From: Chromatiales bacterium
GTDB taxonomy: Bacteria; Pseudomonadota; Gammaproteobacteria; Thiohalomonadales; Thiohalomonadaceae
Direction: 5' to 3'
NCBI GenBank assembly: GCA_003251535.1
Contig: QKFD01000122.1
Location: 62,001-126,000 of the forward strand
DNA length: 64,000 bases
The position numbers and the translations under genes are program-made. The notes under the pieces were generated by a model. The model was not told where the DNA came from. It did not search any database and saw only the letters and a list, made by a program, of their open reading frames with translations. Of this stretch, positions 1 to 64,000 are shown in pieces (position 1 is the first letter of the stretch; every line of letters begins with the position of its first letter).

Positions 1-86
1 TGGTGGTGGTGAGCTGGGATAACGGTAGCGGGGGGACCCGCTCCCTCACGCTCCACAGCCTGCGTCTTGGTGAGGCACAGCTATGA
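1..86 (+). CDS. gspI: Type II secretion minor pseudopilin GspI, C-terminal end (partial)
   Basis: Only the last 27 codons lie in the window, read from base 3 to the TGA at 84-86. They end in a run like TRSLTLHSLRL, which fits the C-terminal strand of a minor pseudopilin. The stop overlaps the ATG of gspJ at 83 (ATGA), so the two are translationally coupled. The identity as GspI rests mainly on the gene order I-J-K-L-M-N-D. Such proteins sit at the tip of the periplasmic pseudopilus that pushes folded proteins out through the secretin. The 5' part and the N-terminal methylation motif are outside the window. Confidence 0.65.
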   Translation, partial: VVVSWDNGSGGTRSLTLHSLRLGEAQL

Positions 87-670
87 GGCGGGTCCAGCGA
101 GGCTTCACCTTAATGGAGGTGATGATAGCGCTGGTGCTGATCTCGCTGGTGATGGCCATGCTATTTGCCGGTCTGCGCTCAGTGGCGCGCTCATGGGATG
201 CCGCGGAGGCGCGTACCTCCGATGGTTCTCAAATACGGGCAGTGGAGGAGTTTCTCCGCGCCAAACTGCGGCAGTCCTGGAGTGTGCAGGTACGGCATGA
301 TCGCGGGGCCTTTTCGGCCTTTAGCGGTGACAGTGAACAGTTGCGCTTTGTGGCGCCCATGATGAATCAGCTCGGCCCTCCGGGGCTCTACCTGGTGGAG
401 ATCCGCCTGGAGAAGGATGTGTTGTCGCTGCGTCTCGCCCCCTATGACCACGAGGTGGGGGAGGATGCGCTGGATGAGTCGGAGAGCTATCCGCTTATCG
501 AAGGGGTGAACAAGTTTGAGGTGGGCTACTACGGCGCCTTGGATCGGACGCAGGATCCGGAGTGGGTAGAGGAGTGGCAAGAGCAGCCCAATCCGCCACT
601 CATGGTGCGGATCGCCGTGCAGCGGCACGGGGTCAACTGGCCCGAGCTGGTGGTGGCGCTACCGCAATGA
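83..670 (+). CDS. gspJ: Type II secretion minor pseudopilin GspJ
   Basis: A 195-residue prepilin-like protein. It has a short basic leader ending in RG, then FTLMEVMIAL: a prepilin peptidase site with Glu at +5 and a hydrophobic helix to about residue 30. The rest is a soluble domain with the SAFSG, LRFVAP and YLVEI patterns seen in GspJ. GspJ joins GspI and GspK in the complex that primes pseudopilus assembly at the inner membrane. It overlaps gspI at the start (ATGA) and gspK at the end. The length is normal for the family. Confidence 0.88.
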   Translation: MRRVQRGFTLMEVMIALVLISLVMAMLFAGLRSVARSWDAAEARTSDGSQIRAVEEFLRAKLRQSWSVQVRHDRGAFSAFSGDSEQLRFVAPMMNQLGPPGLYLVEIRLEKDVLSLRLAPYDHEVGEDALDESESYPLIEGVNKFEVGYYGALDRTQDPEWVEEWQEQPNPPLMVRIAVQRHGVNWPELVVALPQ

Positions 671-1611
671 TGACGCTAGTGATGCCACAACAGTGGGCGA
701 CACCGCACCGGCAACGTGCGATGGCGTTGGTGATTGTGCTCTGGTTCCTAGCCCTGTTGACCCTCATGGTGGGCGCCCTGGCCTACTCCATGCGGGTGGA
801 GACCCAGACCGTCAGTAACGCTGTGGTCTCTGCCCGTGGTCGGGCCGTGGGCGAGGCGGCCATCTTCTGGGCCATCGCCGAGATGGCCAAACCGGAGGAT
901 GAGCGCCAGGTCCTAGAGGACGGCACCCCGTTTGAGTGGGAGTTTGGGGGGGCCAAGGTGACCATCACCGTCTTGAATGAGGCGGGTCTGGTGGATATCA
1001 ACACCGCCAGCCGCGAGTTGATGGCCAAACTATTCACCGACTTGGGGGGGCTTGAGGCAGAGCAGGTAGATGCGCTGCTCGATGCCATCACCGATTTCCG
1101 GGATCAGGATAATGTGCGCTCGCTGAACGGGGCTGAGGATGAGGACTATGAGGCACAAGGGCTACCGGGTGCCAAGGATGCGCCATTCGAGAGTGTGGAG
1201 GAGTTGCAGCGAGTGATGGGGATGACAGGGACTCTCTACCGAGCAGTGGCACCCTATATGACGGTGTATAGCCACTCCAGTGGGGTCAATCCGCGTTACT
1301 CCCCGCGGGGTCTGCTGCTGGTGTTCGCCGATGGGGATGCCGCGGCAGTGGACAGCTGGATGGCGGAGCGCGCGGAGGCGCCTAATAGCGCGATGCCGGC
1401 CTTTGGTCAGGGGATGTTCGCCCCGAGCCGGCGTAATAGCTACCGTATCACCGCCGATTCTGGCTTTCCCGACGGTACGGGTCGGATACGGGTCTCCGCC
1501 ACCGCCTTCGTTTATCCACAGCAGCAGCCGCCGTATGTTATAAATGCTTGGCGCGAGCAGGTCCCGGGTGCAGGGGCCGTCGTGGACGACCAGGGCATCC
1601 CCTCTCAGTGA
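667..1611 (+). CDS. gspK: Type II secretion minor pseudopilin GspK
   Basis: Starting at the ATG that overlaps the gspJ stop (ATGATG at 667) gives 314 residues. A longer upstream reading to 562 would lie wholly inside gspJ and is not used. After a basic stretch (HRQRA) comes MALVIVLWFLALL, the typical GspK transmembrane and methylation segment, which lacks Glu at +5. The residue before the likely cleavage point is Ala rather than the usual Gly. The large soluble domain holds NEAGLVDINTAS, the helix-hairpin-helix-like part of GspK. GspK caps the pseudopilus tip and limits its length. Confidence 0.88.
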   Translation: MMTLVMPQQWATPHRQRAMALVIVLWFLALLTLMVGALAYSMRVETQTVSNAVVSARGRAVGEAAIFWAIAEMAKPEDERQVLEDGTPFEWEFGGAKVTITVLNEAGLVDINTASRELMAKLFTDLGGLEAEQVDALLDAITDFRDQDNVRSLNGAEDEDYEAQGLPGAKDAPFESVEELQRVMGMTGTLYRAVAPYMTVYSHSSGVNPRYSPRGLLLVFADGDAAAVDSWMAERAEAPNSAMPAFGQGMFAPSRRNSYRITADSGFPDGTGRIRVSATAFVYPQQQPPYVINAWREQVPGAGAVVDDQGIPSQ

Positions 1612-1660
1612 TCTGCCCGTTTCGGTCTGTCCAAATCTACTCAGGAGCTTTCGCAATCCA

Positions 1661-2740
1661 ATGACCACCACCTCGGCGCCGCGTCGAAACGCGCTCGGCT
1701 TGGCTGCGCTCAAACCGTTGGGTGCCCAGCTGGTTGATGCCCTGTTCAGCTGTTTCCCGCGTAAGTGGCTTGCCCTGTTGCACTCCTCGCCGGCACGTCT
1801 GGTATTGGAGCCGCAGGGGGAGGCACTCACTGCCTGGGAGGAGGGGGGCGAGGCCGGGCGTCGTAGTGTGGGAGGGGTGCTGGAGGGAAGGGCCAAGCTG
1901 ACGGTGGATGCGAGCGCTTATCACATCGTCCTGCGCTTGCCGGCCGATCAGGCGCTGCACAAAGAGCTGGCCCTGCCCTTAGAGGCCGAGGCGGAGCTAC
2001 GGCGGACCGTGGGGTATCAGATTCCACGAGAGACGCCGTTTGCCCTCCAGCAGGTCTACTACGATGCGCTGGTGGTCGAACGCAGTAGCGACAAGCGGCG
2101 CCTCAAGGCGCGTTTTGTACTTGCCCCGCGGGCGCTGGTGGATGATTGGCTGGAACGCCTGGAGCAAGCGGGTCTCTCCCCTGCCGTGGTGGAGTCGGCC
2201 GCCGTGCCCGGCAGTAACCTGTTACCACCCGAGCGGCGGCCTCGGCATGGCGCTGGCGGGGGACGTCTCCAGTGGATTTTGCTCATCCTGGCGTTCATGG
2301 TGGTGGTGGCTGCTGCTGCCCTGCCTCTGTGGCAGAAGCGCGATACCTCAGCGGCGCTGAGCCTCATGTTGGAGGAGGCGCAGGGCAAGAGTGAAACCGT
2401 CACCAATCTGCGGGCAGAGCTGGAAGACATTCAACAGGCGCTCTCCTACTTCAGTGGCCGGCACGCCACCAGTGGTCAGGTACTGCTGCTGCTCAACGAG
2501 ATGACCCGCATCCTGCCCGATGGTACTTGGCTCTCCGCCTTCGATTTCGATCAGGGGGAGGTGCGGATCCAGGGTGAATCCAAGGACGCCGCCGCGCTCA
2601 TTGGGCTCATCGAGGAGTCAAAGCTCTATACCGACGTCTCCTTTCAGGCCCCGGTGACGCGCAACCCCACTACCGGTTCAGATCGGTTCAACATTACGGC
2701 GCGGGTCGCCGAGCTGGAAGGGGGCGAGGCAGCGCCATGA
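1661..2740 (+). CDS. gspL: Type II secretion inner-membrane protein GspL
   Basis: This is a 359-residue bitopic protein. The cytoplasmic half (about 1-200) is the actin-like domain that binds the ATPase GspE. A transmembrane helix follows at about 207-227 (WILLILAFMVVVAAAALPLW), then a coiled region and a small periplasmic PilN-like ferredoxin-fold domain. ATG at 1661 is chosen because an AGGAG lies 13 bases upstream. The open frame continues back into gspK but has no better start. The end overlaps gspM by ATGA. GspL and GspM form the platform that couples ATP hydrolysis to pseudopilus growth. Confidence 0.85.
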   Translation: MTTTSAPRRNALGLAALKPLGAQLVDALFSCFPRKWLALLHSSPARLVLEPQGEALTAWEEGGEAGRRSVGGVLEGRAKLTVDASAYHIVLRLPADQALHKELALPLEAEAELRRTVGYQIPRETPFALQQVYYDALVVERSSDKRRLKARFVLAPRALVDDWLERLEQAGLSPAVVESAAVPGSNLLPPERRPRHGAGGGRLQWILLILAFMVVVAAAALPLWQKRDTSAALSLMLEEAQGKSETVTNLRAELEDIQQALSYFSGRHATSGQVLLLLNEMTRILPDGTWLSAFDFDQGEVRIQGESKDAAALIGLIEESKLYTDVSFQAPVTRNPTTGSDRFNITARVAELEGGEAAP

Positions 2741-3321
2741 ATCTGAACCAGTTTGACCCACGCAGCCGCTGTATCATTGCCGCCGGCCTGCTGCTGCTGG
2801 TGTTGGTGGTGATCTATATCGTGGCGGTGGAGCCGGTGCTCGACCTCAACCACGAGTACAACGAGCAGATTGCCAAAGATGTCGATCGGCTGGAGCGCTA
2901 CGCACGCCTCACGGCCGCTACCCCAGCCATGGAAGAGGAGTTGGGGCGGTTGCGGAACGGTGGTTTCGCCGGCCTCTACTTCAAGGATCAGACGGCCGCC
3001 CTGGTGGGGACTGAGCTACAAAAGCAGCTCAATAGTTTGGTGGAGAAAAACCGGGGTCAGGTGATTAGTACCCAGGTATTGCGGCCAGAGAAGCAGGATC
3101 ACTTTACCCGCGTGGCCATCAAGGCGCAGGTGATCACCAATTTCGTGGGGATGCAGGCGTTATTGAAGGGGGTGGCGGAGGCCCGGCCGCTGGTGTTTGT
3201 CAATGGTCTCACGGTGCGTGTGCGGCCTGCCCGGGGTGGCCCCCAGGGCGAACAGCAGAGCGAGCCCCAGCTCGATGTCTCCTTTGAGGTGATGACATAT
3301 ATGAAGGAGAACGGGGCGTGA
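2737..3321 (+). CDS. gspM: Type II secretion inner-membrane protein GspM
   Basis: 194 residues, with one N-terminal membrane helix at about 12-33 (IIAAGLLLLVLVVIYIVAVEP), a heptad-like helix at 35-60, and a periplasmic alpha-beta domain. This is the plan of GspM/XpsM, the partner of GspL. The start overlaps the gspL stop and the stop overlaps the GTG start of the next gene, so translation is coupled on both sides. Function is assigned from topology, length and position in the operon more than from a diagnostic motif. Confidence 0.8.
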   Translation: MNLNQFDPRSRCIIAAGLLLLVLVVIYIVAVEPVLDLNHEYNEQIAKDVDRLERYARLTAATPAMEEELGRLRNGGFAGLYFKDQTAALVGTELQKQLNSLVEKNRGQVISTQVLRPEKQDHFTRVAIKAQVITNFVGMQALLKGVAEARPLVFVNGLTVRVRPARGGPQGEQQSEPQLDVSFEVMTYMKENGA

Positions 3322-3995
3322 GAGCTATTCGACCACATCATCTGATCACTCTCCTGCTGCTCGGGGTCATCGCCCTGTTCGGCTGGCGGGTGGTGCGGGT
3401 GGTGTTGCACCCCATTCAGCCCGCTCACATCTCAGCCGCCGGTGCTGAGGCGGAGATCCCCCAGGCTGAACTGCCACCGGCCCCGCGTGCGCCCGAGGAT
3501 GGGGAACTCAGTGAGCTGAACGAGCGCCCACCGTTTTGGGAATCACGCCGCCCATTCCAGGAGGCACCTCCGCCGGAGGAGCCGCCTAAGGAGCTACCCA
3601 AGATCGCCGTTGCCGGGATTGTCCACACTGGGGCAGCGGGTTTTGCCTTCCTCATTCCGGAAGGTAAGCCGACGGTTCGGGTGAAGGCGGGGGAGAGTGT
3701 TGAAGGGTGGAATGTTGTCGCTATCAATCGGGAGGCGGTCGTACTGAAAGGGGGGGAGGAGGAGGTCACCTTGAAGTACGACCCGCGGCAACGCTTTGCC
3801 GCCCCTCCCCCTCCCGGCAATGATCCGCCGCAGGCCAGTGGGCTGGGCCCTGATGGGAAACCCATAGCCGCCCGCCAGTTGACCCCTGCTGAGATAGAAG
3901 CGCGACGGGCCGCCAACGAGCAGCGTCGTGAAGAGCTGGAGCGCCGTCGCCGTGAGCGACAGGCGCAGATCATCAGACAAAACATGAAGAAATGA
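3318..3995 (+). CDS. gspN: XpsN-like / GspC-like type II secretion connector
   Basis: A 225-residue protein starting at GTG, with AAGGAG about 8 bases upstream. It has one N-terminal membrane helix (about 8-28), a Pro/Glu-rich linker (about 45-95), then a small beta domain (about 96-155: IAVAGIVH, PTVRVKAGE, GWNVVAI, AVVLKGG). This resembles the homology region of GspC, which touches the N0 domain of the secretin. The C-terminus is a highly charged Arg/Glu helix. In Xps-type systems a gene at this position is called xpsN and takes the GspC role. An 8-base-pair GC hairpin separates it from gspD. Confidence 0.72.
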   Translation: MRAIRPHHLITLLLLGVIALFGWRVVRVVLHPIQPAHISAAGAEAEIPQAELPPAPRAPEDGELSELNERPPFWESRRPFQEAPPPEEPPKELPKIAVAGIVHTGAAGFAFLIPEGKPTVRVKAGESVEGWNVVAINREAVVLKGGEEEVTLKYDPRQRFAAPPPPGNDPPQASGLGPDGKPIAARQLTPAEIEARRAANEQRREELERRRRERQAQIIRQNMKK

Positions 3996-3999
3996 CCTA

Positions 4000-4018
4000 G
4001 GGGCGGCGCCGCCGCCCC
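4000..4018 (+). other. Perfect GC hairpin between gspN and gspD
   Basis: GGGGCGGC and GCCGCCCC form a perfect 8-base-pair stem closed by a GCC loop. It stands 5 bases after the gspN stop region and just before the gspD ribosome site (GGGAGGA at 4023-4029). No T-run follows, so it is unlikely to be a full terminator. It could slow ribosomes, protect mRNA or set the secretin-to-platform ratio. Confidence 0.6.
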
Positions 4019-4039
4019 TTGCGGGAGGACCCTGTTTCC

Positions 4040-6463
4040 GTGGATACCATGAATCTGATGCGGCCGCTGGCGCTGCTTGGCCTGGCCATGACCATCGCGG
4101 GCTGCACCTCACCGGCCCTACGTAACCCTATGCCGAGTTACGTGATGGGGACCGATGATGATGGGGCGCCGTTGACGGTGCCATTTGAGGGCCGACCTGC
4201 TAGTGACGCGGACGATGCAAGCTCAGAGCGGCGCGTTGATATCTATCGGGGAACGGGTGAGCTGGTGGGGGCTCCGCGTCCAGAGGGGGCGGTGCAGCAG
4301 GGACAGCGGGGTAAAGAGGTTGAGCTCAACTTCTCTCGCGTCGATCTCCAGGAGGTGGTGCAGACCATCCTGGGTGACCTGCTCCAAGAGAACTTCATCA
4401 TCGATCCCGGTGTGAGTGGTGAGGTGAGCCTCCAGACCAGCCGGCCGGTGGCGCGCGAGGATCTGATCCCGGTGCTCCAGGAGCTGCTGCGGGTGCACAA
4501 CGCCATTTTGGTGCGCGAGCCCAACGGCATGTTCCGCGTCTCGACCCGAGAGGGGTACCGCGGAGCCGGATTTGTGCCCGAACTGGCCAAGAACGGCAAG
4601 AATCTCCCGGAAGGGTACGGGGTGCGCATTGTGCCGCTGGAGTATATCTCGGTGGCTGAGATGCAGAAGATCTTGGAACCGCTGGCCCCTCAAGGGGCTA
4701 TCCTGCGGGCCGATACCAACCGCAACCTACTGATTCTACAAGGGAGCCGCACAGAGCTTACCACCCTCATCGAGACCATTGAGACCTTCGATGTTGACTG
4801 GCTTGCCGGTATGTCGGTGGGGTTCTTCGAGCTGAAATACTCCAGTGTGGAAGAGGTGGCAACCGCCCTGAGCGCCGTCTTTGGTGCCGAGGGCGAGGGC
4901 CCGATGGCGGGTATGGTGCGGGTGGTTCCACTCGAACGGCTCAAAGGGTTACTGCTCATCACCCCCCGTGCCGGGATCCTGACCGATGCGCGCCGCTGGA
5001 TCGAGCGGTTTGACCGGCAGGAGTTTGGCGAAGGGGTGCAGCTGTTTGTCTACCATGTCCAGAATGGTAAAGCCGGTCAACTGGCTGGGATGCTGGGACA
5101 ACTTTATGGCGGTGAAGGGGGGAGTTCCAGCAGTAGCTCGACGCGCCCGGCCTCCGTTGCCCCGGGGCTGGCGGCCGCGCGGAGTGGCGTTGGTGGATCA
5201 ACTGGCTTTGGCAGCAGTGGCTCTTCCCTGACCAGCAATAGTCGCTCTAGCCTCAGCTCAAAGAGTTCTAACTCCACCACCACTTCAGGGACAACCACCA
5301 CCAGCGGTGGCACTACTTCAGGTAGCTCACTGAATGAGAGCTCTCCAACGAGTGCGATTACCACCGAGATTACCGCTGGCCAGGAGCCGGTGCGGATTGT
5401 GGCCAATGAGGACAACAACTCTCTGGTGGTGTTGGCGACGCCGGAGGAGTATCGCAAGTTAGAGACGGCCCTGAAGCGGCTGGATGTCCCGCCGATGCAG
5501 GTGCTGATCGAGGCCTCCATCGTCGAGGTGCGCCTAGAGGACTCCCTCTCCTATGGCCTGAGCTGGTACTTCAATAATGCGCTGGGTGGCAGTCGGCGTG
5601 GGGCAGGGCAATTTGGCTCGGTCCCGTCCACTCTGCCCGGTACGGTCGATCAGTTTAACTACGCCATCTCCAACTCAACGGGCAGGATCACGGCGCTGTT
5701 GAATGCCCTGGCCACGGATAAAAAGATCCGCGTGATCTCCTCTCCCTCACTGTTGGTCCTCGATAACCATACCGCGGAGATCCGGGTGGGTGATCAGGTG
5801 CCCATCGTGACCGGCAGCGTTACCAGTACAGTGGTATCAGACAGCGCGGCGGTGACCAACACCTACCAGTACCGCGACACGGGCGTCATCCTTGAGGTCA
5901 CCCCGCGGGTCAATGCCGGTGGGCTCGTGACCATGGAGGTGGTGCAGGAGGTCAGTGATGTTGAGCGGGCCGACGATACCAGTTCAAGCTCCTCCACCAC
6001 CACCCTGCAACCGACCATTACCCAACGCAGTATCAAGAGTACTGTGGCCGTACAGAGCGGTGAGACGGTGGTCTTGGGTGGGTTAATCAAGGGCAACAAT
6101 GAGAATAATAACAATGGTATCCCTGGCCTGAAGGATATCCCTGGCCTCGGGTTACTGTTTGGTGGCGTCTCCAATAGTCAGATCCGCACCGAGCTGGTGG
6201 TACTGTTGACCCCCACCGCGGTGAAAGATCAGATCGATCTCAACGCGGCGACCAACGAGGTGCGCAGCAAGATGAAGGCGCTACAAGAGGCCTATCAGGA
6301 GAGCCGCGAGCCAGTTACCTTCGTCAAGCCCGGGCAGTCTCCCGCACCTCTGCTGTTCCCGGAACCGGCCAAGGCTGCGCCTGAAAAGCCCGCGCTGCCG
6401 GTAGAGACTCCCCCCGGCAATAAGGTTGAGGCGACCCCCGCACCTGCTACTACCCCTATGTAG
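4040..6463 (+). CDS. gspD: Type II secretion outer-membrane secretin GspD (lipoprotein)
   Basis: 807 residues when started at GTG 4040, which has GGGAGGA ten bases upstream. ATG 4049 gives the same mature protein, and TTG 4019 is less likely. Residues 1-21 are a lipoprotein signal with IAGC (Cys22). The N0 domain follows (VELNFSRVDLQEVVQTIL), then N1-N3. A Ser/Thr/Gly-rich stretch at about residues 358-438 lies inside N3. The C-terminal secretin domain holds VPIVTGSVTS, YRDTGVILEVTPRV and GETVVLGGLIKGNNENNNNGIPGLKDIP-like gate motifs (shown in parts). It forms the outer-membrane channel. As in Xps-type operons it comes last. A Pro/Ala-rich tail ends the protein. Confidence 0.93.
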   Translation: MDTMNLMRPLALLGLAMTIAGCTSPALRNPMPSYVMGTDDDGAPLTVPFEGRPASDADDASSERRVDIYRGTGELVGAPRPEGAVQQGQRGKEVELNFSRVDLQEVVQTILGDLLQENFIIDPGVSGEVSLQTSRPVAREDLIPVLQELLRVHNAILVREPNGMFRVSTREGYRGAGFVPELAKNGKNLPEGYGVRIVPLEYISVAEMQKILEPLAPQGAILRADTNRNLLILQGSRTELTTLIETIETFDVDWLAGMSVGFFELKYSSVEEVATALSAVFGAEGEGPMAGMVRVVPLERLKGLLLITPRAGILTDARRWIERFDRQEFGEGVQLFVYHVQNGKAGQLAGMLGQLYGGEGGSSSSSSTRPASVAPGLAAARSGVGGSTGFGSSGSSLTSNSRSSLSSKSSNSTTTSGTTTTSGGTTSGSSLNESSPTSAITTEITAGQEPVRIVANEDNNSLVVLATPEEYRKLETALKRLDVPPMQVLIEASIVEVRLEDSLSYGLSWYFNNALGGSRRGAGQFGSVPSTLPGTVDQFNYAISNSTGRITALLNALATDKKIRVISSPSLLVLDNHTAEIRVGDQVPIVTGSVTSTVVSDSAAVTNTYQYRDTGVILEVTPRVNAGGLVTMEVVQEVSDVERADDTSSSSSTTTLQPTITQRSIKSTVAVQSGETVVLGGLIKGNNENNNNGIPGLKDIPGLGLLFGGVSNSQIRTELVVLLTPTAVKDQIDLNAATNEVRSKMKALQEAYQESREPVTFVKPGQSPAPLLFPEPAKAAPEKPALPVETPPGNKVEATPAPATTPM

Positions 6464-6503
6464 CGGCAATATGGCTAAGCGGTATGAAATTTGCCTAGTT
6501 CCA

Positions 6504-6540
6504 CCTATCGAAACCCTGCCATGGGGCAGGGGATAGGAGG
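6504..6540 (+). promoter_or_regulatory. Hairpin overlapping the ribosome site of the 6549 gene
   Basis: CCCTGCC (6514-6520) and GGCAGGG (6525-6531) make a perfect 7-base-pair stem around ATGG. The outer arms CCTATC (6504-6509) and GATAGG (6532-6537) extend it by six pairs, with GAAA bulged on the left. The outer right arm covers the first three bases of the AGGAGG ribosome site (6535-6540) for the ATG at 6549. Seen in the sequence: the pairing. Inferred: control of translation initiation. Confidence 0.55.
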
Positions 6541-6548
6541 AGCGAGTC

Positions 6549-7265
6549 ATGTTGGTCAGTGCATCCGATCTTATCTTCTCCCGTTCCGGGGGAATTCGGG
6601 ATGATGGGCGGCGGACGGTCGATACCGCCATTGCCGATCGGGCTACGGCCACCAATAGTGGAACTACCCGTCGCAAAGATGATGCTGACTTTGGTGCCCT
6701 GCTGAGCAGCTACAGCTCGGATGGCAGCGCCTCGGTTGACCCTTATGCCATCCTCGACCAGGTCAAGAGTGGTGAGCTTAGTTTGGCGGAGGGGGTCCAG
6801 CAGCTCTACGGTGTTGGTGGATCACCCGCCGAGCTATTGCGGTTTGGACGGGAGGCGTCGGATGAGTTTGCCAAGTATGCGCTGGGTGATGATGACTACC
6901 GTACAGGCAAACGCTACTTCAGTACCGCGCCCCTTTGGGCCGATCTGATGCGCGGCGCCATCACCCCGGAGGAGTTCACCTCCAAGGCCGTGGCGCGCAT
7001 GAGCCCCATCAAGTTGCCATCCGATTTCCAGGTTGAATCGTTTGATCAGCTGACGGAGCTGGCGCGTATCCCGGAAGATGTCGCCTATGCCATCAATGCC
7101 CAGCTCTACATGGTACAGAGTGGCGGTGAAATGCCGGAATGGGCTGACTCCTACTTCACCAATGGGTTATCCCGCGAGATTCCAGAACAGTACGTGCAGC
7201 TGGTCAACGACCTACTCGGTGTCGATCTGGGACGGAGTGAGCAGCTCTCTCAGGCTTATGCTTAA
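6549..7265 (+). CDS. Unrecognised cytoplasmic protein between gspD and an OGT-like gene
   Basis: 238 residues, with AGGAGG nine bases before the ATG. I do not recognise the family. There is no signal peptide or membrane helix. Residues 1-60 are polar and Ser/Thr/Arg/Asp-rich, probably disordered (RRTVDTAIADRATATNSGTT). From about 65 the protein is predicted helical (DPYAILDQVKSGELSLAEGVQQLYGV and ITPEEFTSKAVARM, given in parts). Codon use is like the neighbours. It lies 85 bases after gspD and 27 bases before the OGT-like gene, so it may be co-transcribed with them. It could be a secretion accessory protein or a client of the transferase; neither is shown. Confidence 0.7.
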   Translation: MLVSASDLIFSRSGGIRDDGRRTVDTAIADRATATNSGTTRRKDDADFGALLSSYSSDGSASVDPYAILDQVKSGELSLAEGVQQLYGVGGSPAELLRFGREASDEFAKYALGDDDYRTGKRYFSTAPLWADLMRGAITPEEFTSKAVARMSPIKLPSDFQVESFDQLTELARIPEDVAYAINAQLYMVQSGGEMPEWADSYFTNGLSREIPEQYVQLVNDLLGVDLGRSEQLSQAYA

Positions 7266-7292
7266 ACCCATATATATAGTGAAGGCGTGGTG

Positions 7293-9590
7293 ATGGGCCA
7301 GGATGCAGTGGGTTTGAGCGCCGGGCTACTGGCTCAAGGGCGGTACCGAGAGGTGTTGGTGGTGGTGGACGAGGCGCTGCGCCTGCAACCAGATGCTGCG
7401 CCATCGCTCCTCATCAACCGTGCAGTCGCCTCGAAGATGCTCGGTGACTTCGAGGTGGCAGTGGCTGCATTGCGGCAGGCTATCGTCCTCTCCCCGGGAC
7501 CGATGGCGGAGGCCTACATCAATCTAAGCGGCACGCTGCTGGAGATGGGGCGTCTGGATGAGGCCGTTACTTGGAGCGAACAGGGGTTGCTGCTCCTGCC
7601 AGGCCGAGTGGAACTGCGGGTCAACCGGGCGGGTGCCCTGGTGGAGGGGGGGCGGTTTGTGGAGGCCCTCGATGACCTGGAGGCGTTGTTAGCTGAAGGT
7701 GTTGGCGATGTGCGGGGCCTCTATGCCTATACCCTGCTGGAGATGGGGTTATGGTGCAGCGCACTCCGTGTCATTCAAGAGCTGGCCGAGCGGTATGGTG
7801 AGCTGGAGTTGGTTGGCCCCCTAGGCGATACCTTGAGTCAGGGGGAGGAGGGGACCGCCCTACTTAACCGTACCCTTGCAGATAACTCCGCCTCTCCACA
7901 GTTTCGACTGGAGCTACTGCGTAGCTACATTACAGCCCTTAAAGAGCAGGAGCGGCTGGCGGAGTTGCTAAGTTGGGCTGATCGACTCCCCCCTCTATTT
8001 GAAGGTGATCGCCAGCTGGCCGCCGCTTGGTTGGAGGCGTTGGCTAGGAGCCGACGTTTTGATGAAGCCGATGAGCTGGTTGCTCGGTTGGGGATCCAGG
8101 ATCTCTCTCTGGATGGGCGACAGCCAGAACTTGGGGGGATCACCTTCACCCCTAGCGGTCGCAGTCTCTATGTCGATTGGCAATTTGGCAAACTTGAGCG
8201 CTGCGACTGGTCCAACTATGCCCCCTTTCTGGCTGAACTGCCTGACTTGGTGGAGGCGGAGCTTGGCGCTGGTCGCCGTACCCCGTTGGAGCCGTTCCGC
8301 GCCCTGCAAGTGCCGGTGCCTGTAGAGTTACTCTTCCGTTCAGTCAGAAATTATGCCGCTCATTTAGAGGCCCAGACCCTGGCACGGGCATCCCTAGAGA
8401 GCACCAAGGCTATTGGATGGGGAGCTGGCGAGCGGATCCGTATCGGCTACGTTTCGGCCGATTTCCGCGATCACGCGACCAGCCATCTAATCCACAAGCT
8501 GTTTCGGGTTCACGATCGGGCCCGCTTTGAGATCTTTATCTACTCCCTCTCGGCAGGGGATGGCAGTCTCTACGATCGCGCTATACAGGCAGCCGCTGAC
8601 CGGTACATCGATCTCTCTACTATGGGGTTACAAGAGGCTGCTGAGACGATTCGCCAGGATGGGGTGACCATCTTGGTGGACCTCATGGGCTATACCCGTC
8701 TCTCCCGCCCCGGCCTCTTCGTTTTACGGCCCGCACCGATTCAGGTCTCCTACCTAGGCTTCCCTGGCTCCACTGGGGGCCACTGGTTTGATTACATCTT
8801 GGTCGATCCCGTGGTCCTGACCCCAGAGCAGGCCGCCCACTACAGTGAGACACCGGCGGTTCTGCCCCACTGTTACCAGGTGACCGATGACGAGCAACCG
8901 ATAGCCTCCACCCAGCTGACTCGTCTCCAGGTTGGGCTGCCTGCCGAGGGGTTTGTCTTCTGCTGCTTTAATAACAGCTTGAAGCTCTCCCCTACGCTCT
9001 TCGCCACCTGGATGCGTATCCTGAAGGCGGTGCCAGATAGCGTCTTGTGGCTCTATGCCGGGCGTGATCCCTTGGTGGCCGACAACCTGCGGCGGGAGGC
9101 TGTGCGTCACGGGATTGCCGCTGAACGGCTAGTCTTTGCTTCTTATATGGAGAAGTCCCGCCATCTGGAGCGCCTCCAGTTGGCGGATCTGTTTCTCGAC
9201 ACCTATACCTATAATGCGCACACCACCGCTTCCGACGCGCTATGGGCGGGCCTCCCTCTCCTAACCGTACCAGGTGAGGCATTCCCTGCTCGGGTGGCAC
9301 TTAGCCTGCTGCGCGCGGTGGGATTAGAGGCAGTGCTCGTGTGTGAAACCATCGAGCGTTATGAGCAGCAGGCCATTGCCCTTGCCAATTCCCCCGATGA
9401 GTTGGCCGCCTTGCGGCGTGCAGTGGCAGGGGCGCGCCACTCTCCTCTGTTCGATACGGCAGGATTTGCCCGGGGGATAGAGGCTGCCTACACAGAGATG
9501 GTGCGGCGCTACTCCTCTGGAGAGGCTCAGGACACCCCCCTGATTGTCTCCCCGCCTCAGGCAGTTGCAGAGAGTGGACTGAACGCCTGA
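7293..9590 (+). CDS. TPR protein with SPINDLY/OGT-like glycosyltransferase domain (GT41)
   Basis: 765 residues from ATG 7293, with GAAGG seven bases upstream; two in-frame GTGs lie just before it. About 1-160 is a set of TPR-like helices (e.g. AEAYINLSGTLLEMGRLDEAV). A helical linker follows. About 380-750 is the O-GlcNAc transferase catalytic region of the SPINDLY type, with RIGYVSADFRDHATSHL, the APIQVSYLGFPGSTG loop, CFNNSLKLSP and the DLFLDTYTYNAHTTASDALW donor site. Family members move GlcNAc or fucose to Ser/Thr, or glucose to Asn in bacterial homologues. Target and sugar are unknown here. Confidence 0.88.
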   Translation: MGQDAVGLSAGLLAQGRYREVLVVVDEALRLQPDAAPSLLINRAVASKMLGDFEVAVAALRQAIVLSPGPMAEAYINLSGTLLEMGRLDEAVTWSEQGLLLLPGRVELRVNRAGALVEGGRFVEALDDLEALLAEGVGDVRGLYAYTLLEMGLWCSALRVIQELAERYGELELVGPLGDTLSQGEEGTALLNRTLADNSASPQFRLELLRSYITALKEQERLAELLSWADRLPPLFEGDRQLAAAWLEALARSRRFDEADELVARLGIQDLSLDGRQPELGGITFTPSGRSLYVDWQFGKLERCDWSNYAPFLAELPDLVEAELGAGRRTPLEPFRALQVPVPVELLFRSVRNYAAHLEAQTLARASLESTKAIGWGAGERIRIGYVSADFRDHATSHLIHKLFRVHDRARFEIFIYSLSAGDGSLYDRAIQAAADRYIDLSTMGLQEAAETIRQDGVTILVDLMGYTRLSRPGLFVLRPAPIQVSYLGFPGSTGGHWFDYILVDPVVLTPEQAAHYSETPAVLPHCYQVTDDEQPIASTQLTRLQVGLPAEGFVFCCFNNSLKLSPTLFATWMRILKAVPDSVLWLYAGRDPLVADNLRREAVRHGIAAERLVFASYMEKSRHLERLQLADLFLDTYTYNAHTTASDALWAGLPLLTVPGEAFPARVALSLLRAVGLEAVLVCETIERYEQQAIALANSPDELAALRRAVAGARHSPLFDTAGFARGIEAAYTEMVRRYSSGEAQDTPLIVSPPQAVAESGLNA

Positions 9591-9854
9591 AGTGAGTGAG
9601 GGGTCCCAGAATGAAGATCGTCATAAGCGTTTTTTTGCGACATTGTTGTATTTTTCCCATGGTTGTTGTATTAAGGAACGCCGTGGCTTGAGGGTTTCCC
9701 GGTTGGCTCGGGGCCTTACCACCGGCGTTGCAGCAACGCAACTCCGTTGCTAAAATGGCACCGCTAGATACGCCCGACCAGCTCCACCTTCTGATCCTTG
9801 AACCAAATGAAGGAGGTGCCAGCAGGGCGGTGTGGTGGTAAGCTTTGGAAGTTG

Positions 9855-9870
9855 AGCCAGATATCTGGCT
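9855..9870. promoter_or_regulatory. Perfect 16-base palindrome, candidate operator
   Basis: AGCCAGATATCTGGCT reads identically on both strands without a mismatch. It ends 6 bases before TTGACT (9877-9882), a near-consensus -35 box. The matching -10 region is weak (around 9899-9904). The placement just upstream of a promoter suits a dimeric activator or repressor. The regulator is not identified. Confidence 0.5.
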
Positions 9871-9904
9871 TTATCATTGACTTCCCGGAATGGCCTCATG
9901 TACC

Positions 9905-9961
9905 TTTGGGTCCGTGCAACATATCCGGGGCTAGTCGGTAAGCCGTCGCTTTGGGACCAAA
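9905..9961 (+). promoter_or_regulatory. Structured 5' leader of the small exported protein gene
   Basis: TTTGGGTCC (9905-9913) pairs with GGACCAAA (9954-9961) with one bulged G. Inside, GGCT (9929-9932) pairs with AGCC (9941-9944) around an 8-base loop. The structure ends 2 bases before the ribosome site (GAGGAG at 9964-9969). It could stabilise a highly abundant mRNA or sense something. I do not recognise it as a known riboswitch class. Confidence 0.4.
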
Positions 9962-9978
9962 ACGAGGAGAGCTTCAAT

Positions 9979-10236
9979 ATGAAGAAAAGGTTCAAGGTGG
10001 TCGCTATGTCAGTAGCGGCTGTTGGTATGGGCGCAGGCATTCTGTCTCAGCCGGTACAGGCGGTGAGCATCACTGACGGTGACCGTATCGGTACCACCGA
10101 AATCTCATCCGCTCTGGCCGACTACGCTACTGGCCTCGCTAACTGGTGCAGCACTGCCGCCAGCAACCCGATTCGTGGTGGCTCGGCATACATGACCGAC
10201 CTCATGACCGCACTGTGCGGTGCTACCAAGCCGTAG
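9979..10236 (+). CDS. Small exported protein, probably very abundant
   Basis: 85 residues from ATG 9979, with GAGGAG nine bases upstream. The start of the open frame at TTG 9877 lies in the promoter region and is not used. A classical signal peptide runs to about residue 29 (KKRFKVVAMSVAAVGMGAG, cut after VQA). The mature part of about 56 residues begins VSITDGDRIG, is Ala/Ser/Thr-rich and has two Cys, which could form a disulfide. Codons are strongly biased to GGT, CGT, CTG, ACC and AAC, unlike the neighbours and as in highly expressed genes. I do not recognise the family. A hairpin at 10243-10259 separates it from the next exported gene. Confidence 0.72.
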   Translation: MKKRFKVVAMSVAAVGMGAGILSQPVQAVSITDGDRIGTTEISSALADYATGLANWCSTAASNPIRGGSAYMTDLMTALCGATKP

Positions 10237-10242
10237 CCGCGT

Positions 10243-10259
10243 AACTGATTCCGGAAATC
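10243..10259 (+). other. Hairpin between the two exported-protein genes
   Basis: CTGATT and AATCAG pair around a CCGGA loop. It is followed by CAGAAAAAATCG, not by a T-run, so it is not a standard terminator for the forward strand. It may be a processing or stability element that sets different levels of the two proteins. Confidence 0.4.
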
Positions 10260-10311
10260 AGCAGAAAAAATCGTTAACGATCATCAACTCGAGATGAATG
10301 GAGTGTCCGAA

Positions 10312-11211
10312 ATGAAGAAGAAAGCGCTTTCTCTGGCCATCGGCGCCGGTCTGCTTGCTACCAGCATGGCTGCATCTGCCGAGCCGCTGCTGTTCCCCTA
10401 TTTCATCTCCGGCAGCGGTGAGTACACCTTCATCACTCTGCGTGCTGACGATGCTGCAGCCAATCTGCACTACGTGTGGAGCTACGACGATCCGACCTGG
10501 GGCGAGTGCACCCACTTTGACCTCTCCGGCTCCATGTCTGCCGCTGACTTGATCCAGCAGACGGTTGTCTCCCCCAGCTCCCCGGGTGGCGTCGACATCG
10601 AAGACTTCTATGCTGACACCAACGTCTCCAACCCGCAGTACCTGCCCCTGACCGTTGGTACCGAGGGCTTCCTGCAGGTTAACCACGACGCAGCTGCTGA
10701 GGCCGAGTTCTCTGGCCAGGCCATCGTGGTTGACGTGAATGCCGGCACCGTGTCCGCCTATCGTGGTCTGAACAACATCGCTAGCACCGCTGAGGGCGAT
10801 TTCAGCTCTATCTTCGTGTCCGCGATGTCCAACGACTACACCTGGTACCCGACCGACCTCGTCGATACCTCCTGGTTCGTCCTGGCCACCGGTACCAACA
10901 TGCACCTGGGCGGCGGCTGGTTCGGTGAGCTGGACCTGTACAACGGCTTCGACGGTATCTACGACCGTGACGAGCGTTTCGCTTCTGGCTCCATCGTGAA
11001 CAACGTTGTGTGCTACCGCACCCTGACCCTGGCTGACATGCTGACCACCGCTCAGATGGTGCATGCTCAGAACGGCGGCTGGATGTGGAAGGTCAACGTG
11101 CCGGTTTCCGGCGGCGCCACTGGCGCTCTGGTGTACAAGTTCGAGACCACCAACGCACTTGGCACCTCCAAGACCGCTATCAGCGAAGAGAACCCGTTCC
11201 CGAACATCTAA
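10312..11211 (+). CDS. Exported protein of unknown function, probably very abundant
   Basis: 299 residues from ATG 10312 (GGAG eight bases upstream). ATG 10294 would put six extra residues before the signal peptide and lacks a ribosome site. The signal peptide ends ATSMAASA (cut after residue 23). The mature protein is acidic and Trp/Tyr/Asp-rich, opening EPLLFPYFISGSGEYTFI, with beta-like stretches and two Cys (WGECTH and NVVCYRT). Codon choice is extreme (CTG, ACC, GGT, CGT, AAC, GAC), a sign of very high expression. A surface-layer, matrix or sulfur-globule-like structural role is possible, but the family is not known to me. It is followed by a strong terminator. Confidence 0.78.
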   Translation: MKKKALSLAIGAGLLATSMAASAEPLLFPYFISGSGEYTFITLRADDAAANLHYVWSYDDPTWGECTHFDLSGSMSAADLIQQTVVSPSSPGGVDIEDFYADTNVSNPQYLPLTVGTEGFLQVNHDAAAEAEFSGQAIVVDVNAGTVSAYRGLNNIASTAEGDFSSIFVSAMSNDYTWYPTDLVDTSWFVLATGTNMHLGGGWFGELDLYNGFDGIYDRDERFASGSIVNNVVCYRTLTLADMLTTAQMVHAQNGGWMWKVNVPVSGGATGALVYKFETTNALGTSKTAISEENPFPNI

Positions 11212-11233
11212 TCGGGTAACGGTCTCATAAAGA

Positions 11234-11273
11234 GGGGGCGGGTGTCGTCAAACCGGCATCCGCCCTTCTTTTT
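11234..11273 (+). terminator. Rho-independent terminator after the exported-protein genes
   Basis: GGGCGGGTGTCG (11236-11247) pairs with CGGCATCCGCCC (11254-11265) in a 12-pair stem with two or three G-T pairs. It is followed by TTCTTTTT. This closes the highly expressed unit before the lipoprotein gene. Confidence 0.82.
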
Positions 11274-11307
11274 CATCTGCTTTCTGAAAGTCCCTCTTTC
11301 CGATCCC

Positions 11308-13158
11308 ATGTCTAAGATCGCTCGCGTCGTTATCGCCGTACTATTTGCCGGTGTGCTGTTCGGCTGCCAGCAGTCCCCTCAAGAGCCGCAAGAGCAAAAG
11401 AGCGCACAGCAAGAGGCATCTCCTCCCCCTGCAAAGCAGGATCAGCCTCCCACCGCAAAGGTATTGTTAAAAGATGCAGCGTCCGTCGTGCAGTACGCAC
11501 CGGATGTGTTGTTGGGCGAAGGTGAGCCACGCCTACTTTACTTTGCGAAAGATGGGCGAGTGACATTTCAGGAGGGAGAGACGGCCCTCCCACTGGATGG
11601 TGAGGTACCCAAGAAAGGCGGACAGCTGGCGCACCTAGTGGATATCGACGGAGCGCTGCTTGCCTTCTGGTGGAACAAACTCGATAACTCAGATAAGCAT
11701 CTTTACATGCGCCGCTCTGTGGATGGAGGGCGTAGCTTCGAGCCGCTACAGCAGATCGATAGTGGCAATGGCATTTTGGATTACCGCGTGGCGCACCACG
11801 GCGAAAAGGTCGCCGTTTTGTACTACGACGAGCGTGGTAACGAAAACGTTCGTGGGGCGGGATACAAGGTTTATGTCAATGTCTCCCAAGATGGGGGGCA
11901 GCACTGGTTAGCGCAGGATGTTCAGTTAGACGCGCTCTCATGGCGGAGCGGAGAGGTGCCCTTCTCCGTAGAGCCAGAGATTGTCTTTCTAGGCGACACC
12001 ATTGTGGTGGCCTGGAAAGAGCGTCACCAAGATCCTGCGGATGAGAAGCAGCGCACCTATCGGGTGATGGTCAGCTCCTCCGCCGATGGCGGTCACTCCT
12101 GGAGTGCGCCCACGGTAGTGAAGGAGAGCGATAAGGGGTTCATGCTGGCCATGAGTCTGCTGAGCCACGAGGGGGCGCTCTGGATTGTTGGCTACCAGAC
12201 TGCCGAGGGGTTGGTTGGATATCGTTCCACCGATGGTGTGCAGTGGAGTGCATTGGGTCTGCACCCGGCATCGAGCCCCAGGCAGATCATGAGTCAAATT
12301 GTGGTCGCCCCAGTCAAGGGAGGGCTCTCTCTGGTGTATACATTGGATGAGGAGCGCCGGCGGGCCAAGGTATATGCAACCTCCTATATCCAAGGGGAGG
12401 GCTGGGTCCCTGAGCCTGTGCGGATTGACCGAAAAGAGGGAGAAGATACCTTTATCTCCCGCAACCCCACCCTCCTGTCGCTGGGGGAGAATGTGGTGCT
12501 GGCTGCCTGGGAGGACTACCGTCATATCCGCCCGAGCACCTACCTCAACCTTTCAACGGACGGAGGCAAAACCTGGTTAGATGCTGCCCGTCCAGCGGTC
12601 CCTGCGGGCGGTGTGAGAGACACCTTTCCCAAGCTAAAGAAGGGTACGGGGCAGAAGCTTGGGCTCGTTGTGCAGCGCTATGAGGACGAGGCAGATCGCC
12701 AAGCAGATATGGTGTATATTGAGCTGCCTACGGATGCCTCTGGTAGGTTGGCGCTGGATCGATTGGCGCCCGATGCTGCGGTTGATGTAGCCGCCCGTGA
12801 GGCCCGGCTCCGCGAGCGAGTGAAGCAGTTCTGGGATCTGCGCGTGGCAGGCAAACACGCGGATACCTATGCCTTCTTTGATAAGGCATTCCGTGCCAAG
12901 ACTACTGAAGCAACCTATGCCGCAGGGCAGGGGAACATCATCTACCATAGCTACGAGCTGAAGAAGGTTGTTATTCGGGGCGAGCTAGCGCTGGTGATGC
13001 TAAATGCCGAGTTTGAGGTGCCGAAGATGGATATTGGTACCGGTGAGCCGGTGACCATTGAGCGCCAATCCAGAGATGCGAGCGCTAATTGGCTCTGGTT
13101 GGATGGTGACTGGTACCTTTCTCCCGATAAATCAGGCAAACTATCGGTCGAGTTCTGA
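11308..13158 (+). CDS. Lipoprotein with Asp-box (sialidase/BNR) repeats and C-terminal NTF2-like domain
   Basis: 616 residues from ATG 11308; the open frame back to 11242 runs through the terminator and is not used. The lipoprotein signal is AVLFAGVLFGC (Cys19). A Gln/Glu/Pro-rich spacer follows. About 45-480 is a beta-propeller-like region with five Asp boxes: RSVDGGRSF, SQDGGQHW, SADGGHSW, STDGVQW and STDGGKTW. The last 120 residues (from RERVKQFWDLRVAGKHADTY) look like a SnoaL/NTF2-like fold. Asp-box propellers include sialidases and non-enzymatic binding proteins. I see no clear sialidase Arg triad, so binding or another hydrolase role is as likely. It is probably anchored in the outer membrane, facing the periplasm or the surface. 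Confidence 0.75.
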   Translation: MSKIARVVIAVLFAGVLFGCQQSPQEPQEQKSAQQEASPPPAKQDQPPTAKVLLKDAASVVQYAPDVLLGEGEPRLLYFAKDGRVTFQEGETALPLDGEVPKKGGQLAHLVDIDGALLAFWWNKLDNSDKHLYMRRSVDGGRSFEPLQQIDSGNGILDYRVAHHGEKVAVLYYDERGNENVRGAGYKVYVNVSQDGGQHWLAQDVQLDALSWRSGEVPFSVEPEIVFLGDTIVVAWKERHQDPADEKQRTYRVMVSSSADGGHSWSAPTVVKESDKGFMLAMSLLSHEGALWIVGYQTAEGLVGYRSTDGVQWSALGLHPASSPRQIMSQIVVAPVKGGLSLVYTLDEERRRAKVYATSYIQGEGWVPEPVRIDRKEGEDTFISRNPTLLSLGENVVLAAWEDYRHIRPSTYLNLSTDGGKTWLDAARPAVPAGGVRDTFPKLKKGTGQKLGLVVQRYEDEADRQADMVYIELPTDASGRLALDRLAPDAAVDVAAREARLRERVKQFWDLRVAGKHADTYAFFDKAFRAKTTEATYAAGQGNIIYHSYELKKVVIRGELALVMLNAEFEVPKMDIGTGEPVTIERQSRDASANWLWLDGDWYLSPDKSGKLSVEF

Positions 13159-13501
13159 GTTGACGATTCTGCGCACAATAATGACGGACACTCTGAGTTA
13201 GTCGTATTTTCCGCCGGGCTTGTCCCGGCGGTTTTATTTTGGAGGTCCAAGAAGCACCTTTAGCCGATGGTCTGGTCACAACAGGACATCGGTTATAGCG
13301 GGTCCCTGAAGAACCTGGGTGGCTTCTGTATAAGTAGAAATAACCTGCCTGAGACTTGGGGGTATGGTAGTAATTCCCGCTTTTGCCTAGACGGGACGAG
13401 TGCCCGCATATGGCGGTTGGAAGGCCCCTCCTCCAGCATCCAATTAACTGCCTGCGTCGAATAGATGACGCCTTGCATTGTGTAGGCGGCGAATACAGCG
13501 C
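13159..13501 (+). other. 343-base intergenic region before wzm
   Basis: This holds the terminator at 13211-13240, an AT-rich patch at 13327-13343 with TATAAG (possible weak -10), and two small stems near wzm. The stems are TGGA(A)GG/CCTCCA at about 13419-13438 and GCGTC/GACGC at about 13454-13471. A 65-codon open frame at 13267-13464 has no ribosome site and is not called. It probably carries the promoter of the polysaccharide block. Confidence 0.5.
13211..13240 (+). terminator. Strong rho-independent terminator after the BNR lipoprotein
   Basis: CCGCCGGG and CCCGGCGG form a perfect 8-base-pair stem with a CTTGT loop, followed directly by TTTTATTTT. Confidence 0.92.
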
Positions 13502-14317
13502 ATGTCGATAGCGACCATTTCGCGTCTCTCCTCTGTTGTCCTGCGTGGCGTGACGGGGCCCATAGTGGCGCTGTTCCGTCACTGGGAACTCATCAAGCTA
13601 CTGGTTCGCCGTGATTTCGCGGTACGCACCTCCGGCACCTCTATTGGTGCTCTCTGGTTGGTGGCGCAGCCGGCCCTTCAGGTGGTGGCCTTCTGGTTCC
13701 TGCTCGACATCGTGCTGCGTGTGCGGATGCCGGGCCGCGTGGCGTTTGTCGATTACTTCCTGGTGGGCATGATCGCTTGGTTGATGGTGGCGGAGGTCCT
13801 CAATCGCTCCCTCTCCGTCTTGATCGACTTCAGCGCCCTCTATCAACGCTCGCAATTTCCCATCGAGATCCTGCCACTCATACCGCTGCTGGTGGCTGCG
13901 GTGCCGTTTGCCCTGGTCTACGCCGCTATGCTGGGTTGGATTGTGGGCCCTGGGGCGGCCCTGGAGGGGGCGCTACTCCTGCTCGGGCTTGCCTTCTGGC
14001 TAGTCCCGTTGACCTATCTGTTCGCCATCATCGGTCTATTCGTTAAAGACCTAGCCCAGACGCTACCCTTCCTCATCACCATGGCGATGTACCTCACCCC
14101 AATCATGTATATGCCAGAGATGGTGCCAGAGGCGCTACAGCCCTATCTGGTGCTCAACCCGATGGCCGATCTGATGGCGGTGCTACATGGCTTGGTGATG
14201 GATCTCCCTTGGGATGCCGCCCAGCTGTTGCGCCCCTTGCTGCTATGGTTGCTGCTCATGGCGCTCTCGTGGGGACTTTTCCAGCGCCTGCGACCCCATA
14301 TGCGGGAGGCACTATGA
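13502..14317 (+). CDS. wzm: Polysaccharide ABC exporter, permease subunit (Wzm)
   Basis: 271 residues from ATG 13502; the TTG at 13478 would add eight residues and lacks support. An ABC-2 type inner-membrane protein with about six helices. It has the motif ALWLVAQPALQ near the first helix and a conserved LTPIMYMPEMVP segment before the last periplasmic loop, as in Wzm/KpsM-type exporters of O-antigen, teichoic acid or capsule. The stop overlaps the start of wzt (ATGA), so the two subunits are coupled. It would export a lipid-linked glycan completed in the cytoplasm. Confidence 0.9.
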   Translation: MSIATISRLSSVVLRGVTGPIVALFRHWELIKLLVRRDFAVRTSGTSIGALWLVAQPALQVVAFWFLLDIVLRVRMPGRVAFVDYFLVGMIAWLMVAEVLNRSLSVLIDFSALYQRSQFPIEILPLIPLLVAAVPFALVYAAMLGWIVGPGAALEGALLLLGLAFWLVPLTYLFAIIGLFVKDLAQTLPFLITMAMYLTPIMYMPEMVPEALQPYLVLNPMADLMAVLHGLVMDLPWDAAQLLRPLLLWLLLMALSWGLFQRLRPHMREAL

Positions 14318-15534
14318 GTGCCATCTCCCTGCGTCAGGTGGAGAAGCGCTATCGGCTCTATCGCCACGGCTTTGATCGCCTAGTAGAGGCCCTCACTGGG
14401 CGAGCGCGGCATACCCCCATCCAGGCCCTGCACCCCATCTCACTGGAGGTGGAGCCGGGAGAGGTGGTCGGGGTGATTGGCCGTAATGGGGCCGGTAAGA
14501 GCACCCTACTCAAACTCATTGCCGGCACTATGCCACCCTCGGCCGGCGAGATTGTGGTGAATGGACGGGTGACGGCGCTACTGGAGCTGGGCAGCGGTTT
14601 CCACCCAGAGATGAGTGGGCGTGAGAACATCTTCTTGTCCGGGACCATCATGGGTCTGGAGCGCAGCCAGATAGAGGCGCTCTACGACGGTATTGTCGAT
14701 TTTGCCGGTATCGGTGGGTTTATTGACCAGCCGGTGAAGACCTACTCATCCGGGATGTTCGTGCGCCTGGCCTTCGCTGTCGCTACGGCGGTGGAGCCGG
14801 ATGTTCTGGTGGTGGATGAGGCGCTCTCGGTGGGGGACGGGGCCTTTGCCCGCAAATCCTTTGACCGCATCATGGCGTTTCGTGAGCGGGGCCGCACCAT
14901 CTTTTTCTGCTCCCACTCGCTCTACCAGGTAGAGGCGTTATGTACCCGCGCCATCTGGATCGACAACGGTCAGATGCGGATGGTCGGTACCCCCGCTGAT
15001 GTCATTGCCGAATATAGCGAGGCACTTGCCGGTGTCCCAACGGCGGCCCAGCCTAGCCTGGAGGTTGCATCCCAACAACCGCAAGGCTCTGCCTCTTTCC
15101 GCACGGTGGAGGTGGAGGCGGAGGGCGCAAGGGGGCGCACGGTTCACCTACTCTCTGGGCGTTCCGATCTCTGGGTCCATTTCGACTTTGCCTCCGATCC
15201 CGCCATTGGCACCCCCACCGTGGCAATGGAGTTCAAGAGCAGTGACGGCAAGGTAGTCGCCAGCGTTGGGACTACCCATGAAGGGGTCCATGTGGAGCGG
15301 GATAGTGCCGGTAACGGCCGTGTCAGCCTGTTTTACCCCCGCCTGCCACTTCTGCGGGGGCGCTATAGCGTAGTGGCCCACCTGTTGTGTGAGCGCGGGA
15401 TCCACGTCTATGAGACGGTGGAAGGTGCCGCGCAGCTGGTGGTCGCCCAGGAGACTTTAGAGCAGGGAGTTGTGACCCTGCCTCACCGCTGGGAGCCGCG
15501 CGCTCCCAAACAGGTTGCAGGTGTGGGTGAGTGA
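14314..15534 (+). CDS. wzt: Polysaccharide ABC exporter, ATPase with glycan-binding tail (Wzt)
   Basis: 406 residues. The nucleotide-binding domain (about 1-245) has Walker A GRNGAGKST (56-64), the exporter-type signature TYSSGM, Walker B VLVVDEALSVGD and the H-loop SHS. The C-terminal part (about 265-390) is a beta domain like the Wzt carbohydrate-binding module, which recognises the end-modified glycan and gives substrate specificity. That type of Wzt usually works with a terminator enzyme (methyl- or kinase-type) capping the chain. None is obvious nearby except the methyltransferase-like remnant at 16645. ATGA overlap with wzm and GTGA overlap with the next gene. Confidence 0.92.
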   Translation: MSAISLRQVEKRYRLYRHGFDRLVEALTGRARHTPIQALHPISLEVEPGEVVGVIGRNGAGKSTLLKLIAGTMPPSAGEIVVNGRVTALLELGSGFHPEMSGRENIFLSGTIMGLERSQIEALYDGIVDFAGIGGFIDQPVKTYSSGMFVRLAFAVATAVEPDVLVVDEALSVGDGAFARKSFDRIMAFRERGRTIFFCSHSLYQVEALCTRAIWIDNGQMRMVGTPADVIAEYSEALAGVPTAAQPSLEVASQQPQGSASFRTVEVEAEGARGRTVHLLSGRSDLWVHFDFASDPAIGTPTVAMEFKSSDGKVVASVGTTHEGVHVERDSAGNGRVSLFYPRLPLLRGRYSVVAHLLCERGIHVYETVEGAAQLVVAQETLEQGVVTLPHRWEPRAPKQVAGVGE

Positions 15535-16661
15535 GCACCCAGTCGCCTCGGGTGCTGTTTGTCGTCCCCTCCAGCGCCATCGGCGGGGTGGAGACCTTGA
15601 CCCGCACCTTGATGAATGGATTTGGGCTGCCGGTGGCGGTACTCACCTACTCCCGCTTTAGTGCCGCCTATGCCCCCCATCCCACCTTCAGCTTCGACAC
15701 CTTCGGTTGTGGGCAGCTGCGCTATGAGTCGCCGGCCAGCCTTTGGTGCCATATCCGCGCCATTCGCCACGCCGTGCGCGCCCATGGGGCCAATATCATC
15801 ATCGGCATGATGGAGACGGGCTCTCTCATCTCCGTGTTGGCGCGGGATCTGTTTCATCTCCGCTGCCCCGTCATCACCACCGTGCATGGCAACATCAGCA
15901 GTTATCTGCGTTTTAGCGGGCGTCCGTTGGCCTGGTGGGAGCGCGCCCTACTGCGTTATCTGTTCCGACGCTCGGTTGCCACGCTGACCCCATCCGTGGG
16001 GGTGGCGGAGGACCTAGTGGCCCACCACGGGGCCCCGGCGGGGCGCTGTCGGGCGATTCACAACGGTATTGATCTCGCGGCGGTGGCCGCTGCCGCCCAT
16101 CGCCCTATACCCCTTGAGAAACATGGGCCGTGGTTGGTGACCGCCTCCCGTCTAGGGCCCGAGCGGGATTTTGCCACCCTGCTACGCGCCTTTGCCGAGC
16201 TGCATCGACACCATCCGACCGCCCGTTGGCTGGTCTTGGGCGAGGGCGCCGAGCGGGAGCGGATCGTGACCATGGCCGAGCAGGCGGGGGTCGCTGATGC
16301 CATCACGCTGACCGGCTTTCTGGCCGATCCCCACCCCATCATCGCCCGGGCCGATATCTTCATCTTCGCCTCGTTTTTAGAGGGCTTTGGCAACGTGCTG
16401 GTGGAGGCGATGGCGGCGGGGGTGCCCGTGGTGGTCACCGATACCCCATCTGGCCCCGCAGAGATTGTGGAGGAGGGGGTAAGTGGCCACCTCGTGGCGA
16501 TGGGGGATTGGCAGGCGTTGGCAGGGCACTGCCAAAGGCTCTTGGATAACCCAGCGCAGCGTGCTGCCATGGGGGTGGCCGCGCGGCAGCGGGCCGCCCT
16601 CTTCTCCGCCGATCGGATGATCGCTGGCTACCGGCAGGTGGTGGATGACGCCCTCGCTTGA
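15531..16661 (+). CDS. GT4 family glycosyltransferase
   Basis: 376 residues, GTG start overlapping the wzt stop. GT-B fold. The N-terminal half begins VLFVVPSSAIGGVETLTRTL (Gly-rich acceptor loop). The C-terminal half has the nucleotide-sugar motif FLEGFGNVLVEAMAAGVPVV with the EX7E pair. It acts on the cytoplasmic face, building the glycan exported by Wzm/Wzt. Donor and linkage cannot be read from the sequence. The end overlaps the next gene by 17 bases. Confidence 0.88.
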   Translation: MSTQSPRVLFVVPSSAIGGVETLTRTLMNGFGLPVAVLTYSRFSAAYAPHPTFSFDTFGCGQLRYESPASLWCHIRAIRHAVRAHGANIIIGMMETGSLISVLARDLFHLRCPVITTVHGNISSYLRFSGRPLAWWERALLRYLFRRSVATLTPSVGVAEDLVAHHGAPAGRCRAIHNGIDLAAVAAAAHRPIPLEKHGPWLVTASRLGPERDFATLLRAFAELHRHHPTARWLVLGEGAERERIVTMAEQAGVADAITLTGFLADPHPIIARADIFIFASFLEGFGNVLVEAMAAGVPVVVTDTPSGPAEIVEEGVSGHLVAMGDWQALAGHCQRLLDNPAQRAAMGVAARQRAALFSADRMIAGYRQVVDDALA

Positions 16662-18030
16662 CGCCGCCGAGTTGCTTATCCGCGAGGGAGATGAGTGGCC
16701 CATACCCGCGCAGTGGGCGGCCCTCCCAGCACACCGCCTCGTCTTTCGGCACATCGATACCCCACCCCTCAGTGGCGGGCCCTATCGCCGGATCTGCGGC
16801 CTCGGTATCGTTCGCTACGCCGATCCCTTGGTCCTTCTGGAGCGGCTCTACCAGGCGCTTACCCCTGGGGGCGAGCTGATCCTGGTGGACCGCTTTCGGC
16901 CCACCGCGGCCGATACCGACCTGCCGTGGGAGGGCTACCACCCCATCCCCCAGCTCCAGGCCCTGGCAGAGAAGATCGGCTTTACCGTCGCTACCCTCCC
17001 GCCCCTAGCGCCCTCGCCCGCGCCGGTGACTGTACAGCTCACTTTGGTGCGTAACCCCCAACCGCCCCGCTGGCGGGTTGGCTTTGCCGCACCAGAGAAC
17101 CTGCCGGCACTGGCCGATCTCTTTCAGCGCGTCTTTGGTGGGGAGATGTCGGCGGAGCTTTGGCACTGGAAGTATGGCAGTGGCCGCGGCCAGTCGGCAG
17201 TCGCCTGGGCGGAGGGTCGCCTGGTGGCCCACTATGGCGGTATCACCCGCCCCATCCGCTATTTTGGGCGCGCCGAGCAGGCCTGCCAGGTGGCCGATGT
17301 GATGGTCGAGCAGACCGAGCGCGGGGTGCTGACCCGCAAAGGCGCCTTCTTCCTTACCGGTTCGAGCCTGCCGGAGGCCTGTTCCGGTTGGGGGGCGAAG
17401 CACATCATCGGTTTCGGCTTCCCCAACCTGCGCCACCTCACTTTGGCCGCGCGCATCGGTCTCTATCAAGAGGTCGGGCGGATCTTGGAGCTGGCCTGGA
17501 CCCCGCGGGGACCCGCGGAGCTGACGGCAGGGCTGCGGGCGACAGAGATCACCCCAGGGCACTGGCCCCGCTATCGCGCCCGCGTGGAGGCCCTCTGGCA
17601 GCGTATGGCCGGGGCATTTCAGCAGGGCATTATCGGGGTGCGGGATGCGGCCTGGTTTGAGTACCGCTATCTGCGCCACCCACACCACCACTATCGTCTC
17701 TACTGGGTGACCCGTGGCCTGCTGCGTCGGCCGGTGGGGCTGTTCGTACTGCGCCCCCTGGAGGGGCGTTGCGAGTTGATGGATCTGGCCGGTGTACCGG
17801 ACGCCTTCCCGGGTCTGGTCGCCTTGGCCCGCGTTGAGGCCGGGCGCTTGGGGGCCGCTGAGCTGTTTGCTTGGGTCAGCCGGGCCCACCTCCCGCACTT
17901 TCAACAGCCGGAGCACGATGTACGGGATCCCGATGTGGTGATCCCCACCAGTGTTTGGACTCCGGCCCCCCCGGCGGAGCAGTTGGCCGAACGGTGGTTT
18001 CTCATGGCGGGAGACACCGATTTCCTCTAG
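16645..18030 (+). CDS. GNAT acyltransferase with N-terminal methyltransferase-like remnant
   Basis: 461 residues. About 40-120 reads like the second half of a class I methyltransferase: a LTPGGELILVDRF turn, then LQALAEKIGFTVATL. But no GxGxG cofactor motif precedes it, so this part looks vestigial. From about 135 the protein is GNAT-like (FAAPENLPALADLFQRVFGG, then AHYGGITRPIRY and CQVADVMVEQTERG, the acyl-CoA-loop region). A C-terminal second GNAT-like half follows. Such proteins acylate amino sugars or amino acids. Between a glycosyltransferase and a PIG-L deacetylase fusion, an N-acyl exchange on an amino sugar is plausible but unproven. Confidence 0.72.
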   Translation: MTPSLDAAELLIREGDEWPIPAQWAALPAHRLVFRHIDTPPLSGGPYRRICGLGIVRYADPLVLLERLYQALTPGGELILVDRFRPTAADTDLPWEGYHPIPQLQALAEKIGFTVATLPPLAPSPAPVTVQLTLVRNPQPPRWRVGFAAPENLPALADLFQRVFGGEMSAELWHWKYGSGRGQSAVAWAEGRLVAHYGGITRPIRYFGRAEQACQVADVMVEQTERGVLTRKGAFFLTGSSLPEACSGWGAKHIIGFGFPNLRHLTLAARIGLYQEVGRILELAWTPRGPAELTAGLRATEITPGHWPRYRARVEALWQRMAGAFQQGIIGVRDAAWFEYRYLRHPHHHYRLYWVTRGLLRRPVGLFVLRPLEGRCELMDLAGVPDAFPGLVALARVEAGRLGAAELFAWVSRAHLPHFQQPEHDVRDPDVVIPTSVWTPAPPAEQLAERWFLMAGDTDFL

Positions 18031-18077
18031 CGGTCCGACCGTCCGTTAGCCACCACAAGCGTGCCAGAGTAGAGCCG

Positions 18078-19793
18078 ATGACGAGCTGGAACGAAGCCGA
18101 TTTCATCCCCTATCAAGCGGTCCACAGCTTGGCCGAGGGTCCCGCGCTGCTCTTCGCCCCCCACCCGGATGATGAGGTGTTTGGCTGCGCCGGCGCCATC
18201 CTGCGCCACGTCGATGCAGGCGAGGCGGTGCGAGTGGTGATCCTCACCGATGGCGAGCTGTACGGTACCGAACGGCGCCAAGAGGCGGAGCGGGCCGCCG
18301 CCGAGCTGGGGTACGGTCGGCCGGAGTTTTGGGGCTATGGTGACCGCGCCCTGAACTATGGTGAACCGCTGATCCAGCGGATGCAGCAGGCCATTGAGCG
18401 CAGTCGGGCCCGTATTGTCTACGCCCCTTCGGTACATGAGATCCACCCGGACCACCGCGCTTGCGCCATGGCGGCGGTGGAGGCGGTGCGACGGGCGGGG
18501 GGCGAACGGTGGTTGGCGATGTATGAGATCGGGGTACCGCAGCCGGCCAACCGCCTGCTCGATATCAGCGATCTCGCCACCCGCAAACGGCGAGCAGTCT
18601 GCTGTTTCGATAGTCAGTTAGCGCGCCACGACTATGCCGACTTCGTGGCCGGCCTCAACCGCTATCGCGCCTACACCCTGGGGCCGGAGGTCAGCGCCGC
18701 AGAGGCCTACCACCTCATCGCCGCCCATGACCTCAGTGCCGGTTTGCAGCAGCTCTACCAATCATTGGCGCGTCGCAACAGCCGTGGTGCAGCATTTGGC
18801 GAGCGCCCCTTGGTCTCGATCATCCTCCGTAGCTGGGGGCGGGCGGGATTGGTGGAGGCGCTCGATGCGCTGGCCCTCCAGACCTGGCCGCACTGTGAGC
18901 TGGTGGTGGTGGATGGGGCGGCAGTGGGCATCACCGAGCTGACCGCCTGGGGGGGACCCTTTCCTCTGCGGGTGGTGGGCGGGGGCGGCCCACTCTCCTC
19001 GGCCCAGGCGGCCAATCTCGGGCTGGAGCAGGCGCAGGGGGAGTATCAACTGCTACTGGATCGGGAAGACCGCCTCGATCCGGACCACATCTCCGGTCTG
19101 ATGGCGCTGTTGGAGCAGACGCCGAGTAGACGGGCCGCTTACGCCGGCGTGGCGCTGGAGGAGGGGGCAGCGGAGTGCAACGGCATTCGTAACACCCCTT
19201 GGGATCCGCAGCGCCTACTCATCGAGGACCTCATACCGCTCAACGCCGTGCTGTTCCACCGTGACCTGGCGCTGGGTTGTCGCTTTGATGAGGCGTTGGG
19301 CGCGGTGGTGGAGGCATGGGATTTTTGGCTCCAGCTCGCTGCCCGTGGGGCGTTTGCCCACCGTGATCGCGTCACTGCCCGCCGCTGTCTCACCGATGCC
19401 GAACTCTCCTCCAACAGCGGGGAGGAGGGGGCACGGGGTCGGCTCTACGCCAAGTGGTTGCCGCAGCGCTCACCTGCGGAGTGGCTACGGCTGTTTGACG
19501 ACTGCCGATCTGCCCAGCGGCGTGTCGCCGACTGCGAGCAGCGCTTGGCGCAGCAGGCGGCCCAGTTTAATGCCGGGGAGGAGGCGCGGCGCGAGGCCTA
19601 CGTCGTGCGCCAGCAGGCGGAGTTGCAGGGGGAGGAGATGCAGGCGGTGGTGGCGGCCCTGCGGGAGGAGAACGCCCAATTACAGGATGAACTTAACCGG
19701 ACACAGGAGGGTCTGGAGGCGGTGCACCACTCCACCAGCTGGCGGCTTACTGCGCCGCTGCGGTGGTTGGCCCGTGGTTTGGGGCGGCGCTGA
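18078..19793 (+). CDS. PIG-L type deacetylase fused to a GT2-like domain and coiled coil
   Basis: 571 residues from ATG 18078; the frame back to 17871 is inside the GNAT gene. About 1-235 is a PIG-L/LmbE de-N-acetylase with the zinc motif HPDDE (29-33) and the second His motif HEIHPDHR (about 120-127). About 245-455 is a GT2-type fold (PLVSIILRSWGR, then AQAANLGLEQAQGEYQLLLD). Its expected metal motif reads LDREDR instead of a D-x-D, and it has EAWDFW where the paralogue has EDWDFW, so catalysis is doubtful. A coiled coil (about 475-550) ends in STSWRLTAPLRWL. It probably deacetylates a GlcNAc-type sugar intermediate. Confidence 0.82.
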   Translation: MTSWNEADFIPYQAVHSLAEGPALLFAPHPDDEVFGCAGAILRHVDAGEAVRVVILTDGELYGTERRQEAERAAAELGYGRPEFWGYGDRALNYGEPLIQRMQQAIERSRARIVYAPSVHEIHPDHRACAMAAVEAVRRAGGERWLAMYEIGVPQPANRLLDISDLATRKRRAVCCFDSQLARHDYADFVAGLNRYRAYTLGPEVSAAEAYHLIAAHDLSAGLQQLYQSLARRNSRGAAFGERPLVSIILRSWGRAGLVEALDALALQTWPHCELVVVDGAAVGITELTAWGGPFPLRVVGGGGPLSSAQAANLGLEQAQGEYQLLLDREDRLDPDHISGLMALLEQTPSRRAAYAGVALEEGAAECNGIRNTPWDPQRLLIEDLIPLNAVLFHRDLALGCRFDEALGAVVEAWDFWLQLAARGAFAHRDRVTARRCLTDAELSSNSGEEGARGRLYAKWLPQRSPAEWLRLFDDCRSAQRRVADCEQRLAQQAAQFNAGEEARREAYVVRQQAELQGEEMQAVVAALREENAQLQDELNRTQEGLEAVHHSTSWRLTAPLRWLARGLGRR

Positions 19794-19833
19794 GTCAGAC
19801 GCCACCATCGGTGCTCCACCGCGGATCACATTC

Positions 19834-22800
19834 ATGGACATATCAGGAACTTCAGAGACCGTCAGCGCTATGACCCACACCCCCCTCGTCTCTGTCATTG
19901 TGCGCACCATGGGGCGCCCGGAACTCCAGCAGGCACTCACCTCCATTGGCCAACAGGAGTGGCCGGCCGTCGAGGTGGTCCTAGTCGATGCCGCTGGCCG
20001 TGGGGAGCTGCCCCAGCTCACTAGTTGCGGCCCCTTTCCGCTCCGCATCGTTGGTACCGGCGCACCACTGCCGCGGCCCCAAGCGGCCAATGTGGGGTTA
20101 GAGGCGGCCCAGGGTGAGCTGCTGATGTTCCTGGATGAAGATGACTTCATCGCCCCCGAGCACCTTGCAGGGTTGGCACGGGCGTTGATGGCCAGCAGTG
20201 CGGTGGCGGCCTATAGCGGGGTGCAGGCGGTGCGCAGCGATGGCAGCGTGGCCCCGGATGCCGCCTGTTTCAACTTCGGTTTTGATCGGCTGCGGCTGAT
20301 GTGGGGCAACTTCATCCCCATCCACGCCGTGCTGTTCCGGCGCTCGGTGGTGGAGGCGGGTTGCCGCTTCGATGCCGAACTGCCGATCTACGAAGATTGG
20401 GACTTCTGGCTCCAGGTCGTCGCGCTGGGTGAACTCCTCCACCTCCCCCAGGTGAGTGCCTTCTATCGTGCGGGGGGTAGCTCCGGCGTCGGGGGGGTGA
20501 GCTTTGACCCAGTGGCGGTGGCGGCAGGGCGGGCGCGCATCTTCGGTAAGTGGGCGCGGATCTGGTCGGGGGCGGAGCTGCTGGGGTTGATGGACTCCAT
20601 CAATCAGCAGGCGGAGCTGGACCGGCTGCACCAAGAGCTGGAGGTGCGCGGTGAGCACATCTGCCAGCGCGAGGCGCGTATTGAGTCGATCAACAGCCAC
20701 GTCCAGACCCTGCAAAACGAGTTGGCGACGGTCCACAACCACCTGGATGGGCAGACCGCCATACTCGCCCATAAAGATGAGCAGCTGGTGGCTAGGCAGC
20801 AGGAGCTGACGGCACTCCAGGGGCAGATGGCGGCCGCGGAGCAGCGCCTTGTGGAGAGCCGCTCTGCCTATGAGGCGGTCATTGCCAAGATCATGGCCTC
20901 CACCTCCTGGCGTTTGACCGCCCCGCTCCGCTGGTTGATGACACGGGGCCGCGCCAGCGGGCCGCAAGCGGCGGGCGCCTCCAGCCCGGCGTTGGGCCGG
21001 GACGTCGGTGAGGTGCTGCTGTTTGGGCTTGAACAGTTCACCCTGCGTGAGGCCCCCTTTGGTGCCAACCAGGTGCTGTTCTACTCCGGCTGGGCGGTGA
21101 CCCGCGAGGGGGGAGTGCTGCCGCGGTTGGAGCTGCGGGCCGATGGTACAGCGGTGGAGCGGATCCAAGGGAGCCGTAAGCGGCCCGACGTCTTTCACCA
21201 GTTCAGCACCGAGTTGCCCCCCGGCGGGGAGGCGGAGATCGGTTTCCAGGGCTTCGCCTATATCGAGCGAGGTATCCAGCAGGTGGCGCTGGTGGCGCCG
21301 GAGTATGGGGTGGAGTTGGCGGTTGCCACCCACCAGCCGCAACACGCCCCCTCTTCATCCCTGGGTGGGGCGCGCGGTCGCTGGTCCGGTCTACTACAGC
21401 GCGGCCTGCGTCTGGCGGCGACCGCCCGCCGCAAGGTCGGCTGGCGCGATCTCATCTCACCGCAGCGTTGGCGCTATCTCTACGGCAAGGGGCGACAGGA
21501 GTACGCCCGCCTGTTGCGCGAGGCATTGCCGGAGGAGGAGGTGGTGTTCGGGCAGCCGTTGGAGCCCTATGCCGCTTGGCGCTACCACAACCAGATCACC
21601 CCCGCCCTGCGGGCGGTGTTGGAGCAGGCGGCGGCACACTTTGACTACCGTCCCACCTTCAGCATCGTGATGCCGGTCTACAACGGTCCCGCCCGTTATC
21701 TACAGATAGCGGTGGACTCCCTGCGGGCACAGATCTGGCCCCACTGGCAGCTCTGCCTCGCCGATGACGGCTCCACCCGAGAGGAGACCCTGGCCCTACT
21801 GACGGCCCTGGAGGCGGAACAAGATCCGCGTATCTCTATCCTGCGCCGGCAGCAGAATGGCCACATCTGCCAAGCCAGCAACAGCGCCGTAGAGCTGGCC
21901 TGGGGCGAATTCTTGGTGCTGATGGATCAGGATGATGAACTGGCACCCCACGCCCTATTCGAATTGGCACGCGCCCTGAATGGGCGGCGCGAACTGGATC
22001 TCATCTATAGCGATGAAGACAAAGTGGACGAGGCGGGGCAGCACTACGACCCCCACTTCAAACCGGACTTCTCTCCGGTCCTGCTGCTCGGCTACAACTA
22101 CATCAATCACGTCACCTGTGTGCGCCGCAGCCTATTTGAGCAGGTGGGGCGCTTCCGCGAGGGTTTTGAGGGGGCGCAGGACTACGATCTGCTGCTGCGG
22201 ATCAGTGAGCAGACCGATCGCATCCACCACATCCCCAAGGTGCTCTACCACTGGCGCTCCCTGCCGGAGTCCACGGCCTCGGCTGCCAGTGCCAAGCCCA
22301 TTGTCCGTGACTCCGCCATCCGTGCCCTGCGCGAACACCTGACGCGGCGCGGCATCACGGCGACCCCCTACCAGCCACAGTTCGCCGTGCGCCACCACCT
22401 GCCCATTGAGCAGCTGGATGGGCTGACCGAGGGGCCCTCCGTGGCCATCCTCATCCCCGCTCGCAATCAAGCACCGGTGACCCGTCGTTGCGTCGAGTCC
22501 ATTCGCAGCAAGACCCGCTATCGCAACTACCAGCTGGTGCTCATCGATAACGACTCCGATGAGCGGGAGGCGCTCGTCTGGTACCAGGCGGAGGCGGCGG
22601 CGGGGACTCAGGTGCTCCAGATCGCCAGCCCTGGGGGTCGATTCTCTTTTAGCTACCTCAACAACCGGGCCGCCGAGCAGGTGACGGCCGACTACCTATT
22701 GCTGCTCAACAACGACACCGAGGTGGTCGATGGGGAGTGGTTGGGGCGCCTGCTGCGCTATCTCCTCCTGCCTGGGATCGGGGCGGTGGGGGCGCGGCTA

Positions 22801-24495
22801 TGTTACCCCTCGGGTGAACTCCAGCACGCTGGGGTGGTGCTGGGCCTGGGTAAGGATGGCGCCCCCGGTCACGCCTTTTATCGCCAGAGCGGCCAGGCCA
22901 TCAGCCCCTTCTTCCAGGCCGAGGTGGCGCGGGAGGTCTCGGCCGTCACGGGGGCCTGTCTGCTCACCTCGCGCGAGCTTTACCTCTCCTTGGGTGGGTT
23001 TGATGAGAGCGATTTCCCCGTCTCACTCAACGATGTTGACTACTGTCTGCGCCTGCGCAAACAGGGCCTGCGCACCCTCTACGTGGGCGATGCGGAGCTG
23101 ATCCACTACGAGAGCCTATCGCGGGCGCGGGAGGATGACCCGGCCGAGCTGGCCCGTTTCCACCGCCGTCACGGTGGGGTCGAGGAGCCCTGGTACAACA
23201 TCAATCTGGCGAAGGATGGCAGCTATCTGCCTGCTGTGCGCTGTGGCCTGGATTACCTCCCTTATCTAGGTCGGCCACCGCGGGTGGTCTTCTACAGCCA
23301 CAACCTCAACCATGAGGGGGCCCCCAAGGTGGTACTGTCGGTGGCGACCACGCTCCATGCCATGGGGGTCATCCAGGCCCATGTGGTGGCGCCGATGGCG
23401 GGGCCCGCCCAAGCGGAGTTGCAGCGGTTGGGCGTGGGCTGCACGGTGCTGCCCCCCCGGGGTACCGACAATCTGCTGAAGGGGTGGGCCCACGAGGCCG
23501 ACTATCGCCAGACACTGGCTGAGTTGCGGCAGTGGCTGGCGGCAGAGCGCCCTGATGTGGTGGTCGCCAATGTGCTGAACAGCTACTTCGCCGTCAATGT
23601 GGCCCATGAGCTGGGGATCCCCGCACTGTTCATCATCCACGAGAGCTACGACCGTGGACAGATGGTGCGCCACCTGCCGCCCTTTGCCATCGATGAGTGC
23701 GAGCAGGCGTTTGTGCGGGCGGGGCGCGTAGTGTTTGTCTCCGATCAGACGCGCCAGATGTACCGCCGTTACGATGTACTGGGTAACGCGACGGTGATCT
23801 ATAACGGCCTGGCGCCGGAGTTTAGCGCCCGCATCGATCCCAACACCCGGGCCGCTGCCCGGGCTGCGTTGGCGATCCAGGCGGAGCGCCCAGTGTTGCT
23901 GACCATCGGTACCATCTGTGAACGCAAGGATCAGGAGACCCTGGTGCGGGCGGTGGCGCAGATCGCCCAGCGGCGCAAGGATATCTTGGCGCTCATCGTC
24001 GGTGCCCGTCGCCAGGATCCCTATGTCCGCTTCCTGGAGGGGCTCATCGAGCGGCTGGGGGTGGCGGAGCAGGTGCGTCTGGTGGAGGAGACCGCCGAGG
24101 TGGAGCGCTACTACGCCAGTGCCGATCTGTTTGTCTTCACCTCCCTCAACGAATCCTATTCGCTGACTGTACTGGAGGCGATGGCCTGGGGGCTGCCCAT
24201 TGTCACCACCCCCGTCTGCGGTGTGCGCGAGCAGGTGCGTTTCAAGGTCAATGCCGAAGAGGTGCCGTTCCGTGACCCGCAACTCCTGGCCCAGACGATC
24301 AATGGACTCCTGGCACAACCGGAGCGGCAGGCCGCGCTGGGGGCGGCATCGCGGGCGATGATGGACTATATGCCCGATCACCAGGCGATGATCGGACACT
24401 ACCAGGCGCTGCTCGCCGAGGTCTGGGCGCAGGGGGCAGCTACCTGTGACTTTAGCCAGGGAGGCATAATAGAAAACGGCACGCTAACAGAGTGA
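19834..24495 (+). CDS. Giant multidomain glycosyltransferase: GT2-GT2-GT2-GT4
   Basis: 1553 residues from ATG 19834 (ATG 19870 is possible). GT2 number 1 is at about 16-240 (SVIVRTMGR, FLDEDDF, YEDWDFW). A coiled coil (about 252-356) ends in STSWRLTAPLRWL. A beta domain follows (about 395-504). GT2 number 2 is at about 607-825 (SIVMPVYNG, ADDGST, MDQDDE, GAQDYDLLLR). GT2 number 3 is at about 868-1100 (ILIPARNQ, LNNDTEVV, NDVDYCLRL). The GT4 domain is at about 1150-1535 (VVFYSHNLNHEGAPKVV, SLNESYSLTVLEAMAWG). All four show intact catalytic motifs. It could build several linkages of one repeat unit on one scaffold. It overlaps no neighbour. The frame upstream of 19834 is antisense-like shadow in another gene. 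Confidence 0.88.
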   Translation: MDISGTSETVSAMTHTPLVSVIVRTMGRPELQQALTSIGQQEWPAVEVVLVDAAGRGELPQLTSCGPFPLRIVGTGAPLPRPQAANVGLEAAQGELLMFLDEDDFIAPEHLAGLARALMASSAVAAYSGVQAVRSDGSVAPDAACFNFGFDRLRLMWGNFIPIHAVLFRRSVVEAGCRFDAELPIYEDWDFWLQVVALGELLHLPQVSAFYRAGGSSGVGGVSFDPVAVAAGRARIFGKWARIWSGAELLGLMDSINQQAELDRLHQELEVRGEHICQREARIESINSHVQTLQNELATVHNHLDGQTAILAHKDEQLVARQQELTALQGQMAAAEQRLVESRSAYEAVIAKIMASTSWRLTAPLRWLMTRGRASGPQAAGASSPALGRDVGEVLLFGLEQFTLREAPFGANQVLFYSGWAVTREGGVLPRLELRADGTAVERIQGSRKRPDVFHQFSTELPPGGEAEIGFQGFAYIERGIQQVALVAPEYGVELAVATHQPQHAPSSSLGGARGRWSGLLQRGLRLAATARRKVGWRDLISPQRWRYLYGKGRQEYARLLREALPEEEVVFGQPLEPYAAWRYHNQITPALRAVLEQAAAHFDYRPTFSIVMPVYNGPARYLQIAVDSLRAQIWPHWQLCLADDGSTREETLALLTALEAEQDPRISILRRQQNGHICQASNSAVELAWGEFLVLMDQDDELAPHALFELARALNGRRELDLIYSDEDKVDEAGQHYDPHFKPDFSPVLLLGYNYINHVTCVRRSLFEQVGRFREGFEGAQDYDLLLRISEQTDRIHHIPKVLYHWRSLPESTASAASAKPIVRDSAIRALREHLTRRGITATPYQPQFAVRHHLPIEQLDGLTEGPSVAILIPARNQAPVTRRCVESIRSKTRYRNYQLVLIDNDSDEREALVWYQAEAAAGTQVLQIASPGGRFSFSYLNNRAAEQVTADYLLLLNNDTEVVDGEWLGRLLRYLLLPGIGAVGARLCYPSGELQHAGVVLGLGKDGAPGHAFYRQSGQAISPFFQAEVAREVSAVTGACLLTSRELYLSLGGFDESDFPVSLNDVDYCLRLRKQGLRTLYVGDAELIHYESLSRAREDDPAELARFHRRHGGVEEPWYNINLAKDGSYLPAVRCGLDYLPYLGRPPRVVFYSHNLNHEGAPKVVLSVATTLHAMGVIQAHVVAPMAGPAQAELQRLGVGCTVLPPRGTDNLLKGWAHEADYRQTLAELRQWLAAERPDVVVANVLNSYFAVNVAHELGIPALFIIHESYDRGQMVRHLPPFAIDECEQAFVRAGRVVFVSDQTRQMYRRYDVLGNATVIYNGLAPEFSARIDPNTRAAARAALAIQAERPVLLTIGTICERKDQETLVRAVAQIAQRRKDILALIVGARRQDPYVRFLEGLIERLGVAEQVRLVEETAEVERYYASADLFVFTSLNESYSLTVLEAMAWGLPIVTTPVCGVREQVRFKVNAEEVPFRDPQLLAQTINGLLAQPERQAALGAASRAMMDYMPDHQAMIGHYQALLAEVWAQGAATCDFSQGGIIENGTLTE

Positions 24496-24502
24496 GTTGC
24501 GA

Positions 24503-25552
24503 GTGACCCAACGGGTGTATGTCGTATTGGCCACCTACCAAGGTGAGCCATACCTGGCCGAGCAGCTCGACAGCCTCTTGGCCCAGCGCCATACCCAGTG
24601 GCGGCTCCTGCTGCGGGATGACGGCTCGCAGGATGGCACGTTGACCGTTGCCGCCCGCTATGCCGAGCGCGATCCCAGGATCCAGCTGCTGCCGAGCAGC
24701 GAACAGAACGGTGGGCCGCGCGCCAACTTCGATCAGCTGCTACAAGCGGCCTACGCCGAAGGGGCCGAGTATGTGCTGCTGATGGATCAAGACGACATCT
24801 GGCTACCGGATAAGATCGACACAGAGTTGGCCGCCATGGTGGCCGCGGAGGGGCGGTTGGGTCGCTCAGTGCCGCTTCTAGTCCACTCCGATCTCACCTT
24901 GGTGGATCGCCAGGATCGCCTGCTCAACCCCTCTTTTATGCGCTATCAGCGCATCCATGATGAGCCATCGGAGCCGCTACGTACCCTGCTGGTACTCAAC
25001 TATGTCACCGGCTGTACCGTCCTGCTGAATCGCCCCCTGCTGGCCCTGGCGCTCCCCATTCCAAGGCAGGCGATGATGCACGACTGGTGGTTGGCGCAGG
25101 TGGCCGCGGCAGGGGGGGCGATCGTCTATCTGCCTCAGGCGACGGTGCGTTACCGGCAACATGGCGCCAACCAGGTGGGGGCCAAAGGGTTGTGGCAGGG
25201 GATCCTGTCGGTGCTCTCGGTGATTCGCCATAGCGGGATGCCAGAGAATCAGTTTGCGCGCACCGTGCGCCAAGCGGCGGCCTTGGAGGCGCGCTTACAC
25301 GAGCGGGGTCTGTTCCAGGGAGATGAGGGACAACATCAGCTGCTGGCGGCCTTTCTGCGGCTCTTCTCCGAACCGCGCCCCTGGTATCGTCGCCTGTTTG
25401 GGATCCAGCGCCTGCGGTTACGGCGGCAGTGGTTGTTGCGGCAGTGGCTACTCTACCTCTATGCGGCCCTCTCGCCGGTGCCGGAACTGCATGGGGGCAC
25501 ACCGCCAGCTTCTGCTTCAAACGAGGAGCAGCGCCCTGGTCACGGTCGCTGA
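24503..25552 (+). CDS. GT2 family glycosyltransferase (rhamnosyltransferase-like)
   Basis: 349 residues from GTG 24503; TTG 24497 is an alternative. GT-A fold: VYVVLATYQGEPYLAEQLDSLLAQ, RDDGSQDGT, MDQDDIWLPDKI (metal D-x-D). A later MMHDWWLAQVAAAGG segment holds the catalytic acid region. This pattern is common in rhamnosyl- and related transferases of O-antigen loci. It starts 7 bases after the giant transferase ends. The donor is not certain. Confidence 0.87.
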   Translation: MTQRVYVVLATYQGEPYLAEQLDSLLAQRHTQWRLLLRDDGSQDGTLTVAARYAERDPRIQLLPSSEQNGGPRANFDQLLQAAYAEGAEYVLLMDQDDIWLPDKIDTELAAMVAAEGRLGRSVPLLVHSDLTLVDRQDRLLNPSFMRYQRIHDEPSEPLRTLLVLNYVTGCTVLLNRPLLALALPIPRQAMMHDWWLAQVAAAGGAIVYLPQATVRYRQHGANQVGAKGLWQGILSVLSVIRHSGMPENQFARTVRQAAALEARLHERGLFQGDEGQHQLLAAFLRLFSEPRPWYRRLFGIQRLRLRRQWLLRQWLLYLYAALSPVPELHGGTPPASASNEEQRPGHGR

Positions 25553-25700
25553 GGTGTTTGTCGCTGGGGTTGTTATGAATCCGTAGCGGCTATCTTCTGT
25601 GGCACCGGTGGGCGCTGTTAGCAACCATTATCGGCGGGGGAGTGGTCGGGGGGGACCGACGCCTCCATCCCCTTCAACTTAAGCCTGCGAGAGCCTCCCT

Positions 25701-28700
25701 TTGTCTTGCCAATCCATTACTGCCGCCCAACTACCCATTGGCCCCTGGCTGATCTTCTGCCGTGATGGCCGCGACTTAGCCGCCATTGCCGGTACCGTTG
25801 CCCTCGCTAGACGGGTGGATGTGGCCGTAGCCATCGTCTTTACCGGGGTTGCCGCGGAGTCCCCCCCCAGCTTTCGCCCAGAGATCCGGCGCATCTTCTT
25901 GGGGGGCGAGGCGGCCGGGCCGGGGGTAGCGCTGGCTCTTGGGGGGCGGCTTGCCACGCTGCTGCGGGAGATTGGACCGGCCATGGTGCTGCTGCCCGCC
26001 CCCCTCGACCCTGCCACCGCCCCATTCACTGGCGATGTGGAGCGCCTGCTGGCGGCGGAGGGGTGGTGCGGCCCTGGTTGGTACTACCCGCTGCCCGCCA
26101 GTGCAGCGGCCAACCGTGCCGTTGCCATCGCCGCGGTGTTGGAGCAGAAGCGCGCCGCCTACAGGGATGCCGATCTCCCACTTCCCCCCGAGGCGGTGTT
26201 GGGGGGTGACGAGCTGTTTTTAGCGGTGGAGCGGCTCGCCCCGCTGGCCGGGGTCAGCGCGCTGGCACACGCCCTCGTGGCCCAGGACCGCCAACCGCTC
26301 CAGGGGGAGATGCCGCAGGTCTCGGTGCTGGTACGTACCCGGGATCGGCCCCAGCTGCTGGCCGAGGCGCTGCTCAGCCTGACACTCCAGACCTATCCCG
26401 CCCTCCAGGTGGTGGTGGTCAACGATGGCGGGCGCTCTGTGGCCGAGGTGGTGGCCCCGTTCCGCCCGCAGCTCGCCATTGATCTCATCGAGCTGCCGCA
26501 GAGCCGCGGTCGCTCTGCCGCGGCCAATGTCGGTATCGCGGCCGCTACCGGCGTCTGGTTGGCGCTACTGGATGATGACGACATCTATCTGCCGGAGGGG
26601 ATCGCCAGCCTGGTCGCCGCTGTGGGTAGTGGCAGCAACGTCTACTACGGCCAGGTGGAGGCCTACCTCTACGAGGGCGATGGGCGCCGCTGGCTGCGCA
26701 CCTTTGGCGGTGACCACCACCCCGATCTGATGCTGTTTGAGAATCAGCTCCCCATCATCGGCTGTCTGCTACCGCTCCATCAGGTGCGCCAAGTGGGGGG
26801 GATCGATGAGTCGCTGGAGGTGTTCGAGGATTGGGACCTGTTTCTGCGCTTGGGTGCCGTGTGCCGCTTTGTCAGTGTTGACCGGGTGGTCGCGGAGTAT
26901 CGCAGCTACGGTGACAGCTTCATCACCGGGAAGGGTGGGGAGCAGCTCCAGGCGCGGGGCTTGGCGGAGATCTACCAGCGTCACCACGCCCTCCTACAAC
27001 CGCAGCGCCTGGCGGCAATGCAGTTGGCGGTGAAGCGGGAGCTGCTGCCGGGGATGGTGGAGCGGGAGTGTCAGGCACTGCTGGTGGCGGAGCGCGAGCA
27101 ACTGCAAGCGCGCTACGCCGAGCGCTTGGCCAGTCAAGAGCAGGAGTTCTGGACGCTCCACAACGCGGAGGTGGCGCGCCTCAACCAGAAGCTGGTGCAG
27201 GTGCGCGATAGCCTCCTGCTGCGTCGGGATCAGCTGTTCATCTCCATCATCATCGTCAACTACAACGGGCGCCACCACCTGGAAAAATGCCTGCCCGCGG
27301 TGTTTACCACCACCGGGCTGGAGTATGAGGTGATCCTGGTGGATAACGGCTCCGCCGATGATAGCGTCGCCTGGGTGGAGGAGCAGTTTCCCCAGGTGCG
27401 CCTCATCGCCACCGGTGCCAACCTCGGGTTTGGGCGTGCCAACTTGGTGGGGGCCCACGCGGCCCGCGGCGGCTTCATCGCCCTGCTCAACAGCGACACC
27501 GTGGTGACCCCGGAGTGGCTGCTCCACCTCGCCACGCCGCTACTGGTGGATCCCGCCATCGGCACCACCTGCTCCCAGCTGCGGCTAATGGCGCGCCCCG
27601 AGTTGTTGAACGCCCGGGGCGGTGGCATGTCCCGTCTAGGCTTCGGCTATGACATCGATTTCGGTGCCCCCTATGAACCGGAGCTGGCGGCGGGGGAGCC
27701 GGTCGATGTGCTATTTCCCTCTGGGGCGGCGATGCTGCTGCGCAAGCAGGAGTTTCTGGATATCGGCGCCTTTGACCCCGCCTTTTTCATGTACCACGAG
27801 GATGTGGATCTCGGCTGGCGATACTGGCTGTTGGGGCGGCGGGTGGTCATGTGCCCCAACTCCATCGTCTTCCACGCCTTTGGCGGGACCACTGCCAGTC
27901 AACAGGGGAGCGGTTTCCGTGATTGGATGGGCAATCGCCACAACCTGCGCACCCTGCTCAAACACTACGAGCGCCCCGCTGCGCTGCGGGCCGCGGCCCG
28001 CCTAATCGGGTTGTGGCTGCGTACCGGCCAGCTCCGTCTGGCCCTCCATGCCCTCAGTTGGAATGTGATCCACATCCGCGGCACGCTGCGCGAGCGGCGT
28101 CGGCTCCAGCGCCTGCGCCGCCTCTCCGATGCCGAGATCGCCGCGCGCGGTCTCATTCCAGAGGTGCCACCACCGACCCCAGAGATCCCCGCGGCGCCGC
28201 TGGAGCAGGCCTTCGGGCAGCTGCTGCCACTGCCGGATCTCTATCCAGGCCGGGTCTCGGCCTCCAGCCGGCTCGGGATCGGCTGGTACCCGGTGGAGGC
28301 GGTGGAGGGGGAGCGGGTGCGTGCCAGTTGCGCCCTGGCGACCTTGATGATGCGGGTGGCCCCCGGCAGCCGTGGAGAGCTGCGCTTGAGTCTGCACCTG
28401 CCGCCGCAGCTGCGGGCAGAACACCCCATCACCCTGCTTTGCAACGGCGAGTCCCACTCCTTCCATCTGGCGCCAGAGCCGTTCTGGAGCAGCCACCAGC
28501 TGCCGGTGGTGGCCGACGAACAGGGGGCCCTGGCACTCACGCTGCGCGCTAAACCCTGGATACCGCAGCAGCTGTTTGGCAATGGCGATCTGCGGAAGAT
28601 AGGTGTTCTCGTCAAGGAGCTGCACTTCCTGCCAGAGGCGTCGCCGCCGCCCTATCAGCCGACCCAGGTCTCGGTGCTCATCACCACCTTCAACCGCTGG

Positions 28701-29579
28701 CCGGTCCTGGCGGTCACCCTGGAGGCGCTGTTACAGCAGAGCTGGCGTGACTACGAGGTGGTGGTGGTGGATGACGGCTCCACCGATGGCACATGGGAGC
28801 ACTTGACCGCCTGGCAGGCGGCGCAGGGGGGCAATATGAGGCTCAAGACCCTGCGGCAGGAGAATACGGGGCAGGGGATCGCCCGTAACCACGGCCTTAC
28901 CTTGGCCGAGGGGGAGTTGGTGCTGTTTTTGGGGGATGACATCATCCCCGAGGCCGATCTCATCGCCCGCCATGTGGCCCGCCATCGGGAGCTGGGGGGA
29001 CCCTGTGCCGTGGTGGGCTATACCCGCTGGGACCAGGCAGGGATGGAGGTGACCCCCTTACTGGAGCATGTCAACGAGCAGGGACAGCAGTTTGGCTACG
29101 CCCATATGGTGGATGGCAGCGATGTCCCTTACACCTGCTTCTACACCTCCAACGTCTCACTGCCGCGCGCCATCCTCGGGCATGAGCCGTTTGATCCGCA
29201 GTTCCGCACCTATGGTTGGGAGGATGTGGAGGTGGGTTATCGCCTCAGCCGACAGGGGTTACGCATCGTCTACTGCCGCGGGGCGCGGGCCCACCACCGC
29301 CACCCCATGGGGCTGCGGGATTTCTTTGAGCGACAGATCAAGGTGGGTGCCTCCATCACCACCCTCTACGATCTCCACCCCCAATTGATGGGTGACCAGC
29401 CCATCATGCCGCCCGGTCGCCCCCCTCGCTGGTGGCCGATGGCCCGCGTTGCGATACCGCCGTTACTGCCGCTACTGGTCGCCCTCGATCAGCGGCGGGT
29501 GCGACTGCCAGGGCGGATCTATGACCTGGTGCTGGCGGTAGGCTTCTGGCTGGGGCGCCGCCAAAAAGGTGGGAGGTGA
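25701..29579 (+). CDS. Giant glycosyltransferase: degenerate PIG-L domain plus three GT2 domains
   Basis: 1292 residues from TTG 25701. An in-frame stop at 25680 leaves few choices, so the start is the weak point. Residues 1-200 align with the PIG-L part of the 18078 protein, but HPDDE is RDGRD here and the second His motif is gone, so this domain looks dead. GT2 number 1 is at about 206-414 (VLVRTRDRPQ, LLDDDDIYL, EDWDLFLR). A coiled region follows (434-510). GT2 number 2 is at about 514-770 (IIIVNYNGR, DNGSADD, LLNSDTVV, HEDVDLGWR). A beta domain is at about 834-980. GT2 number 3 is at about 989-1235 (VLITTFNRW, DDGSTDG, FLGDDI, GWEDVEVGYRL). Confidence 0.85.
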   Translation: MSCQSITAAQLPIGPWLIFCRDGRDLAAIAGTVALARRVDVAVAIVFTGVAAESPPSFRPEIRRIFLGGEAAGPGVALALGGRLATLLREIGPAMVLLPAPLDPATAPFTGDVERLLAAEGWCGPGWYYPLPASAAANRAVAIAAVLEQKRAAYRDADLPLPPEAVLGGDELFLAVERLAPLAGVSALAHALVAQDRQPLQGEMPQVSVLVRTRDRPQLLAEALLSLTLQTYPALQVVVVNDGGRSVAEVVAPFRPQLAIDLIELPQSRGRSAAANVGIAAATGVWLALLDDDDIYLPEGIASLVAAVGSGSNVYYGQVEAYLYEGDGRRWLRTFGGDHHPDLMLFENQLPIIGCLLPLHQVRQVGGIDESLEVFEDWDLFLRLGAVCRFVSVDRVVAEYRSYGDSFITGKGGEQLQARGLAEIYQRHHALLQPQRLAAMQLAVKRELLPGMVERECQALLVAEREQLQARYAERLASQEQEFWTLHNAEVARLNQKLVQVRDSLLLRRDQLFISIIIVNYNGRHHLEKCLPAVFTTTGLEYEVILVDNGSADDSVAWVEEQFPQVRLIATGANLGFGRANLVGAHAARGGFIALLNSDTVVTPEWLLHLATPLLVDPAIGTTCSQLRLMARPELLNARGGGMSRLGFGYDIDFGAPYEPELAAGEPVDVLFPSGAAMLLRKQEFLDIGAFDPAFFMYHEDVDLGWRYWLLGRRVVMCPNSIVFHAFGGTTASQQGSGFRDWMGNRHNLRTLLKHYERPAALRAAARLIGLWLRTGQLRLALHALSWNVIHIRGTLRERRRLQRLRRLSDAEIAARGLIPEVPPPTPEIPAAPLEQAFGQLLPLPDLYPGRVSASSRLGIGWYPVEAVEGERVRASCALATLMMRVAPGSRGELRLSLHLPPQLRAEHPITLLCNGESHSFHLAPEPFWSSHQLPVVADEQGALALTLRAKPWIPQQLFGNGDLRKIGVLVKELHFLPEASPPPYQPTQVSVLITTFNRWPVLAVTLEALLQQSWRDYEVVVVDDGSTDGTWEHLTAWQAAQGGNMRLKTLRQENTGQGIARNHGLTLAEGELVLFLGDDIIPEADLIARHVARHRELGGPCAVVGYTRWDQAGMEVTPLLEHVNEQGQQFGYAHMVDGSDVPYTCFYTSNVSLPRAILGHEPFDPQFRTYGWEDVEVGYRLSRQGLRIVYCRGARAHHRHPMGLRDFFERQIKVGASITTLYDLHPQLMGDQPIMPPGRPPRWWPMARVAIPPLLPLLVALDQRRVRLPGRIYDLVLAVGFWLGRRQKGGR

Positions 29580-29625
29580 GGGGCACGCTGGGCCTGTTTA
29601 CCTCGCCCCCGTCGCACGCTCGGGC

Positions 29626-29631
29626 TAGAAT
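29626..29631 (+). promoter_or_regulatory. Candidate -10 box (TAGAAT) for the 29668 gene
   Basis: TAGAAT sits in the context GGCTAGAATGCCGGACCCCAC, which is nearly repeated at 33198-33218 (GGCTACAATGCCGACCCCAC). Both precede a gene by about 35-40 bases. No good -35 box is seen 17 bases upstream. Confidence 0.45.
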
Positions 29632-29667
29632 GCCGGACCCCACTCCGTTGCGATTTTGTTGATACTC

Positions 29668-31086
29668 ATGGCCTCACTCGGGCTCTTTGCCGCTCTCGCC
29701 TTCCCGTGGTTGCTAGGTTGCATCGCGTTGGCACCCTGGTGGCCCAAACCCCAGCCTGGTCGGCTGCCCCTCCTGCTCGGTTATGGGCTGCTGCTGGGTT
29801 GGGCATTGGTGGCCATGGGGCTCTGGGTCTGGGGGGCCGCTGGTGCCCGGTTCTCGTTGTTGGCTGGGCTCGCTCCCGCCCTGGTGGCCCTCGGGAGCGG
29901 CTGGTGGGGATACCGCCGCATGGGGCCCTGGCAGTTGGGGGAGCCGCTGCCGCTGGTGGAGCGCGAGGCGCTCGGTTCTTGGGTCGGCCTGCTGCTCCTG
30001 GCCATCTTGGCGCTGCGGGGATTCGATCTGCTCTATGAGCTGGTGACCCAACCGCTATTCGCCTGGGATAGCTGGATGAACTGGAGCCCTAAGACCAAGG
30101 TGTGGTTCTTCTCGGGCTATATGGAGCCGTTTGTTGCGCCCAAGGAGTGGTTGGCGCGGGCCGATGAGCCGCTCTATACCATCAGTACCTACCACTACCC
30201 CCCTTTAGTGCCTCTGATGCAGCTGTGGGGTTTGCTGGGGCTGGGGCGCTGGGATGACACCCTGATGAACCTGCCGTGGTGGTTTGCCCTGGTGGGGCTC
30301 GGTCTCGCCTTCTACGGCCAGGGGCGGGGCTGGGGGTTGAGTCCGCTGACGGCGCTGGTGTTTGTCTACCTGCTGCTCTCCATGCCCTTCATCGGTGTCC
30401 ATGTTGCCCTGCCCGGCTATGCCGATATCTGGCTGGCGGCCTTCTACGGCCTCTCGGCCATGGCCCTGTTGCGTTGGGCGGGGGATGGGGATCGGCGGCA
30501 GCTGGTGCTGGCGCTGCTGTTTGGTATCACCTGCATCGCTGTGAAGCTGCCGGGTACAGTCTGGGCCGTCACGCTACTGCCCGCCATCGTCGGTTATCGG
30601 TTGCGTTGGCGCCATTTGGTCATCCCACTGATCCTCTGTGCTGTGCCGCTTATCTTGCTCTTCTCCCCCTACTCGGTGACATTTGACTGGCCTTGGGGGG
30701 GCGGGGAGTTTCGAATAGGGGCGGAGCGGCTCTGGATCCCCGGCTTCACCCAGAGCGTGATCACCTATCGCCCCGTCGCGGGGGCCGTGCTGGCCAACAC
30801 CCTGGCCATGCCCAACTGGCACCTGTTCTGGTATCTGCTGCCCCTGGCGTTGATCTACGCCGTGCTGGTGGCTGGGGTGCGCTGGGTTCGGGTCGGTTTA
30901 CTGCTGGTGGTGAGTGGCCTGCTGCTACTCGGCTTTATCTACTTCTTCACCGATCGCGCCCAGTTTGTGACGGACTACACCATCGTCAACCGCGGCCTGC
31001 TCCATATGGTGCCGGCCCAGCTCTTTTTTATCGCGCTATTGTGGTGGCATCTGACCGGGGGCCGGCCAGCGGCGGAGGCGGCGTAA
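29668..31086 (+). CDS. Polytopic membrane protein, GT-C glycosyltransferase-like
   Basis: 472 residues from ATG 29668 (two TTGs lie upstream in frame). About ten to twelve membrane helices. The large first loop carries FAWDSWMNWSPKTKVWFF; an acidic residue in such a loop after the first helices is typical of GT-C enzymes that use polyprenyl-phosphate sugars. A further loop has STYHYPPLVPLMQLW, and GYADIWLAAFYGL follows. No assigned donor. It could add a side sugar in the periplasm. The stop shares one base with the start of the next gene (TAATG). Confidence 0.65.
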   Translation: MASLGLFAALAFPWLLGCIALAPWWPKPQPGRLPLLLGYGLLLGWALVAMGLWVWGAAGARFSLLAGLAPALVALGSGWWGYRRMGPWQLGEPLPLVEREALGSWVGLLLLAILALRGFDLLYELVTQPLFAWDSWMNWSPKTKVWFFSGYMEPFVAPKEWLARADEPLYTISTYHYPPLVPLMQLWGLLGLGRWDDTLMNLPWWFALVGLGLAFYGQGRGWGLSPLTALVFVYLLLSMPFIGVHVALPGYADIWLAAFYGLSAMALLRWAGDGDRRQLVLALLFGITCIAVKLPGTVWAVTLLPAIVGYRLRWRHLVIPLILCAVPLILLFSPYSVTFDWPWGGGEFRIGAERLWIPGFTQSVITYRPVAGAVLANTLAMPNWHLFWYLLPLALIYAVLVAGVRWVRVGLLLVVSGLLLLGFIYFFTDRAQFVTDYTIVNRGLLHMVPAQLFFIALLWWHLTGGRPAAEAA

Positions 31087-32279
31087 TGCAGAGACTCCTG
31101 GGTGAGGTGCTCGGTGCGCTACTGCTGGCCGTGGTCGGGGTCGCCGCAGTGCTGTTTGTCTGGTCGGGGGGGCTGGCGGGGAGCCGGCCGCCTCCGCTGG
31201 TTTGGGAGGCGCAGCAGATCCAGGTGTTGCTTGGCCGAGGCTTGGTGAGTGGCGAGCAGCTACAGATCTACCCCGATGCCAGCGGCCGCACCCTCATCAC
31301 CCTCCCAGCCGAACCCTTCTCGGCGGAGGAGTACCCCTATCTGCTGGTGGAGCGGACAGGGGAGGAGGGGGCACCCCTCTCCTCCTTCGTCTGGCTACAG
31401 GCCGATGGCTCGCGTGACTCGCTGGATATCGGTTGGGCGGGGCAGTCGGTGGCGATGTTGGCCCCCTCTGCCCAGGAGGGTTGGCAGGGTGAGATTAGAC
31501 AGCTCGGCATCATTACCGTGGGCCACGCCAACCGTTTCTCCCTGCTACGGGTGACGGCCCTGCCGCGCTCCCCCGCCACCATGTGGCGGGGGATACTACA
31601 GGAGTGGCGCGTCTGGGAGCCGTTTACTGGCCACACCATCCACTTCCGCTACGGTGGGCCGGAGATCAACCTAGAGCTGAGGCCCTCCGTCCTCATTGGA
31701 GTCACCACCCTTCTGGCACTGGCTCTCTTCGCCCTGCGTCGATGGTTGGGCCGCCGTCCCCCCCCGTGGCAGGCCGCCGCTCTCATCTTTTTAGCGGGTT
31801 GGATGGTGCTTGATCTGCGTTGGGAGGGGGATCTGTGGCGGCAGCACGCGGTCACCCGGGCGACCTACAGTGGGGCCGATTGGGAGGCACGGCAGCGGGC
31901 CGCCCCAGATGGTGATCTCTTTGCCGCAGTAGAGACCATCAAAAAATTGATGCCGCAGAGCCCCCAGCGCCTGTTTGTGATCGTCACCGACTACAAAGGG
32001 CGGGGGGAGTTTTATCGCTTGCGCACCCTCTACCACCTGCTCCCGCACCGCGTCTATGCCGAGGAGCCGGTGTTGCCGGATCCCTCGGCCCTGCGGGTAG
32101 GGGACTATGTGCTGCGGCTGTGGGAGCCCACCAGCGTCTTGGCCAGCAATGGGATGCTGCGCTGGCGGCAGTGGCAGGTGCCTGCCACCAGGATCTACGC
32201 CGAGGAGAACTTTATCCTCTACCGCATCGACGCGCCGCCCTCCGTCGCTGGGTCAGTGGCGACCCCGACGAATCCCTAG
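31086..32279 (+). CDS. Membrane protein of unknown function paired with the GT-C-like gene
   Basis: 397 residues. One N-terminal helix (about 9-27), a periplasmic beta-rich stretch (about 35-205), two helices near 206-250, and a soluble C-terminal part of about 145 residues (VETIKKLMPQSPQRLFVIVTDY, then LRTLYHLLPHRVYAEE, given in parts). I do not recognise the family. Tight coupling to the GT-C-like gene suggests a joint task at the periplasmic side, such as a regulator or acceptor-binding partner. The last 27 bases overlap the 3' end of the oppositely oriented glycosyltransferase. Confidence 0.7.
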   Translation: MQRLLGEVLGALLLAVVGVAAVLFVWSGGLAGSRPPPLVWEAQQIQVLLGRGLVSGEQLQIYPDASGRTLITLPAEPFSAEEYPYLLVERTGEEGAPLSSFVWLQADGSRDSLDIGWAGQSVAMLAPSAQEGWQGEIRQLGIITVGHANRFSLLRVTALPRSPATMWRGILQEWRVWEPFTGHTIHFRYGGPEINLELRPSVLIGVTTLLALALFALRRWLGRRPPPWQAAALIFLAGWMVLDLRWEGDLWRQHAVTRATYSGADWEARQRAAPDGDLFAAVETIKKLMPQSPQRLFVIVTDYKGRGEFYRLRTLYHLLPHRVYAEEPVLPDPSALRVGDYVLRLWEPTSVLASNGMLRWRQWQVPATRIYAEENFILYRIDAPPSVAGSVATPTNP

Positions 32280-33125
32280 CTGTACGCCCCGCAGCAGCAG
32301 GTGGAGCCAGATCCCCCCCCACACCAAGGCATTCCACAGTGCGAAGGTGTGGGGGGCGTCAAACTTGCGATGGAAGCGCCACATACTGCGGTGCTTGTGC
32401 CACTCCACCCGAAACGGTGTGGCGCGGCTACAGCTACCTTGGACATGGGTGGCTTGGGCCGTGGGTACAAATAGGGTCTTGCCCCCGCTATCTGCCAACC
32501 GGCGGCAGAGATCCAGGTCCTCCATGTGGAGAAAATAGCCCTCATCCCAGCCCCCTAACGCCTCGAAAGTGGTGCGCTGCATCAGCATGAACGCCCCGGA
32601 GATGGCCGGTACGGCGGTGGGGTTGGCAGGGAGCGGGCCGCCGGTGTGGTTAAAGTCGGGAAAGCGTTTGGGGGCGAGGCGCGCTAGGCGACTGATCCGG
32701 TAAAAGGCGCTGACCGGATTGGGGAAGTCGCGCCGGCAACCGCGCTGCTCGCTCCCATCGGGGTTGACCAGCAGGCAGCCCGCCATGCCAGCACTGGGAT
32801 CGGCCAGCAGGGCGTCACGCACGGCGGGGATCGTCCCGCGGGGTACCGTGACATCGGGGTTGAGAAACAGGAGCCACTCCCCGCTGGCCGCCCCAGCGCC
32901 ACGGTTACAGGCGGCGGCAAAGCCAAGGTTGGCACGATTGTAAACCAGTATGAGCGGCGCCCCCTCCCGTTGCAGGGCCTCAACCCCCTGCATACTGCCG
33001 TCATGGGAGCCGTTATCGACCACGATGGCCTGCCACGCCTCATCTGCCAAGGCGCTACTGAGGGCGCGCAGATTGGTGGTCAGGAGGGGGCCGGCGTTGA
33101 AGTTGACGATGACAACCGAGAGCAT
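32253..33125 (-). CDS. GT2 family glycosyltransferase (rhamnosyltransferase-like)
   Basis: 290 residues on the minus strand. GT-A fold: VVIVNFNAGPLLTTNLRAL, VDNGSHDGS, NLGFAAACNRG, LNPDVTVP (metal site), then GAFMLMQRTTFEALGGWDE and HMEDLDLCRRL (catalytic acid region). The pattern matches dTDP-rhamnose transferases such as those in O-antigen loci. It is alone on this strand within the block, convergent with 31086 and divergent from the epimerase at 33243. Confidence 0.87.
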   Translation of the reverse strand: MLSVVIVNFNAGPLLTTNLRALSSALADEAWQAIVVDNGSHDGSMQGVEALQREGAPLILVYNRANLGFAAACNRGAGAASGEWLLFLNPDVTVPRGTIPAVRDALLADPSAGMAGCLLVNPDGSEQRGCRRDFPNPVSAFYRISRLARLAPKRFPDFNHTGGPLPANPTAVPAISGAFMLMQRTTFEALGGWDEGYFLHMEDLDLCRRLADSGGKTLFVPTAQATHVQGSCSRATPFRVEWHKHRSMWRFHRKFDAPHTFALWNALVWGGIWLHLLLRGVQLGIRRGRH

Positions 33126-33201
33126 GGAGTGGCTGCGGTGAGGGGGTGATGGAGCGCGCAGAATGATAGCACGTAGGTCACTATCGCCATGGGGGAGCGG
33201 C

Positions 33202-33207
33202 TACAAT
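33202..33207 (+). promoter_or_regulatory. Candidate -10 box (TACAAT) for the UDP-glucuronate epimerase gene
   Basis: TACAAT lies 35 bases before ATG 33243 in a context shared with the candidate promoter at 29626. The discriminator after it is GC-rich. No clear -35 hexamer. Confidence 0.5.
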
Positions 33208-33242
33208 GCCGACCCCACAGAGAATGGCCCGGGAGTTTCGCC

Positions 33243-34253
33243 ATGCGCATCCTCGTCACCGGCGCGGCCGGCTTCATCGGCTCAGCCCTCACTTTGGCGC
33301 TGCTGGCGCGGGGCGATGAGGTGGTGGGGGTCGATAACCACAACGACTACTATGATCCCGCCCTCAAAGAGGCACGGATCGCCCGCCAGCTACGCCACTC
33401 CGGCTACACCCATCGGCGCCTGGATATCGCCGACCGGAACGCCGTTGCGGAGCTTTTCTCGCAGGTCCGCCCGCAGCGGGTGGTCAATCTCGCCGCCCAA
33501 GCGGGGGTGCGCCACTCCCTGGTCGATCCCGCGGCCTACGTAGATACCAATCTGGTCGGTTTCGGCAATATCTTGGAGGGGTGCCGCCGGGCTGAGGTCG
33601 AGCATCTGGTCTACGCCTCCTCCAGCTCGGTCTACGGGGCCAACGAACGTCTGCCCTATTCAGTGGCCGATAATGTCGATCACCCACTGAGCCTCTATGC
33701 GGCCACCAAAAAGGCCAACGAACTGATGGCCCATAGCTACAGCCACCTGTTCGAGCTACCCACCACCGGGCTACGCTTCTTCACGGTCTACGGCCCCTGG
33801 GGCCGGCCAGATATGGCCTATTTCATCTTTACCCGCAAGATCCTGGCGGGGGAGCCCATCGACCTGTTCAATGGCGGTGACTGCCGGCGCGACTTTACCT
33901 ATATCGATGACATCATCGAGGGGGTCGTGAGGCTCCTCGATCAGCCGCCGTCCCCCACTGCCAACCCGACGCCCAGCCCCGCCAGTAGTGCCGCCCCTTG
34001 GCGTATCTACAACGTGGGCAACCACACCAGTGTGCCGCTGATGACGCTGGTGACCACCCTTGAACAGCTGCTTGGGCGACAGGCCAAGCATCGGCTCCTC
34101 CCCATGCAGCCGGGGGATGTGGCCGAGACCTATGCCGATGTGGCGGCGCTCAAGGCGGCGGTGGGTTTCCAACCAGCGACACCGCTGGAGGAGGGGCTGG
34201 CCCGCTTCGTGGATTGGTACCGCGGCCACTTTGCCGGTGGGATGGCGGTTTAG
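33243..34253 (+). CDS. UDP-glucuronate 4-epimerase (NAD-dependent SDR)
   Basis: 336 residues from ATG 33243. Extended short-chain dehydrogenase: MRILVTGAAGFIGSAL (NAD site), the Tyr-Lys pair in YAATKKANE after SSSVYG, and DNHNDYYDPALKEAR, which is typical of the GalA-forming UDP-GlcA 4-epimerase family. The C-terminal part has RRDFTYIDDIIEGVVRLL. It would turn UDP-glucuronate into UDP-galacturonate for the glycan. A Pro/Thr/Ser-rich insert (SPTANPTPSPASSA) near residue 240 is a little unusual. Confidence 0.87.
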   Translation: MRILVTGAAGFIGSALTLALLARGDEVVGVDNHNDYYDPALKEARIARQLRHSGYTHRRLDIADRNAVAELFSQVRPQRVVNLAAQAGVRHSLVDPAAYVDTNLVGFGNILEGCRRAEVEHLVYASSSSVYGANERLPYSVADNVDHPLSLYAATKKANELMAHSYSHLFELPTTGLRFFTVYGPWGRPDMAYFIFTRKILAGEPIDLFNGGDCRRDFTYIDDIIEGVVRLLDQPPSPTANPTPSPASSAAPWRIYNVGNHTSVPLMTLVTTLEQLLGRQAKHRLLPMQPGDVAETYADVAALKAAVGFQPATPLEEGLARFVDWYRGHFAGGMAV

Positions 34254-34409
34254 CGGTGGCGGAGAGAGGGTGGTATCATGCAAAACCCTATATTTTTACG
34301 GAATATGGAACCCTTTTTGGCGTTCCTGTACCCCGCTTGATGGGGGCGTCTTAGGGCCCCCTGGCTGCCGCTGCCGAGCAATGAGAGAACGTCCATTGGG
34401 AGTGCTGAT

Positions 34410-35696
34410 ATGCCGACCCTAGTGCTTGGCCGCAAGGGTTGGGCCGAGCCGCAAGGTACTAAGGTGGCTCAGCAAGCCGGCTTGTCTCCCCTAGGGTTGA
34501 CCCTGTTGCTCCTGCTGTTCCTGACCCTACCCCATTTTGTCTACATCTACTTTAAGCAGTCCTCCCTAGCGGTAGGGCTTGCCGTCGTCGCGGGCCTGCT
34601 GGGTGCCCTTTACCTACTGCGTCGGCGCCCGCTCTCGCTGGGGGGCATCCCACTAGGGGGGCTGGCCCTGGCGACCCTCTCTACCTTGGTGGCGGCGCTT
34701 TGGGTGCCCGGTGCGGCGTTGCAAAAGCCGCTGGGCTCGGTGCTGCTATTGGCCTGGGTGATGTTGGGCAGCAGCGGGTTGTGGGATGAGCTGTTGGGCT
34801 CGGATGAACGGCTCAAGCGGGTCATCCTCTATGGCTTTCTCATCTTGGCGCTCTTGGCCCTGCTGGGTCCCCATGAGGGGTTGCGGCCCGGTGCCTATGC
34901 GTTGCGCTACAAACCGATCTTTCCCTTTCCGGAAGAGAGCTATTTTGCGCTGACCTATGGCCTGTTTGCCGCGGCGCTGATGATGCAGTGTCGCTTAGGT
35001 GGGCGGCTGTTGATCACCGCCTATTCGTTGGCCATTGCCCTCTGGTATCCCAGTTTTACCCTGCTGGTGATCTCTGGACTGCTGCTGCTACTCGCCTTGC
35101 GGGGCTGGGTATTCCTTCTGCTCATACCGCTGCTGCTGCTCGCTTGGATCCAGCGGCCGGCCCTGCAAGAGACCCACTATTACCAATATTTTGCCCAGCG
35201 CGCCGACCTGCGTGAGGTCAATAAAAACCTGACGATGCGGGTCTATATGCAGGGCTGGGAGCAGGCCTATATTGCCCTGCGGGAGACCCATGGGATGGGG
35301 GTGGGCTTCCAAAATTTAGGGATCGAGCCGGCGGGACACTACGCGCAGTCGATTCAAAAAATATACAAGCACAGTTACAACCGTCTCGATGGTGGCCATC
35401 TGGGCGCCAAACTGATCGGCGAGTTGGGGATGGTGGGTCTCCTGCTGGTCGGCGCGATTCTGGTGGCTGCGGGGCGTGCCTACTGGCGTTTAGGGCGCAA
35501 CCGAAGTCCCGCCGCGTACCCCTATGCCCAGGTGGTGCAGGACTGTCTCCTCTATCTGTTTGTCGTGCAAACCCTCTTTCGCGGGATCTCCTATCTCGAT
35601 CCCGTTGTCGTGCTCTATCTCTTCGCCCTCCGTCAGCGCCTGACCTGCCCCCAAGGGGCGCCGTCGGCCTCGCTGGGAGAGGTGCCCCAAAAATAG
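34410..35696 (+). CDS. Wzy-like O-antigen polymerase/ligase family membrane protein
   Basis: 428 residues from ATG 34410, with GGGAG seven bases upstream. About ten hydrophobic helices, and a large extracytoplasmic loop at about 255-320 (ETHYYQYFAQRADLREVNKN through LGIEPAGHYAQSIQKIYKHS, given in parts) before the last helices (LGELGMVGLLL-like). That plan, and the gene setting with a flippase, suggest Wzy (block polymerisation) rather than a ligase. Sequence alone cannot decide. The 156-base gap upstream holds TGGTATCAT (34270-34278), an extended -10-like box. Confidence 0.72.
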   Translation: MPTLVLGRKGWAEPQGTKVAQQAGLSPLGLTLLLLLFLTLPHFVYIYFKQSSLAVGLAVVAGLLGALYLLRRRPLSLGGIPLGGLALATLSTLVAALWVPGAALQKPLGSVLLLAWVMLGSSGLWDELLGSDERLKRVILYGFLILALLALLGPHEGLRPGAYALRYKPIFPFPEESYFALTYGLFAAALMMQCRLGGRLLITAYSLAIALWYPSFTLLVISGLLLLLALRGWVFLLLIPLLLLAWIQRPALQETHYYQYFAQRADLREVNKNLTMRVYMQGWEQAYIALRETHGMGVGFQNLGIEPAGHYAQSIQKIYKHSYNRLDGGHLGAKLIGELGMVGLLLVGAILVAAGRAYWRLGRNRSPAAYPYAQVVQDCLLYLFVVQTLFRGISYLDPVVVLYLFALRQRLTCPQGAPSASLGEVPQK

Positions 35697-35715
35697 TTTC
35701 AGGTCCCTGCGCACT

Positions 35716-36972
35716 ATGCGAATCCTCCTCTACGGCATTAACTTCGCTCCAGAAGAGACCGGCATCGGTCGTTATAGCGGTGAGCTGGCACCGTGGTTGG
35801 CCGCACGGGGGCACCAAGTCCGAGTGGTGACCGGCTACCCCTACTATCCGGGGTGGCGGATCCGGGAGGGCTTTAAGGCGTGGCGTTGGTCCAGCCGCCA
35901 GCAAGAGGGTTACCAGCTCACTCGCTGTCCGCTGTGGGTGCCTAAGCGGCCACGGATTGCGAGCCGTCTACTCCATCTCGCCTCTTTCGCCCTCTCCAGC
36001 CTCCCGGCCCTCATCGCCAACATGCGGTTTCGGCCCGATGTCGCCATCGTGGTGGTACCCACCTACGCCTGTGCGCCTAACGCCTTGCTCTATGCACGCC
36101 TGACCGGTGCCTGTGCCTGGATCCACCTACAGGATCTGGAGGTGGACGCGCTGCTGTCACTGGCCCAACGTGGCACCTCGGAGAGAGGGAGTGGGGTGGG
36201 GCGCTGGTTGCTGAAGCTGGAGTCGTGGCTGCTCAAGCGATTTAATGCCGTCTCGACCATCTCCGATGAGATGACCCAACGGCTACAGCAGAAGGGGGTA
36301 GAGGGGCAGCGGATGACGCTTTTTCCCAACTGGATCGATGGCAGTAAGATCTTTCCAGTGGCGGATCGGCAGGCCGCCAAAGCGGCGTTTGCGCTGGCGC
36401 CCGAGCGTTTCACCGCGGTCTATGCCGGGAACATTGGCTATAAACAGGGGCTGGAGGGGGTCATCGCTGCGGCCCGTGCGATGAAGGACGATCCCATACA
36501 CTTCCTCATCTGTGGGGAGGGGGCGGCCAAGGCACAGCTACAGGCCGAAGCGGCCGATCTGGAAAATATCCGCTGGCTCGGTATCCAACCGGATGAGCGT
36601 TTTAATCTTCTCCTCAATGCCGCTGATCTCCATCTCCTCCCTCAACAGGCGGGTTTCTCCGGTTTGGTCATGCCCTCCAAACTGCCCGGCATGATGGCCT
36701 CTACCATCCCCACCTTGGCTATGGTGGAGAGGGAGTCGGCCATTGGGCGGTTTCTGGATGGGTGCGGTTATCTGGCGGCACCGGAGGATACGGCGGCCCT
36801 GGTGGCCACCCTCCGCACGGCCATGGCCGACCGCGCCCAACATCCGGCATTGGGCGCGCGGGCGCGGGCGCGGGTGCTTGAGCAGCTGGACAAAGAGGCC
36901 GTGCTACAGCGGTTTGAGCAGGCGTTGCTGGAGAGAGTGGGCACCGCCCCCAAGCCGCACCGCCATGGGTAG
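35716..36972 (+). CDS. WcaI-like GT4 glycosyltransferase
   Basis: 418 residues. MRILLYGINFAPEETGIGRY and VVTGYPYYPGWRI are characteristic of the WcaI family from colanic acid loci. Later come WIHLQDLEVDALL, NAVSTISDEM, LFPNWIDG and YAGNIGYKQGLE. The donor-site segment is ILPQQAGFSGLVMPSKLPGMMAS-like, as in WcaI, rather than a plain EX7E. It adds a sugar to the lipid-linked intermediate in the cytoplasm; WcaI itself is thought to be a fucosyltransferase. It lies just upstream of manC, which supplies the GDP-mannose from which GDP-fucose is made. Confidence 0.87.
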   Translation: MRILLYGINFAPEETGIGRYSGELAPWLAARGHQVRVVTGYPYYPGWRIREGFKAWRWSSRQQEGYQLTRCPLWVPKRPRIASRLLHLASFALSSLPALIANMRFRPDVAIVVVPTYACAPNALLYARLTGACAWIHLQDLEVDALLSLAQRGTSERGSGVGRWLLKLESWLLKRFNAVSTISDEMTQRLQQKGVEGQRMTLFPNWIDGSKIFPVADRQAAKAAFALAPERFTAVYAGNIGYKQGLEGVIAAARAMKDDPIHFLICGEGAAKAQLQAEAADLENIRWLGIQPDERFNLLLNAADLHLLPQQAGFSGLVMPSKLPGMMASTIPTLAMVERESAIGRFLDGCGYLAAPEDTAALVATLRTAMADRAQHPALGARARARVLEQLDKEAVLQRFEQALLERVGTAPKPHRHG

Positions 36973-37002
36973 GCCGCCCCGCGCAGGAACCCCATATTGA
37001 TC

Positions 37003-37031
37003 GCTGCCACTGCCCCTTGGGCCGTGGCAGC
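37003..37031 (+). other. Strong hairpin between the WcaI-like gene and manC
   Basis: GCTGCCAC (37003-37010) pairs perfectly with GTGGCAGC (37024-37031). Inside, GCCC and GGGC form four more pairs around CTT, with one mismatch between the two parts. No T-run follows. Probably an mRNA processing or attenuation element. Confidence 0.55.
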
Positions 37032-37064
37032 CCCCCATCACGCAACCCTTTGGGAACGATAGCT

Positions 37065-38504
37065 ATGCGGTTACGACCAGTCATCCTCTCTGGTGGTTCA
37101 GGGTCACGGCTCTGGCCGCTGTCGCGGGCGCACTACCCTAAACAGCTACTCCCATTGGTGGATGAACTCACCATGTTACAGGCCACTGTCGAGCGTCTAG
37201 CGGGGCTCCCTGAGATCACCCTGTTACCGCCGATCGTGGTTTGCAATGAGGAGCACCGCTTTCTGGTGGCGGAGCAGCTGCGCCAGGTGGGGGCCACGGG
37301 TGGGGGGGTTATTCTGGAACCGGTGGGCCGCAACACGGCGCCGGCGTTGACGTTGGCAGCGCTACAGGCACTACAAGATCCGCAGCCAAGCACACTACTG
37401 GTGATGCCGGCCGATCACGTCATTCAGGATCGCGGTGCCTTTCATGAGGCCATTTTGGCGGCACTGCGCCTCGGTACGGCGCAGCGCTTCATCACCTTTG
37501 GCATTGTGCCCACCTACGCCGAAACGGGCTATGGCTATATCCGACGGGGCGCGCCCTTGGGGGAGGATGCCTGGCAGGTGGGGGAGTTTGTGGAGAAGCC
37601 CAATCAGGCGCGTGCGGCGGCCTATCTCCAGGCGGGGGAGTACTACTGGAATAGCGGGATGTTCATGCTACAACCGCACAGCTGGCTTGAGGCCATCACC
37701 CGCTTCCGGCCTGAGATTGCCACGCATGTGGAGGCTGCCTACCAAGCGGCCGTTGTTGACCAGGACTTTATCCGCATCGATGCCACGGCCTTCAAAGCGT
37801 GTCCTAGCGATTCCATCGACTACGCCGTCATGGAGGCCATCACGCAGGCCGGCGAGGCGAGCCCATGGTCGCTCGCGGTACTACCGTTGGCGGCCGGTTG
37901 GTCAGATGTGGGGGCATGGTCTGCCCTTTGGGAGATCCACGCTAAAGACGGCGCCGGCAATGTGGTGAAAGGGGATGTCTTGCTGGAGGAGTGTCGTGAT
38001 TCGCTGGTGATCTCCGAACACACCCTGGTCGCCTGCCTGGGGGTGAGCGAGATGGTGGTGGTGGCCACGGCAGATGCCATCCTGGTGGCCCCCAAGGCAC
38101 GGGCGCAGGAGGTCAAAAAGCTGGTTGAGCAGTTGGATAGGGAGGGTCGCAACGAGAGTGTGACCCATCGGCGGGTCCCGCGTCCTTGGGGCTGCTATGA
38201 GACGATGGATCTAGGCGAGCGCTTTCAAGTGAAGCGCATCACCGTCAACCCTGGGGCGGCCCTCTCGTTGCAACTACACCACCATCGGGCCGAGCACTGG
38301 GTGGTGGTCAAGGGGACGGCCAAGGTGACCTGTGGTGATAACTCGCAGCTCATCAGTGAAAACCGCTCCACCTACATCCCCATCGGGGTCCCGCACCGAT
38401 TAGAGAATCCTGGGGTCATCCCGTTGGAGATGATTGAGATCCAGTCCGGCAGTTATCTGGGTGAGGACGATATTGTCCGGCTGGATGACCGCTATGGGCG
38501 TTAA
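37065..38504 (+). CDS. manC: Mannose-1-phosphate guanylyltransferase / mannose-6-phosphate isomerase
   Basis: 479 residues from ATG 37065, the family's normal size. The N-terminal pyrophosphorylase has PVILSGGSGSRLWPLSRAHYPKQ (signature in two parts) and FVEKP. The C-terminal cupin isomerase has RPWGCYETMDLGERFQVKRI and the metal-binding HHHRAEHWVVV. The bifunctional enzyme interconverts fructose-6-P and mannose-6-P and makes GDP-mannose. With gmd and fcl it completes the route to GDP-L-fucose. Confidence 0.94.
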   Translation: MRLRPVILSGGSGSRLWPLSRAHYPKQLLPLVDELTMLQATVERLAGLPEITLLPPIVVCNEEHRFLVAEQLRQVGATGGGVILEPVGRNTAPALTLAALQALQDPQPSTLLVMPADHVIQDRGAFHEAILAALRLGTAQRFITFGIVPTYAETGYGYIRRGAPLGEDAWQVGEFVEKPNQARAAAYLQAGEYYWNSGMFMLQPHSWLEAITRFRPEIATHVEAAYQAAVVDQDFIRIDATAFKACPSDSIDYAVMEAITQAGEASPWSLAVLPLAAGWSDVGAWSALWEIHAKDGAGNVVKGDVLLEECRDSLVISEHTLVACLGVSEMVVVATADAILVAPKARAQEVKKLVEQLDREGRNESVTHRRVPRPWGCYETMDLGERFQVKRITVNPGAALSLQLHHHRAEHWVVVKGTAKVTCGDNSQLISENRSTYIPIGVPHRLENPGVIPLEMIEIQSGSYLGEDDIVRLDDRYGR

Positions 38505-38647
38505 ATAACGCCCCCCCAAGGGGACACCGGTGGCATGAACGGGAGGGGGTTGGCGCTCGTGTATGGTGGTGCTTTTGGGGATCCTCTCTGCGCGCCGCTG
38601 CTGGGTCAGCCAGGGCGAGGGCGCACGCTAGGGCAGCGGAGAGGGTC

Positions 38648-39970
38648 ATGAAGCAGACGAGTGGGTTGTTCGCGCTCTTGGTGCGTAGCTTACTGGGCAC
38701 GGCATCGACCCGTTTAATCGCCTTGCTCATCGGTTTAGTCAATGCGGTTCTCTTGACGCGGGTCCTCGGTGCCGATGGTTATGGGATCTACGCCTACGCC
38801 ATTGCGCTGCTCTCTCTTATCCTGCTCCCCGTCGAGTATGGCGTCGGGACCGTTGTGGTGCGGGAGGTGGCCACGTGTCAGGCACAACGTGCTTGGCAGC
38901 GCTGTCTCCTCATGTTGCGCCAATCGGTATTTTGGGTGTTGGGGTATGCCGCTCTATTGGCCGTGGTGGCCATTGCGCTGTTTGGCGAGTATGCACATCG
39001 GGGCGAACCCATCGGTTGGGCGAGCGCCCTGCTGATCCTCTCAGGGGCCTGGTTGACACTGCGGTCAGCGGTGTTGCGGGGGCTGCATCGCGTGGTGGCG
39101 AGTCAGACCCTAGATCTGCTCTTTCGGCCGACCGCCGTAGGGGTGGGCGCTGCCCTGGTTATCCTCTTGGGGCTACAGGAGATCTCGGCAACGGATATGT
39201 TGCTGGCCTACGCCACCGGCGGCCTACTGGCCATCGGGGTGGCCGAGTTTCTGCTGCGCACGGGGGGGCCTATCGGCCAAGCAGAGAGCGCGTCTGAGGC
39301 AGGGGCGCCACGCCCCCAATGGTTTCGATCGATCGGCCCGCTTGCGGCCATTGGTGCCCTCCAGGTGTTGAACGCCCAGGCGGATCTACTGCTCTTGGGC
39401 TGGTTTCGTCCGGTGGAGGAGGTGGGGATCTACCGCGTTGCCCTGCAAGGGGCCAACCTCGTCCTGTTTGCGGCGTCCGCCATCAGCATCGTCGTTGCCC
39501 CTACGCTGGCTAAACTGCACTCCCTAGGGGATGGGGCAGGGTTGCGGCGCATTGGTATGTTGAGCTCGACCGGAGGCTTTCTGGTCGGGTTACCGGTGGT
39601 GGGGCTGTTTTGGATCTGGGGTGACCTGTTGCTGGAGAGGCTCTTTGGCCATGCCTTTGGCGGCGGTGCCCTACCGCTGGCTATCTTGTGTGGGGCCAAG
39701 TTGATTCAGGCATCGGTGGGCGTCGCGGGGCACTTCTTGATCATCAACCATGCGGAAAAGGCGCTCCTGTTGGCGACCGGGAGCGGGGCAGTGGTCACCC
39801 TGACGGCCAACCTGATGCTCATCCCAAGCCATGGCATGGTGGGCGCGGCGATGGCGACAGCACTGGGGACGGCGACTTGGACACTGTTGCTAGTCCATCG
39901 CGTCTATCGCACCTACCGGATTGTGAGTCTGCCTTTTTGGGGCCTCGCCGCGCTCAGGAGGGCGTCATAG
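38648..39970 (+). CDS. Wzx-type oligosaccharide flippase (first copy)
   Basis: 440 residues, about 12 membrane helices, no soluble domain. It opens with LLGTASTRLIALLIGLVNAVLLTRVLGADGYG (given as the typical polysaccharide-synthesis signature: helix 1 then LGxxGYG) and has GAIVLMGPIL-like Gly/Pro-rich helices later. MOP superfamily. It would flip undecaprenyl-diphosphate repeat units across the inner membrane. A 143-base gap before it shows no clear promoter. The radical SAM fusion starts 14 bases after the stop. Confidence 0.88.
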   Translation: MKQTSGLFALLVRSLLGTASTRLIALLIGLVNAVLLTRVLGADGYGIYAYAIALLSLILLPVEYGVGTVVVREVATCQAQRAWQRCLLMLRQSVFWVLGYAALLAVVAIALFGEYAHRGEPIGWASALLILSGAWLTLRSAVLRGLHRVVASQTLDLLFRPTAVGVGAALVILLGLQEISATDMLLAYATGGLLAIGVAEFLLRTGGPIGQAESASEAGAPRPQWFRSIGPLAAIGALQVLNAQADLLLLGWFRPVEEVGIYRVALQGANLVLFAASAISIVVAPTLAKLHSLGDGAGLRRIGMLSSTGGFLVGLPVVGLFWIWGDLLLERLFGHAFGGGALPLAILCGAKLIQASVGVAGHFLIINHAEKALLLATGSGAVVTLTANLMLIPSHGMVGAAMATALGTATWTLLLVHRVYRTYRIVSLPFWGLAALRRAS

Positions 39971-39983
39971 TGGAATTAATGCA

Positions 39984-42374
39984 GTGGATCTCATGGCGAT
40001 AGGCGCTTGGGCTCGCCGTTGGCAGGCAAGGGCGAGCCAATTGAAATACCTGATGTATACGGGGCGCTATCCACTGGAACATCCCGTGGTGATCCAGTAC
40101 CCCATTAATGATATCTGCAACTCGCGCTGCCAGATGTGTAGCATCTGGGCGCGTGATGTCGATGACGCCATGGCCCCCGAGCGGTTGGCCCAGGCCCTCG
40201 ACTCACCCCTGTTCAAACGGGTGATGGTGGTGGGCCTCAATGGGGGAGAACCCACGCTTCGGAAAGATATTGCCGATATCGCCGCGGTGTTGTTTAAGCG
40301 GCTCCCGGCCCTCCAGGTGCTGTCGGTGATCACCAATGGGTATCACGAGCAGGAGGTGATTGAACGCATCACTGCCGTGGGTCGGGTGGCCCAGGCCCAG
40401 GGGGGCCGCCTGGATCTCATGGTGTCGCTCGATGGGGTGGGGGATCTGCACGATAGGGTGCGTCGCCGGCCAGGCAACTTTGCCCATGCGTTGAATGTGA
40501 TAAGACACTTCCGCGGCCATCCACTCATTCAGTCGCTACGGGTGGGATGCACCGTCATCGCAGAGAATGTCTACGGTGTTCAGGAGTTGCTGGAGTTCTG
40601 TATTTCAGAGGGGGTCTACGTCAAGTTTCGTCTGGGGGTCCCCCACCAGCGACTCTACACCGGCGACAAAACGGGACCTTATGCCCTCACTGAGGCGGCC
40701 CGCTATCACTTTGGTGAGTTTCTGTTCGGTCTCGCCGAACACTATGAACAAGATGCGCGGCAACGCTACTTCTATCGCTCGTTAGCTGGACAGCTGTTGT
40801 GGGGGGCACCTCGACTTGCGGGCTGTGACTGGCAACATCGAGGGGTCACCATCAGCAGTCGCGGCGAACTTCTCTATTGCGCCGTCAAGAGCCCGGTGAT
40901 CGGCCAGCTGGGACGGGATGATCCGGAACAGGCCTATTTTGGGCACGAGGCCGATCTGCAAAAGCTGCTGGCGGAGCAGTGTGCCTCGTGTCGGCATGAC
41001 TATCTGGGGGTGTTGCCCAGAGGGGCCGCTATCAAGCAACAGCTCCAGCGCTGGATGCCCATCAAGGCGGATTCAGGTTGGGGGCGTTCTGTTCTACCCC
41101 TCCTCAAGGCAGGTAAGCGCCATCTCACCCAGATCGGACTCCGTTCACGCCTACGCCAGCGGGTGGTACAGGCGAGCGCGCAGCCGCAGCCGTGGCCGCA
41201 AGTGGGGGAGACGGGGGCCTACAAGGTGATTATCTGTGGTTGGTATGGTACGGAGACCTTGGGTGATAAGGCGATCTTGGCGGGGGTCATCGAGGCCCTG
41301 AGAGAGGCGTTGCCGGCGACCACCCTGGATGTGCGAGTGGCCTCCCTCTTTCCCTATGTGACCGAGCAGACCGTGCAGCAGATGGCCTCTTTGGCCGGGG
41401 TGGGTGTCATCTCGCTGGAGACGGCGGCCCACTGGATCCATGGGGCTGATCTGCTGCTGTTGGGTGGGGGGCCGTTGATGGCGGTGGATGAGATCGCCTC
41501 TATGGAGGGGCTCTTTACTGTGGCCAGGCGTTGTGGCGTTCGCACCGTGGTGGCGGGGTGTGGTATCGGTCCTCTAGGGCGCGGCTGGCACCGCCATTCG
41601 GTCCGCTCACTGTTGGCGATGGCGGACCAGATCATTGTCCGCGATCCCCCTTCTGCGGCGTTGGCCCAGTCACTACTGGCCGCACCTTCCCCCCCCAGCG
41701 TGACCGAGGATCCCGCCTTCACCTGGTTGGCGCGTCAGGCGGCGGTGGTGCCTGGGGGAGCGGTGGCCGCAGGGCCTACGCTGGTGTTGGGGTTGCGGGA
41801 GTTTCCCTATCAGCAATATGCCGAAACCCTCTCGCACACCGCCTGTCTTGCGATCAAGCAGCGCTATGAGCAGGTGATCGGCCAGCTGCTGGAGCAGTTA
41901 GTTGAGCGTTATCCCACCCTGAAGATCCTCCCGCTGCCGATGTGTACCAACCATTTTGGCGGCGATGATCGCTGGTTCTACAGGGGCGTGCTGCGGGAGT
42001 TGCCCCACCTGACGCCCCATTTGGATCTCACCCTCCTCGGCCCAGAACTCTCCCCGGAGCACTATCGCCAAGCCATGGGCAGTGGCAGTGCACTGCTGGC
42101 AATGCGTTTTCACTCCCTGGTGTTCGCCTTGGGCCTGGGGATCCCGGCCGTTGCCATTGACTACACCTTGGGGCGCGGCAAGGTGGCGGCCTTGGCTCAA
42201 CAATACGAGGTGCCGTGTATCTCGATTGCCGAGCTGACGCTGGAGTTTTTGCTGGCGGCCTGCATCCGCCAATTGACGCACGCTGCCGAGCGACAGGCCG
42301 CGGAGCCCCTGCGCTTTCCGACAGCGCTGAAGGCGGCGGTGACCTCAGCTAGTGTGGAGATTGCCGGCAGATGA
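39984..42374 (+). CDS. Radical SAM domain fused to a polysaccharide pyruvyltransferase
   Basis: 796 residues from GTG 39984; ATG 39993 is equally possible, and neither has a good ribosome site. About 35-290 is a radical SAM domain with CNSRCQMC (Cx3Cx2C, the iron-sulfur site) and GLNGGEPTLRKD (SAM binding). A Cys-bearing extension follows (GCDWQHRG, LLYCAVK, CASCRHD; SPASM-like). About 415-780 is a CsaB/WcaK-type pyruvyltransferase (GWYGTETLGDKAILAGVIEAL, LLLLGGGPLM, MRFHSLVFALGLGIPAVAIDY). Each half is complete. The pyruvyltransferase would add pyruvate ketal groups; the radical half's substrate is unknown. The end overlaps the next gene by ATGA. Confidence 0.86.
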   Translation: MDLMAIGAWARRWQARASQLKYLMYTGRYPLEHPVVIQYPINDICNSRCQMCSIWARDVDDAMAPERLAQALDSPLFKRVMVVGLNGGEPTLRKDIADIAAVLFKRLPALQVLSVITNGYHEQEVIERITAVGRVAQAQGGRLDLMVSLDGVGDLHDRVRRRPGNFAHALNVIRHFRGHPLIQSLRVGCTVIAENVYGVQELLEFCISEGVYVKFRLGVPHQRLYTGDKTGPYALTEAARYHFGEFLFGLAEHYEQDARQRYFYRSLAGQLLWGAPRLAGCDWQHRGVTISSRGELLYCAVKSPVIGQLGRDDPEQAYFGHEADLQKLLAEQCASCRHDYLGVLPRGAAIKQQLQRWMPIKADSGWGRSVLPLLKAGKRHLTQIGLRSRLRQRVVQASAQPQPWPQVGETGAYKVIICGWYGTETLGDKAILAGVIEALREALPATTLDVRVASLFPYVTEQTVQQMASLAGVGVISLETAAHWIHGADLLLLGGGPLMAVDEIASMEGLFTVARRCGVRTVVAGCGIGPLGRGWHRHSVRSLLAMADQIIVRDPPSAALAQSLLAAPSPPSVTEDPAFTWLARQAAVVPGGAVAAGPTLVLGLREFPYQQYAETLSHTACLAIKQRYEQVIGQLLEQLVERYPTLKILPLPMCTNHFGGDDRWFYRGVLRELPHLTPHLDLTLLGPELSPEHYRQAMGSGSALLAMRFHSLVFALGLGIPAVAIDYTLGRGKVAALAQQYEVPCISIAELTLEFLLAACIRQLTHAAERQAAEPLRFPTALKAAVTSASVEIAGR

Positions 42375-43621
42375 GGGTCCTCCATGTTTCGTTTTCCGAT
42401 GAGCTTGGCGGGGCCGCCATTGCCGCGCGCAGGATCAACGATGCACTGCGCCGGGCCGGGGTAGATAGCCAGCTGGTTGTCTTGCGTCGCAGTAGCTCTC
42501 GGCCTGGCGTGATCGCACCCCTGACCCCCTATCGCGCGCTACGGGCGCGCTTGGCGGGGGCGTTGAGTCGGCGCTTGCTGCGGTTACAAAAGACGCCTAA
42601 CCGAACGGTCCATTCGCTCAACCTATTCGCCTCCGGTTTGGGGGCCTGGTTGAATGCCGCTGAGGCGGACATTGTTCATCTGCATTGGTTGGGCGGTGAG
42701 ACCCTCTCCCTGGCAGAGATGCGCGATCTACGCCACCCAGTGGTGTGGACGCTGCATGACATGTGGATGTTTTGCGGTGCCGAGCACTATGCAGAGGAGC
42801 AGGCCGCGGCCCGTTATCGTGTGGGATACCAGGCCAACAATCGGCCACTGGGCGGGCGGGGGATTGATTGGGATCGCTGGGTCTGGACCCAGAAGCGCAG
42901 GGTGTGGCAGCAGTTTCGACCCCACTTGGTGACCCCCAGCCACTGGTTGGCAGGGTGTGCTGCGACGGGGCTCCTCAGCGCCCAATGTCCCTGCACGGTG
43001 ATTCCCAACGGGATCGATACAGAGCGCTTTAAACCGCTCGACCGCACCTTGGCTAGAGACGCATTGGGGCTGGCAACGCAGAAGCAATATATTTTGTTTG
43101 GGGCGGCGGATAGTACGGATGATCCGCGCAAGGGCTTTACGCTGCTGCAAGCCGCTTTGAGGCGCCTATCGCAACAGTGCGCTGCGGGGCGCGTGGAGCT
43201 ATTGGTGTTTGGGGCCTGGTCGGCCCGCGTACCGCTCGACTTGGGGTTGCCCGTACACTATTTGGGCGAGCTGCGGGATGAGTACTCTTTAGCACTGCTC
43301 TACTCAGCGGCCGATCTGTTTGTTGCACCCTCTTTGCAGGATAACCTTCCCAATACGGTTGTGGAGTCGCTGGCCTGCGGTACGCCAGTGGTGGCATTTG
43401 CCATTGGCGGTATGCCCGATATGGTCAAACCGGGTCTCTGTGGGGCGCTGGCCAAACCCTTTTGTGCGGACGATTTGGCGCAGAAGATGGGCGATGTATT
43501 GAAGGTGCCCGCGGCGCTGTGGCGGGCCCAATGTCGCTCATATGCCGTGGGTGAATATAGCGAGGCGGTGGTGGCGCAGCGCTATCAGGCGCTCTATGCC
43601 CAGCTGCGGACACCGGCCTGA
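42371..43621 (+). CDS. GT4 family glycosyltransferase
   Basis: 416 residues, coupled to the radical SAM gene by ATGA. GT-B fold: VLHVSFSDELGGAAIAARRI, VWTLHDMWMFCGAEHY (the WcaC-like loop), VIPNGIDTERF, and SLQDNLPNTVVESLACGTPVVAF, where the EX7E position reads Q...E. The histidine-rich loop and Cys are as in WcaC-type transferases of colanic acid loci, so fucosyl transfer is possible. It is the last gene of this forward-strand run; the priming enzyme converges from the other side after 3 bases. Confidence 0.85.
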   Translation: MRVLHVSFSDELGGAAIAARRINDALRRAGVDSQLVVLRRSSSRPGVIAPLTPYRALRARLAGALSRRLLRLQKTPNRTVHSLNLFASGLGAWLNAAEADIVHLHWLGGETLSLAEMRDLRHPVVWTLHDMWMFCGAEHYAEEQAAARYRVGYQANNRPLGGRGIDWDRWVWTQKRRVWQQFRPHLVTPSHWLAGCAATGLLSAQCPCTVIPNGIDTERFKPLDRTLARDALGLATQKQYILFGAADSTDDPRKGFTLLQAALRRLSQQCAAGRVELLVFGAWSARVPLDLGLPVHYLGELRDEYSLALLYSAADLFVAPSLQDNLPNTVVESLACGTPVVAFAIGGMPDMVKPGLCGALAKPFCADDLAQKMGDVLKVPAALWRAQCRSYAVGEYSEAVVAQRYQALYAQLRTPA

Positions 43622-43624
43622 GAT

Positions 43625-45022
43625 TCAGTAGGCGTTTTTATGGATGAATCCCCGCACCAGGGTCAGTAGGATGATGTAGAGATCGAACCAGAGGGACCAG
43701 TGTTCGATGTAGTAGAGGTCATACTCCACGCGCTTGCGCATCTTCTCCACCGTATCGGTCTCGCCTCGCCAGCCATTGACTTGCGCCCAGCCGGTGATCC
43801 CCGGTTTGACTTTATGGCGCAGCATGTAGGCGTCGATCTCCTCCTTGTATCGCTCATTGTGGGCGATGGCGTGGGGGCGGGGGCCCACGACCGACATGCG
43901 TCCTTGCAGGACATTGAAGAACTGCGGTAGCTCATCCAGGCTGGTGCGGCGCAGGAAGCGCCCAAAGGGGGTGACACGGTCATCATGGCGACTGGCTTGG
44001 GTGACCGTAGAGCCCGATTCACGATGGACCTTCATGGTGCGAAATTTATATATCTTGATGGGGCGTCCGTCCCAGCCATGGCGTAGCTGTTTAAAGAGGA
44101 TCGGGCCGGGCGAACTCCCCTTGACGCCGATGGCGATCAAGAGGGCGAGGGGCGAGATCAGCACCAGAATCAGGAGTGCCAAAAGCCGATCCTCAAGGGC
44201 CTTGATGAGTCGATTGAGCCCCACCATGGGGGTATCGCTGAGGTTGAACAGCGGGATGCCGGCGATCTCTGTCACCGATTGATTGAGTAACCGGTAGCCG
44301 AAGATATCGGGGACAAAGCGGATGGTGACGGTGCTGTGGCGGAGGTGGTGGAGGACCTCGCGCACCTGGTCCTCCGCCCGCAGCGGCAGCGCGATCCAGA
44401 CCTCATCGATAGAGCGCTCTTGCACCTCCTCCGCGACCCGCGTCAAGGTACCCAACAGCGGAATACTCCCCTGGCAGGGGGAGGTGCCGGCGCTGAGACA
44501 GCCAACCACCTCAAGCCCCGCTTCCGGTGCGTCGTGGAGTCGTTGAAGTACCTCCTGGCCCAGTTCGCCGGTCCCTATGAGCAGCACTCGGCGGTGGTTC
44601 CAACCACGCCGCCGCATCGCCTTGAGGGCCTGGTAGATGGCGAGGCGAAACAGGGCGAGGAGGGACCAGGTCATCAGCAGCCAGCTGAGAAACCACTGGC
44701 GGGAAAATATGGTGTTGGTCTTAGTCAGGGTCCCAACGGTGAGCAAGAACAGAAAGACCGATATCACCGCCAGCGAGACCACCCGTAGTTGGGTGAAATC
44801 CCCTTGGCCGCGCCAGGAGCGGTAGATGCCGAAGAGGGGAAAGATGAGCAGGCTGGCCAGGCCGCCGACCAGCAGGGCGGTGCGGTAGGGGGCCGTGAGA
44901 CTGAAGTGCCCGAATCGCAACCAGTAGGCCAGCAACCCCGCGCAGAGCACCGCTAGGACATCGCCCGTTCGGCTGACGAAGGTCAGAAGTGTTGCATGTT
45001 CCTTTAGGAGGCCTCGTCGCAT
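43625..45022 (-). CDS. wcaJ: Undecaprenyl-phosphate sugar phosphotransferase (WcaJ type)
   Basis: 465 residues from ATG 45022; the TTG at 45058 is unlikely. That is close to E. coli WcaJ (464). N-terminal helices (about 20-135) and a Rossmann-like middle domain (RVLLIGTGELGQEVL) lead to a reentrant helix and the catalytic domain: KFRTMKVH, RHDDRVTPFGRFLRRTSLDELPQ (in part the DE motif), MSVVGPRP, and GITGWAQVNGWRGETDT near the end. It moves sugar-1-phosphate, probably glucose, to undecaprenyl phosphate, the first step of the Wzx/Wzy glycan. Convergent with the 42371 gene. Confidence 0.92.
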   Translation of the reverse strand: MRRGLLKEHATLLTFVSRTGDVLAVLCAGLLAYWLRFGHFSLTAPYRTALLVGGLASLLIFPLFGIYRSWRGQGDFTQLRVVSLAVISVFLFLLTVGTLTKTNTIFSRQWFLSWLLMTWSLLALFRLAIYQALKAMRRRGWNHRRVLLIGTGELGQEVLQRLHDAPEAGLEVVGCLSAGTSPCQGSIPLLGTLTRVAEEVQERSIDEVWIALPLRAEDQVREVLHHLRHSTVTIRFVPDIFGYRLLNQSVTEIAGIPLFNLSDTPMVGLNRLIKALEDRLLALLILVLISPLALLIAIGVKGSSPGPILFKQLRHGWDGRPIKIYKFRTMKVHRESGSTVTQASRHDDRVTPFGRFLRRTSLDELPQFFNVLQGRMSVVGPRPHAIAHNERYKEEIDAYMLRHKVKPGITGWAQVNGWRGETDTVEKMRKRVEYDLYYIEHWSLWFDLYIILLTLVRGFIHKNAY

Positions 45023-45330
45023 ACTTTCGATCTTGGTTGGATAGCGGGCGGTAGGCAACTTACCAATCTAGCATCTCAGTGGGTCCATCCGTTGTGATCA
45101 ACTCTTCAACCCGCTTTCTGGACCCTTGGACAAGGGAGATGGATTGCGTTCATCGCAGGGGGACGTTGGGCTGCCATAGGGGCGCTAAGTGGTTGCAAAC
45201 CGTTTCCTGGCCGGGGCTTTCTGGCATGATGCGCGCCAGAATCGGTGGTTCAGGCCCAGGGGGCGCCTGTGTGGGTTAGCTGGAGGCGGGGTCTGCCTTG
45301 ACCGCACCGGTCGCTGCGCCTTGCCCGGCC
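45023..45330 (-). other. 308-base region upstream of wcaJ
   Basis: No gene seen. On the minus strand an extended -10 box TGCTAGATT (plus-strand 45065-45073) could drive wcaJ with a leader of about 35 bases. CCCTTG-GA-CAAGGG at 45123-45136 is a near-palindrome upstream of it. TTCTGGC (45219-45225) and GCCAGAA (45235-45241) form 7-base arms nine bases apart. These could be binding sites or, for the last, a 3' structure beyond the SDR gene. Confidence 0.45.
45065..45073 (-). promoter_or_regulatory. Candidate extended -10 promoter for wcaJ
   Basis: On the minus strand TGCTAGATT matches the extended -10 pattern (TGn plus four of six bases of TATAAT). It ends about 43 bases before ATG 45022. The -35 region is weak. 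Confidence 0.4.
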
Positions 45331-46203
45331 CTAGTCGATCTCCCCGGCTAGCTTGAATTTGGGATGGAACTGCCGCGGTGTCCAACCCAGGGCCTGCCGC
45401 GCCTTGCCATCGTCGAATACTAGGTCTTGGTTCATGCGGGTGAACAGCTCAGGGCTGTAGCCCGCAAACCGGGGCAGTAGACGCAGCAGCCGAAAGCCCG
45501 CCTGGAGGAGGGGCGGAGGGAGCGGCACGATCCTCGGCGAGAGGGCGAGCGCCTGAAATATGCGCTCTACCATCTGCCGATAGCTGAGTACCTCCCCTCC
45601 CCCCACTGACCAGGCCTGGTTGCGGGCAGCGGGTTGGTGGGCCGCCAGTAGTGCCGCGGCGGCGAGGTCATCCGCATGTAGCGGTTGGCGCAGACCCTGG
45701 CCGGGGGCCGCGACGGGGAACAGGCGGAGGCGACGGATCAAGTGGGCGAGCGTGGTGACGTTGCGATCACGCCAACCGTCGTAGACCAAGGTGGGGCGCA
45801 GCAGCGTCCAGGAGAGACCCAGGCGGGCCGCCTCTTCTGCCAAGGTCTGTTCAGCCTGCTGTAACCGCTCGGCGAGTTGTCGCTCTGCTGGATCGCCACT
45901 GCGACTCTTGGAGAAGACGCTGGTGGAGCTGAAGGCCACCAGGTGGCGACACCCCTGGGCCAGCGGCAGTAGCTGGGGGAGTAGCCAGATGGGGAGACAG
46001 GCGTAGAGGGTGGCGCCTACAGGCAGTGGGGCCGGCGCTCCTACCCCTAGCTCCAGGGGCTGCCAGGGGGGCGAGCCCGTTAGAGGGTGGCGTGGTGCCG
46101 TGCGCCCGCGCAGCGTGGTGGTGACACCGGCCTGGTGCAGGCGGGTGGCGAGATAGGGGGCGATCAGGCTGTTGGCCCCAACGATGACAGCTTGTTCAGT
46201 CAT
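45331..46203 (-). CDS. Atypical NAD-dependent epimerase/dehydratase-like protein (SDR)
   Basis: 290 residues from ATG 46203; the upstream open frame to 46380 lies over the divergent gene's start. Rossmann-like fold, but the nucleotide loop is GANSLIAPYLA, not GxxGxxG. The usual Tyr-x3-Lys catalytic pair is not visible after FSSTSVFSKS, where the sequence goes on GDPAERQLAERLQQAE. C-terminal features are kept (WTLLRPTLVYDGWRDRNV, LHADDLAAAAL). Similar proteins are often next to WecA/WbpL-type enzymes, as here (divergent, 45 bases apart). It may bind a sugar nucleotide or lipid-linked sugar without the standard chemistry. Confidence 0.75.
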   Translation of the reverse strand: MTEQAVIVGANSLIAPYLATRLHQAGVTTTLRGRTAPRHPLTGSPPWQPLELGVGAPAPLPVGATLYACLPIWLLPQLLPLAQGCRHLVAFSSTSVFSKSRSGDPAERQLAERLQQAEQTLAEEAARLGLSWTLLRPTLVYDGWRDRNVTTLAHLIRRLRLFPVAAPGQGLRQPLHADDLAAAALLAAHQPAARNQAWSVGGGEVLSYRQMVERIFQALALSPRIVPLPPPLLQAGFRLLRLLPRFAGYSPELFTRMNQDLVFDDGKARQALGWTPRQFHPKFKLAGEID

Positions 46204-46248
46204 GGGTGCGCCGCAGTGCAGGGGCGCCATTCTGGCAGGGGGAGAGGG

Positions 46249-47292
46249 GTGGGACAAGCGAGCAATCTGATCTGGATCGGTATCTTGGCACTGGCGGTGG
46301 CCCTGCTGGTGGCGCGGGCGCTGGTGTCCGAGCGGCTGGCGCGCCACTTTATGGATCTCCCCAATGAACGTTCGCTCCACGCTAGACCCACGCCGCGCAC
46401 CGGCGGGATCGCCCTATTGCTGGGGGTGGCTAGCGCGCTCCTCCTCATGCCGCCTATGGAGGGCATCCGCAGTGGGTTACTGCCCGTTGCCGTGTTGGCG
46501 CTCCTCTCGCTGTTGGATGACTGGCGCGGCATCGGTGCCGGGGTGCGGCTGCTCATCCACCTGGCCGTCGGCAGTTGGGTCTACTACCTTGGCTTTCGCC
46601 TGGCGCTACCGGGTTGGCCCCCCCTCCTGTTGGCTGGGGGGACGGTGCTGGGGGTGGTCTGGATGATCAACCTGTACAACTTTATGGACGGCATGGATGG
46701 CCTGGCAGGGGGCATGGCGCTATTCGGCTTTGGGGCGCTGGGGATCATGGGGGGCATCGCCGGCGATCTGCCATTGGCTGCGCTGGGCGTCGCCGTGGCC
46801 GCTGCGGCGTGCGGTTTTCTCTACTTCAACCTCCCCCCGGCGCGGCTATTTCTCGGTGATATCGGCTCTACCTCATTGGGCCTGCTGGCGGCAGTATTGA
46901 TCCTCTGGGGGGCGGGGCGCGGGCTCTTTACCCCCTGGATCGGCCTACTCCCCTTTCTGCCATTTATTGCCGATGCCAGCGTGACCTTGACCCAGCGGGC
47001 ACTACGCGGCGAGCGGGTTTGGCAGGCCCACCGCAGCCACTACTATCAACGGGCCGTGCTGGCGGGGATCCCGCGGGTGCGGGTCCTCATCGGTGCCTAC
47101 CTCCTCATGGGGGGCTGTGCCGCCAGCGCCATTGCCGCAGCGCGGGCAGCAATGGCCATCCAGCTGGGGGTGGTCGCGCTCTGGTGCCTGCTGCTGGGGG
47201 GGCTGATGTGGTATGGGGAGCGTACTTACCTCGCATCTGGGGGTGGGGTGGTGGATAATGGCGGCGCTTTCGATCAGGGTGATGAATTGTGA
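46249..47292 (+). CDS. Polyprenyl-phosphate HexNAc-1-phosphate transferase (WecA/WbpL family)
   Basis: 347 residues from GTG 46249, with GGGGGAGAGG just upstream; the longer frame to 46087 crosses the divergent gene. About ten membrane helices with the family's acidic loops: [22 protein letters not shown] (in part), [24 protein letters not shown] and [12 protein letters not shown]. It loads a HexNAc-1-phosphate (GlcNAc, FucNAc or QuiNAc type) on undecaprenyl phosphate. This is a second possible priming enzyme beside WcaJ and fits a second glycan (the ABC-exported one). GTGA overlap with gmd. Confidence 0.9.
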
Positions 47293-48377
47293 CCAAAAAG
47301 GCTTTGATTACCGGCATTACCGGACAAGATGGCGCCTATCTGGCGGAGTTTCTCCTGAAAAAAGGGTATGAGGTCCACGGCATCAAGCGGCGTACCTCAC
47401 TGTTCAATACAGAACGTATCGATCACCTCTATCAGGATCCCCACGTCGAGAACCGGCGTTTTATCCTCCATCACGGTGATCTGACCGATACCAGTAGCCT
47501 GATCCGGATCCTGCAACTGGTGCAGCCGGATGAACTCTACAACCTCGCGGCCCAGAGCCATGTGGCGGTCTCCTTTGAGGAGCCTGAATACACCGCTAAC
47601 TCTGATGCCCTGGGGACCCTGCGGCTGCTGGAGGCGATCCGCATCCTCGGCCTCGAAGCCAAGACTCGCTTCTACCAGGCCTCCACCTCCGAACTATTTG
47701 GCCAGGTGCAGGAGGTGCCGCAGCGGGAGACCACACCGTTCTATCCCCGTTCTCCCTATGCGGTTGCCAAACTCTACGCCTACTGGATCACGGTCAACTA
47801 TCGTGAGGCCTATGGGATGTATGCCTGCAACGGCATCCTGTTTAACCACGAGTCGCCTGTGCGGGGCGAGACCTTTGTGACCCGCAAGATCACCCGCGCC
47901 TTGGCCCGCATCAAACTGGGTCTGCAAGACAAGCTCTTCCTGGGCAACATGGACGCCAAGCGCGACTGGGGCCACGCCCGCGACTACGTGGAGATGCAGT
48001 GGTTGATGTTGCAGCAGTCGGCGCCAGAGGATTTTGTGATCGCCTCCGGTGAGCAGTATTCAGTGCGGCAGTTTGTCGATGCCTGCGCCACAGAGCTGGG
48101 AATGACCCTGACTTGGCAAGGGGAGGGGATAGAAGAGAAGGGGATCGACGCCGCGACGGGCAGGGTGCTGGTTGAGGTGGATCCGCGCTACTTCCGGCCG
48201 ACCGAGGTGGAGACCCTGCTAGGCGATCCCAGCCGTGCCCGGGAGCGGCTGGGCTGGTCACCTCGTACCTCATTCCAGGAGTTGGTGCGCGAGATGGTGG
48301 TGGAGGACCTCAAGCTGGCCGAACGAGATGAGCTCTGTTCGCGGGAAGGTTATCGCACCTTCTCCTTCCACGAGTGA
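47289..48377 (+). CDS. gmd: GDP-mannose 4,6-dehydratase
   Basis: 362 residues, GTG start overlapping the previous stop. [19 protein letters not shown] (NADP site), [42 protein letters not shown] (Tyr-x3-Lys) and [17 protein letters not shown] are all typical of Gmd. It makes GDP-4-keto-6-deoxy-mannose from GDP-mannose (ManC product), the precursor of GDP-L-fucose. The next gene is the expected partner fcl. Confidence 0.96.
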
Positions 48378-48385
48378 GGTCGCTG

Positions 48386-49360
48386 ATGGAGCGCTCGGCC
48401 CCGATATTCGTCGCTGGTCACCGCGGGTTGGTGGGGAGCGCCATTGTCCGACGCCTTGAACAGGCCGGTTACCAGCGGATATTGACCCGTACCCACCGTG
48501 AACTGGACTTGACCGATCAGGCGGCAGTCGATGCCTTCCTGGCCGAGCAGCGCCCGGCGGCCATCTATTTGGCCGCGGCCAAGGTGGGGGGGATCCTCGC
48601 CAACAATACCCAGCCCGCCGAGTTCATCTATAAGAATCTGATGATCGAGGCCAACGTGATCCACGCCGCGTGGCGGCACGGGGTGGAGCGGCTGCTGCTA
48701 CTGGGTAGCTCCTGCATCTACCCGCGGCTCGCCCCACAACCCATGCGGGAGGAGGCGCTGCTGACCGGCCCCCTGGAGCCGACCAATGAGCCCTACGCGG
48801 TGGCGAAGATCGCCGGGATCAAGCTGTGCGAATCCTATCATCGTCAGTATGGCTGCGATTTTCGCTCCGTCATGCCCACCAATCTCTATGGTCCGGGGGA
48901 TAATTTTGATCTCCAGGCGAGCCACGTGATCCCCGCCCTGATCCGTAAGTTTCATGCGGCCAAAGCGGCGGGGGCAGCGGCCGTGGAGGTGTGGGGGAGC
49001 GGTAGCCCGCGTCGAGAGTTTCTGCATGTTGACGATATGGCCGATGCCTGCCTCCATGTGATGGAGTTGGCCACCACTGCCTACTGGGGGGCGGTGGATC
49101 CGATGTGTTCACACCTGAATGTGGGCACGGGAGAGGATATCTCCATCGCCGAGTTGGCCAAACTGGTGGGGGAGGTAACCGGCTTTCAAGGGGAGATCCG
49201 GTTTGATCCAGAGAAGCCCGACGGCGCCCCACGCAAGCTATTGGCGGTGGAGCGGCTGCAAGGCCTTGGATGGCGGGCGGGGACCTCGCTGCGAGCGGGT
49301 CTGGAGGGAACCTATCAGTGGTACCTGGAGGCGCTGTCAACGGGGCAATGTAGAAGTTGA
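48386..49360 (+). CDS. fcl: GDP-L-fucose synthase
   Basis: 324 residues from ATG 48386 (GAGG seven bases upstream); GTG 48374, overlapping the gmd stop, is the alternative. Motifs: [67 protein letters not shown] (Tyr-x3-Lys) and [12 protein letters not shown]. It epimerises and reduces the Gmd product to GDP-L-fucose. Size fits E. coli Fcl (321). Confidence 0.95.
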
Positions 49361-49384
49361 CAACGGCACTCATTTAGCTAGATC
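49357..49384 (+). promoter_or_regulatory. Candidate promoter for the exported pair 49419/49860
   Basis: A consensus TTGACA (-35, 49357-49362) overlaps the fcl stop. TAGATC (49379-49384) is 16 bases downstream as a weak -10. The likely start point is about 35 bases before the GGGGGAG ribosome site region of the 49419 gene. Confidence 0.45.
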
Positions 49385-49418
49385 GTAAGCAAGCACGTTA
49401 CATTCCTTGGGGGGAGCC

Positions 49419-49844
49419 ATGAAATATCACCAGCCACTCGTTGTGGCGGCGGCGCTATTGTTCGCCGCTCCAGTCTGCTTCGGTGCGGGCGCATCGCTGT
49501 CAGCGCCATCGGTCTCATCTAGCGGCTTACAGCTGAGCACCAATCAGCGGAACGCTACCTACTCGTTGACCATCACGGGGGGGCCAGGGGTCGCTATCCA
49601 CCGGGAGTATGCCTACGGGGGCACCATTACGGTGGATGACTCGCTGCCGGATGGCCAGTACTCCTGGGAGCTGCGGGTGGGTCCCACGCAGACCTATACC
49701 CGCACGGAGAAGGAGGCCACCACACCGGTCGGCGACCTGATTCCTGCGGCCGGTAGCCTGGAGAAGGAGGCGGCAACCGTCCAATGGGGCTATTTCCACA
49801 TCGTCAACGGTGCCTATTTGGTGCCCGGTAGTGACACCGAATAA
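49419..49844 (+). CDS. Small exported protein of unknown function
   Basis: 141 residues from ATG 49419 (GGGGGAG four bases upstream). Signal peptide to about residue 22 (VVAAALLFAAPVCFG, then AGASLSAPSV). The mature part is beta-rich: LQLSTNQRNATYSLTITGGPG, then YGGTITVDDSLPDGQYSWEL (in parts), like a single Ig- or fibronectin-like beta sandwich. It ends 15 bases before the S74 fibre gene, and the two form a unit. I do not recognise the family. A partner or base for the fibre is the simplest guess. Confidence 0.72.
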   Translation: MKYHQPLVVAAALLFAAPVCFGAGASLSAPSVSSSGLQLSTNQRNATYSLTITGGPGVAIHREYAYGGTITVDDSLPDGQYSWELRVGPTQTYTRTEKEATTPVGDLIPAAGSLEKEAATVQWGYFHIVNGAYLVPGSDTE

Positions 49845-49859
49845 GAGGGTAGAGACGCC

Positions 49860-51146
49860 ATGAACCGCAACTTTCTCTTGCCAGCCATGCTGCTGGGGCT
49901 CGGTCTCTCCTTCCACGCCTCGGCTGTCCAGGTCTTCGCTACGGATCTCATCGTTCAAGGTAGTGAATGTGTGGGGATTGACTGCACCAGTAGCGAGAGC
50001 TTTGGTTTTGACACGATTCGTCTGAAAGAGAACAACACTCGGATCAAGTTTGACGACACCAGTAGCTCCTCAGGTTTCCCCTCCACCGACTGGCAGTTGA
50101 CCGCCAATGACTCGGCATCCGGTGGAGCCAATAAGTTCGCCATCGAGGACATCTCCTCGGGCCGAGTGCCGTTTACTGTGGAAGGGGGGGCGGTCAGCAA
50201 CTCCATCTACATCGATAGCACTGGCCGGGTTGGCTTCCGTACGACCACCCCGGTGTTGGATATCCATGTCGCCACCAGCAACACCCCTGGTCTTCGGTTG
50301 GAGCAGACCTCGGCCGGTGGTTTTACCGCTCAGACGTGGGATATCGCGGGTAATGAGGCCAACTTCTTTGTCCGTGATGTGACCAACTCTAGCCGTCTGC
50401 CGTTCCGCATCCGTCCGGGGGCACCGACGAGCAGTATCGATATCAACGCCTCTGGCAATGTCGGATTTGGTATTGCCAGCGCGCTTAAGCCCCTGCATGT
50501 CCTCCACTCCGGTGAAGCCACGCTGCGTCTCGATATCTCCAGTGCCAAGTGGGATGTGACGGCGGTATCGGGCTTGTTCTATATCACCAAGGGAGGGACC
50601 GGCGGCTCTGAGCTCTCCATTGCCGACGATGGCACGGTGACTATGGGACCGGGTGGCACCTCCAAGTTTGTCCTGGATCCCTCCGGTAACCTGACCATCC
50701 CAGGTGTGTTGACGGCCGCCAGTGTGGTCCAGACCTCTGACGTCAATAAGAAGGAGAACATCCGCGTCGTTGACGGAACTTCTGTGCTGGACCGGCTCGC
50801 CCAGCTGCGGATCGCCCGTTGGAACTTTAAGGATGATGCCGCCCATACAGACCATGTGGGCCCCATGGCGCAGGAGTTCCATGCCGCCTTTGGGTTGGGA
50901 GATGATCCCACCCGCATCTCGCCGCTGGATGTGGGCGGGATCGCCCTGGCAGGTGTGAAGGAGCTGCAACAGCAGGCCCATGACTACCATGCCGAGGTCG
51001 CCTCCCTGCAACAGCAGCTGGGCGAGAAGGACCGCCAGCTGGAGGAGATGCAGGCGCGGATGGGCCGGTTGGAGGCACTGTTGCAGCAGTTGGCCCTGCA
51101 ACAGCAGGGGAGTGATGACCACGTGGCCAGCACGACCAACTACTAA
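49860..51146 (+). CDS. Exported fibre protein with S74 (endosialidase) chaperone domain
   Basis: 428 residues. Signal peptide 1-22 (LLGLGLSFHASA). About 30-285 is a repetitive beta region with recurring ...NVGFG, RVGFR and TP.LDIHV-type turns (GRVGFRTTTPVLDIHV, GNVGFGIASALKPLHVLHS). The S74 intramolecular chaperone begins about residue 292 (TSDVNKKENIRVV), with LRIARWNFK and HVGPMAQEFHAAFGLG. The protein ends with a coiled coil (about 365-415, many QQL). S74 domains trimerise a fibre and then cut themselves off at the conserved Ser. In phages these are tail fibres. Here the signal peptide and setting point to a cell-surface fibre. Confidence 0.84.
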   Translation: MNRNFLLPAMLLGLGLSFHASAVQVFATDLIVQGSECVGIDCTSSESFGFDTIRLKENNTRIKFDDTSSSSGFPSTDWQLTANDSASGGANKFAIEDISSGRVPFTVEGGAVSNSIYIDSTGRVGFRTTTPVLDIHVATSNTPGLRLEQTSAGGFTAQTWDIAGNEANFFVRDVTNSSRLPFRIRPGAPTSSIDINASGNVGFGIASALKPLHVLHSGEATLRLDISSAKWDVTAVSGLFYITKGGTGGSELSIADDGTVTMGPGGTSKFVLDPSGNLTIPGVLTAASVVQTSDVNKKENIRVVDGTSVLDRLAQLRIARWNFKDDAAHTDHVGPMAQEFHAAFGLGDDPTRISPLDVGGIALAGVKELQQQAHDYHAEVASLQQQLGEKDRQLEEMQARMGRLEALLQQLALQQQGSDDHVASTTNY

Positions 51147-51375
51147 GGTCGCAAATCGGTAGACGGACGCGGAGGGGGAGCAGGGCGGTGTTGCCCGCTG
51201 GGGATTCCAGATGGAGCCTCCGACGGGCATATGCCGCTCTGGGCCCCCTCGCTCTTGCAGCCTCAAATCTCAGTGGAATTTTGCACCCAGTACCCCCTTA
51301 ATCTATGGTGGAAAGGGGGGGCTGCGGCGCTCCTTCATAGTTCCCTGTGGAGTCTCTGAAGATGGTTCATTCGTA

Positions 51376-52170
51376 ATGGCATATGAGGGTCTCACCACTA
51401 AACTCGCTGCACTGCTCGGCAAGTCCAAATACCCGCATCAGATCTTCAGTGACGATATCTTCCTCACCTCTTTTCCCCGCTCAGGCAACACCTGGCTCTC
51501 CTTCTTAGTGGCCCACGTGCTGGCCCAACAGCAAGGGTTGGGATATGAGATCAACTTCTTCAACATCCACGATTTTGTGCCGGAGTACGACAACCTGCGC
51601 CTCAGTCTCAGGCCTGCGGGGATCGCCGGTTTTCCTCGCATCCTGAAGAGCCACTACAACTGCAACCACCACTTCCCCAAGGTGATCCTCATCGTGCGGG
51701 ACCCGCGCGCTGTGATGGACTCTTACTTCCGCTATCTCAAGGGGTTGCGCGTGATCCCAGCGGATTGGGGGTTGGCCGAGTGTGTTGACTCCCCGCAATT
51801 CGGGATCGCCGCCTGGGTGGCTCATACCGAGGGGTGGTTGGAGCGGGCAGATAAGGGTAAGCGGACCCGGGTGATCCGGTATGAGGATCTGGTTACCGAC
51901 ACCTACGGACATCTGGCACGACTGTTTCAGACCATCGGCAGGGAGCCAGAACCCGCTTGGTTGGAGCGGGCCATCGCCCTCTCTAGTCGGCAACGGATGA
52001 TCCAGCAGGAGGCAGCGACCCGAGTCCCTGACTTCCCGCTGCATTCAGCAGAGTTTCGTTTTGTGCGCGGCGAGGCGAATGGGCAGGAGGCCCCCCTGCC
52101 AGAGGCGGTGCGCGCCAAGATTGAGAGCCAGGCCGCTGCGCTGTTAGATCTCCTGGGGTATCAGCGTTAA
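51376..52170 (+). CDS. PAPS-dependent sulfotransferase
   Basis: 264 residues from ATG 51376. The open frame continues back to 51211, but that stretch is not protein-like and is left out. TSFPRSGNTWLSF (about 31-43) is the 5'-phosphosulfate loop and VILIVRDPRAVMDSYFRYL the 3'-phosphate site; VIRYEDLVTD follows. This is the Sulfotransfer_1 plan. It would move sulfate from PAPS to a sugar or protein hydroxyl. Between a surface fibre gene and a flippase, sulfation of a surface glycan is plausible. No PAPS synthesis gene is in the window. Confidence 0.85.
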   Translation: MAYEGLTTKLAALLGKSKYPHQIFSDDIFLTSFPRSGNTWLSFLVAHVLAQQQGLGYEINFFNIHDFVPEYDNLRLSLRPAGIAGFPRILKSHYNCNHHFPKVILIVRDPRAVMDSYFRYLKGLRVIPADWGLAECVDSPQFGIAAWVAHTEGWLERADKGKRTRVIRYEDLVTDTYGHLARLFQTIGREPEPAWLERAIALSSRQRMIQQEAATRVPDFPLHSAEFRFVRGEANGQEAPLPEAVRAKIESQAAALLDLLGYQR

Positions 52171-52291
52171 TCCCTCGCGGGCGCCCCGACCGCACTGGGC
52201 GACCTTTAGCAGTACCTCTATCTCCGCGGCGTACCCTTGGGGTCGCGCCGACAGGGACGTTCTCCCCATTGCCCGCCGGTAGACACTCTGA

Positions 52292-53566
52292 ATGGATCGG
52301 CTCCAGCACGGCCTACTGCGGACCTCTAGCATCAACTTTCTGCTGCGCCTTGGGGCGGCCGGCGCTGGGCTGTTGGCCAATATCTTGATCGCCCGGGCCC
52401 TGGGGCCGGAGCTGTTTGGCCACTATGCCGCGCTGCTGGCGGTCACTGCCCTGGCAACGGTGCTGGCAACCCTCGGTTTGGCACAGCTAGAGGCGCGGGA
52501 GGTGGCCATCTACCACACCCGCCAGGCGTGGGGAGCGGTGGCCGGCTTCATGCGTTTCTCTATAGGCGCCACCCTGCTGGCGGCGGGCGTGATTGCCATG
52601 GGTTACTACGGTTGGGTGCGCATCAGTCAGGTGCCATGGGTGGCCGCCTACCTGCTGGGGATCCCGCTGATTGTGGTGGGGGCGCTACTGGAGCGGAGCC
52701 AGTCGGTGTTGCGCGGCTTGGGCCATGTCGTCGCCAGTAACCTCCCTGCCTTCTGGATCCGCCCCATGGTGAGCCTCTTGCTGTTGCTCCCCCTGCTCTT
52801 GGGCCCTGGTCTAACCCTACAGACCACGATGGCGATCCAGGTAGTGGCGGCCGCCACGGCGCTGCTGGTGGGGGGGTATCTACTGCATAGATACCTCCCC
52901 CTGCCAGTGCGTCAGGCGGCCCCTCGCTACGAGGTGGGAGAGTGGCGGCGGGAGCTACTGCCATTCTTTGCCTTGGCGGTGGTGCAGGTGGCCGGTAACC
53001 ACGTGGCGACCCTCATGGTGGCGGGGTTGGGGGGGTATGGGGCGGCGGGTCTCTATAGCGTGGCGGCCCGCCTGATGGATGTGGTGGGCTTTGCCCTCAG
53101 TGCCATCAACATGACCGTGCAGCCGCGACTGACCGCCGCCCTCGCCCGAGATGACAGGCCACAGGCGCAGCAGTTGGCGCGGCGCAGTGCCCGCTTGGCC
53201 CTGCTGGTGGTGAGCCTGCTCTCTCTACTTACGCTCGGCTTAGGTGAACCGTTATTGCGGCTGTTTGGCGAGGGCTACGGGGCCGCCTGGGGTCCGCTGG
53301 CGGTGCTGGCGGTGGGACAGGTGGTTTCTGCCGCCATGGGGGCCTGCGGCCTGCTGGCCACGATGGGGGGATTACAGCGTCAGGTGCTCGTCATCCTCTC
53401 CCTCTCCACCCTGGGGGCCATGGCGGTGGGGTGGCTGATCATCCCCCTCTGGGGTGCGACCGGGGCCGCCTGGATGCGGAGCGGCATGGTCATCCTCGGG
53501 AACGTGGCCCTGGCGCTCCTGGTGTGGCGACGTCTAGGGATCTTGACCCCTGCCATAACGCGCTAG
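52292..53566 (+). CDS. Wzx-type oligosaccharide flippase (second copy)
   Basis: 424 residues, about 12-14 helices, MOP superfamily. It begins SINFLLRLGAAGAGLLANIL, then ARALGPELFGHYAA, matching the polysaccharide-synthesis signature. It is not a close copy of the 38648 flippase, so it is probably for a different lipid-linked glycan or recruited separately. 121 bases after the sulfotransferase. A GGTGCC/GGCGCC hairpin lies just after the stop (about 53588-53613). Confidence 0.86.
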   Translation: MDRLQHGLLRTSSINFLLRLGAAGAGLLANILIARALGPELFGHYAALLAVTALATVLATLGLAQLEAREVAIYHTRQAWGAVAGFMRFSIGATLLAAGVIAMGYYGWVRISQVPWVAAYLLGIPLIVVGALLERSQSVLRGLGHVVASNLPAFWIRPMVSLLLLLPLLLGPGLTLQTTMAIQVVAAATALLVGGYLLHRYLPLPVRQAAPRYEVGEWRRELLPFFALAVVQVAGNHVATLMVAGLGGYGAAGLYSVAARLMDVVGFALSAINMTVQPRLTAALARDDRPQAQQLARRSARLALLVVSLLSLLTLGLGEPLLRLFGEGYGAAWGPLAVLAVGQVVSAAMGACGLLATMGGLQRQVLVILSLSTLGAMAVGWLIIPLWGATGAAWMRSGMVILGNVALALLVWRRLGILTPAITR

Positions 53567-53587
53567 CGGCGCTTGCCCCCTTGCTGG

Positions 53588-53613
53588 CTGGTGCCGGGAC
53601 CCTCCCTGGCGCC
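53588..53613 (+). other. GC hairpin after the second flippase
   Basis: GGTGCC with GGGA pairs with TCCC and GGCGCC (one G-T pair, small internal loop) around CCC. There is no T-run, so termination is not certain. It sits between convergent genes. Confidence 0.35.
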
Positions 53614-53712
53614 GGACGCTTCAGCCATTCACCCCCTCTCCCGAGTCCGCCGCCGTCATGCCCCTAACATTGGCAAACCATGGCGCGCACCCTAGGAGAG
53701 GGGGGAGGCGGG

Positions 53713-54453
53713 TTACTGCAATACGGGGCGGGCGTTGATCGGCTGTAGCGGGCGATTGTTGGGGTGGTGCATGACGTGGGCGAACTGCTCCACCTGCTCC
53801 TTAGAGATGGTGACTGGGTGCTTCAGCACCAGCCAGCGTACCCCCTCGCTGCAGGGGGGGGTGGTGAGGGAGCCGTTGAAGCGGTAGTAATCCATGTCCT
53901 TCGGCAGCAGTTGATCGATCGCCACCGCCTGGCTCGGTTTGGTGATCTCCCCGGCCTTCGTCGGCATGGTCTGCCACAGGGCGGCGATGGCGTCATTGGC
54001 GGCCCCCTCCTCCAGCATCACCGCGATCACCGCCAGGTTGCCATCTTTGTCGGCATGGACCAGATGCGCCTCCATGGGGAAGGAGTGGCTTTCAATCTGA
54101 TTTTCGCTAGGGGTGTGGAAGTGGAACTGCTTTAGCTCGAAGGTGTGGCCGTCGATGGTCAGGGTGCTACCCGGGGCGTAGTTGGCCTGGACGGTGTGGC
54201 CGTTGTTGACCTCTTCGGTGACCGAACCGCCATAGTGCAGGGCGAGGGGCGGGAGATCCGTGTCAGCAAAGGCCGTTAGGTTGATGGGGGACTGATTCTT
54301 CCCACTGCCGCAGAGGGAGAAGGCCGAATCCAGTGAGGCCCAATGCTCGGGACCCTCATGGCCGGTATAGCCCCAATGAGGGGACTGACCTGCGTGGGCG
54401 GCGCCGGTCAAGAGCAGGGAACCCAACAGTAGGAAGGCTGAGTGGTTTTTCAC
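53713..54453 (-). CDS. cah: Periplasmic alpha-carbonic anhydrase
   Basis: 246 residues with a signal peptide to about residue 21 (LTGAAHA). Zinc ligands: QFHFHTPSEN (His111, His113) and EAHLVH (His130). GKNQSPINL and SLTTPPCSEGVRWLV are alpha-class hallmarks; Cys48 and the Cys in PPCSEG would form the usual disulfide. It interconverts CO2 and bicarbonate in the periplasm. The ribosome site is GGAG about ten bases before the ATG. Transcribed away from its neighbours. Confidence 0.95.
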   Translation of the reverse strand: MKNHSAFLLLGSLLLTGAAHAGQSPHWGYTGHEGPEHWASLDSAFSLCGSGKNQSPINLTAFADTDLPPLALHYGGSVTEEVNNGHTVQANYAPGSTLTIDGHTFELKQFHFHTPSENQIESHSFPMEAHLVHADKDGNLAVIAVMLEEGAANDAIAALWQTMPTKAGEITKPSQAVAIDQLLPKDMDYYRFNGSLTTPPCSEGVRWLVLKHPVTISKEQVEQFAHVMHHPNNRPLQPINARPVLQ

Positions 54454-54788
54454 GGATAACTCCTGTGGATTTTATGGTGATTTATTACCGTGCAGTGCGG
54501 CACGGCCCAACAAGCTATAGCAGAAGTGTCGTGGGCGCGGGGGGGACCCCAGCGCCCGGAGGGTGGGACCCTCCCCGGAGACTAAAGTTGCTATATCGCC
54601 GGCCAGCGATGTTACCTCACCACTGGCGCGATGACTTGCAGGCCAGGCCCCGCTGGATCAGATGTGTCAGCCACCCCAGGGTTGGGTGGTTATTCTTACA
54701 GTTGCGGGCCCTATAACCCCTTTGGGGGGTGTTGAGTGGGGGCTGCATGGGCCATGCTGCACCGTTAGGCATACCTTGGGAGAGCACC
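54454..54788 (+). other. 335-base intergenic region with several hairpins
   Basis: No gene seen. CCGTGC (54488-54493) and GCACGG (54500-54505) form an inverted repeat in the carbonic anhydrase promoter region. GGAGGGT-GGG-ACCCTCC (about 54557-54575) is a perfect 7-pair hairpin. CCACCC/GGGTGG (about 54672-54688) and ACCCC/GGGGT (about 54717-54731) are smaller ones. TATAAC (54712-54717) could be a weak -10 for the 54789 gene. Confidence 0.5.
54488..54505 (-). promoter_or_regulatory. Inverted repeat in the carbonic anhydrase promoter region
   Basis: Arms CCGTGC and GCACGG with a 6-base gap. On the minus strand they fall between a TTGGGC (possible -35) and a TAATAA (possible weak -10) spaced 17 bases apart, so a regulator bound here would block or modify transcription of the anhydrase. 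Confidence 0.38.
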
Positions 54789-55082
54789 ATGAGCGAAGAG
54801 CAGGGGATGGGGCGCGAGGAGCGGATCCTGCGGGTCACCAAGCATGTCCTCACCCGTATCATCCGCGAGACCGCCACCGCACCGGGCATGAAACACCCGC
54901 TGTCGGAGCAGACCATCGACGATATGCGTCAATGCCTGTTTCTTATCAGCGAACGGGAGAAGGAGCTGGTGGAGGGGCGGGGGGGATCCATGGATCTACG
55001 GCCGCAGCTGCCGGGCGACCGGACACGACCAGAAGATGAGGTGGTGGTCTCGCTCGACTCCATTCGACGCCGCACCGAGTAG
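54789..55082 (+). CDS. Conserved-type small cytoplasmic protein, function unknown
   Basis: 97 residues from ATG 54789; GGGAG ten bases upstream. Charged and helical: EERILRVTKHVLTRIIRET, then GMKHPLSEQTIDDMRQCLFL and ISEREKELV. The GMKHPLSE...DMRQCL pattern resembles small proteins of unknown function in sulfur-oxidising and related proteobacteria, from memory and not checked. No signal peptide or membrane helix. The C-terminal 30 residues look disordered. Confidence 0.75.
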   Translation: MSEEQGMGREERILRVTKHVLTRIIRETATAPGMKHPLSEQTIDDMRQCLFLISEREKELVEGRGGSMDLRPQLPGDRTRPEDEVVVSLDSIRRRTE

Positions 55083-55106
55083 CGGGTAACCGCGCCGTCT
55101 GCTGGG

Positions 55107-55427
55107 TTAGTGGTGGACCGGTGCCGGTAGCAGATTGGCATCGGGATCGACCTCTAGCGTCTCGTAAGGGATCCCAGCGGGGGGTGGGGTGTTGGAGAGT
55201 TGCCACTCGCCGTTGTCGCCGCGCCAGCGATAACTGGTCACCATCCCGTTGCCCGCTCCAGTATGGACAGAGAGGCGGCGCCAGATGGGATTAATGCCGT
55301 CCTCTGGGAGCTGGCGCAGGTCTTGCCAGCGCAGTAGCGGTTGGCCATCCCCGAGTGGGAGGCTGAGAGCCAGGCCAAACCCCAGCAGGAGCAGGGCGGC
55401 AATAACGAGCAGGCTACGACGGGCCAT
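55107..55427 (-). CDS. Small membrane-anchored DUF4124-like protein
   Basis: 106 residues on the minus strand. N-terminal hydrophobic anchor or signal (about 3-22). The second half has YRWRGDNGEWQLSNTPPPAG, which resembles the DUF4124 pattern (Y-x-W-x-D-x-x-G-x-x-x-x-S-D-x-P-P). This domain is common in gammaproteobacterial envelope proteins without known function. It is divergent from the DUF2835 gene. Confidence 0.65.
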   Translation of the reverse strand: MARRSLLVIAALLLLGFGLALSLPLGDGQPLLRWQDLRQLPEDGINPIWRRLSVHTGAGNGMVTSYRWRGDNGEWQLSNTPPPAGIPYETLEVDPDANLLPAPVHH

Positions 55428-55467
55428 GGGGGCTCCGGGAGCGGCGGTGAAGGGGCAATCGCTCCAT

Positions 55468-55473
55468 TATAAT
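55468..55473 (+). promoter_or_regulatory. Consensus -10 box (TATAAT) before the DUF2835 gene
   Basis: A perfect TATAAT, 58 bases before GTG 55532. No good -35 hexamer is seen 16-18 bases upstream, but the match itself is rare in this GC-rich DNA. Confidence 0.5.
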
Positions 55474-55531
55474 CGTCTCTACCCCGCGGCTGACGCGCCA
55501 GGGGCTGCCCATCCACAATTTGGTCTATGCC

Positions 55532-55750
55532 GTGTCCCAGATCTACTTCTCCCTCGATATGTCTCCAGAGTCCTACCTCGCCTACTACCGTGGGCGGGCG
55601 CGGAACGTGGTGGTGGTGGCCGAGGATGGTCGCCGCATCGCCTTTCCGGCGGATCGGTTGCGCCCCTTTGTGACCCGCGAAGGGGTGCGGGGGCGCTTTC
55701 TGCTGGAGTTCGATGAGCAGAACCGCTTTAAAGAGATGCGCCGCGCCTAA
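55532..55750 (+). CDS. DUF2835 family protein
   Basis: 72 residues from GTG 55532; TTG 55520 would add four residues. The sequence QIYFSLDMSPESYLAYYRG, then VVVVAEDGRRIAFPADRLRPFVTREGVRGRF (in parts) and LEFDEQNRF matches the DUF2835 pattern, a small family found mainly in gammaproteobacteria. Function unknown; no membrane segment. It ends 6 bases before the 3' end of the patatin gene. Confidence 0.82.
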   Translation: MSQIYFSLDMSPESYLAYYRGRARNVVVVAEDGRRIAFPADRLRPFVTREGVRGRFLLEFDEQNRFKEMRRA

Positions 55751-55755
55751 CGGGG

Positions 55756-56682
55756 TTAAACCCCATGGGGGTGATCGAGGGTCTCCAGTAGCGCCGGTAG
55801 TAGGCGCCGTACCGCCCGCTGCCCCTCTTCTATCGCCTCGTCGGCCCGATCAAACTCCAGCAGCCCGATGTGGGCCAGGCGTGGATTGATGAGTAGATCA
55901 GGGGGGTCGCCGGCCAGTCGGCTGCGGGTGATGCGATCCTGCATCACGTTGATACTGGAGGCGATAACATCGAATAACCCGGGTGACGGGGCCTGGCGGC
56001 GGCTCATCAAGCGGCCAAGGCTACTCTCGCCCAACCCCTCCCGCAGGTGGACCATGAACTTGCCCCAGAGGTCGTTGCTGTCGGGTTTACGGGCCTCGGA
56101 GATGGCCTCGTATTTGGAAAGGTGGCGGCCAACGATATCACCGTTGAGATTGACGGCAATGATGTAGTCGGCCCCTAGGGCGCGACCGAGGGAGACCGGT
56201 ACCGGATTGACCAGGCCACCGTCGGTGAGCCACTGGCCATCGGCCCGCACTGGCGTGAATAGTCCGGGCAGGGCGATGGAGGCGCGCACCGCGTCTAGCA
56301 GCGAACCCTCTTTCAGCCAGATCTCCTGACCACTGCGCAGGGCGGTGGCCACCGCGGCATAGGTACGCGGTAGCTGCTCGATGCGGTACTCCCCCAACAG
56401 GTCGCCGAGGGCGCGCATCAGGCTCTCTCCCTCGATGAAACCGCCAGCGGCGAGGGTTGGGTCCAGCACCCGCACGATGTCGAGCCACTCCAGGGAGCGG
56501 ACCCACTCCTCAAACGGGTCGAGTCGGCCGCAGCTGTAGGCCGCCCCCACCAGGGCGCCGATGGAGCTGCCGCAGATGATGGCCGGTTCGATACCCGCCT
56601 CGTGTAGGGCGCGGATGACACCGATATGGGCAAAGCCGCGGGCAGCACCGCTACCGAGAACCAGTCCAATCTTTCCTCGCAT
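55756..56682 (-). CDS. Patatin-like phospholipase (RssA family)
   Basis: 308 residues from ATG 56682; ATG 56739 would add 19 polar residues and leave only 18 bases to the divergent gene. GSGAARG (oxyanion hole, about 10-16), GSSIG (nucleophile Ser, about 42-46) and DGG (catalytic Asp, near 165) are all intact. This is the RssA-type subfamily of cytoplasmic patatins, probably lipid acyl hydrolases. The physiological substrate is unknown. Confidence 0.87.
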   Translation of the reverse strand: MRGKIGLVLGSGAARGFAHIGVIRALHEAGIEPAIICGSSIGALVGAAYSCGRLDPFEEWVRSLEWLDIVRVLDPTLAAGGFIEGESLMRALGDLLGEYRIEQLPRTYAAVATALRSGQEIWLKEGSLLDAVRASIALPGLFTPVRADGQWLTDGGLVNPVPVSLGRALGADYIIAVNLNGDIVGRHLSKYEAISEARKPDSNDLWGKFMVHLREGLGESSLGRLMSRRQAPSPGLFDVIASSINVMQDRITRSRLAGDPPDLLINPRLAHIGLLEFDRADEAIEEGQRAVRRLLPALLETLDHPHGV

Positions 56683-56757
56683 CGCCTCAGGTCGCTGTGG
56701 GCAGTGACCCGCCTCTTGGTTACTATTCCGGGAGGTCATGGTAGAGCGAATTCCCCT

Positions 56758-57816
56758 ATGAGGCATCTCCTACGGCTGCTGCCGCTCCTTATCACCCTCT
56801 TGAGTGCCCCCCTCTGCGCCGCCGAGGCCGATGATGAGGAGTGGGCCAAGTGGCCTGAAGAGGAGGCGCAGGCCCCCGCTTTCGACGACGCACCGCTGGC
56901 CGAAGAGGTCCATCTGCCCAGCTGGTTTCGGCTCAGTTTTCTCAACCTGCGGGAAGACCTGAAGGACGCCGTTGCCCATGAGCGCAGAGGGCTGGTGGTC
57001 TACTTTGGGCAGAAGTTCTGCCCCTACTGCCAGGCGTTGATGGAGGTCAACTTCGGCAAGCCGGATATCGCCAAATACACCCGCCGCCACTTTGATGTCA
57101 TCGCCATCGACATCTTTGGCGATCGGCAGGTGACCGATATGGCGGGTCAGGTGATGAGCGAGAAGGCCTTTGCCGAGCAGGAGGATACCCGCTTCACCCC
57201 TTCGCTGCTGTTCTATGACGCCGATGGCAAAGAGGCCCTGCGGCTACGGGGTTACTACCCGCCCTATCAGTTCCGCGCCGCCTTGGAGTATGTCGCCGAT
57301 GGCCACTACCAGCGAGAGAGCTTCCGCAGCTACCTGGAGCGGGCCGATCCCACCTTCGCCTTTGAGGCGGGAGGGCTCAATGTGGCGGACTTCTTTAGCC
57401 CCCCGCCCTACGCCCTGGATCGCAGCCACTTTGCTGCCCAGCGGCCGCTCATCGTCTTCTTTGAACAGGGCGACTGCCACGCCTGTGATGTGCTGCATTC
57501 CGGGCCACTCGCCCATCCCGATCTCCTGCGCACATTGGCGCAGTTCGACACCGTGCAGCTCGATATGTGGGCCGATACCCCCGTTGTGACTCCAACCGGC
57601 CAGCGCACCACTGCCCGCGGTTGGGCGGAGCAGCTGGGTCTCTTCTATGCCCCGACGCTCATCTTCTTTGATGGCGATGGCCATGAGGTGATGCGAGTCG
57701 ATTCGGTGGTCAAGTTGCTGCGCCTGAAGAATGTCCTCGACTACATCATCAGTGGGGCCTACCGAGCGCAGCCATTCCAGCGGTGGCGACGTAGCCAAGG
57801 GGAGGCGCAGCCGTGA
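56758..57816 (+). CDS. Exported protein with two thioredoxin-like domains (SoxW-like)
   Basis: 352 residues from ATG 56758. Signal peptide to about residue 21 (LLSAPLCAA). The first thioredoxin-like domain (about 70-195) has FGQKFCPYC. The second (about 225-345) has FFEQGDCHAC, and both have the cis-Pro region (RFTPSLLF, FYAPTLIF). A periplasmic disulfide exchange protein; such double domains are seen near sulfur-oxidation genes, none of which are here. GTGA overlap with mazG. Confidence 0.82.
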   Translation: MRHLLRLLPLLITLLSAPLCAAEADDEEWAKWPEEEAQAPAFDDAPLAEEVHLPSWFRLSFLNLREDLKDAVAHERRGLVVYFGQKFCPYCQALMEVNFGKPDIAKYTRRHFDVIAIDIFGDRQVTDMAGQVMSEKAFAEQEDTRFTPSLLFYDADGKEALRLRGYYPPYQFRAALEYVADGHYQRESFRSYLERADPTFAFEAGGLNVADFFSPPPYALDRSHFAAQRPLIVFFEQGDCHACDVLHSGPLAHPDLLRTLAQFDTVQLDMWADTPVVTPTGQRTTARGWAEQLGLFYAPTLIFFDGDGHEVMRVDSVVKLLRLKNVLDYIISGAYRAQPFQRWRRSQGEAQP

Positions 57817-58610
57817 GTCGATCCATCGATGAACTCATCCAGGTGATGGCGCGGCTGCGGGCCGAGGAGGGGGGCTGTCCTTGGGATCGGGAGCAGAGTT
57901 TTGCCACCATCGCCCCGTTCACCGTGGAGGAGGCCTATGAGGTGGCCGATGCCATTGAGCGGGCTGATATGGTCGAACTCAAGGGGGAGCTGGGGGACCT
58001 GCTATTTCAAGTCGTATTCCATGCCCGTATGGCGGAAGAGGCGGGGCTGTTTGACTTTGGTGATGTGGTGGCGGCCATTGTGGAGAAGATGGTGCGGCGC
58101 CACCCCCACGTCTTCGGTTCCGCCCAGGTGGCGGATGCCGAGGCCCAGACTAGCGCCTGGGAGGCACAGAAGGCGAGTGAGCGGGCGGCCAAGGCAGCAG
58201 GGCCAGCGGCATCATCGGTACTCGATGAGGTGGCCCGCACCCTGCCGGCCCTGACACGGGCGGTCAAGCTCCAGCGACGGGCGGCCCGGGTCGGTTTTGA
58301 TTGGCCGGAGATCGCCGGGGTTTGGGCCAAACTGGCGGAGGAGCAGGCGGAGCTTGAGGCAGAGCTGGCGGCCGGGGGCGATAGTCAGCGCTGTGAGCAG
58401 GAGTTGGGGGATCTGCTATTTACCTGTGTCAACCTTGCCCGCCATTTGGGGTTCGATCCAGAGCAGGCGTTGCGGGGTGCCAACGGTCGCTTTGAGCGCC
58501 GCTTCCGCGGCGTGGAGCAGCGGTTGCAGGCGACTGGGCGCAGTGTCGCCCAGGCCGATGCCGCAGAGTTAGATCGCCTATGGGGTGAGGTGAAGGCGGG
58601 GGAGGCATGA
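57813..58610 (+). CDS. mazG: Nucleoside triphosphate pyrophosphohydrolase MazG
   Basis: 265 residues, GTG start. Two MazG domains: LRAEEGGCPWDREQSF, then EEAYEVADAI and ELGDLLFQVVFHARM; and in the second half AELEAELAAG and ELGDLLFTCVNLARHLG. The paired EExxE/ELGD sites bind Mg and hydrolyse (d)NTPs to NMP and diphosphate. It is coupled on both sides, to the thioredoxin and the response regulator genes. Confidence 0.95.
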   Translation: MSRSIDELIQVMARLRAEEGGCPWDREQSFATIAPFTVEEAYEVADAIERADMVELKGELGDLLFQVVFHARMAEEAGLFDFGDVVAAIVEKMVRRHPHVFGSAQVADAEAQTSAWEAQKASERAAKAAGPAASSVLDEVARTLPALTRAVKLQRRAARVGFDWPEIAGVWAKLAEEQAELEAELAAGGDSQRCEQELGDLLFTCVNLARHLGFDPEQALRGANGRFERRFRGVEQRLQATGRSVAQADAAELDRLWGEVKAGEA

Positions 58611-59002
58611 GCGTCCTTGAGCGCATTTTGCTCATCGAGGATGAGCCCGATATCCAGGCCATCGCCCGCCTTGCCCTGGAGGTGGTAGGGGGGCTGGCGG
58701 TGGCCTGTTGCGATAGCGGGCGGGAGGCGGTGGCGGCGGTGCGTGAGTTTCGCCCCCATCTCATCCTGCTGGATGTGATGATGCCAGACATGGATGGGCC
58801 GGCTACCCTGAGCGCCCTCCAAGCTGACTCCCACGCCGCCCACGTACCGGTCATTTTTTTGACCGCCAAGGCGCGACCCGAGGAGGTGAGTCGCTACCGT
58901 GACTTAGGTGCCATCGGGGTGGTGGCCAAGCCATTCAATCCGATGCAGCTCTCCCTCCAGATCCGGGAGATCTGGGCCGCCTATCCCTCACCTTTGAGCT
59001 GA
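58607..59002 (+). CDS. Single-domain response regulator (receiver only)
   Basis: 131 residues. Receiver domain with the acidic pocket IEDEPD, phosphorylation site LLDVMMPDMDG (Asp about 57), FLTAK (Thr) and AKPFN (Lys). No output domain. It acts either as a phosphate carrier or by protein contact (CheY/DivK style). The sensor kinase is not in the window. It overlaps mazG by ATGA, so its level is tied to that operon. Confidence 0.92.
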   Translation: MSVLERILLIEDEPDIQAIARLALEVVGGLAVACCDSGREAVAAVREFRPHLILLDVMMPDMDGPATLSALQADSHAAHVPVIFLTAKARPEEVSRYRDLGAIGVVAKPFNPMQLSLQIREIWAAYPSPLS

Positions 59003-59117
59003 GGTCTGCGTCGCACATCCAAAAAATCCTGGAGAGGGAGTCGGGTTGCAAGCGTGGGCGGGGATCATGGGGCTCTGGTACTATCGGCGGCTCCAGATGC
59101 CCCGTTGGAAAAACGTA

Positions 59118-60128
59118 ATGCGTGCTCAAGGATTTGGACACATTTTTCGCCTGTTATCGCTCCTCCTGCCCACCCTCGCCTGGGGCCAGACCGCCGTCAC
59201 GGTGCAATCTTTTGCCCAGTTAGCCATCCACCCTGAGGGGAGCGCCCCGGCCACCGTCGTCAGCCTCAACGACAGCCCTATCGCGGCGGAGATCTCCGCC
59301 CCCATCGTCACCGTCACTGCCCGCGTGGGTGATGTGGTGGCCGCGGGGGCGGAGTTGGCGCGCCTCGATTGCCGCGATTTTGAGGCCAGCGAGCAGCAGG
59401 CGGAGGCGAGTGTGGAGGCGCTGGCCGCCCGCTTGGCGCTGGCCCGCTACCAGCTCAGCCGAACCCAGAGTCTGGTGCGTGGCAACACCGTCTCCGAGGA
59501 GAGCCTCAAGCAGCGGGAGGCGGAGGCCAAGGCGCTGGCCGCCGAGCAGCGGGCGGCGGAGGCCACCCTGACCCGCACCCGCCATGATCGGGAGCGCTGT
59601 ATCCTGCGCGCCCCCTTCCGGGCCGTGGTCGCCGAGCGTATGGCCGGGATCGGTAGTTACGCCGTCCCTGGTCAGGCCCTCTTCCGCCTGGTGGATCTCG
59701 ATCGCATCGAGGTGTCGGCTCAGGTCCCGGCCACCGATCTACCGCTGCTCCTCAATGTGACCGACTACTCCTTCCTCGCCGACAAGGTGCGCTCCTCCCT
59801 GGCCCTACGCACCGTCGCCCCGGTGGTGGAGACCCGCAGCCGCACCGTGGAGGTGCGCTTGGAGTCGACCGTGGGCAGCCTGCTGCCGGGGAGTGCCGGG
59901 CGGCTGGTGTGGCGTGACCCCAGGAGCTTCCTCCCGGCGGAGTACCTCCTTCGGCGAGAGGGGCGCTACGGGGTGTTTGTCGCCGAGGAGGGGCGGGCGC
60001 GCTTCATCCCAGTGGATCAGGTCGCCGAAGGGCGCCCGGCCCCTGCGACCCTCCCTGCTGAGGCCCAGGTGGTCGTCGAGGGGCGCTTTGCCCTCCAGGA
60101 CGGCGACGCCATTACCGTTCAAAAGTGA
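59118..60128 (+). CDS. RND efflux periplasmic adaptor subunit
   Basis: 336 residues from ATG 59118 (GGAAA upstream); ATG 59097 and TTG 59046 are alternatives. Signal peptide RLLSLLLPTLAWG. The membrane fusion protein plan: a biotinyl-lipoyl part (VTARVGDVVAAGAELARLD), a helical hairpin (about 95-160: ASEQQAEASVEALAARLAL in part), the return strand CILRAPFRAVVAERMAGIGSYAVPG, and beta-barrel domains. It joins the RND permease to an outer-membrane channel not found here. Confidence 0.87.
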   Translation: MRAQGFGHIFRLLSLLLPTLAWGQTAVTVQSFAQLAIHPEGSAPATVVSLNDSPIAAEISAPIVTVTARVGDVVAAGAELARLDCRDFEASEQQAEASVEALAARLALARYQLSRTQSLVRGNTVSEESLKQREAEAKALAAEQRAAEATLTRTRHDRERCILRAPFRAVVAERMAGIGSYAVPGQALFRLVDLDRIEVSAQVPATDLPLLLNVTDYSFLADKVRSSLALRTVAPVVETRSRTVEVRLESTVGSLLPGSAGRLVWRDPRSFLPAEYLLRREGRYGVFVAEEGRARFIPVDQVAEGRPAPATLPAEAQVVVEGRFALQDGDAITVQK

Positions 60129-60172
60129 CCTATTTGCGGCCAGGGGGGCTGCTACCCACCTCCCCGGCTGCG

Positions 60173-60203
60173 CCGCGACGGCCGCTGAGCGGCGGTATCG
60201 CGG
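60173..60203 (+). other. GC hairpin between RND adaptor and permease genes
   Basis: CCGCGA (60173-60178) pairs with TCGCGG (60198-60203) and, inside, GCCGC (60181-60185) with GCGGC (60189-60193) around TGA. No T-run. It may set different levels of adaptor and pump. Confidence 0.45.
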
Positions 60204-60235
60204 TGCGCTCAACCGCCTGCTAAGAGGTTTGGTTC

Positions 60236-63200
60236 ATGCTGGCCCGTCTCTACAATCACCACGTCCTCGCCAATCTCACCTTCGTCCTGATATTGGTGCT
60301 TGGTATTGCCGCCTATAGCCTGCTGCCACGGCAGAAGGACCCCACCATCAACTTCAACTGGGTCCAGATCACCACCACCTACCCTGGGGCCAGCGCCGAG
60401 GATATCGAGAAGCTGATCACCGACCCCTTGGAGGAGGCGATCGCCCGGGTCTCCGACATCCGCTTCATCTCCTCCACCAGCCGCGAGGGGCTCTCCACCC
60501 TCCTGGTGCGCTTCGAGCAGATCGACGAACGCACCTACGACAAGCGCATCAACGACCTGCGCCGCGAGGTCCAGCAGGCGGAGAACAGCGAACTGCCGGA
60601 GGAGGCCAACTCCCCCTTCATCTTTGAGATCACCTCTGCCAATGCCTTCCCCACCGCCATCTTGGTGCTGCGCGGTCAGGCCATGGATGAGGTGTTGCGG
60701 GATTACGGCCGCACCCTGGAGAAGGAGTTGGAGCGGCTCAAGGGGGTGGAGCGGGTGGACCCCATCGGCCTACAGGAGCCGGAGTTGCAGGTGCTATTTG
60801 AACCGGCCCGACTCACCGGCCTGGGCCTGACCCCCGCCGATCTGGCCAATACGGTGAGCGCCTATTTCCGCGACACCTCCGGCGGGACGGTACAGCTGGG
60901 GGAGCAGCAGTGGCTACTACGGCTAATCGGCACCGATGAGGACCCGGCCTGGTTGGCGGCGCTGCCGGTGGTGACCGCCAGTGGCGAACTACCACTGGGG
61001 GCACTGGCGGAGGTGCAGCGAGGGCGCGAGAAGGCGGAGAACCTGGTCTATTACGACGGGGCACCGGCGCTCATGCTCTCGGTGTTCAAGAAGGCCGGTA
61101 CCAATACCCTGGATCTCCTCGACAATCTGCGTGCCTACATCGACCGTAGCAATGTCGTGGCGCAGAAGAGCGGTCTGGAGATCAAGTTGGTGGACGATCA
61201 GACCGTCTCCACCCGCTCCGCCATTCAGGTGATGGAGACCAACGCTGCGGTGGGGCTCAGCCTGGTGTTCCTGGTGGCCTGGGTCTTCCTCGGGGCGCGG
61301 ATCGCCCTGCTGACCACCATGGGGATCCCGTTTACCTTGGCCGGCACCTTCCTGGTGCTCTACTACAGCGGCGAGACCCTCAACAACTCGGTGCTGCTGG
61401 GGGTGGTGATCGCCTTGGGGATGTTGGTGGATGACGCGGTGGTGGTGGTGGATGCCATCTATGTGCGTCTGCGCCACGGGATGGATGCGGTCGAGGCGGG
61501 GGTTGAGGCGTTGCGGGAGGTGTTTGCGCCGGTCAGCTCCTCGGTGTTGACCACCATCGCCGCCTTCCTACCGCTGATGCTGATGCCGGGGATTTTAGGG
61601 CAGTTCATGCGTGTCATTCCCTTGGTGGTCACCATCGCCCTGGTCATCTCGCTGCTGGAGGCCTACTGGATGCTGCCGACCCATATCGGTGTGGCGCGGG
61701 TTGATCTGCGCTCGCCTGGGCGGGTGCAGCGCTGGCGCAACCGCTTTATCCACGCCATCCAGGTCAAGTACGCCCGCTTGCTAGTGACGGCGATGCGCTA
61801 TCCGGTGATCCCGTTGCTGCTGGTGGCGGTCGCCTTAACAGGGGCGATCGGCATGGTGGTCACAGGCAAGGTGAGGGCCGACTTCTTCGCCATGGAGAAC
61901 TACCGGCTGTTCTACGTCAACCTGAAGATGCCGGTGGGGACGCCGGTGGCCGGCTCCTTGGAGAAGGCGCGGGAGGTGGAGCAGTTGGTGCGCCAACACC
62001 TGGAGCCGGGCGATGCCCGTGGTGTGGTGAGCTACGCCGGTATGTTGTTCACCGAGACCGAACCGCTCCAGGGGGATCACTACGCCCAGATACTGGTGAG
62101 CCTCAACCCCAAGACCTCTAATCTACGGGAGGTGGATGAGGTGGTGGACTCCATGCGGGCCGCCATGCAGCAGGTGACGGGCCCCGACTCCATCAGCTTC
62201 CTCATCCTCCACGACGGTCCGCCGGTCACCAAGCCGATCAACATCAAGGTGCGGGGTGATGACTTCGACTCCATCCGGGCTGCGGTCAAGGCGCTGGAGG
62301 GGGAGATGGCGGGTATCCCTGCGATCACCGATGTCTCCACCGACGATGTGGCCGGTAACCACGAGCTGCGTCTCCGGGTGGATACCGATGCGGTGCGGCG
62401 CGCCGGCCTCGACCCCTCCCTGGTGGGGCGCATTGTGCGCCTGCTCGGTGACGGTGAGGTCGTAACCGATTTCCAGGCCCGTGGGGAGAAGGTCGAGGTG
62501 CGGGTGCAGGCGGAGCCACGCCCGCTGCGTAGTCTCGATGAGCTGCTGGCGCTGCCGGTGGCGCTGCCTGGCGGGGGCGAGATCGCCCTGGGTGAGTTGG
62601 TCCATCAGGAGACCGGCAGCGGGCGGGGCAATGTGCGCCACTACAACCTGCGGCGCGCCATTACCCTGGAGGCCAACCTAGATAAGGTGGCCATGGATAC
62701 GGTCAAGGCCAACACGCTGATTCAGGAGGCGTGGGAGGATCGGCTGCGGCAGCTTCACCCAGGGGTCGAGCTGGATTTCTCCGGCGAGCTGGATGATATC
62801 AATGAGAGCCTCAACGCCATCTATGTGCTGCTCGCCCTCGGCATCGGCCTCATCTACCTCATCCTCGGCGCCCAATTCAGCAGCTACTTCCAACCGTTGA
62901 TGATCATCATCACGGTGCCAATGGCCTTTGCCGGTGTGGTACTAGGGCTCTGGGTGACCGACAACCCATTGAGCCTCTACACCCTCTACGGGGTGGTGGC
63001 GTTGGCGGGAGTGGCGGTCAACTCGGCCATTGTCCTCATTGCGGCGGCCAATGACCGGTTGCAGAGGGGAATGGGGCTGCTGCACGCCACGCTCTACGCC
63101 GCACGGCGGCGCGTGGTACCGATCCTCATCACCTCATTGACCACCATCGCCGGCCTCTTCTCCCTGGCCACCGGCCTAGGGGGCCACTCCCTACTGTGGG

Positions 63201-63355
63201 GGCCGGTGGCCACCGCCATTGTCTGGGGCCTGGCCGTCTCTACGCTGCTCACCCTGTTTGTGATCCCGGTGCTCTTCCGTATCTTCATGGGCTGGGGACG
63301 GCTGCTCCGAGAGTGGCGGGTGCGCCGTCAGCTGCGGGGCCGTGTGGCAGGGTGA
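60236..63355 (+). CDS. RND family efflux permease (AcrB-like)
   Basis: 1039 residues, AAGAGG upstream. Twelve-helix RND transporter: helix 1 then PRQKDPTINFNWVQITTTYPG and GASAEDIEKLITDPLEEAI; the second repeat has a GQFSSYFQPLMIIITVP-like segment (as GAQFSSYFQPLMIII). Helix 4 has GMLVDDAVVVVD, with the two proton-relay Asp of AcrB. Two large periplasmic loops. An HAE-1-like drug, dye or metabolite exporter driven by protons; substrate unknown. It forms a pair with the adaptor upstream. Confidence 0.93.
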   Translation: MLARLYNHHVLANLTFVLILVLGIAAYSLLPRQKDPTINFNWVQITTTYPGASAEDIEKLITDPLEEAIARVSDIRFISSTSREGLSTLLVRFEQIDERTYDKRINDLRREVQQAENSELPEEANSPFIFEITSANAFPTAILVLRGQAMDEVLRDYGRTLEKELERLKGVERVDPIGLQEPELQVLFEPARLTGLGLTPADLANTVSAYFRDTSGGTVQLGEQQWLLRLIGTDEDPAWLAALPVVTASGELPLGALAEVQRGREKAENLVYYDGAPALMLSVFKKAGTNTLDLLDNLRAYIDRSNVVAQKSGLEIKLVDDQTVSTRSAIQVMETNAAVGLSLVFLVAWVFLGARIALLTTMGIPFTLAGTFLVLYYSGETLNNSVLLGVVIALGMLVDDAVVVVDAIYVRLRHGMDAVEAGVEALREVFAPVSSSVLTTIAAFLPLMLMPGILGQFMRVIPLVVTIALVISLLEAYWMLPTHIGVARVDLRSPGRVQRWRNRFIHAIQVKYARLLVTAMRYPVIPLLLVAVALTGAIGMVVTGKVRADFFAMENYRLFYVNLKMPVGTPVAGSLEKAREVEQLVRQHLEPGDARGVVSYAGMLFTETEPLQGDHYAQILVSLNPKTSNLREVDEVVDSMRAAMQQVTGPDSISFLILHDGPPVTKPINIKVRGDDFDSIRAAVKALEGEMAGIPAITDVSTDDVAGNHELRLRVDTDAVRRAGLDPSLVGRIVRLLGDGEVVTDFQARGEKVEVRVQAEPRPLRSLDELLALPVALPGGGEIALGELVHQETGSGRGNVRHYNLRRAITLEANLDKVAMDTVKANTLIQEAWEDRLRQLHPGVELDFSGELDDINESLNAIYVLLALGIGLIYLILGAQFSSYFQPLMIIITVPMAFAGVVLGLWVTDNPLSLYTLYGVVALAGVAVNSAIVLIAAANDRLQRGMGLLHATLYAARRRVVPILITSLTTIAGLFSLATGLGGHSLLWGPVATAIVWGLAVSTLLTLFVIPVLFRIFMGWGRLLREWRVRRQLRGRVAG

Positions 63356-63404
63356 TGCTGGGATCGGATTGAGGGCGGACGCCTGGGTATAGTGGACGGC
63401 CCCC

Positions 63405-64000
63405 TCAGGCCCGCTCTAGGGGGAAGGCCACCACCTCCGCCAGGGAGCTGGCCCCTAGGGCGACCATCACCAGTCGATCTACCCCAAGGGCTACCCCTGC
63501 GCAGGGGGGCAATCCCGCCGCCAGCGCTGCCAGTAGCCGCTGGTCCGCCGCCACCTCTGGCTGGGCTGCGGCGCGGCGGGCGGCCTGCTCGGCCCGAAAG
63601 CGGGCGGCCTGCTCCCCGGCATCACCCAACTCATGGAAGCCATTGGCCAGCTCAAGGCCGTCAATATAGAGTTCAAAGCGCTCTGCCACGGGGGGCTCCC
63701 CGGGACGGATGCGGGCGAGGGCGGCCTGGCTGGGGGGGTAGTCCATGAGCAGGGTGGGGCGACCTACCCCCAGATGCGGCTCGATGTAGTGGGTCAGTAG
63801 CAGGTCGAGCCAACCATCGCGCTCCAGTTGCAGCCCAGCCACCCCCGGATCACGCTCAATGGCGATCTGTTGCAGGGTTTCGCTGTCGCTATAGTGGGGA
63901 TCGATACCTAGGTGGCGTTGAAACGCCTGGGCATAACTGAGCCGCTCCGCGGCTGTGCTGGCCAGGCCCAAGACCCGCTGTACCAGCGCCTCAACCTCGT
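63405..64000 (-). CDS. epmA: EF-P--(R)-beta-lysine ligase EpmA, C-terminal part (partial)
   Basis: Runs off the right edge: about 198 residues are visible and the frame stays open to base 64000. RFELYIDGLELANGFHELGD is the hallmark of EpmA (PoxA/GenX), a short class II lysyl-tRNA synthetase paralogue. GVALGVDRLVMVALG is its motif 3. It adds beta-lysine to elongation factor P, helping polyproline translation. EpmA is typical of gammaproteobacteria. Confidence 0.9.
   Translation of the reverse strand, partial: EVEALVQRVLGLASTAAERLSYAQAFQRHLGIDPHYSDSETLQQIAIERDPGVAGLQLERDGWLDLLLTHYIEPHLGVGRPTLLMDYPPSQAALARIRPGEPPVAERFELYIDGLELANGFHELGDAGEQAARFRAEQAARRAAAQPEVAADQRLLAALAAGLPPCAGVALGVDRLVMVALGASSLAEVVAFPLERA

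Follow-up and report, generated by a model that had tools for sequence, protein, structure and literature searches.

The window analyzed here is a stretch of 64,000 nucleotides from a Chromatiales bacterium (contig QKFD01000122.1, positions 62,001 to 126,000). One of its genes raises the question of what a single protein could accomplish with both a radical SAM enzyme and a polysaccharide pyruvyltransferase. To our knowledge, most of the familiar cases of radical SAM enzymes that act on sugars come from antibiotic pathways, and the known enzymes that pyruvylate surface glycans have a single function. Together with its recurrent neighbor and its occurrence in several phyla, the gene hints at an alteration of surface sugars that seems not to have been reported. 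A preliminary description of this DNA had held that the combination was not known, and our search of the literature outside most subscription journals agrees with this, since it found no paper that joins "polysaccharide pyruvyl transferase" or "pyruvyltransferase" with radical SAM. The words "fusion," "fused," and "radical" occur nowhere in a 2019 review of pyruvate substitutions. An annotated yet undiscussed architecture of PF04055 plus PF04230 may be present in InterPro or UniProt.

One open reading frame encodes both halves

The fusion gene occupies positions 39984 to 42374 of the forward strand (this strand applies to all window features below) and encodes 796 amino acids, arranged as a radical SAM/Twitch half, a linker, and a polysaccharide pyruvyl transferase half. 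Its frame runs from a GTG start codon at 39984 (the ATG at 39993 is an alternative in-frame start) to a stop codon that ends at 42374, with no internal stop and no frameshift between the halves, and both Pfam domains score above their curated cut-offs, which confirms the earlier reading of one protein made of two joined enzymes. It is the sole PF04230 gene in its 4.6-Mb genome. The AlphaFold model of the full-length protein has a mean pLDDT of 78.6 and a pTM of 0.79. Based on PF04055, AlphaFold, and Foldseek, residues 34 to 340 (positions 40083 to 41003) are the radical SAM core and a Twitch auxiliary-cluster region. Residues 341 to 412 (positions 41004 to 41219) form an interdomain linker, which has a pLDDT of <50 across residues 358 to 410 of the full-length model and is variable in the family alignment. 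Residues 413 to 760 (positions 41220 to 42263) are a CsaB-like polysaccharide pyruvyl transferase domain with a GT-B-type fold, as identified by PF04230, TIGR03609, and fold matches. Thirteen further genomes, each assembled independently, have the two domains in the same order, and so chance does not account for it. An assembly chimera or a frameshift is ruled out by these 13 assemblies together with the open frame in the window.

The N-terminal half has the cysteine motif of a Twitch radical SAM enzyme

Domain searches place the N-terminal half inside the radical SAM family (PF04055, residues 40 to 181, E value of 3e-12, above the curated cut-off). The Cx3Cx2C cluster site, GGEP-type motif, and extra cysteines that had been attributed to this half can each be assigned a position. 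The predicted site of the SAM-binding [4Fe-4S] cluster is C45xxxC49xxC52 (positions 40116 to 40139), the GGEP SAM-binding motif is residues 87 to 90 (positions 40242 to 40253), and the additional cysteines are C281, C299, C333, and C336, followed by a conserved HDY (positions 40824 to 40991). The GGEP motif and all seven cysteines (C45, C49, C52, C281, C299, C333, and C336) are invariant in the alignment of the 14 fusions. The last four cysteines follow the pattern C281-x12-G294-x4-C299 ... C333-x2-C336, which matches the CX9-15GX4C-gap-CX2C start of the SPASM motif (PMC6231123). Since these first four SPASM cysteines are there and the later ones are gone, we assign the N-terminal half to the Twitch type. 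As judged from the sequence, it should have enough cysteines for full ligation of an auxiliary cluster. The fully ligated Twitch and SPASM enzymes BtrN, PqqE, and SuiB are two-electron oxidation enzymes (PMC6231123, PMC9012708) with low-potential [4Fe-4S] auxiliary clusters, in contrast to MoaA, which has an open site (PMC9012708), and the substrate of BtrN is a sugar-like cyclitol (PMC6231123, PMC9012708).

The AlphaFold model of the N-terminal half alone (pLDDT of 79.8) gives Foldseek matches to SkfB, BlsE, SuiB, and MoaA, as does the same half of the full-length model. SkfB and BlsE are the best fold matches, and SpeY, a Twitch dehydrogenase, appears weakly at rank 44. BtrN is not among the PDB sequence or fold matches listed for the N-terminal half, and no close relation to it was found. 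The cluster loops are modeled at low confidence, and we therefore draw no claim from them. In NCBIfam, several radical SAM families are the best matches of the N-terminal half, which is far below every cut-off of the named equivalogs NirJ, MoaA, BlsE, SkfB, and HpnH, and neither half of the protein reaches any equivalog cut-off. A NirJ role, suggested by BLAST matches, is ruled out by a score of 56 versus a cut-off of 515. A peptide-maturase role, suggested by the SkfB and SuiB matches, was set aside because all of the fusions that we inspected sit among polysaccharide genes.

The C-terminal half retains predicted counterparts of the CsaB PEP-site residues

PF04230 matches residues 426 to 727 with an E value of 5e-21 and 76 bits, versus a gathering score of 25.3. 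The CsaB model TIGR03609 matches this half with an E value of 8e-31 and 107.5 bits, which is below the equivalog cut-off of 213.1. Based on motif and spacing, residues R553, R605, R708, H710, and K733 (positions 41640 to 42182) are predicted PEP-site residues equivalent to CsaB R148, R207, R306, H308, and K328. Mutants of CsaB indicate that R148, R207, H308, and K328 matter for PEP binding or catalysis, and R306 is predicted to do so (PMC10435577). All five are conserved in the fusions, except that the frame of the Prochloron fusion stops short of the last three. The preliminary description had likewise assigned this half a CsaB/WcaK core. The Prochloron gene (L080:3082-5372) is broken into two overlapping frames, by either decay or sequencing error.

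On the acceptor side, Y421 corresponds to Y14 of CsaB, whereas T423 and P497 stand in place of F16 and S88, respectively, throughout the family. Based on these two replacements, the acceptor probably differs from that of CsaB, and the chemistry could differ too. The C-terminal domain might instead have lost pyruvyl transfer in favor of another donor or acceptor reaction, which would be consistent with these family-wide replacements, with the score of 107 rather than 213 bits, and with the modeled fold, which matches GT-B-type folds and resembles sugar epimerases and transferases. We consider such a loss of pyruvyl transfer improbable, given that the counterparts of all five charged CsaB PEP-site residues are kept. 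Pvg1p was not recovered by sequence and is not in the first 50 fold matches of the fusion model.

The fusion is rare and widely scattered

The search for other fusions that the preliminary description had proposed yielded 13 full fusions besides that of the window, with 28 to 44% identity. Their hosts are Cyanobacteriota, SAR324, Rhodothermota, Planctomycetota, Bdellovibrionota, and Zetaproteobacteria (at least 6 phyla), mostly represented by metagenome-assembled genomes, and 14 of 14 fusions match both PF04055 and PF04230. Among 56 genomes, mostly of the same family and class as the window, there was no other fusion. A phylum sample contributed a single fusion, from a genome of the Zetaproteobacteria (30% identity along its length), and a class sample gave L017, a relative of the C-terminal half with a different N-terminal half. 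Searching genome contigs with the single window protein retrieved nothing, but a two-row alignment retrieved the family. This GTDB scan with two aligned sequences found fusions in Mastigocoleus, Richelia, Prochloron, SAR324, Rhodothermia, two Planctomycetota, Halobacteriovoraceae, and one unplaced bacterium, along with the same Zetaproteobacteria record. Three extra fusions came from a cyanobacterial sample, in which 4 of 292 genomes are carriers; the values for the other samples are 1 of 294 (Planctomycetota), 1 of 52 (SAR324 phylum), and 1 of 192 (Bdellovibrionota), and all of these rates are upper-end impressions, as each sample was centered on a known carrier. Nine source genomes that were searched whole have one fusion each, and none was found in plasmid and phage collections. 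Overall, carriers of the fusion are few and phylogenetically dispersed.

Trees of the radical half and of the pyruvyltransferase half contain the same two clades, each with 100% support. Clade one consists of the window, SAR324, three cyanobacteria, Rhodothermia, and L075, and clade two consists of Planctomycetota, Zetaproteobacteria, Bdellovibrionota, and three other cyanobacteria. The distances of the two halves are correlated (r = 0.90, P = 0.0001, Mantel test), and their correlations with the distances of the downstream glycosyltransferase (see below) are 0.75 and 0.85. The agreement of the trees argues for one old fusion event that later spread sideways. Because cyanobacteria are in both clades and the two Pseudomonadota are in different ones, transfer between phyla would be the simplest reading.

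A GT4 glycosyltransferase accompanies the fusion in a polysaccharide setting

In all 14 loci, a same-strand GT4 glycosyltransferase gene of one related set (A5) lies downstream of the fusion. In 13 of these, it immediately follows the fusion; in the Zetaproteobacteria, one methyltransferase gene lies between. The partner gene in the window (positions 42371 to 43621, PF13692/PF00534) overlaps the fusion stop codon by 4 bases, and several of the loci, with that of the window among them, have such a start-stop overlap of 4 bases. This type of GT4 is not restricted to the fusion, as a near copy at L130:12594-13811 adjoins a second ABC transporter gene without a fusion, which suggests a local duplication, and L129 has a more distant paralogue.

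Directly upstream of the fusion is a Wzx-type flippase gene (positions 38648 to 39970, PF01943). Wzx-type flippase genes adjoin several clade-one fusions, including that of the window, an ABC exporter adjoins many clade-two fusions, and sulfotransferase genes are recurrent near fusions. Along with the flippase, the window cluster encodes an undecaprenyl-phosphate glucose phosphotransferase (WcaJ type), a WcaI-family transferase, ManC, Gmd, an Fcl-like GDP-fucose synthase-type protein, and a sulfotransferase. The glycan is likely to be an acidic polysaccharide that contains fucose and is perhaps sulfated. Between the GDP-fucose genes and the sulfotransferase gene, positions 49860 to 51146 encode a protein with a Peptidase S74 (endosialidase chaperone) domain, which is usual in phage tail fibers. 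Elsewhere in the window are a 1,744-amino-acid protein with GT2 and GT4 domains (positions 19261 to 24495) and a 1,292-amino-acid protein with three GT2 domains (positions 25701 to 29579).

Separate halves and a degenerate relative

The preliminary description had also proposed a search for adjacent stand-alone pairs, and one was found in a planctomycetal locus (L132, positions 7662 to 12859), where genes for a Twitch radical SAM protein, a stand-alone PF04230 protein, a SPASM radical SAM protein, and a GT4 lie in a row. The stand-alone Twitch protein has all seven cysteines (hhalign E value of 5.9e-47), and the PF04230 gene is 0.6 kb downstream. This independent neighborhood of separate halves supports a functional link between them. 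The row is near a sugar-phosphate transferase gene. All of the pyruvyltransferases that we found outside the fusion family are stand-alone, as had been stated for the known ones. When ~50 radical SAM loci retrieved by the genome searches were checked for a PF04230 relative (mostly in 1.5-kb flanks), only the G1102 loci were positive. Proteins of Gribaldobacteria and Falkowbacteria (L083:4667-6484, L085:9110-10984, and L086:9095-10930) combine a GT2 glycosyltransferase with radical SAM; the GT2, radical SAM, and SPASM domains were matched in L083, and the other two were assigned by sequence alone.

A gammaproteobacterial protein (L017:670-2637, also L088:2433-4400) has a pyruvyltransferase half with intact PEP-site residues and 45% identity to the corresponding half of the zetaproteobacterial fusion. 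Its N-terminal half is without any of the cluster cysteines and has no Pfam match. Comparison of this half with the radical domain gives collinear weak matches (BLAST E value of 0.002; hhalign P value of 0.011), with 1 of 60 shuffles scoring higher, and we regard it as a probable decayed (pseudo-)radical-SAM domain. No related GT4 gene is present in the 20 kb covered at L017/L088. This one relative suggests that the radical step is associated with the GT4 and that pyruvyl transfer can occur without them; the loss of both the cysteines and the GT4 fits the GT4 product as the substrate of the radical domain. Such a relative, with its related pyruvyltransferase half and every cluster cysteine gone, could also mean that in the window host the radical half has decayed or serves a structural role only. 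However, the invariance of the seven cysteines, the GGEP motif, and many other residues in the window protein and 13 others makes this very improbable.

It is possible, though we think it unlikely, that the two domains carry out unrelated steps of one pathway and are fused only for co-expression or membrane tethering, in which case the radical half would act on a nucleotide sugar or on a residue other than the pyruvylated one. The long, poorly ordered, and variable linker, the separate proteins in L132, and the pyruvyltransferase without a radical cluster in L017/L088 are all consistent with this. In contrast, the persistence of the fusion across distant phyla, the congruent trees, and the constant GT4 are more than co-expression by itself would need.

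Proposed mechanism

Based on the seven invariant cysteines, the retained CsaB PEP-site residues, the congruent trees of the halves, and the linkage to the GT4, we propose, with confidence a little short of even, that the protein is a bifunctional polysaccharide-assembly enzyme that, in a cassette with the GT4, would perform both a radical modification of the GT4-added sugar and ketal-pyruvylation. Three elements considered here (the Twitch identity of the extra cysteines, the constant downstream GT4, and the degenerate relative without a radical half) were absent from the preliminary description, which had placed the radical modification and pyruvylation in the same pathway. That proposal is borne out in part, namely as to the location of the gene in a surface-polysaccharide cluster and the retention of cofactor-site residues in both halves; beyond this, we infer activity of both domains, a sugar instead of a lipid carrier as the substrate, a shared product, and the order of the reactions.

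In the proposed mechanism, the GT4 would add a sugar to the growing lipid-linked repeat unit, and the radical SAM/Twitch domain would abstract a hydrogen from that sugar, with the fully cysteine-ligated auxiliary [4Fe-4S] cluster as the putative electron acceptor. The likeliest reaction would be a two-electron oxidation of an alcohol to a ketone, the reaction type of BtrN, with epimerization or deoxygenation as other candidates. The C-terminal domain would use PEP to form a pyruvate ketal on that sugar or on a neighboring residue, and the finished unit would be exported by Wzx or, in other hosts, by an ABC transporter. Sugar oxidation is supported by the four-cysteine Twitch motif, by the action of BtrN on a cyclitol, and by the structural match to BlsE, which acts on a sugar-nucleoside. 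It is weakened by the absence of BtrN from the best matches and by the poor prediction of function from sequence similarity in the Twitch/SPASM subfamily (PMC6231123).

The direct covalent coupling to a PEP-dependent enzyme would also fit a radical half that acts on the pyruvyl group or on PEP and thereby changes the acidic substituent, for instance to a ketal that is reduced or joined through a carbon-carbon bond. We know of no precedent for radical chemistry of this kind on a pyruvyl group or PEP, and the separate gene pair and the degenerate relative indicate that the pyruvyltransferase can be uncoupled from the radical half. We consider this reading highly doubtful.

If the bifunctional enzyme that we propose is real, it would place radical chemistry inside polysaccharide assembly, and marine and aquatic bacteria would be predicted to display an acidic sugar of a new kind on their surface. 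With slightly more reserve, we suggest that the fusion and a dedicated GT4 may form a mobile cassette, present in at least 6 phyla, that brings radical chemistry and pyruvylation to bear on a residue of a lipid-linked polysaccharide and makes an undescribed sugar. The three-part cassette is small and directly testable.

Comparison with known systems

CsaB/WcaK-type enzymes have the same domain family (PF04230, TIGR03609), the predicted PEP-site R, R, R, H, and K, and the acceptor-site Y, but they are described as single enzymes, while the window protein is fused and has T and P in place of F16 and S88. BtrN and other Twitch dehydrogenases share the CxxxCxxC and four-cysteine Twitch motifs; unlike the fusion, they are stand-alone proteins of antibiotic pathways with no close sequence relation to it found. 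SkfB, a sactipeptide maturase with a Twitch domain, is the best PDB match of the N-terminal half in both sequence and fold, but it has a peptide substrate and a leader-binding domain, and neither such a domain nor a precursor peptide was seen for the fusion. BlsE, a cytosylglucuronate decarboxylase, is one of the top matches of the N-terminal half by sequence and by structure and acts on a sugar nucleoside; in contrast to the fusion, which scores 36 versus a cut-off of 400 for TIGR04466, it has no pyruvyltransferase half. Colanic acid-type clusters resemble the window in that WcaI, WcaJ, ManC, Gmd, and Fcl, or Fcl-like counterparts, are present in both, whereas in the window genome the only PF04230 gene is the fusion itself.
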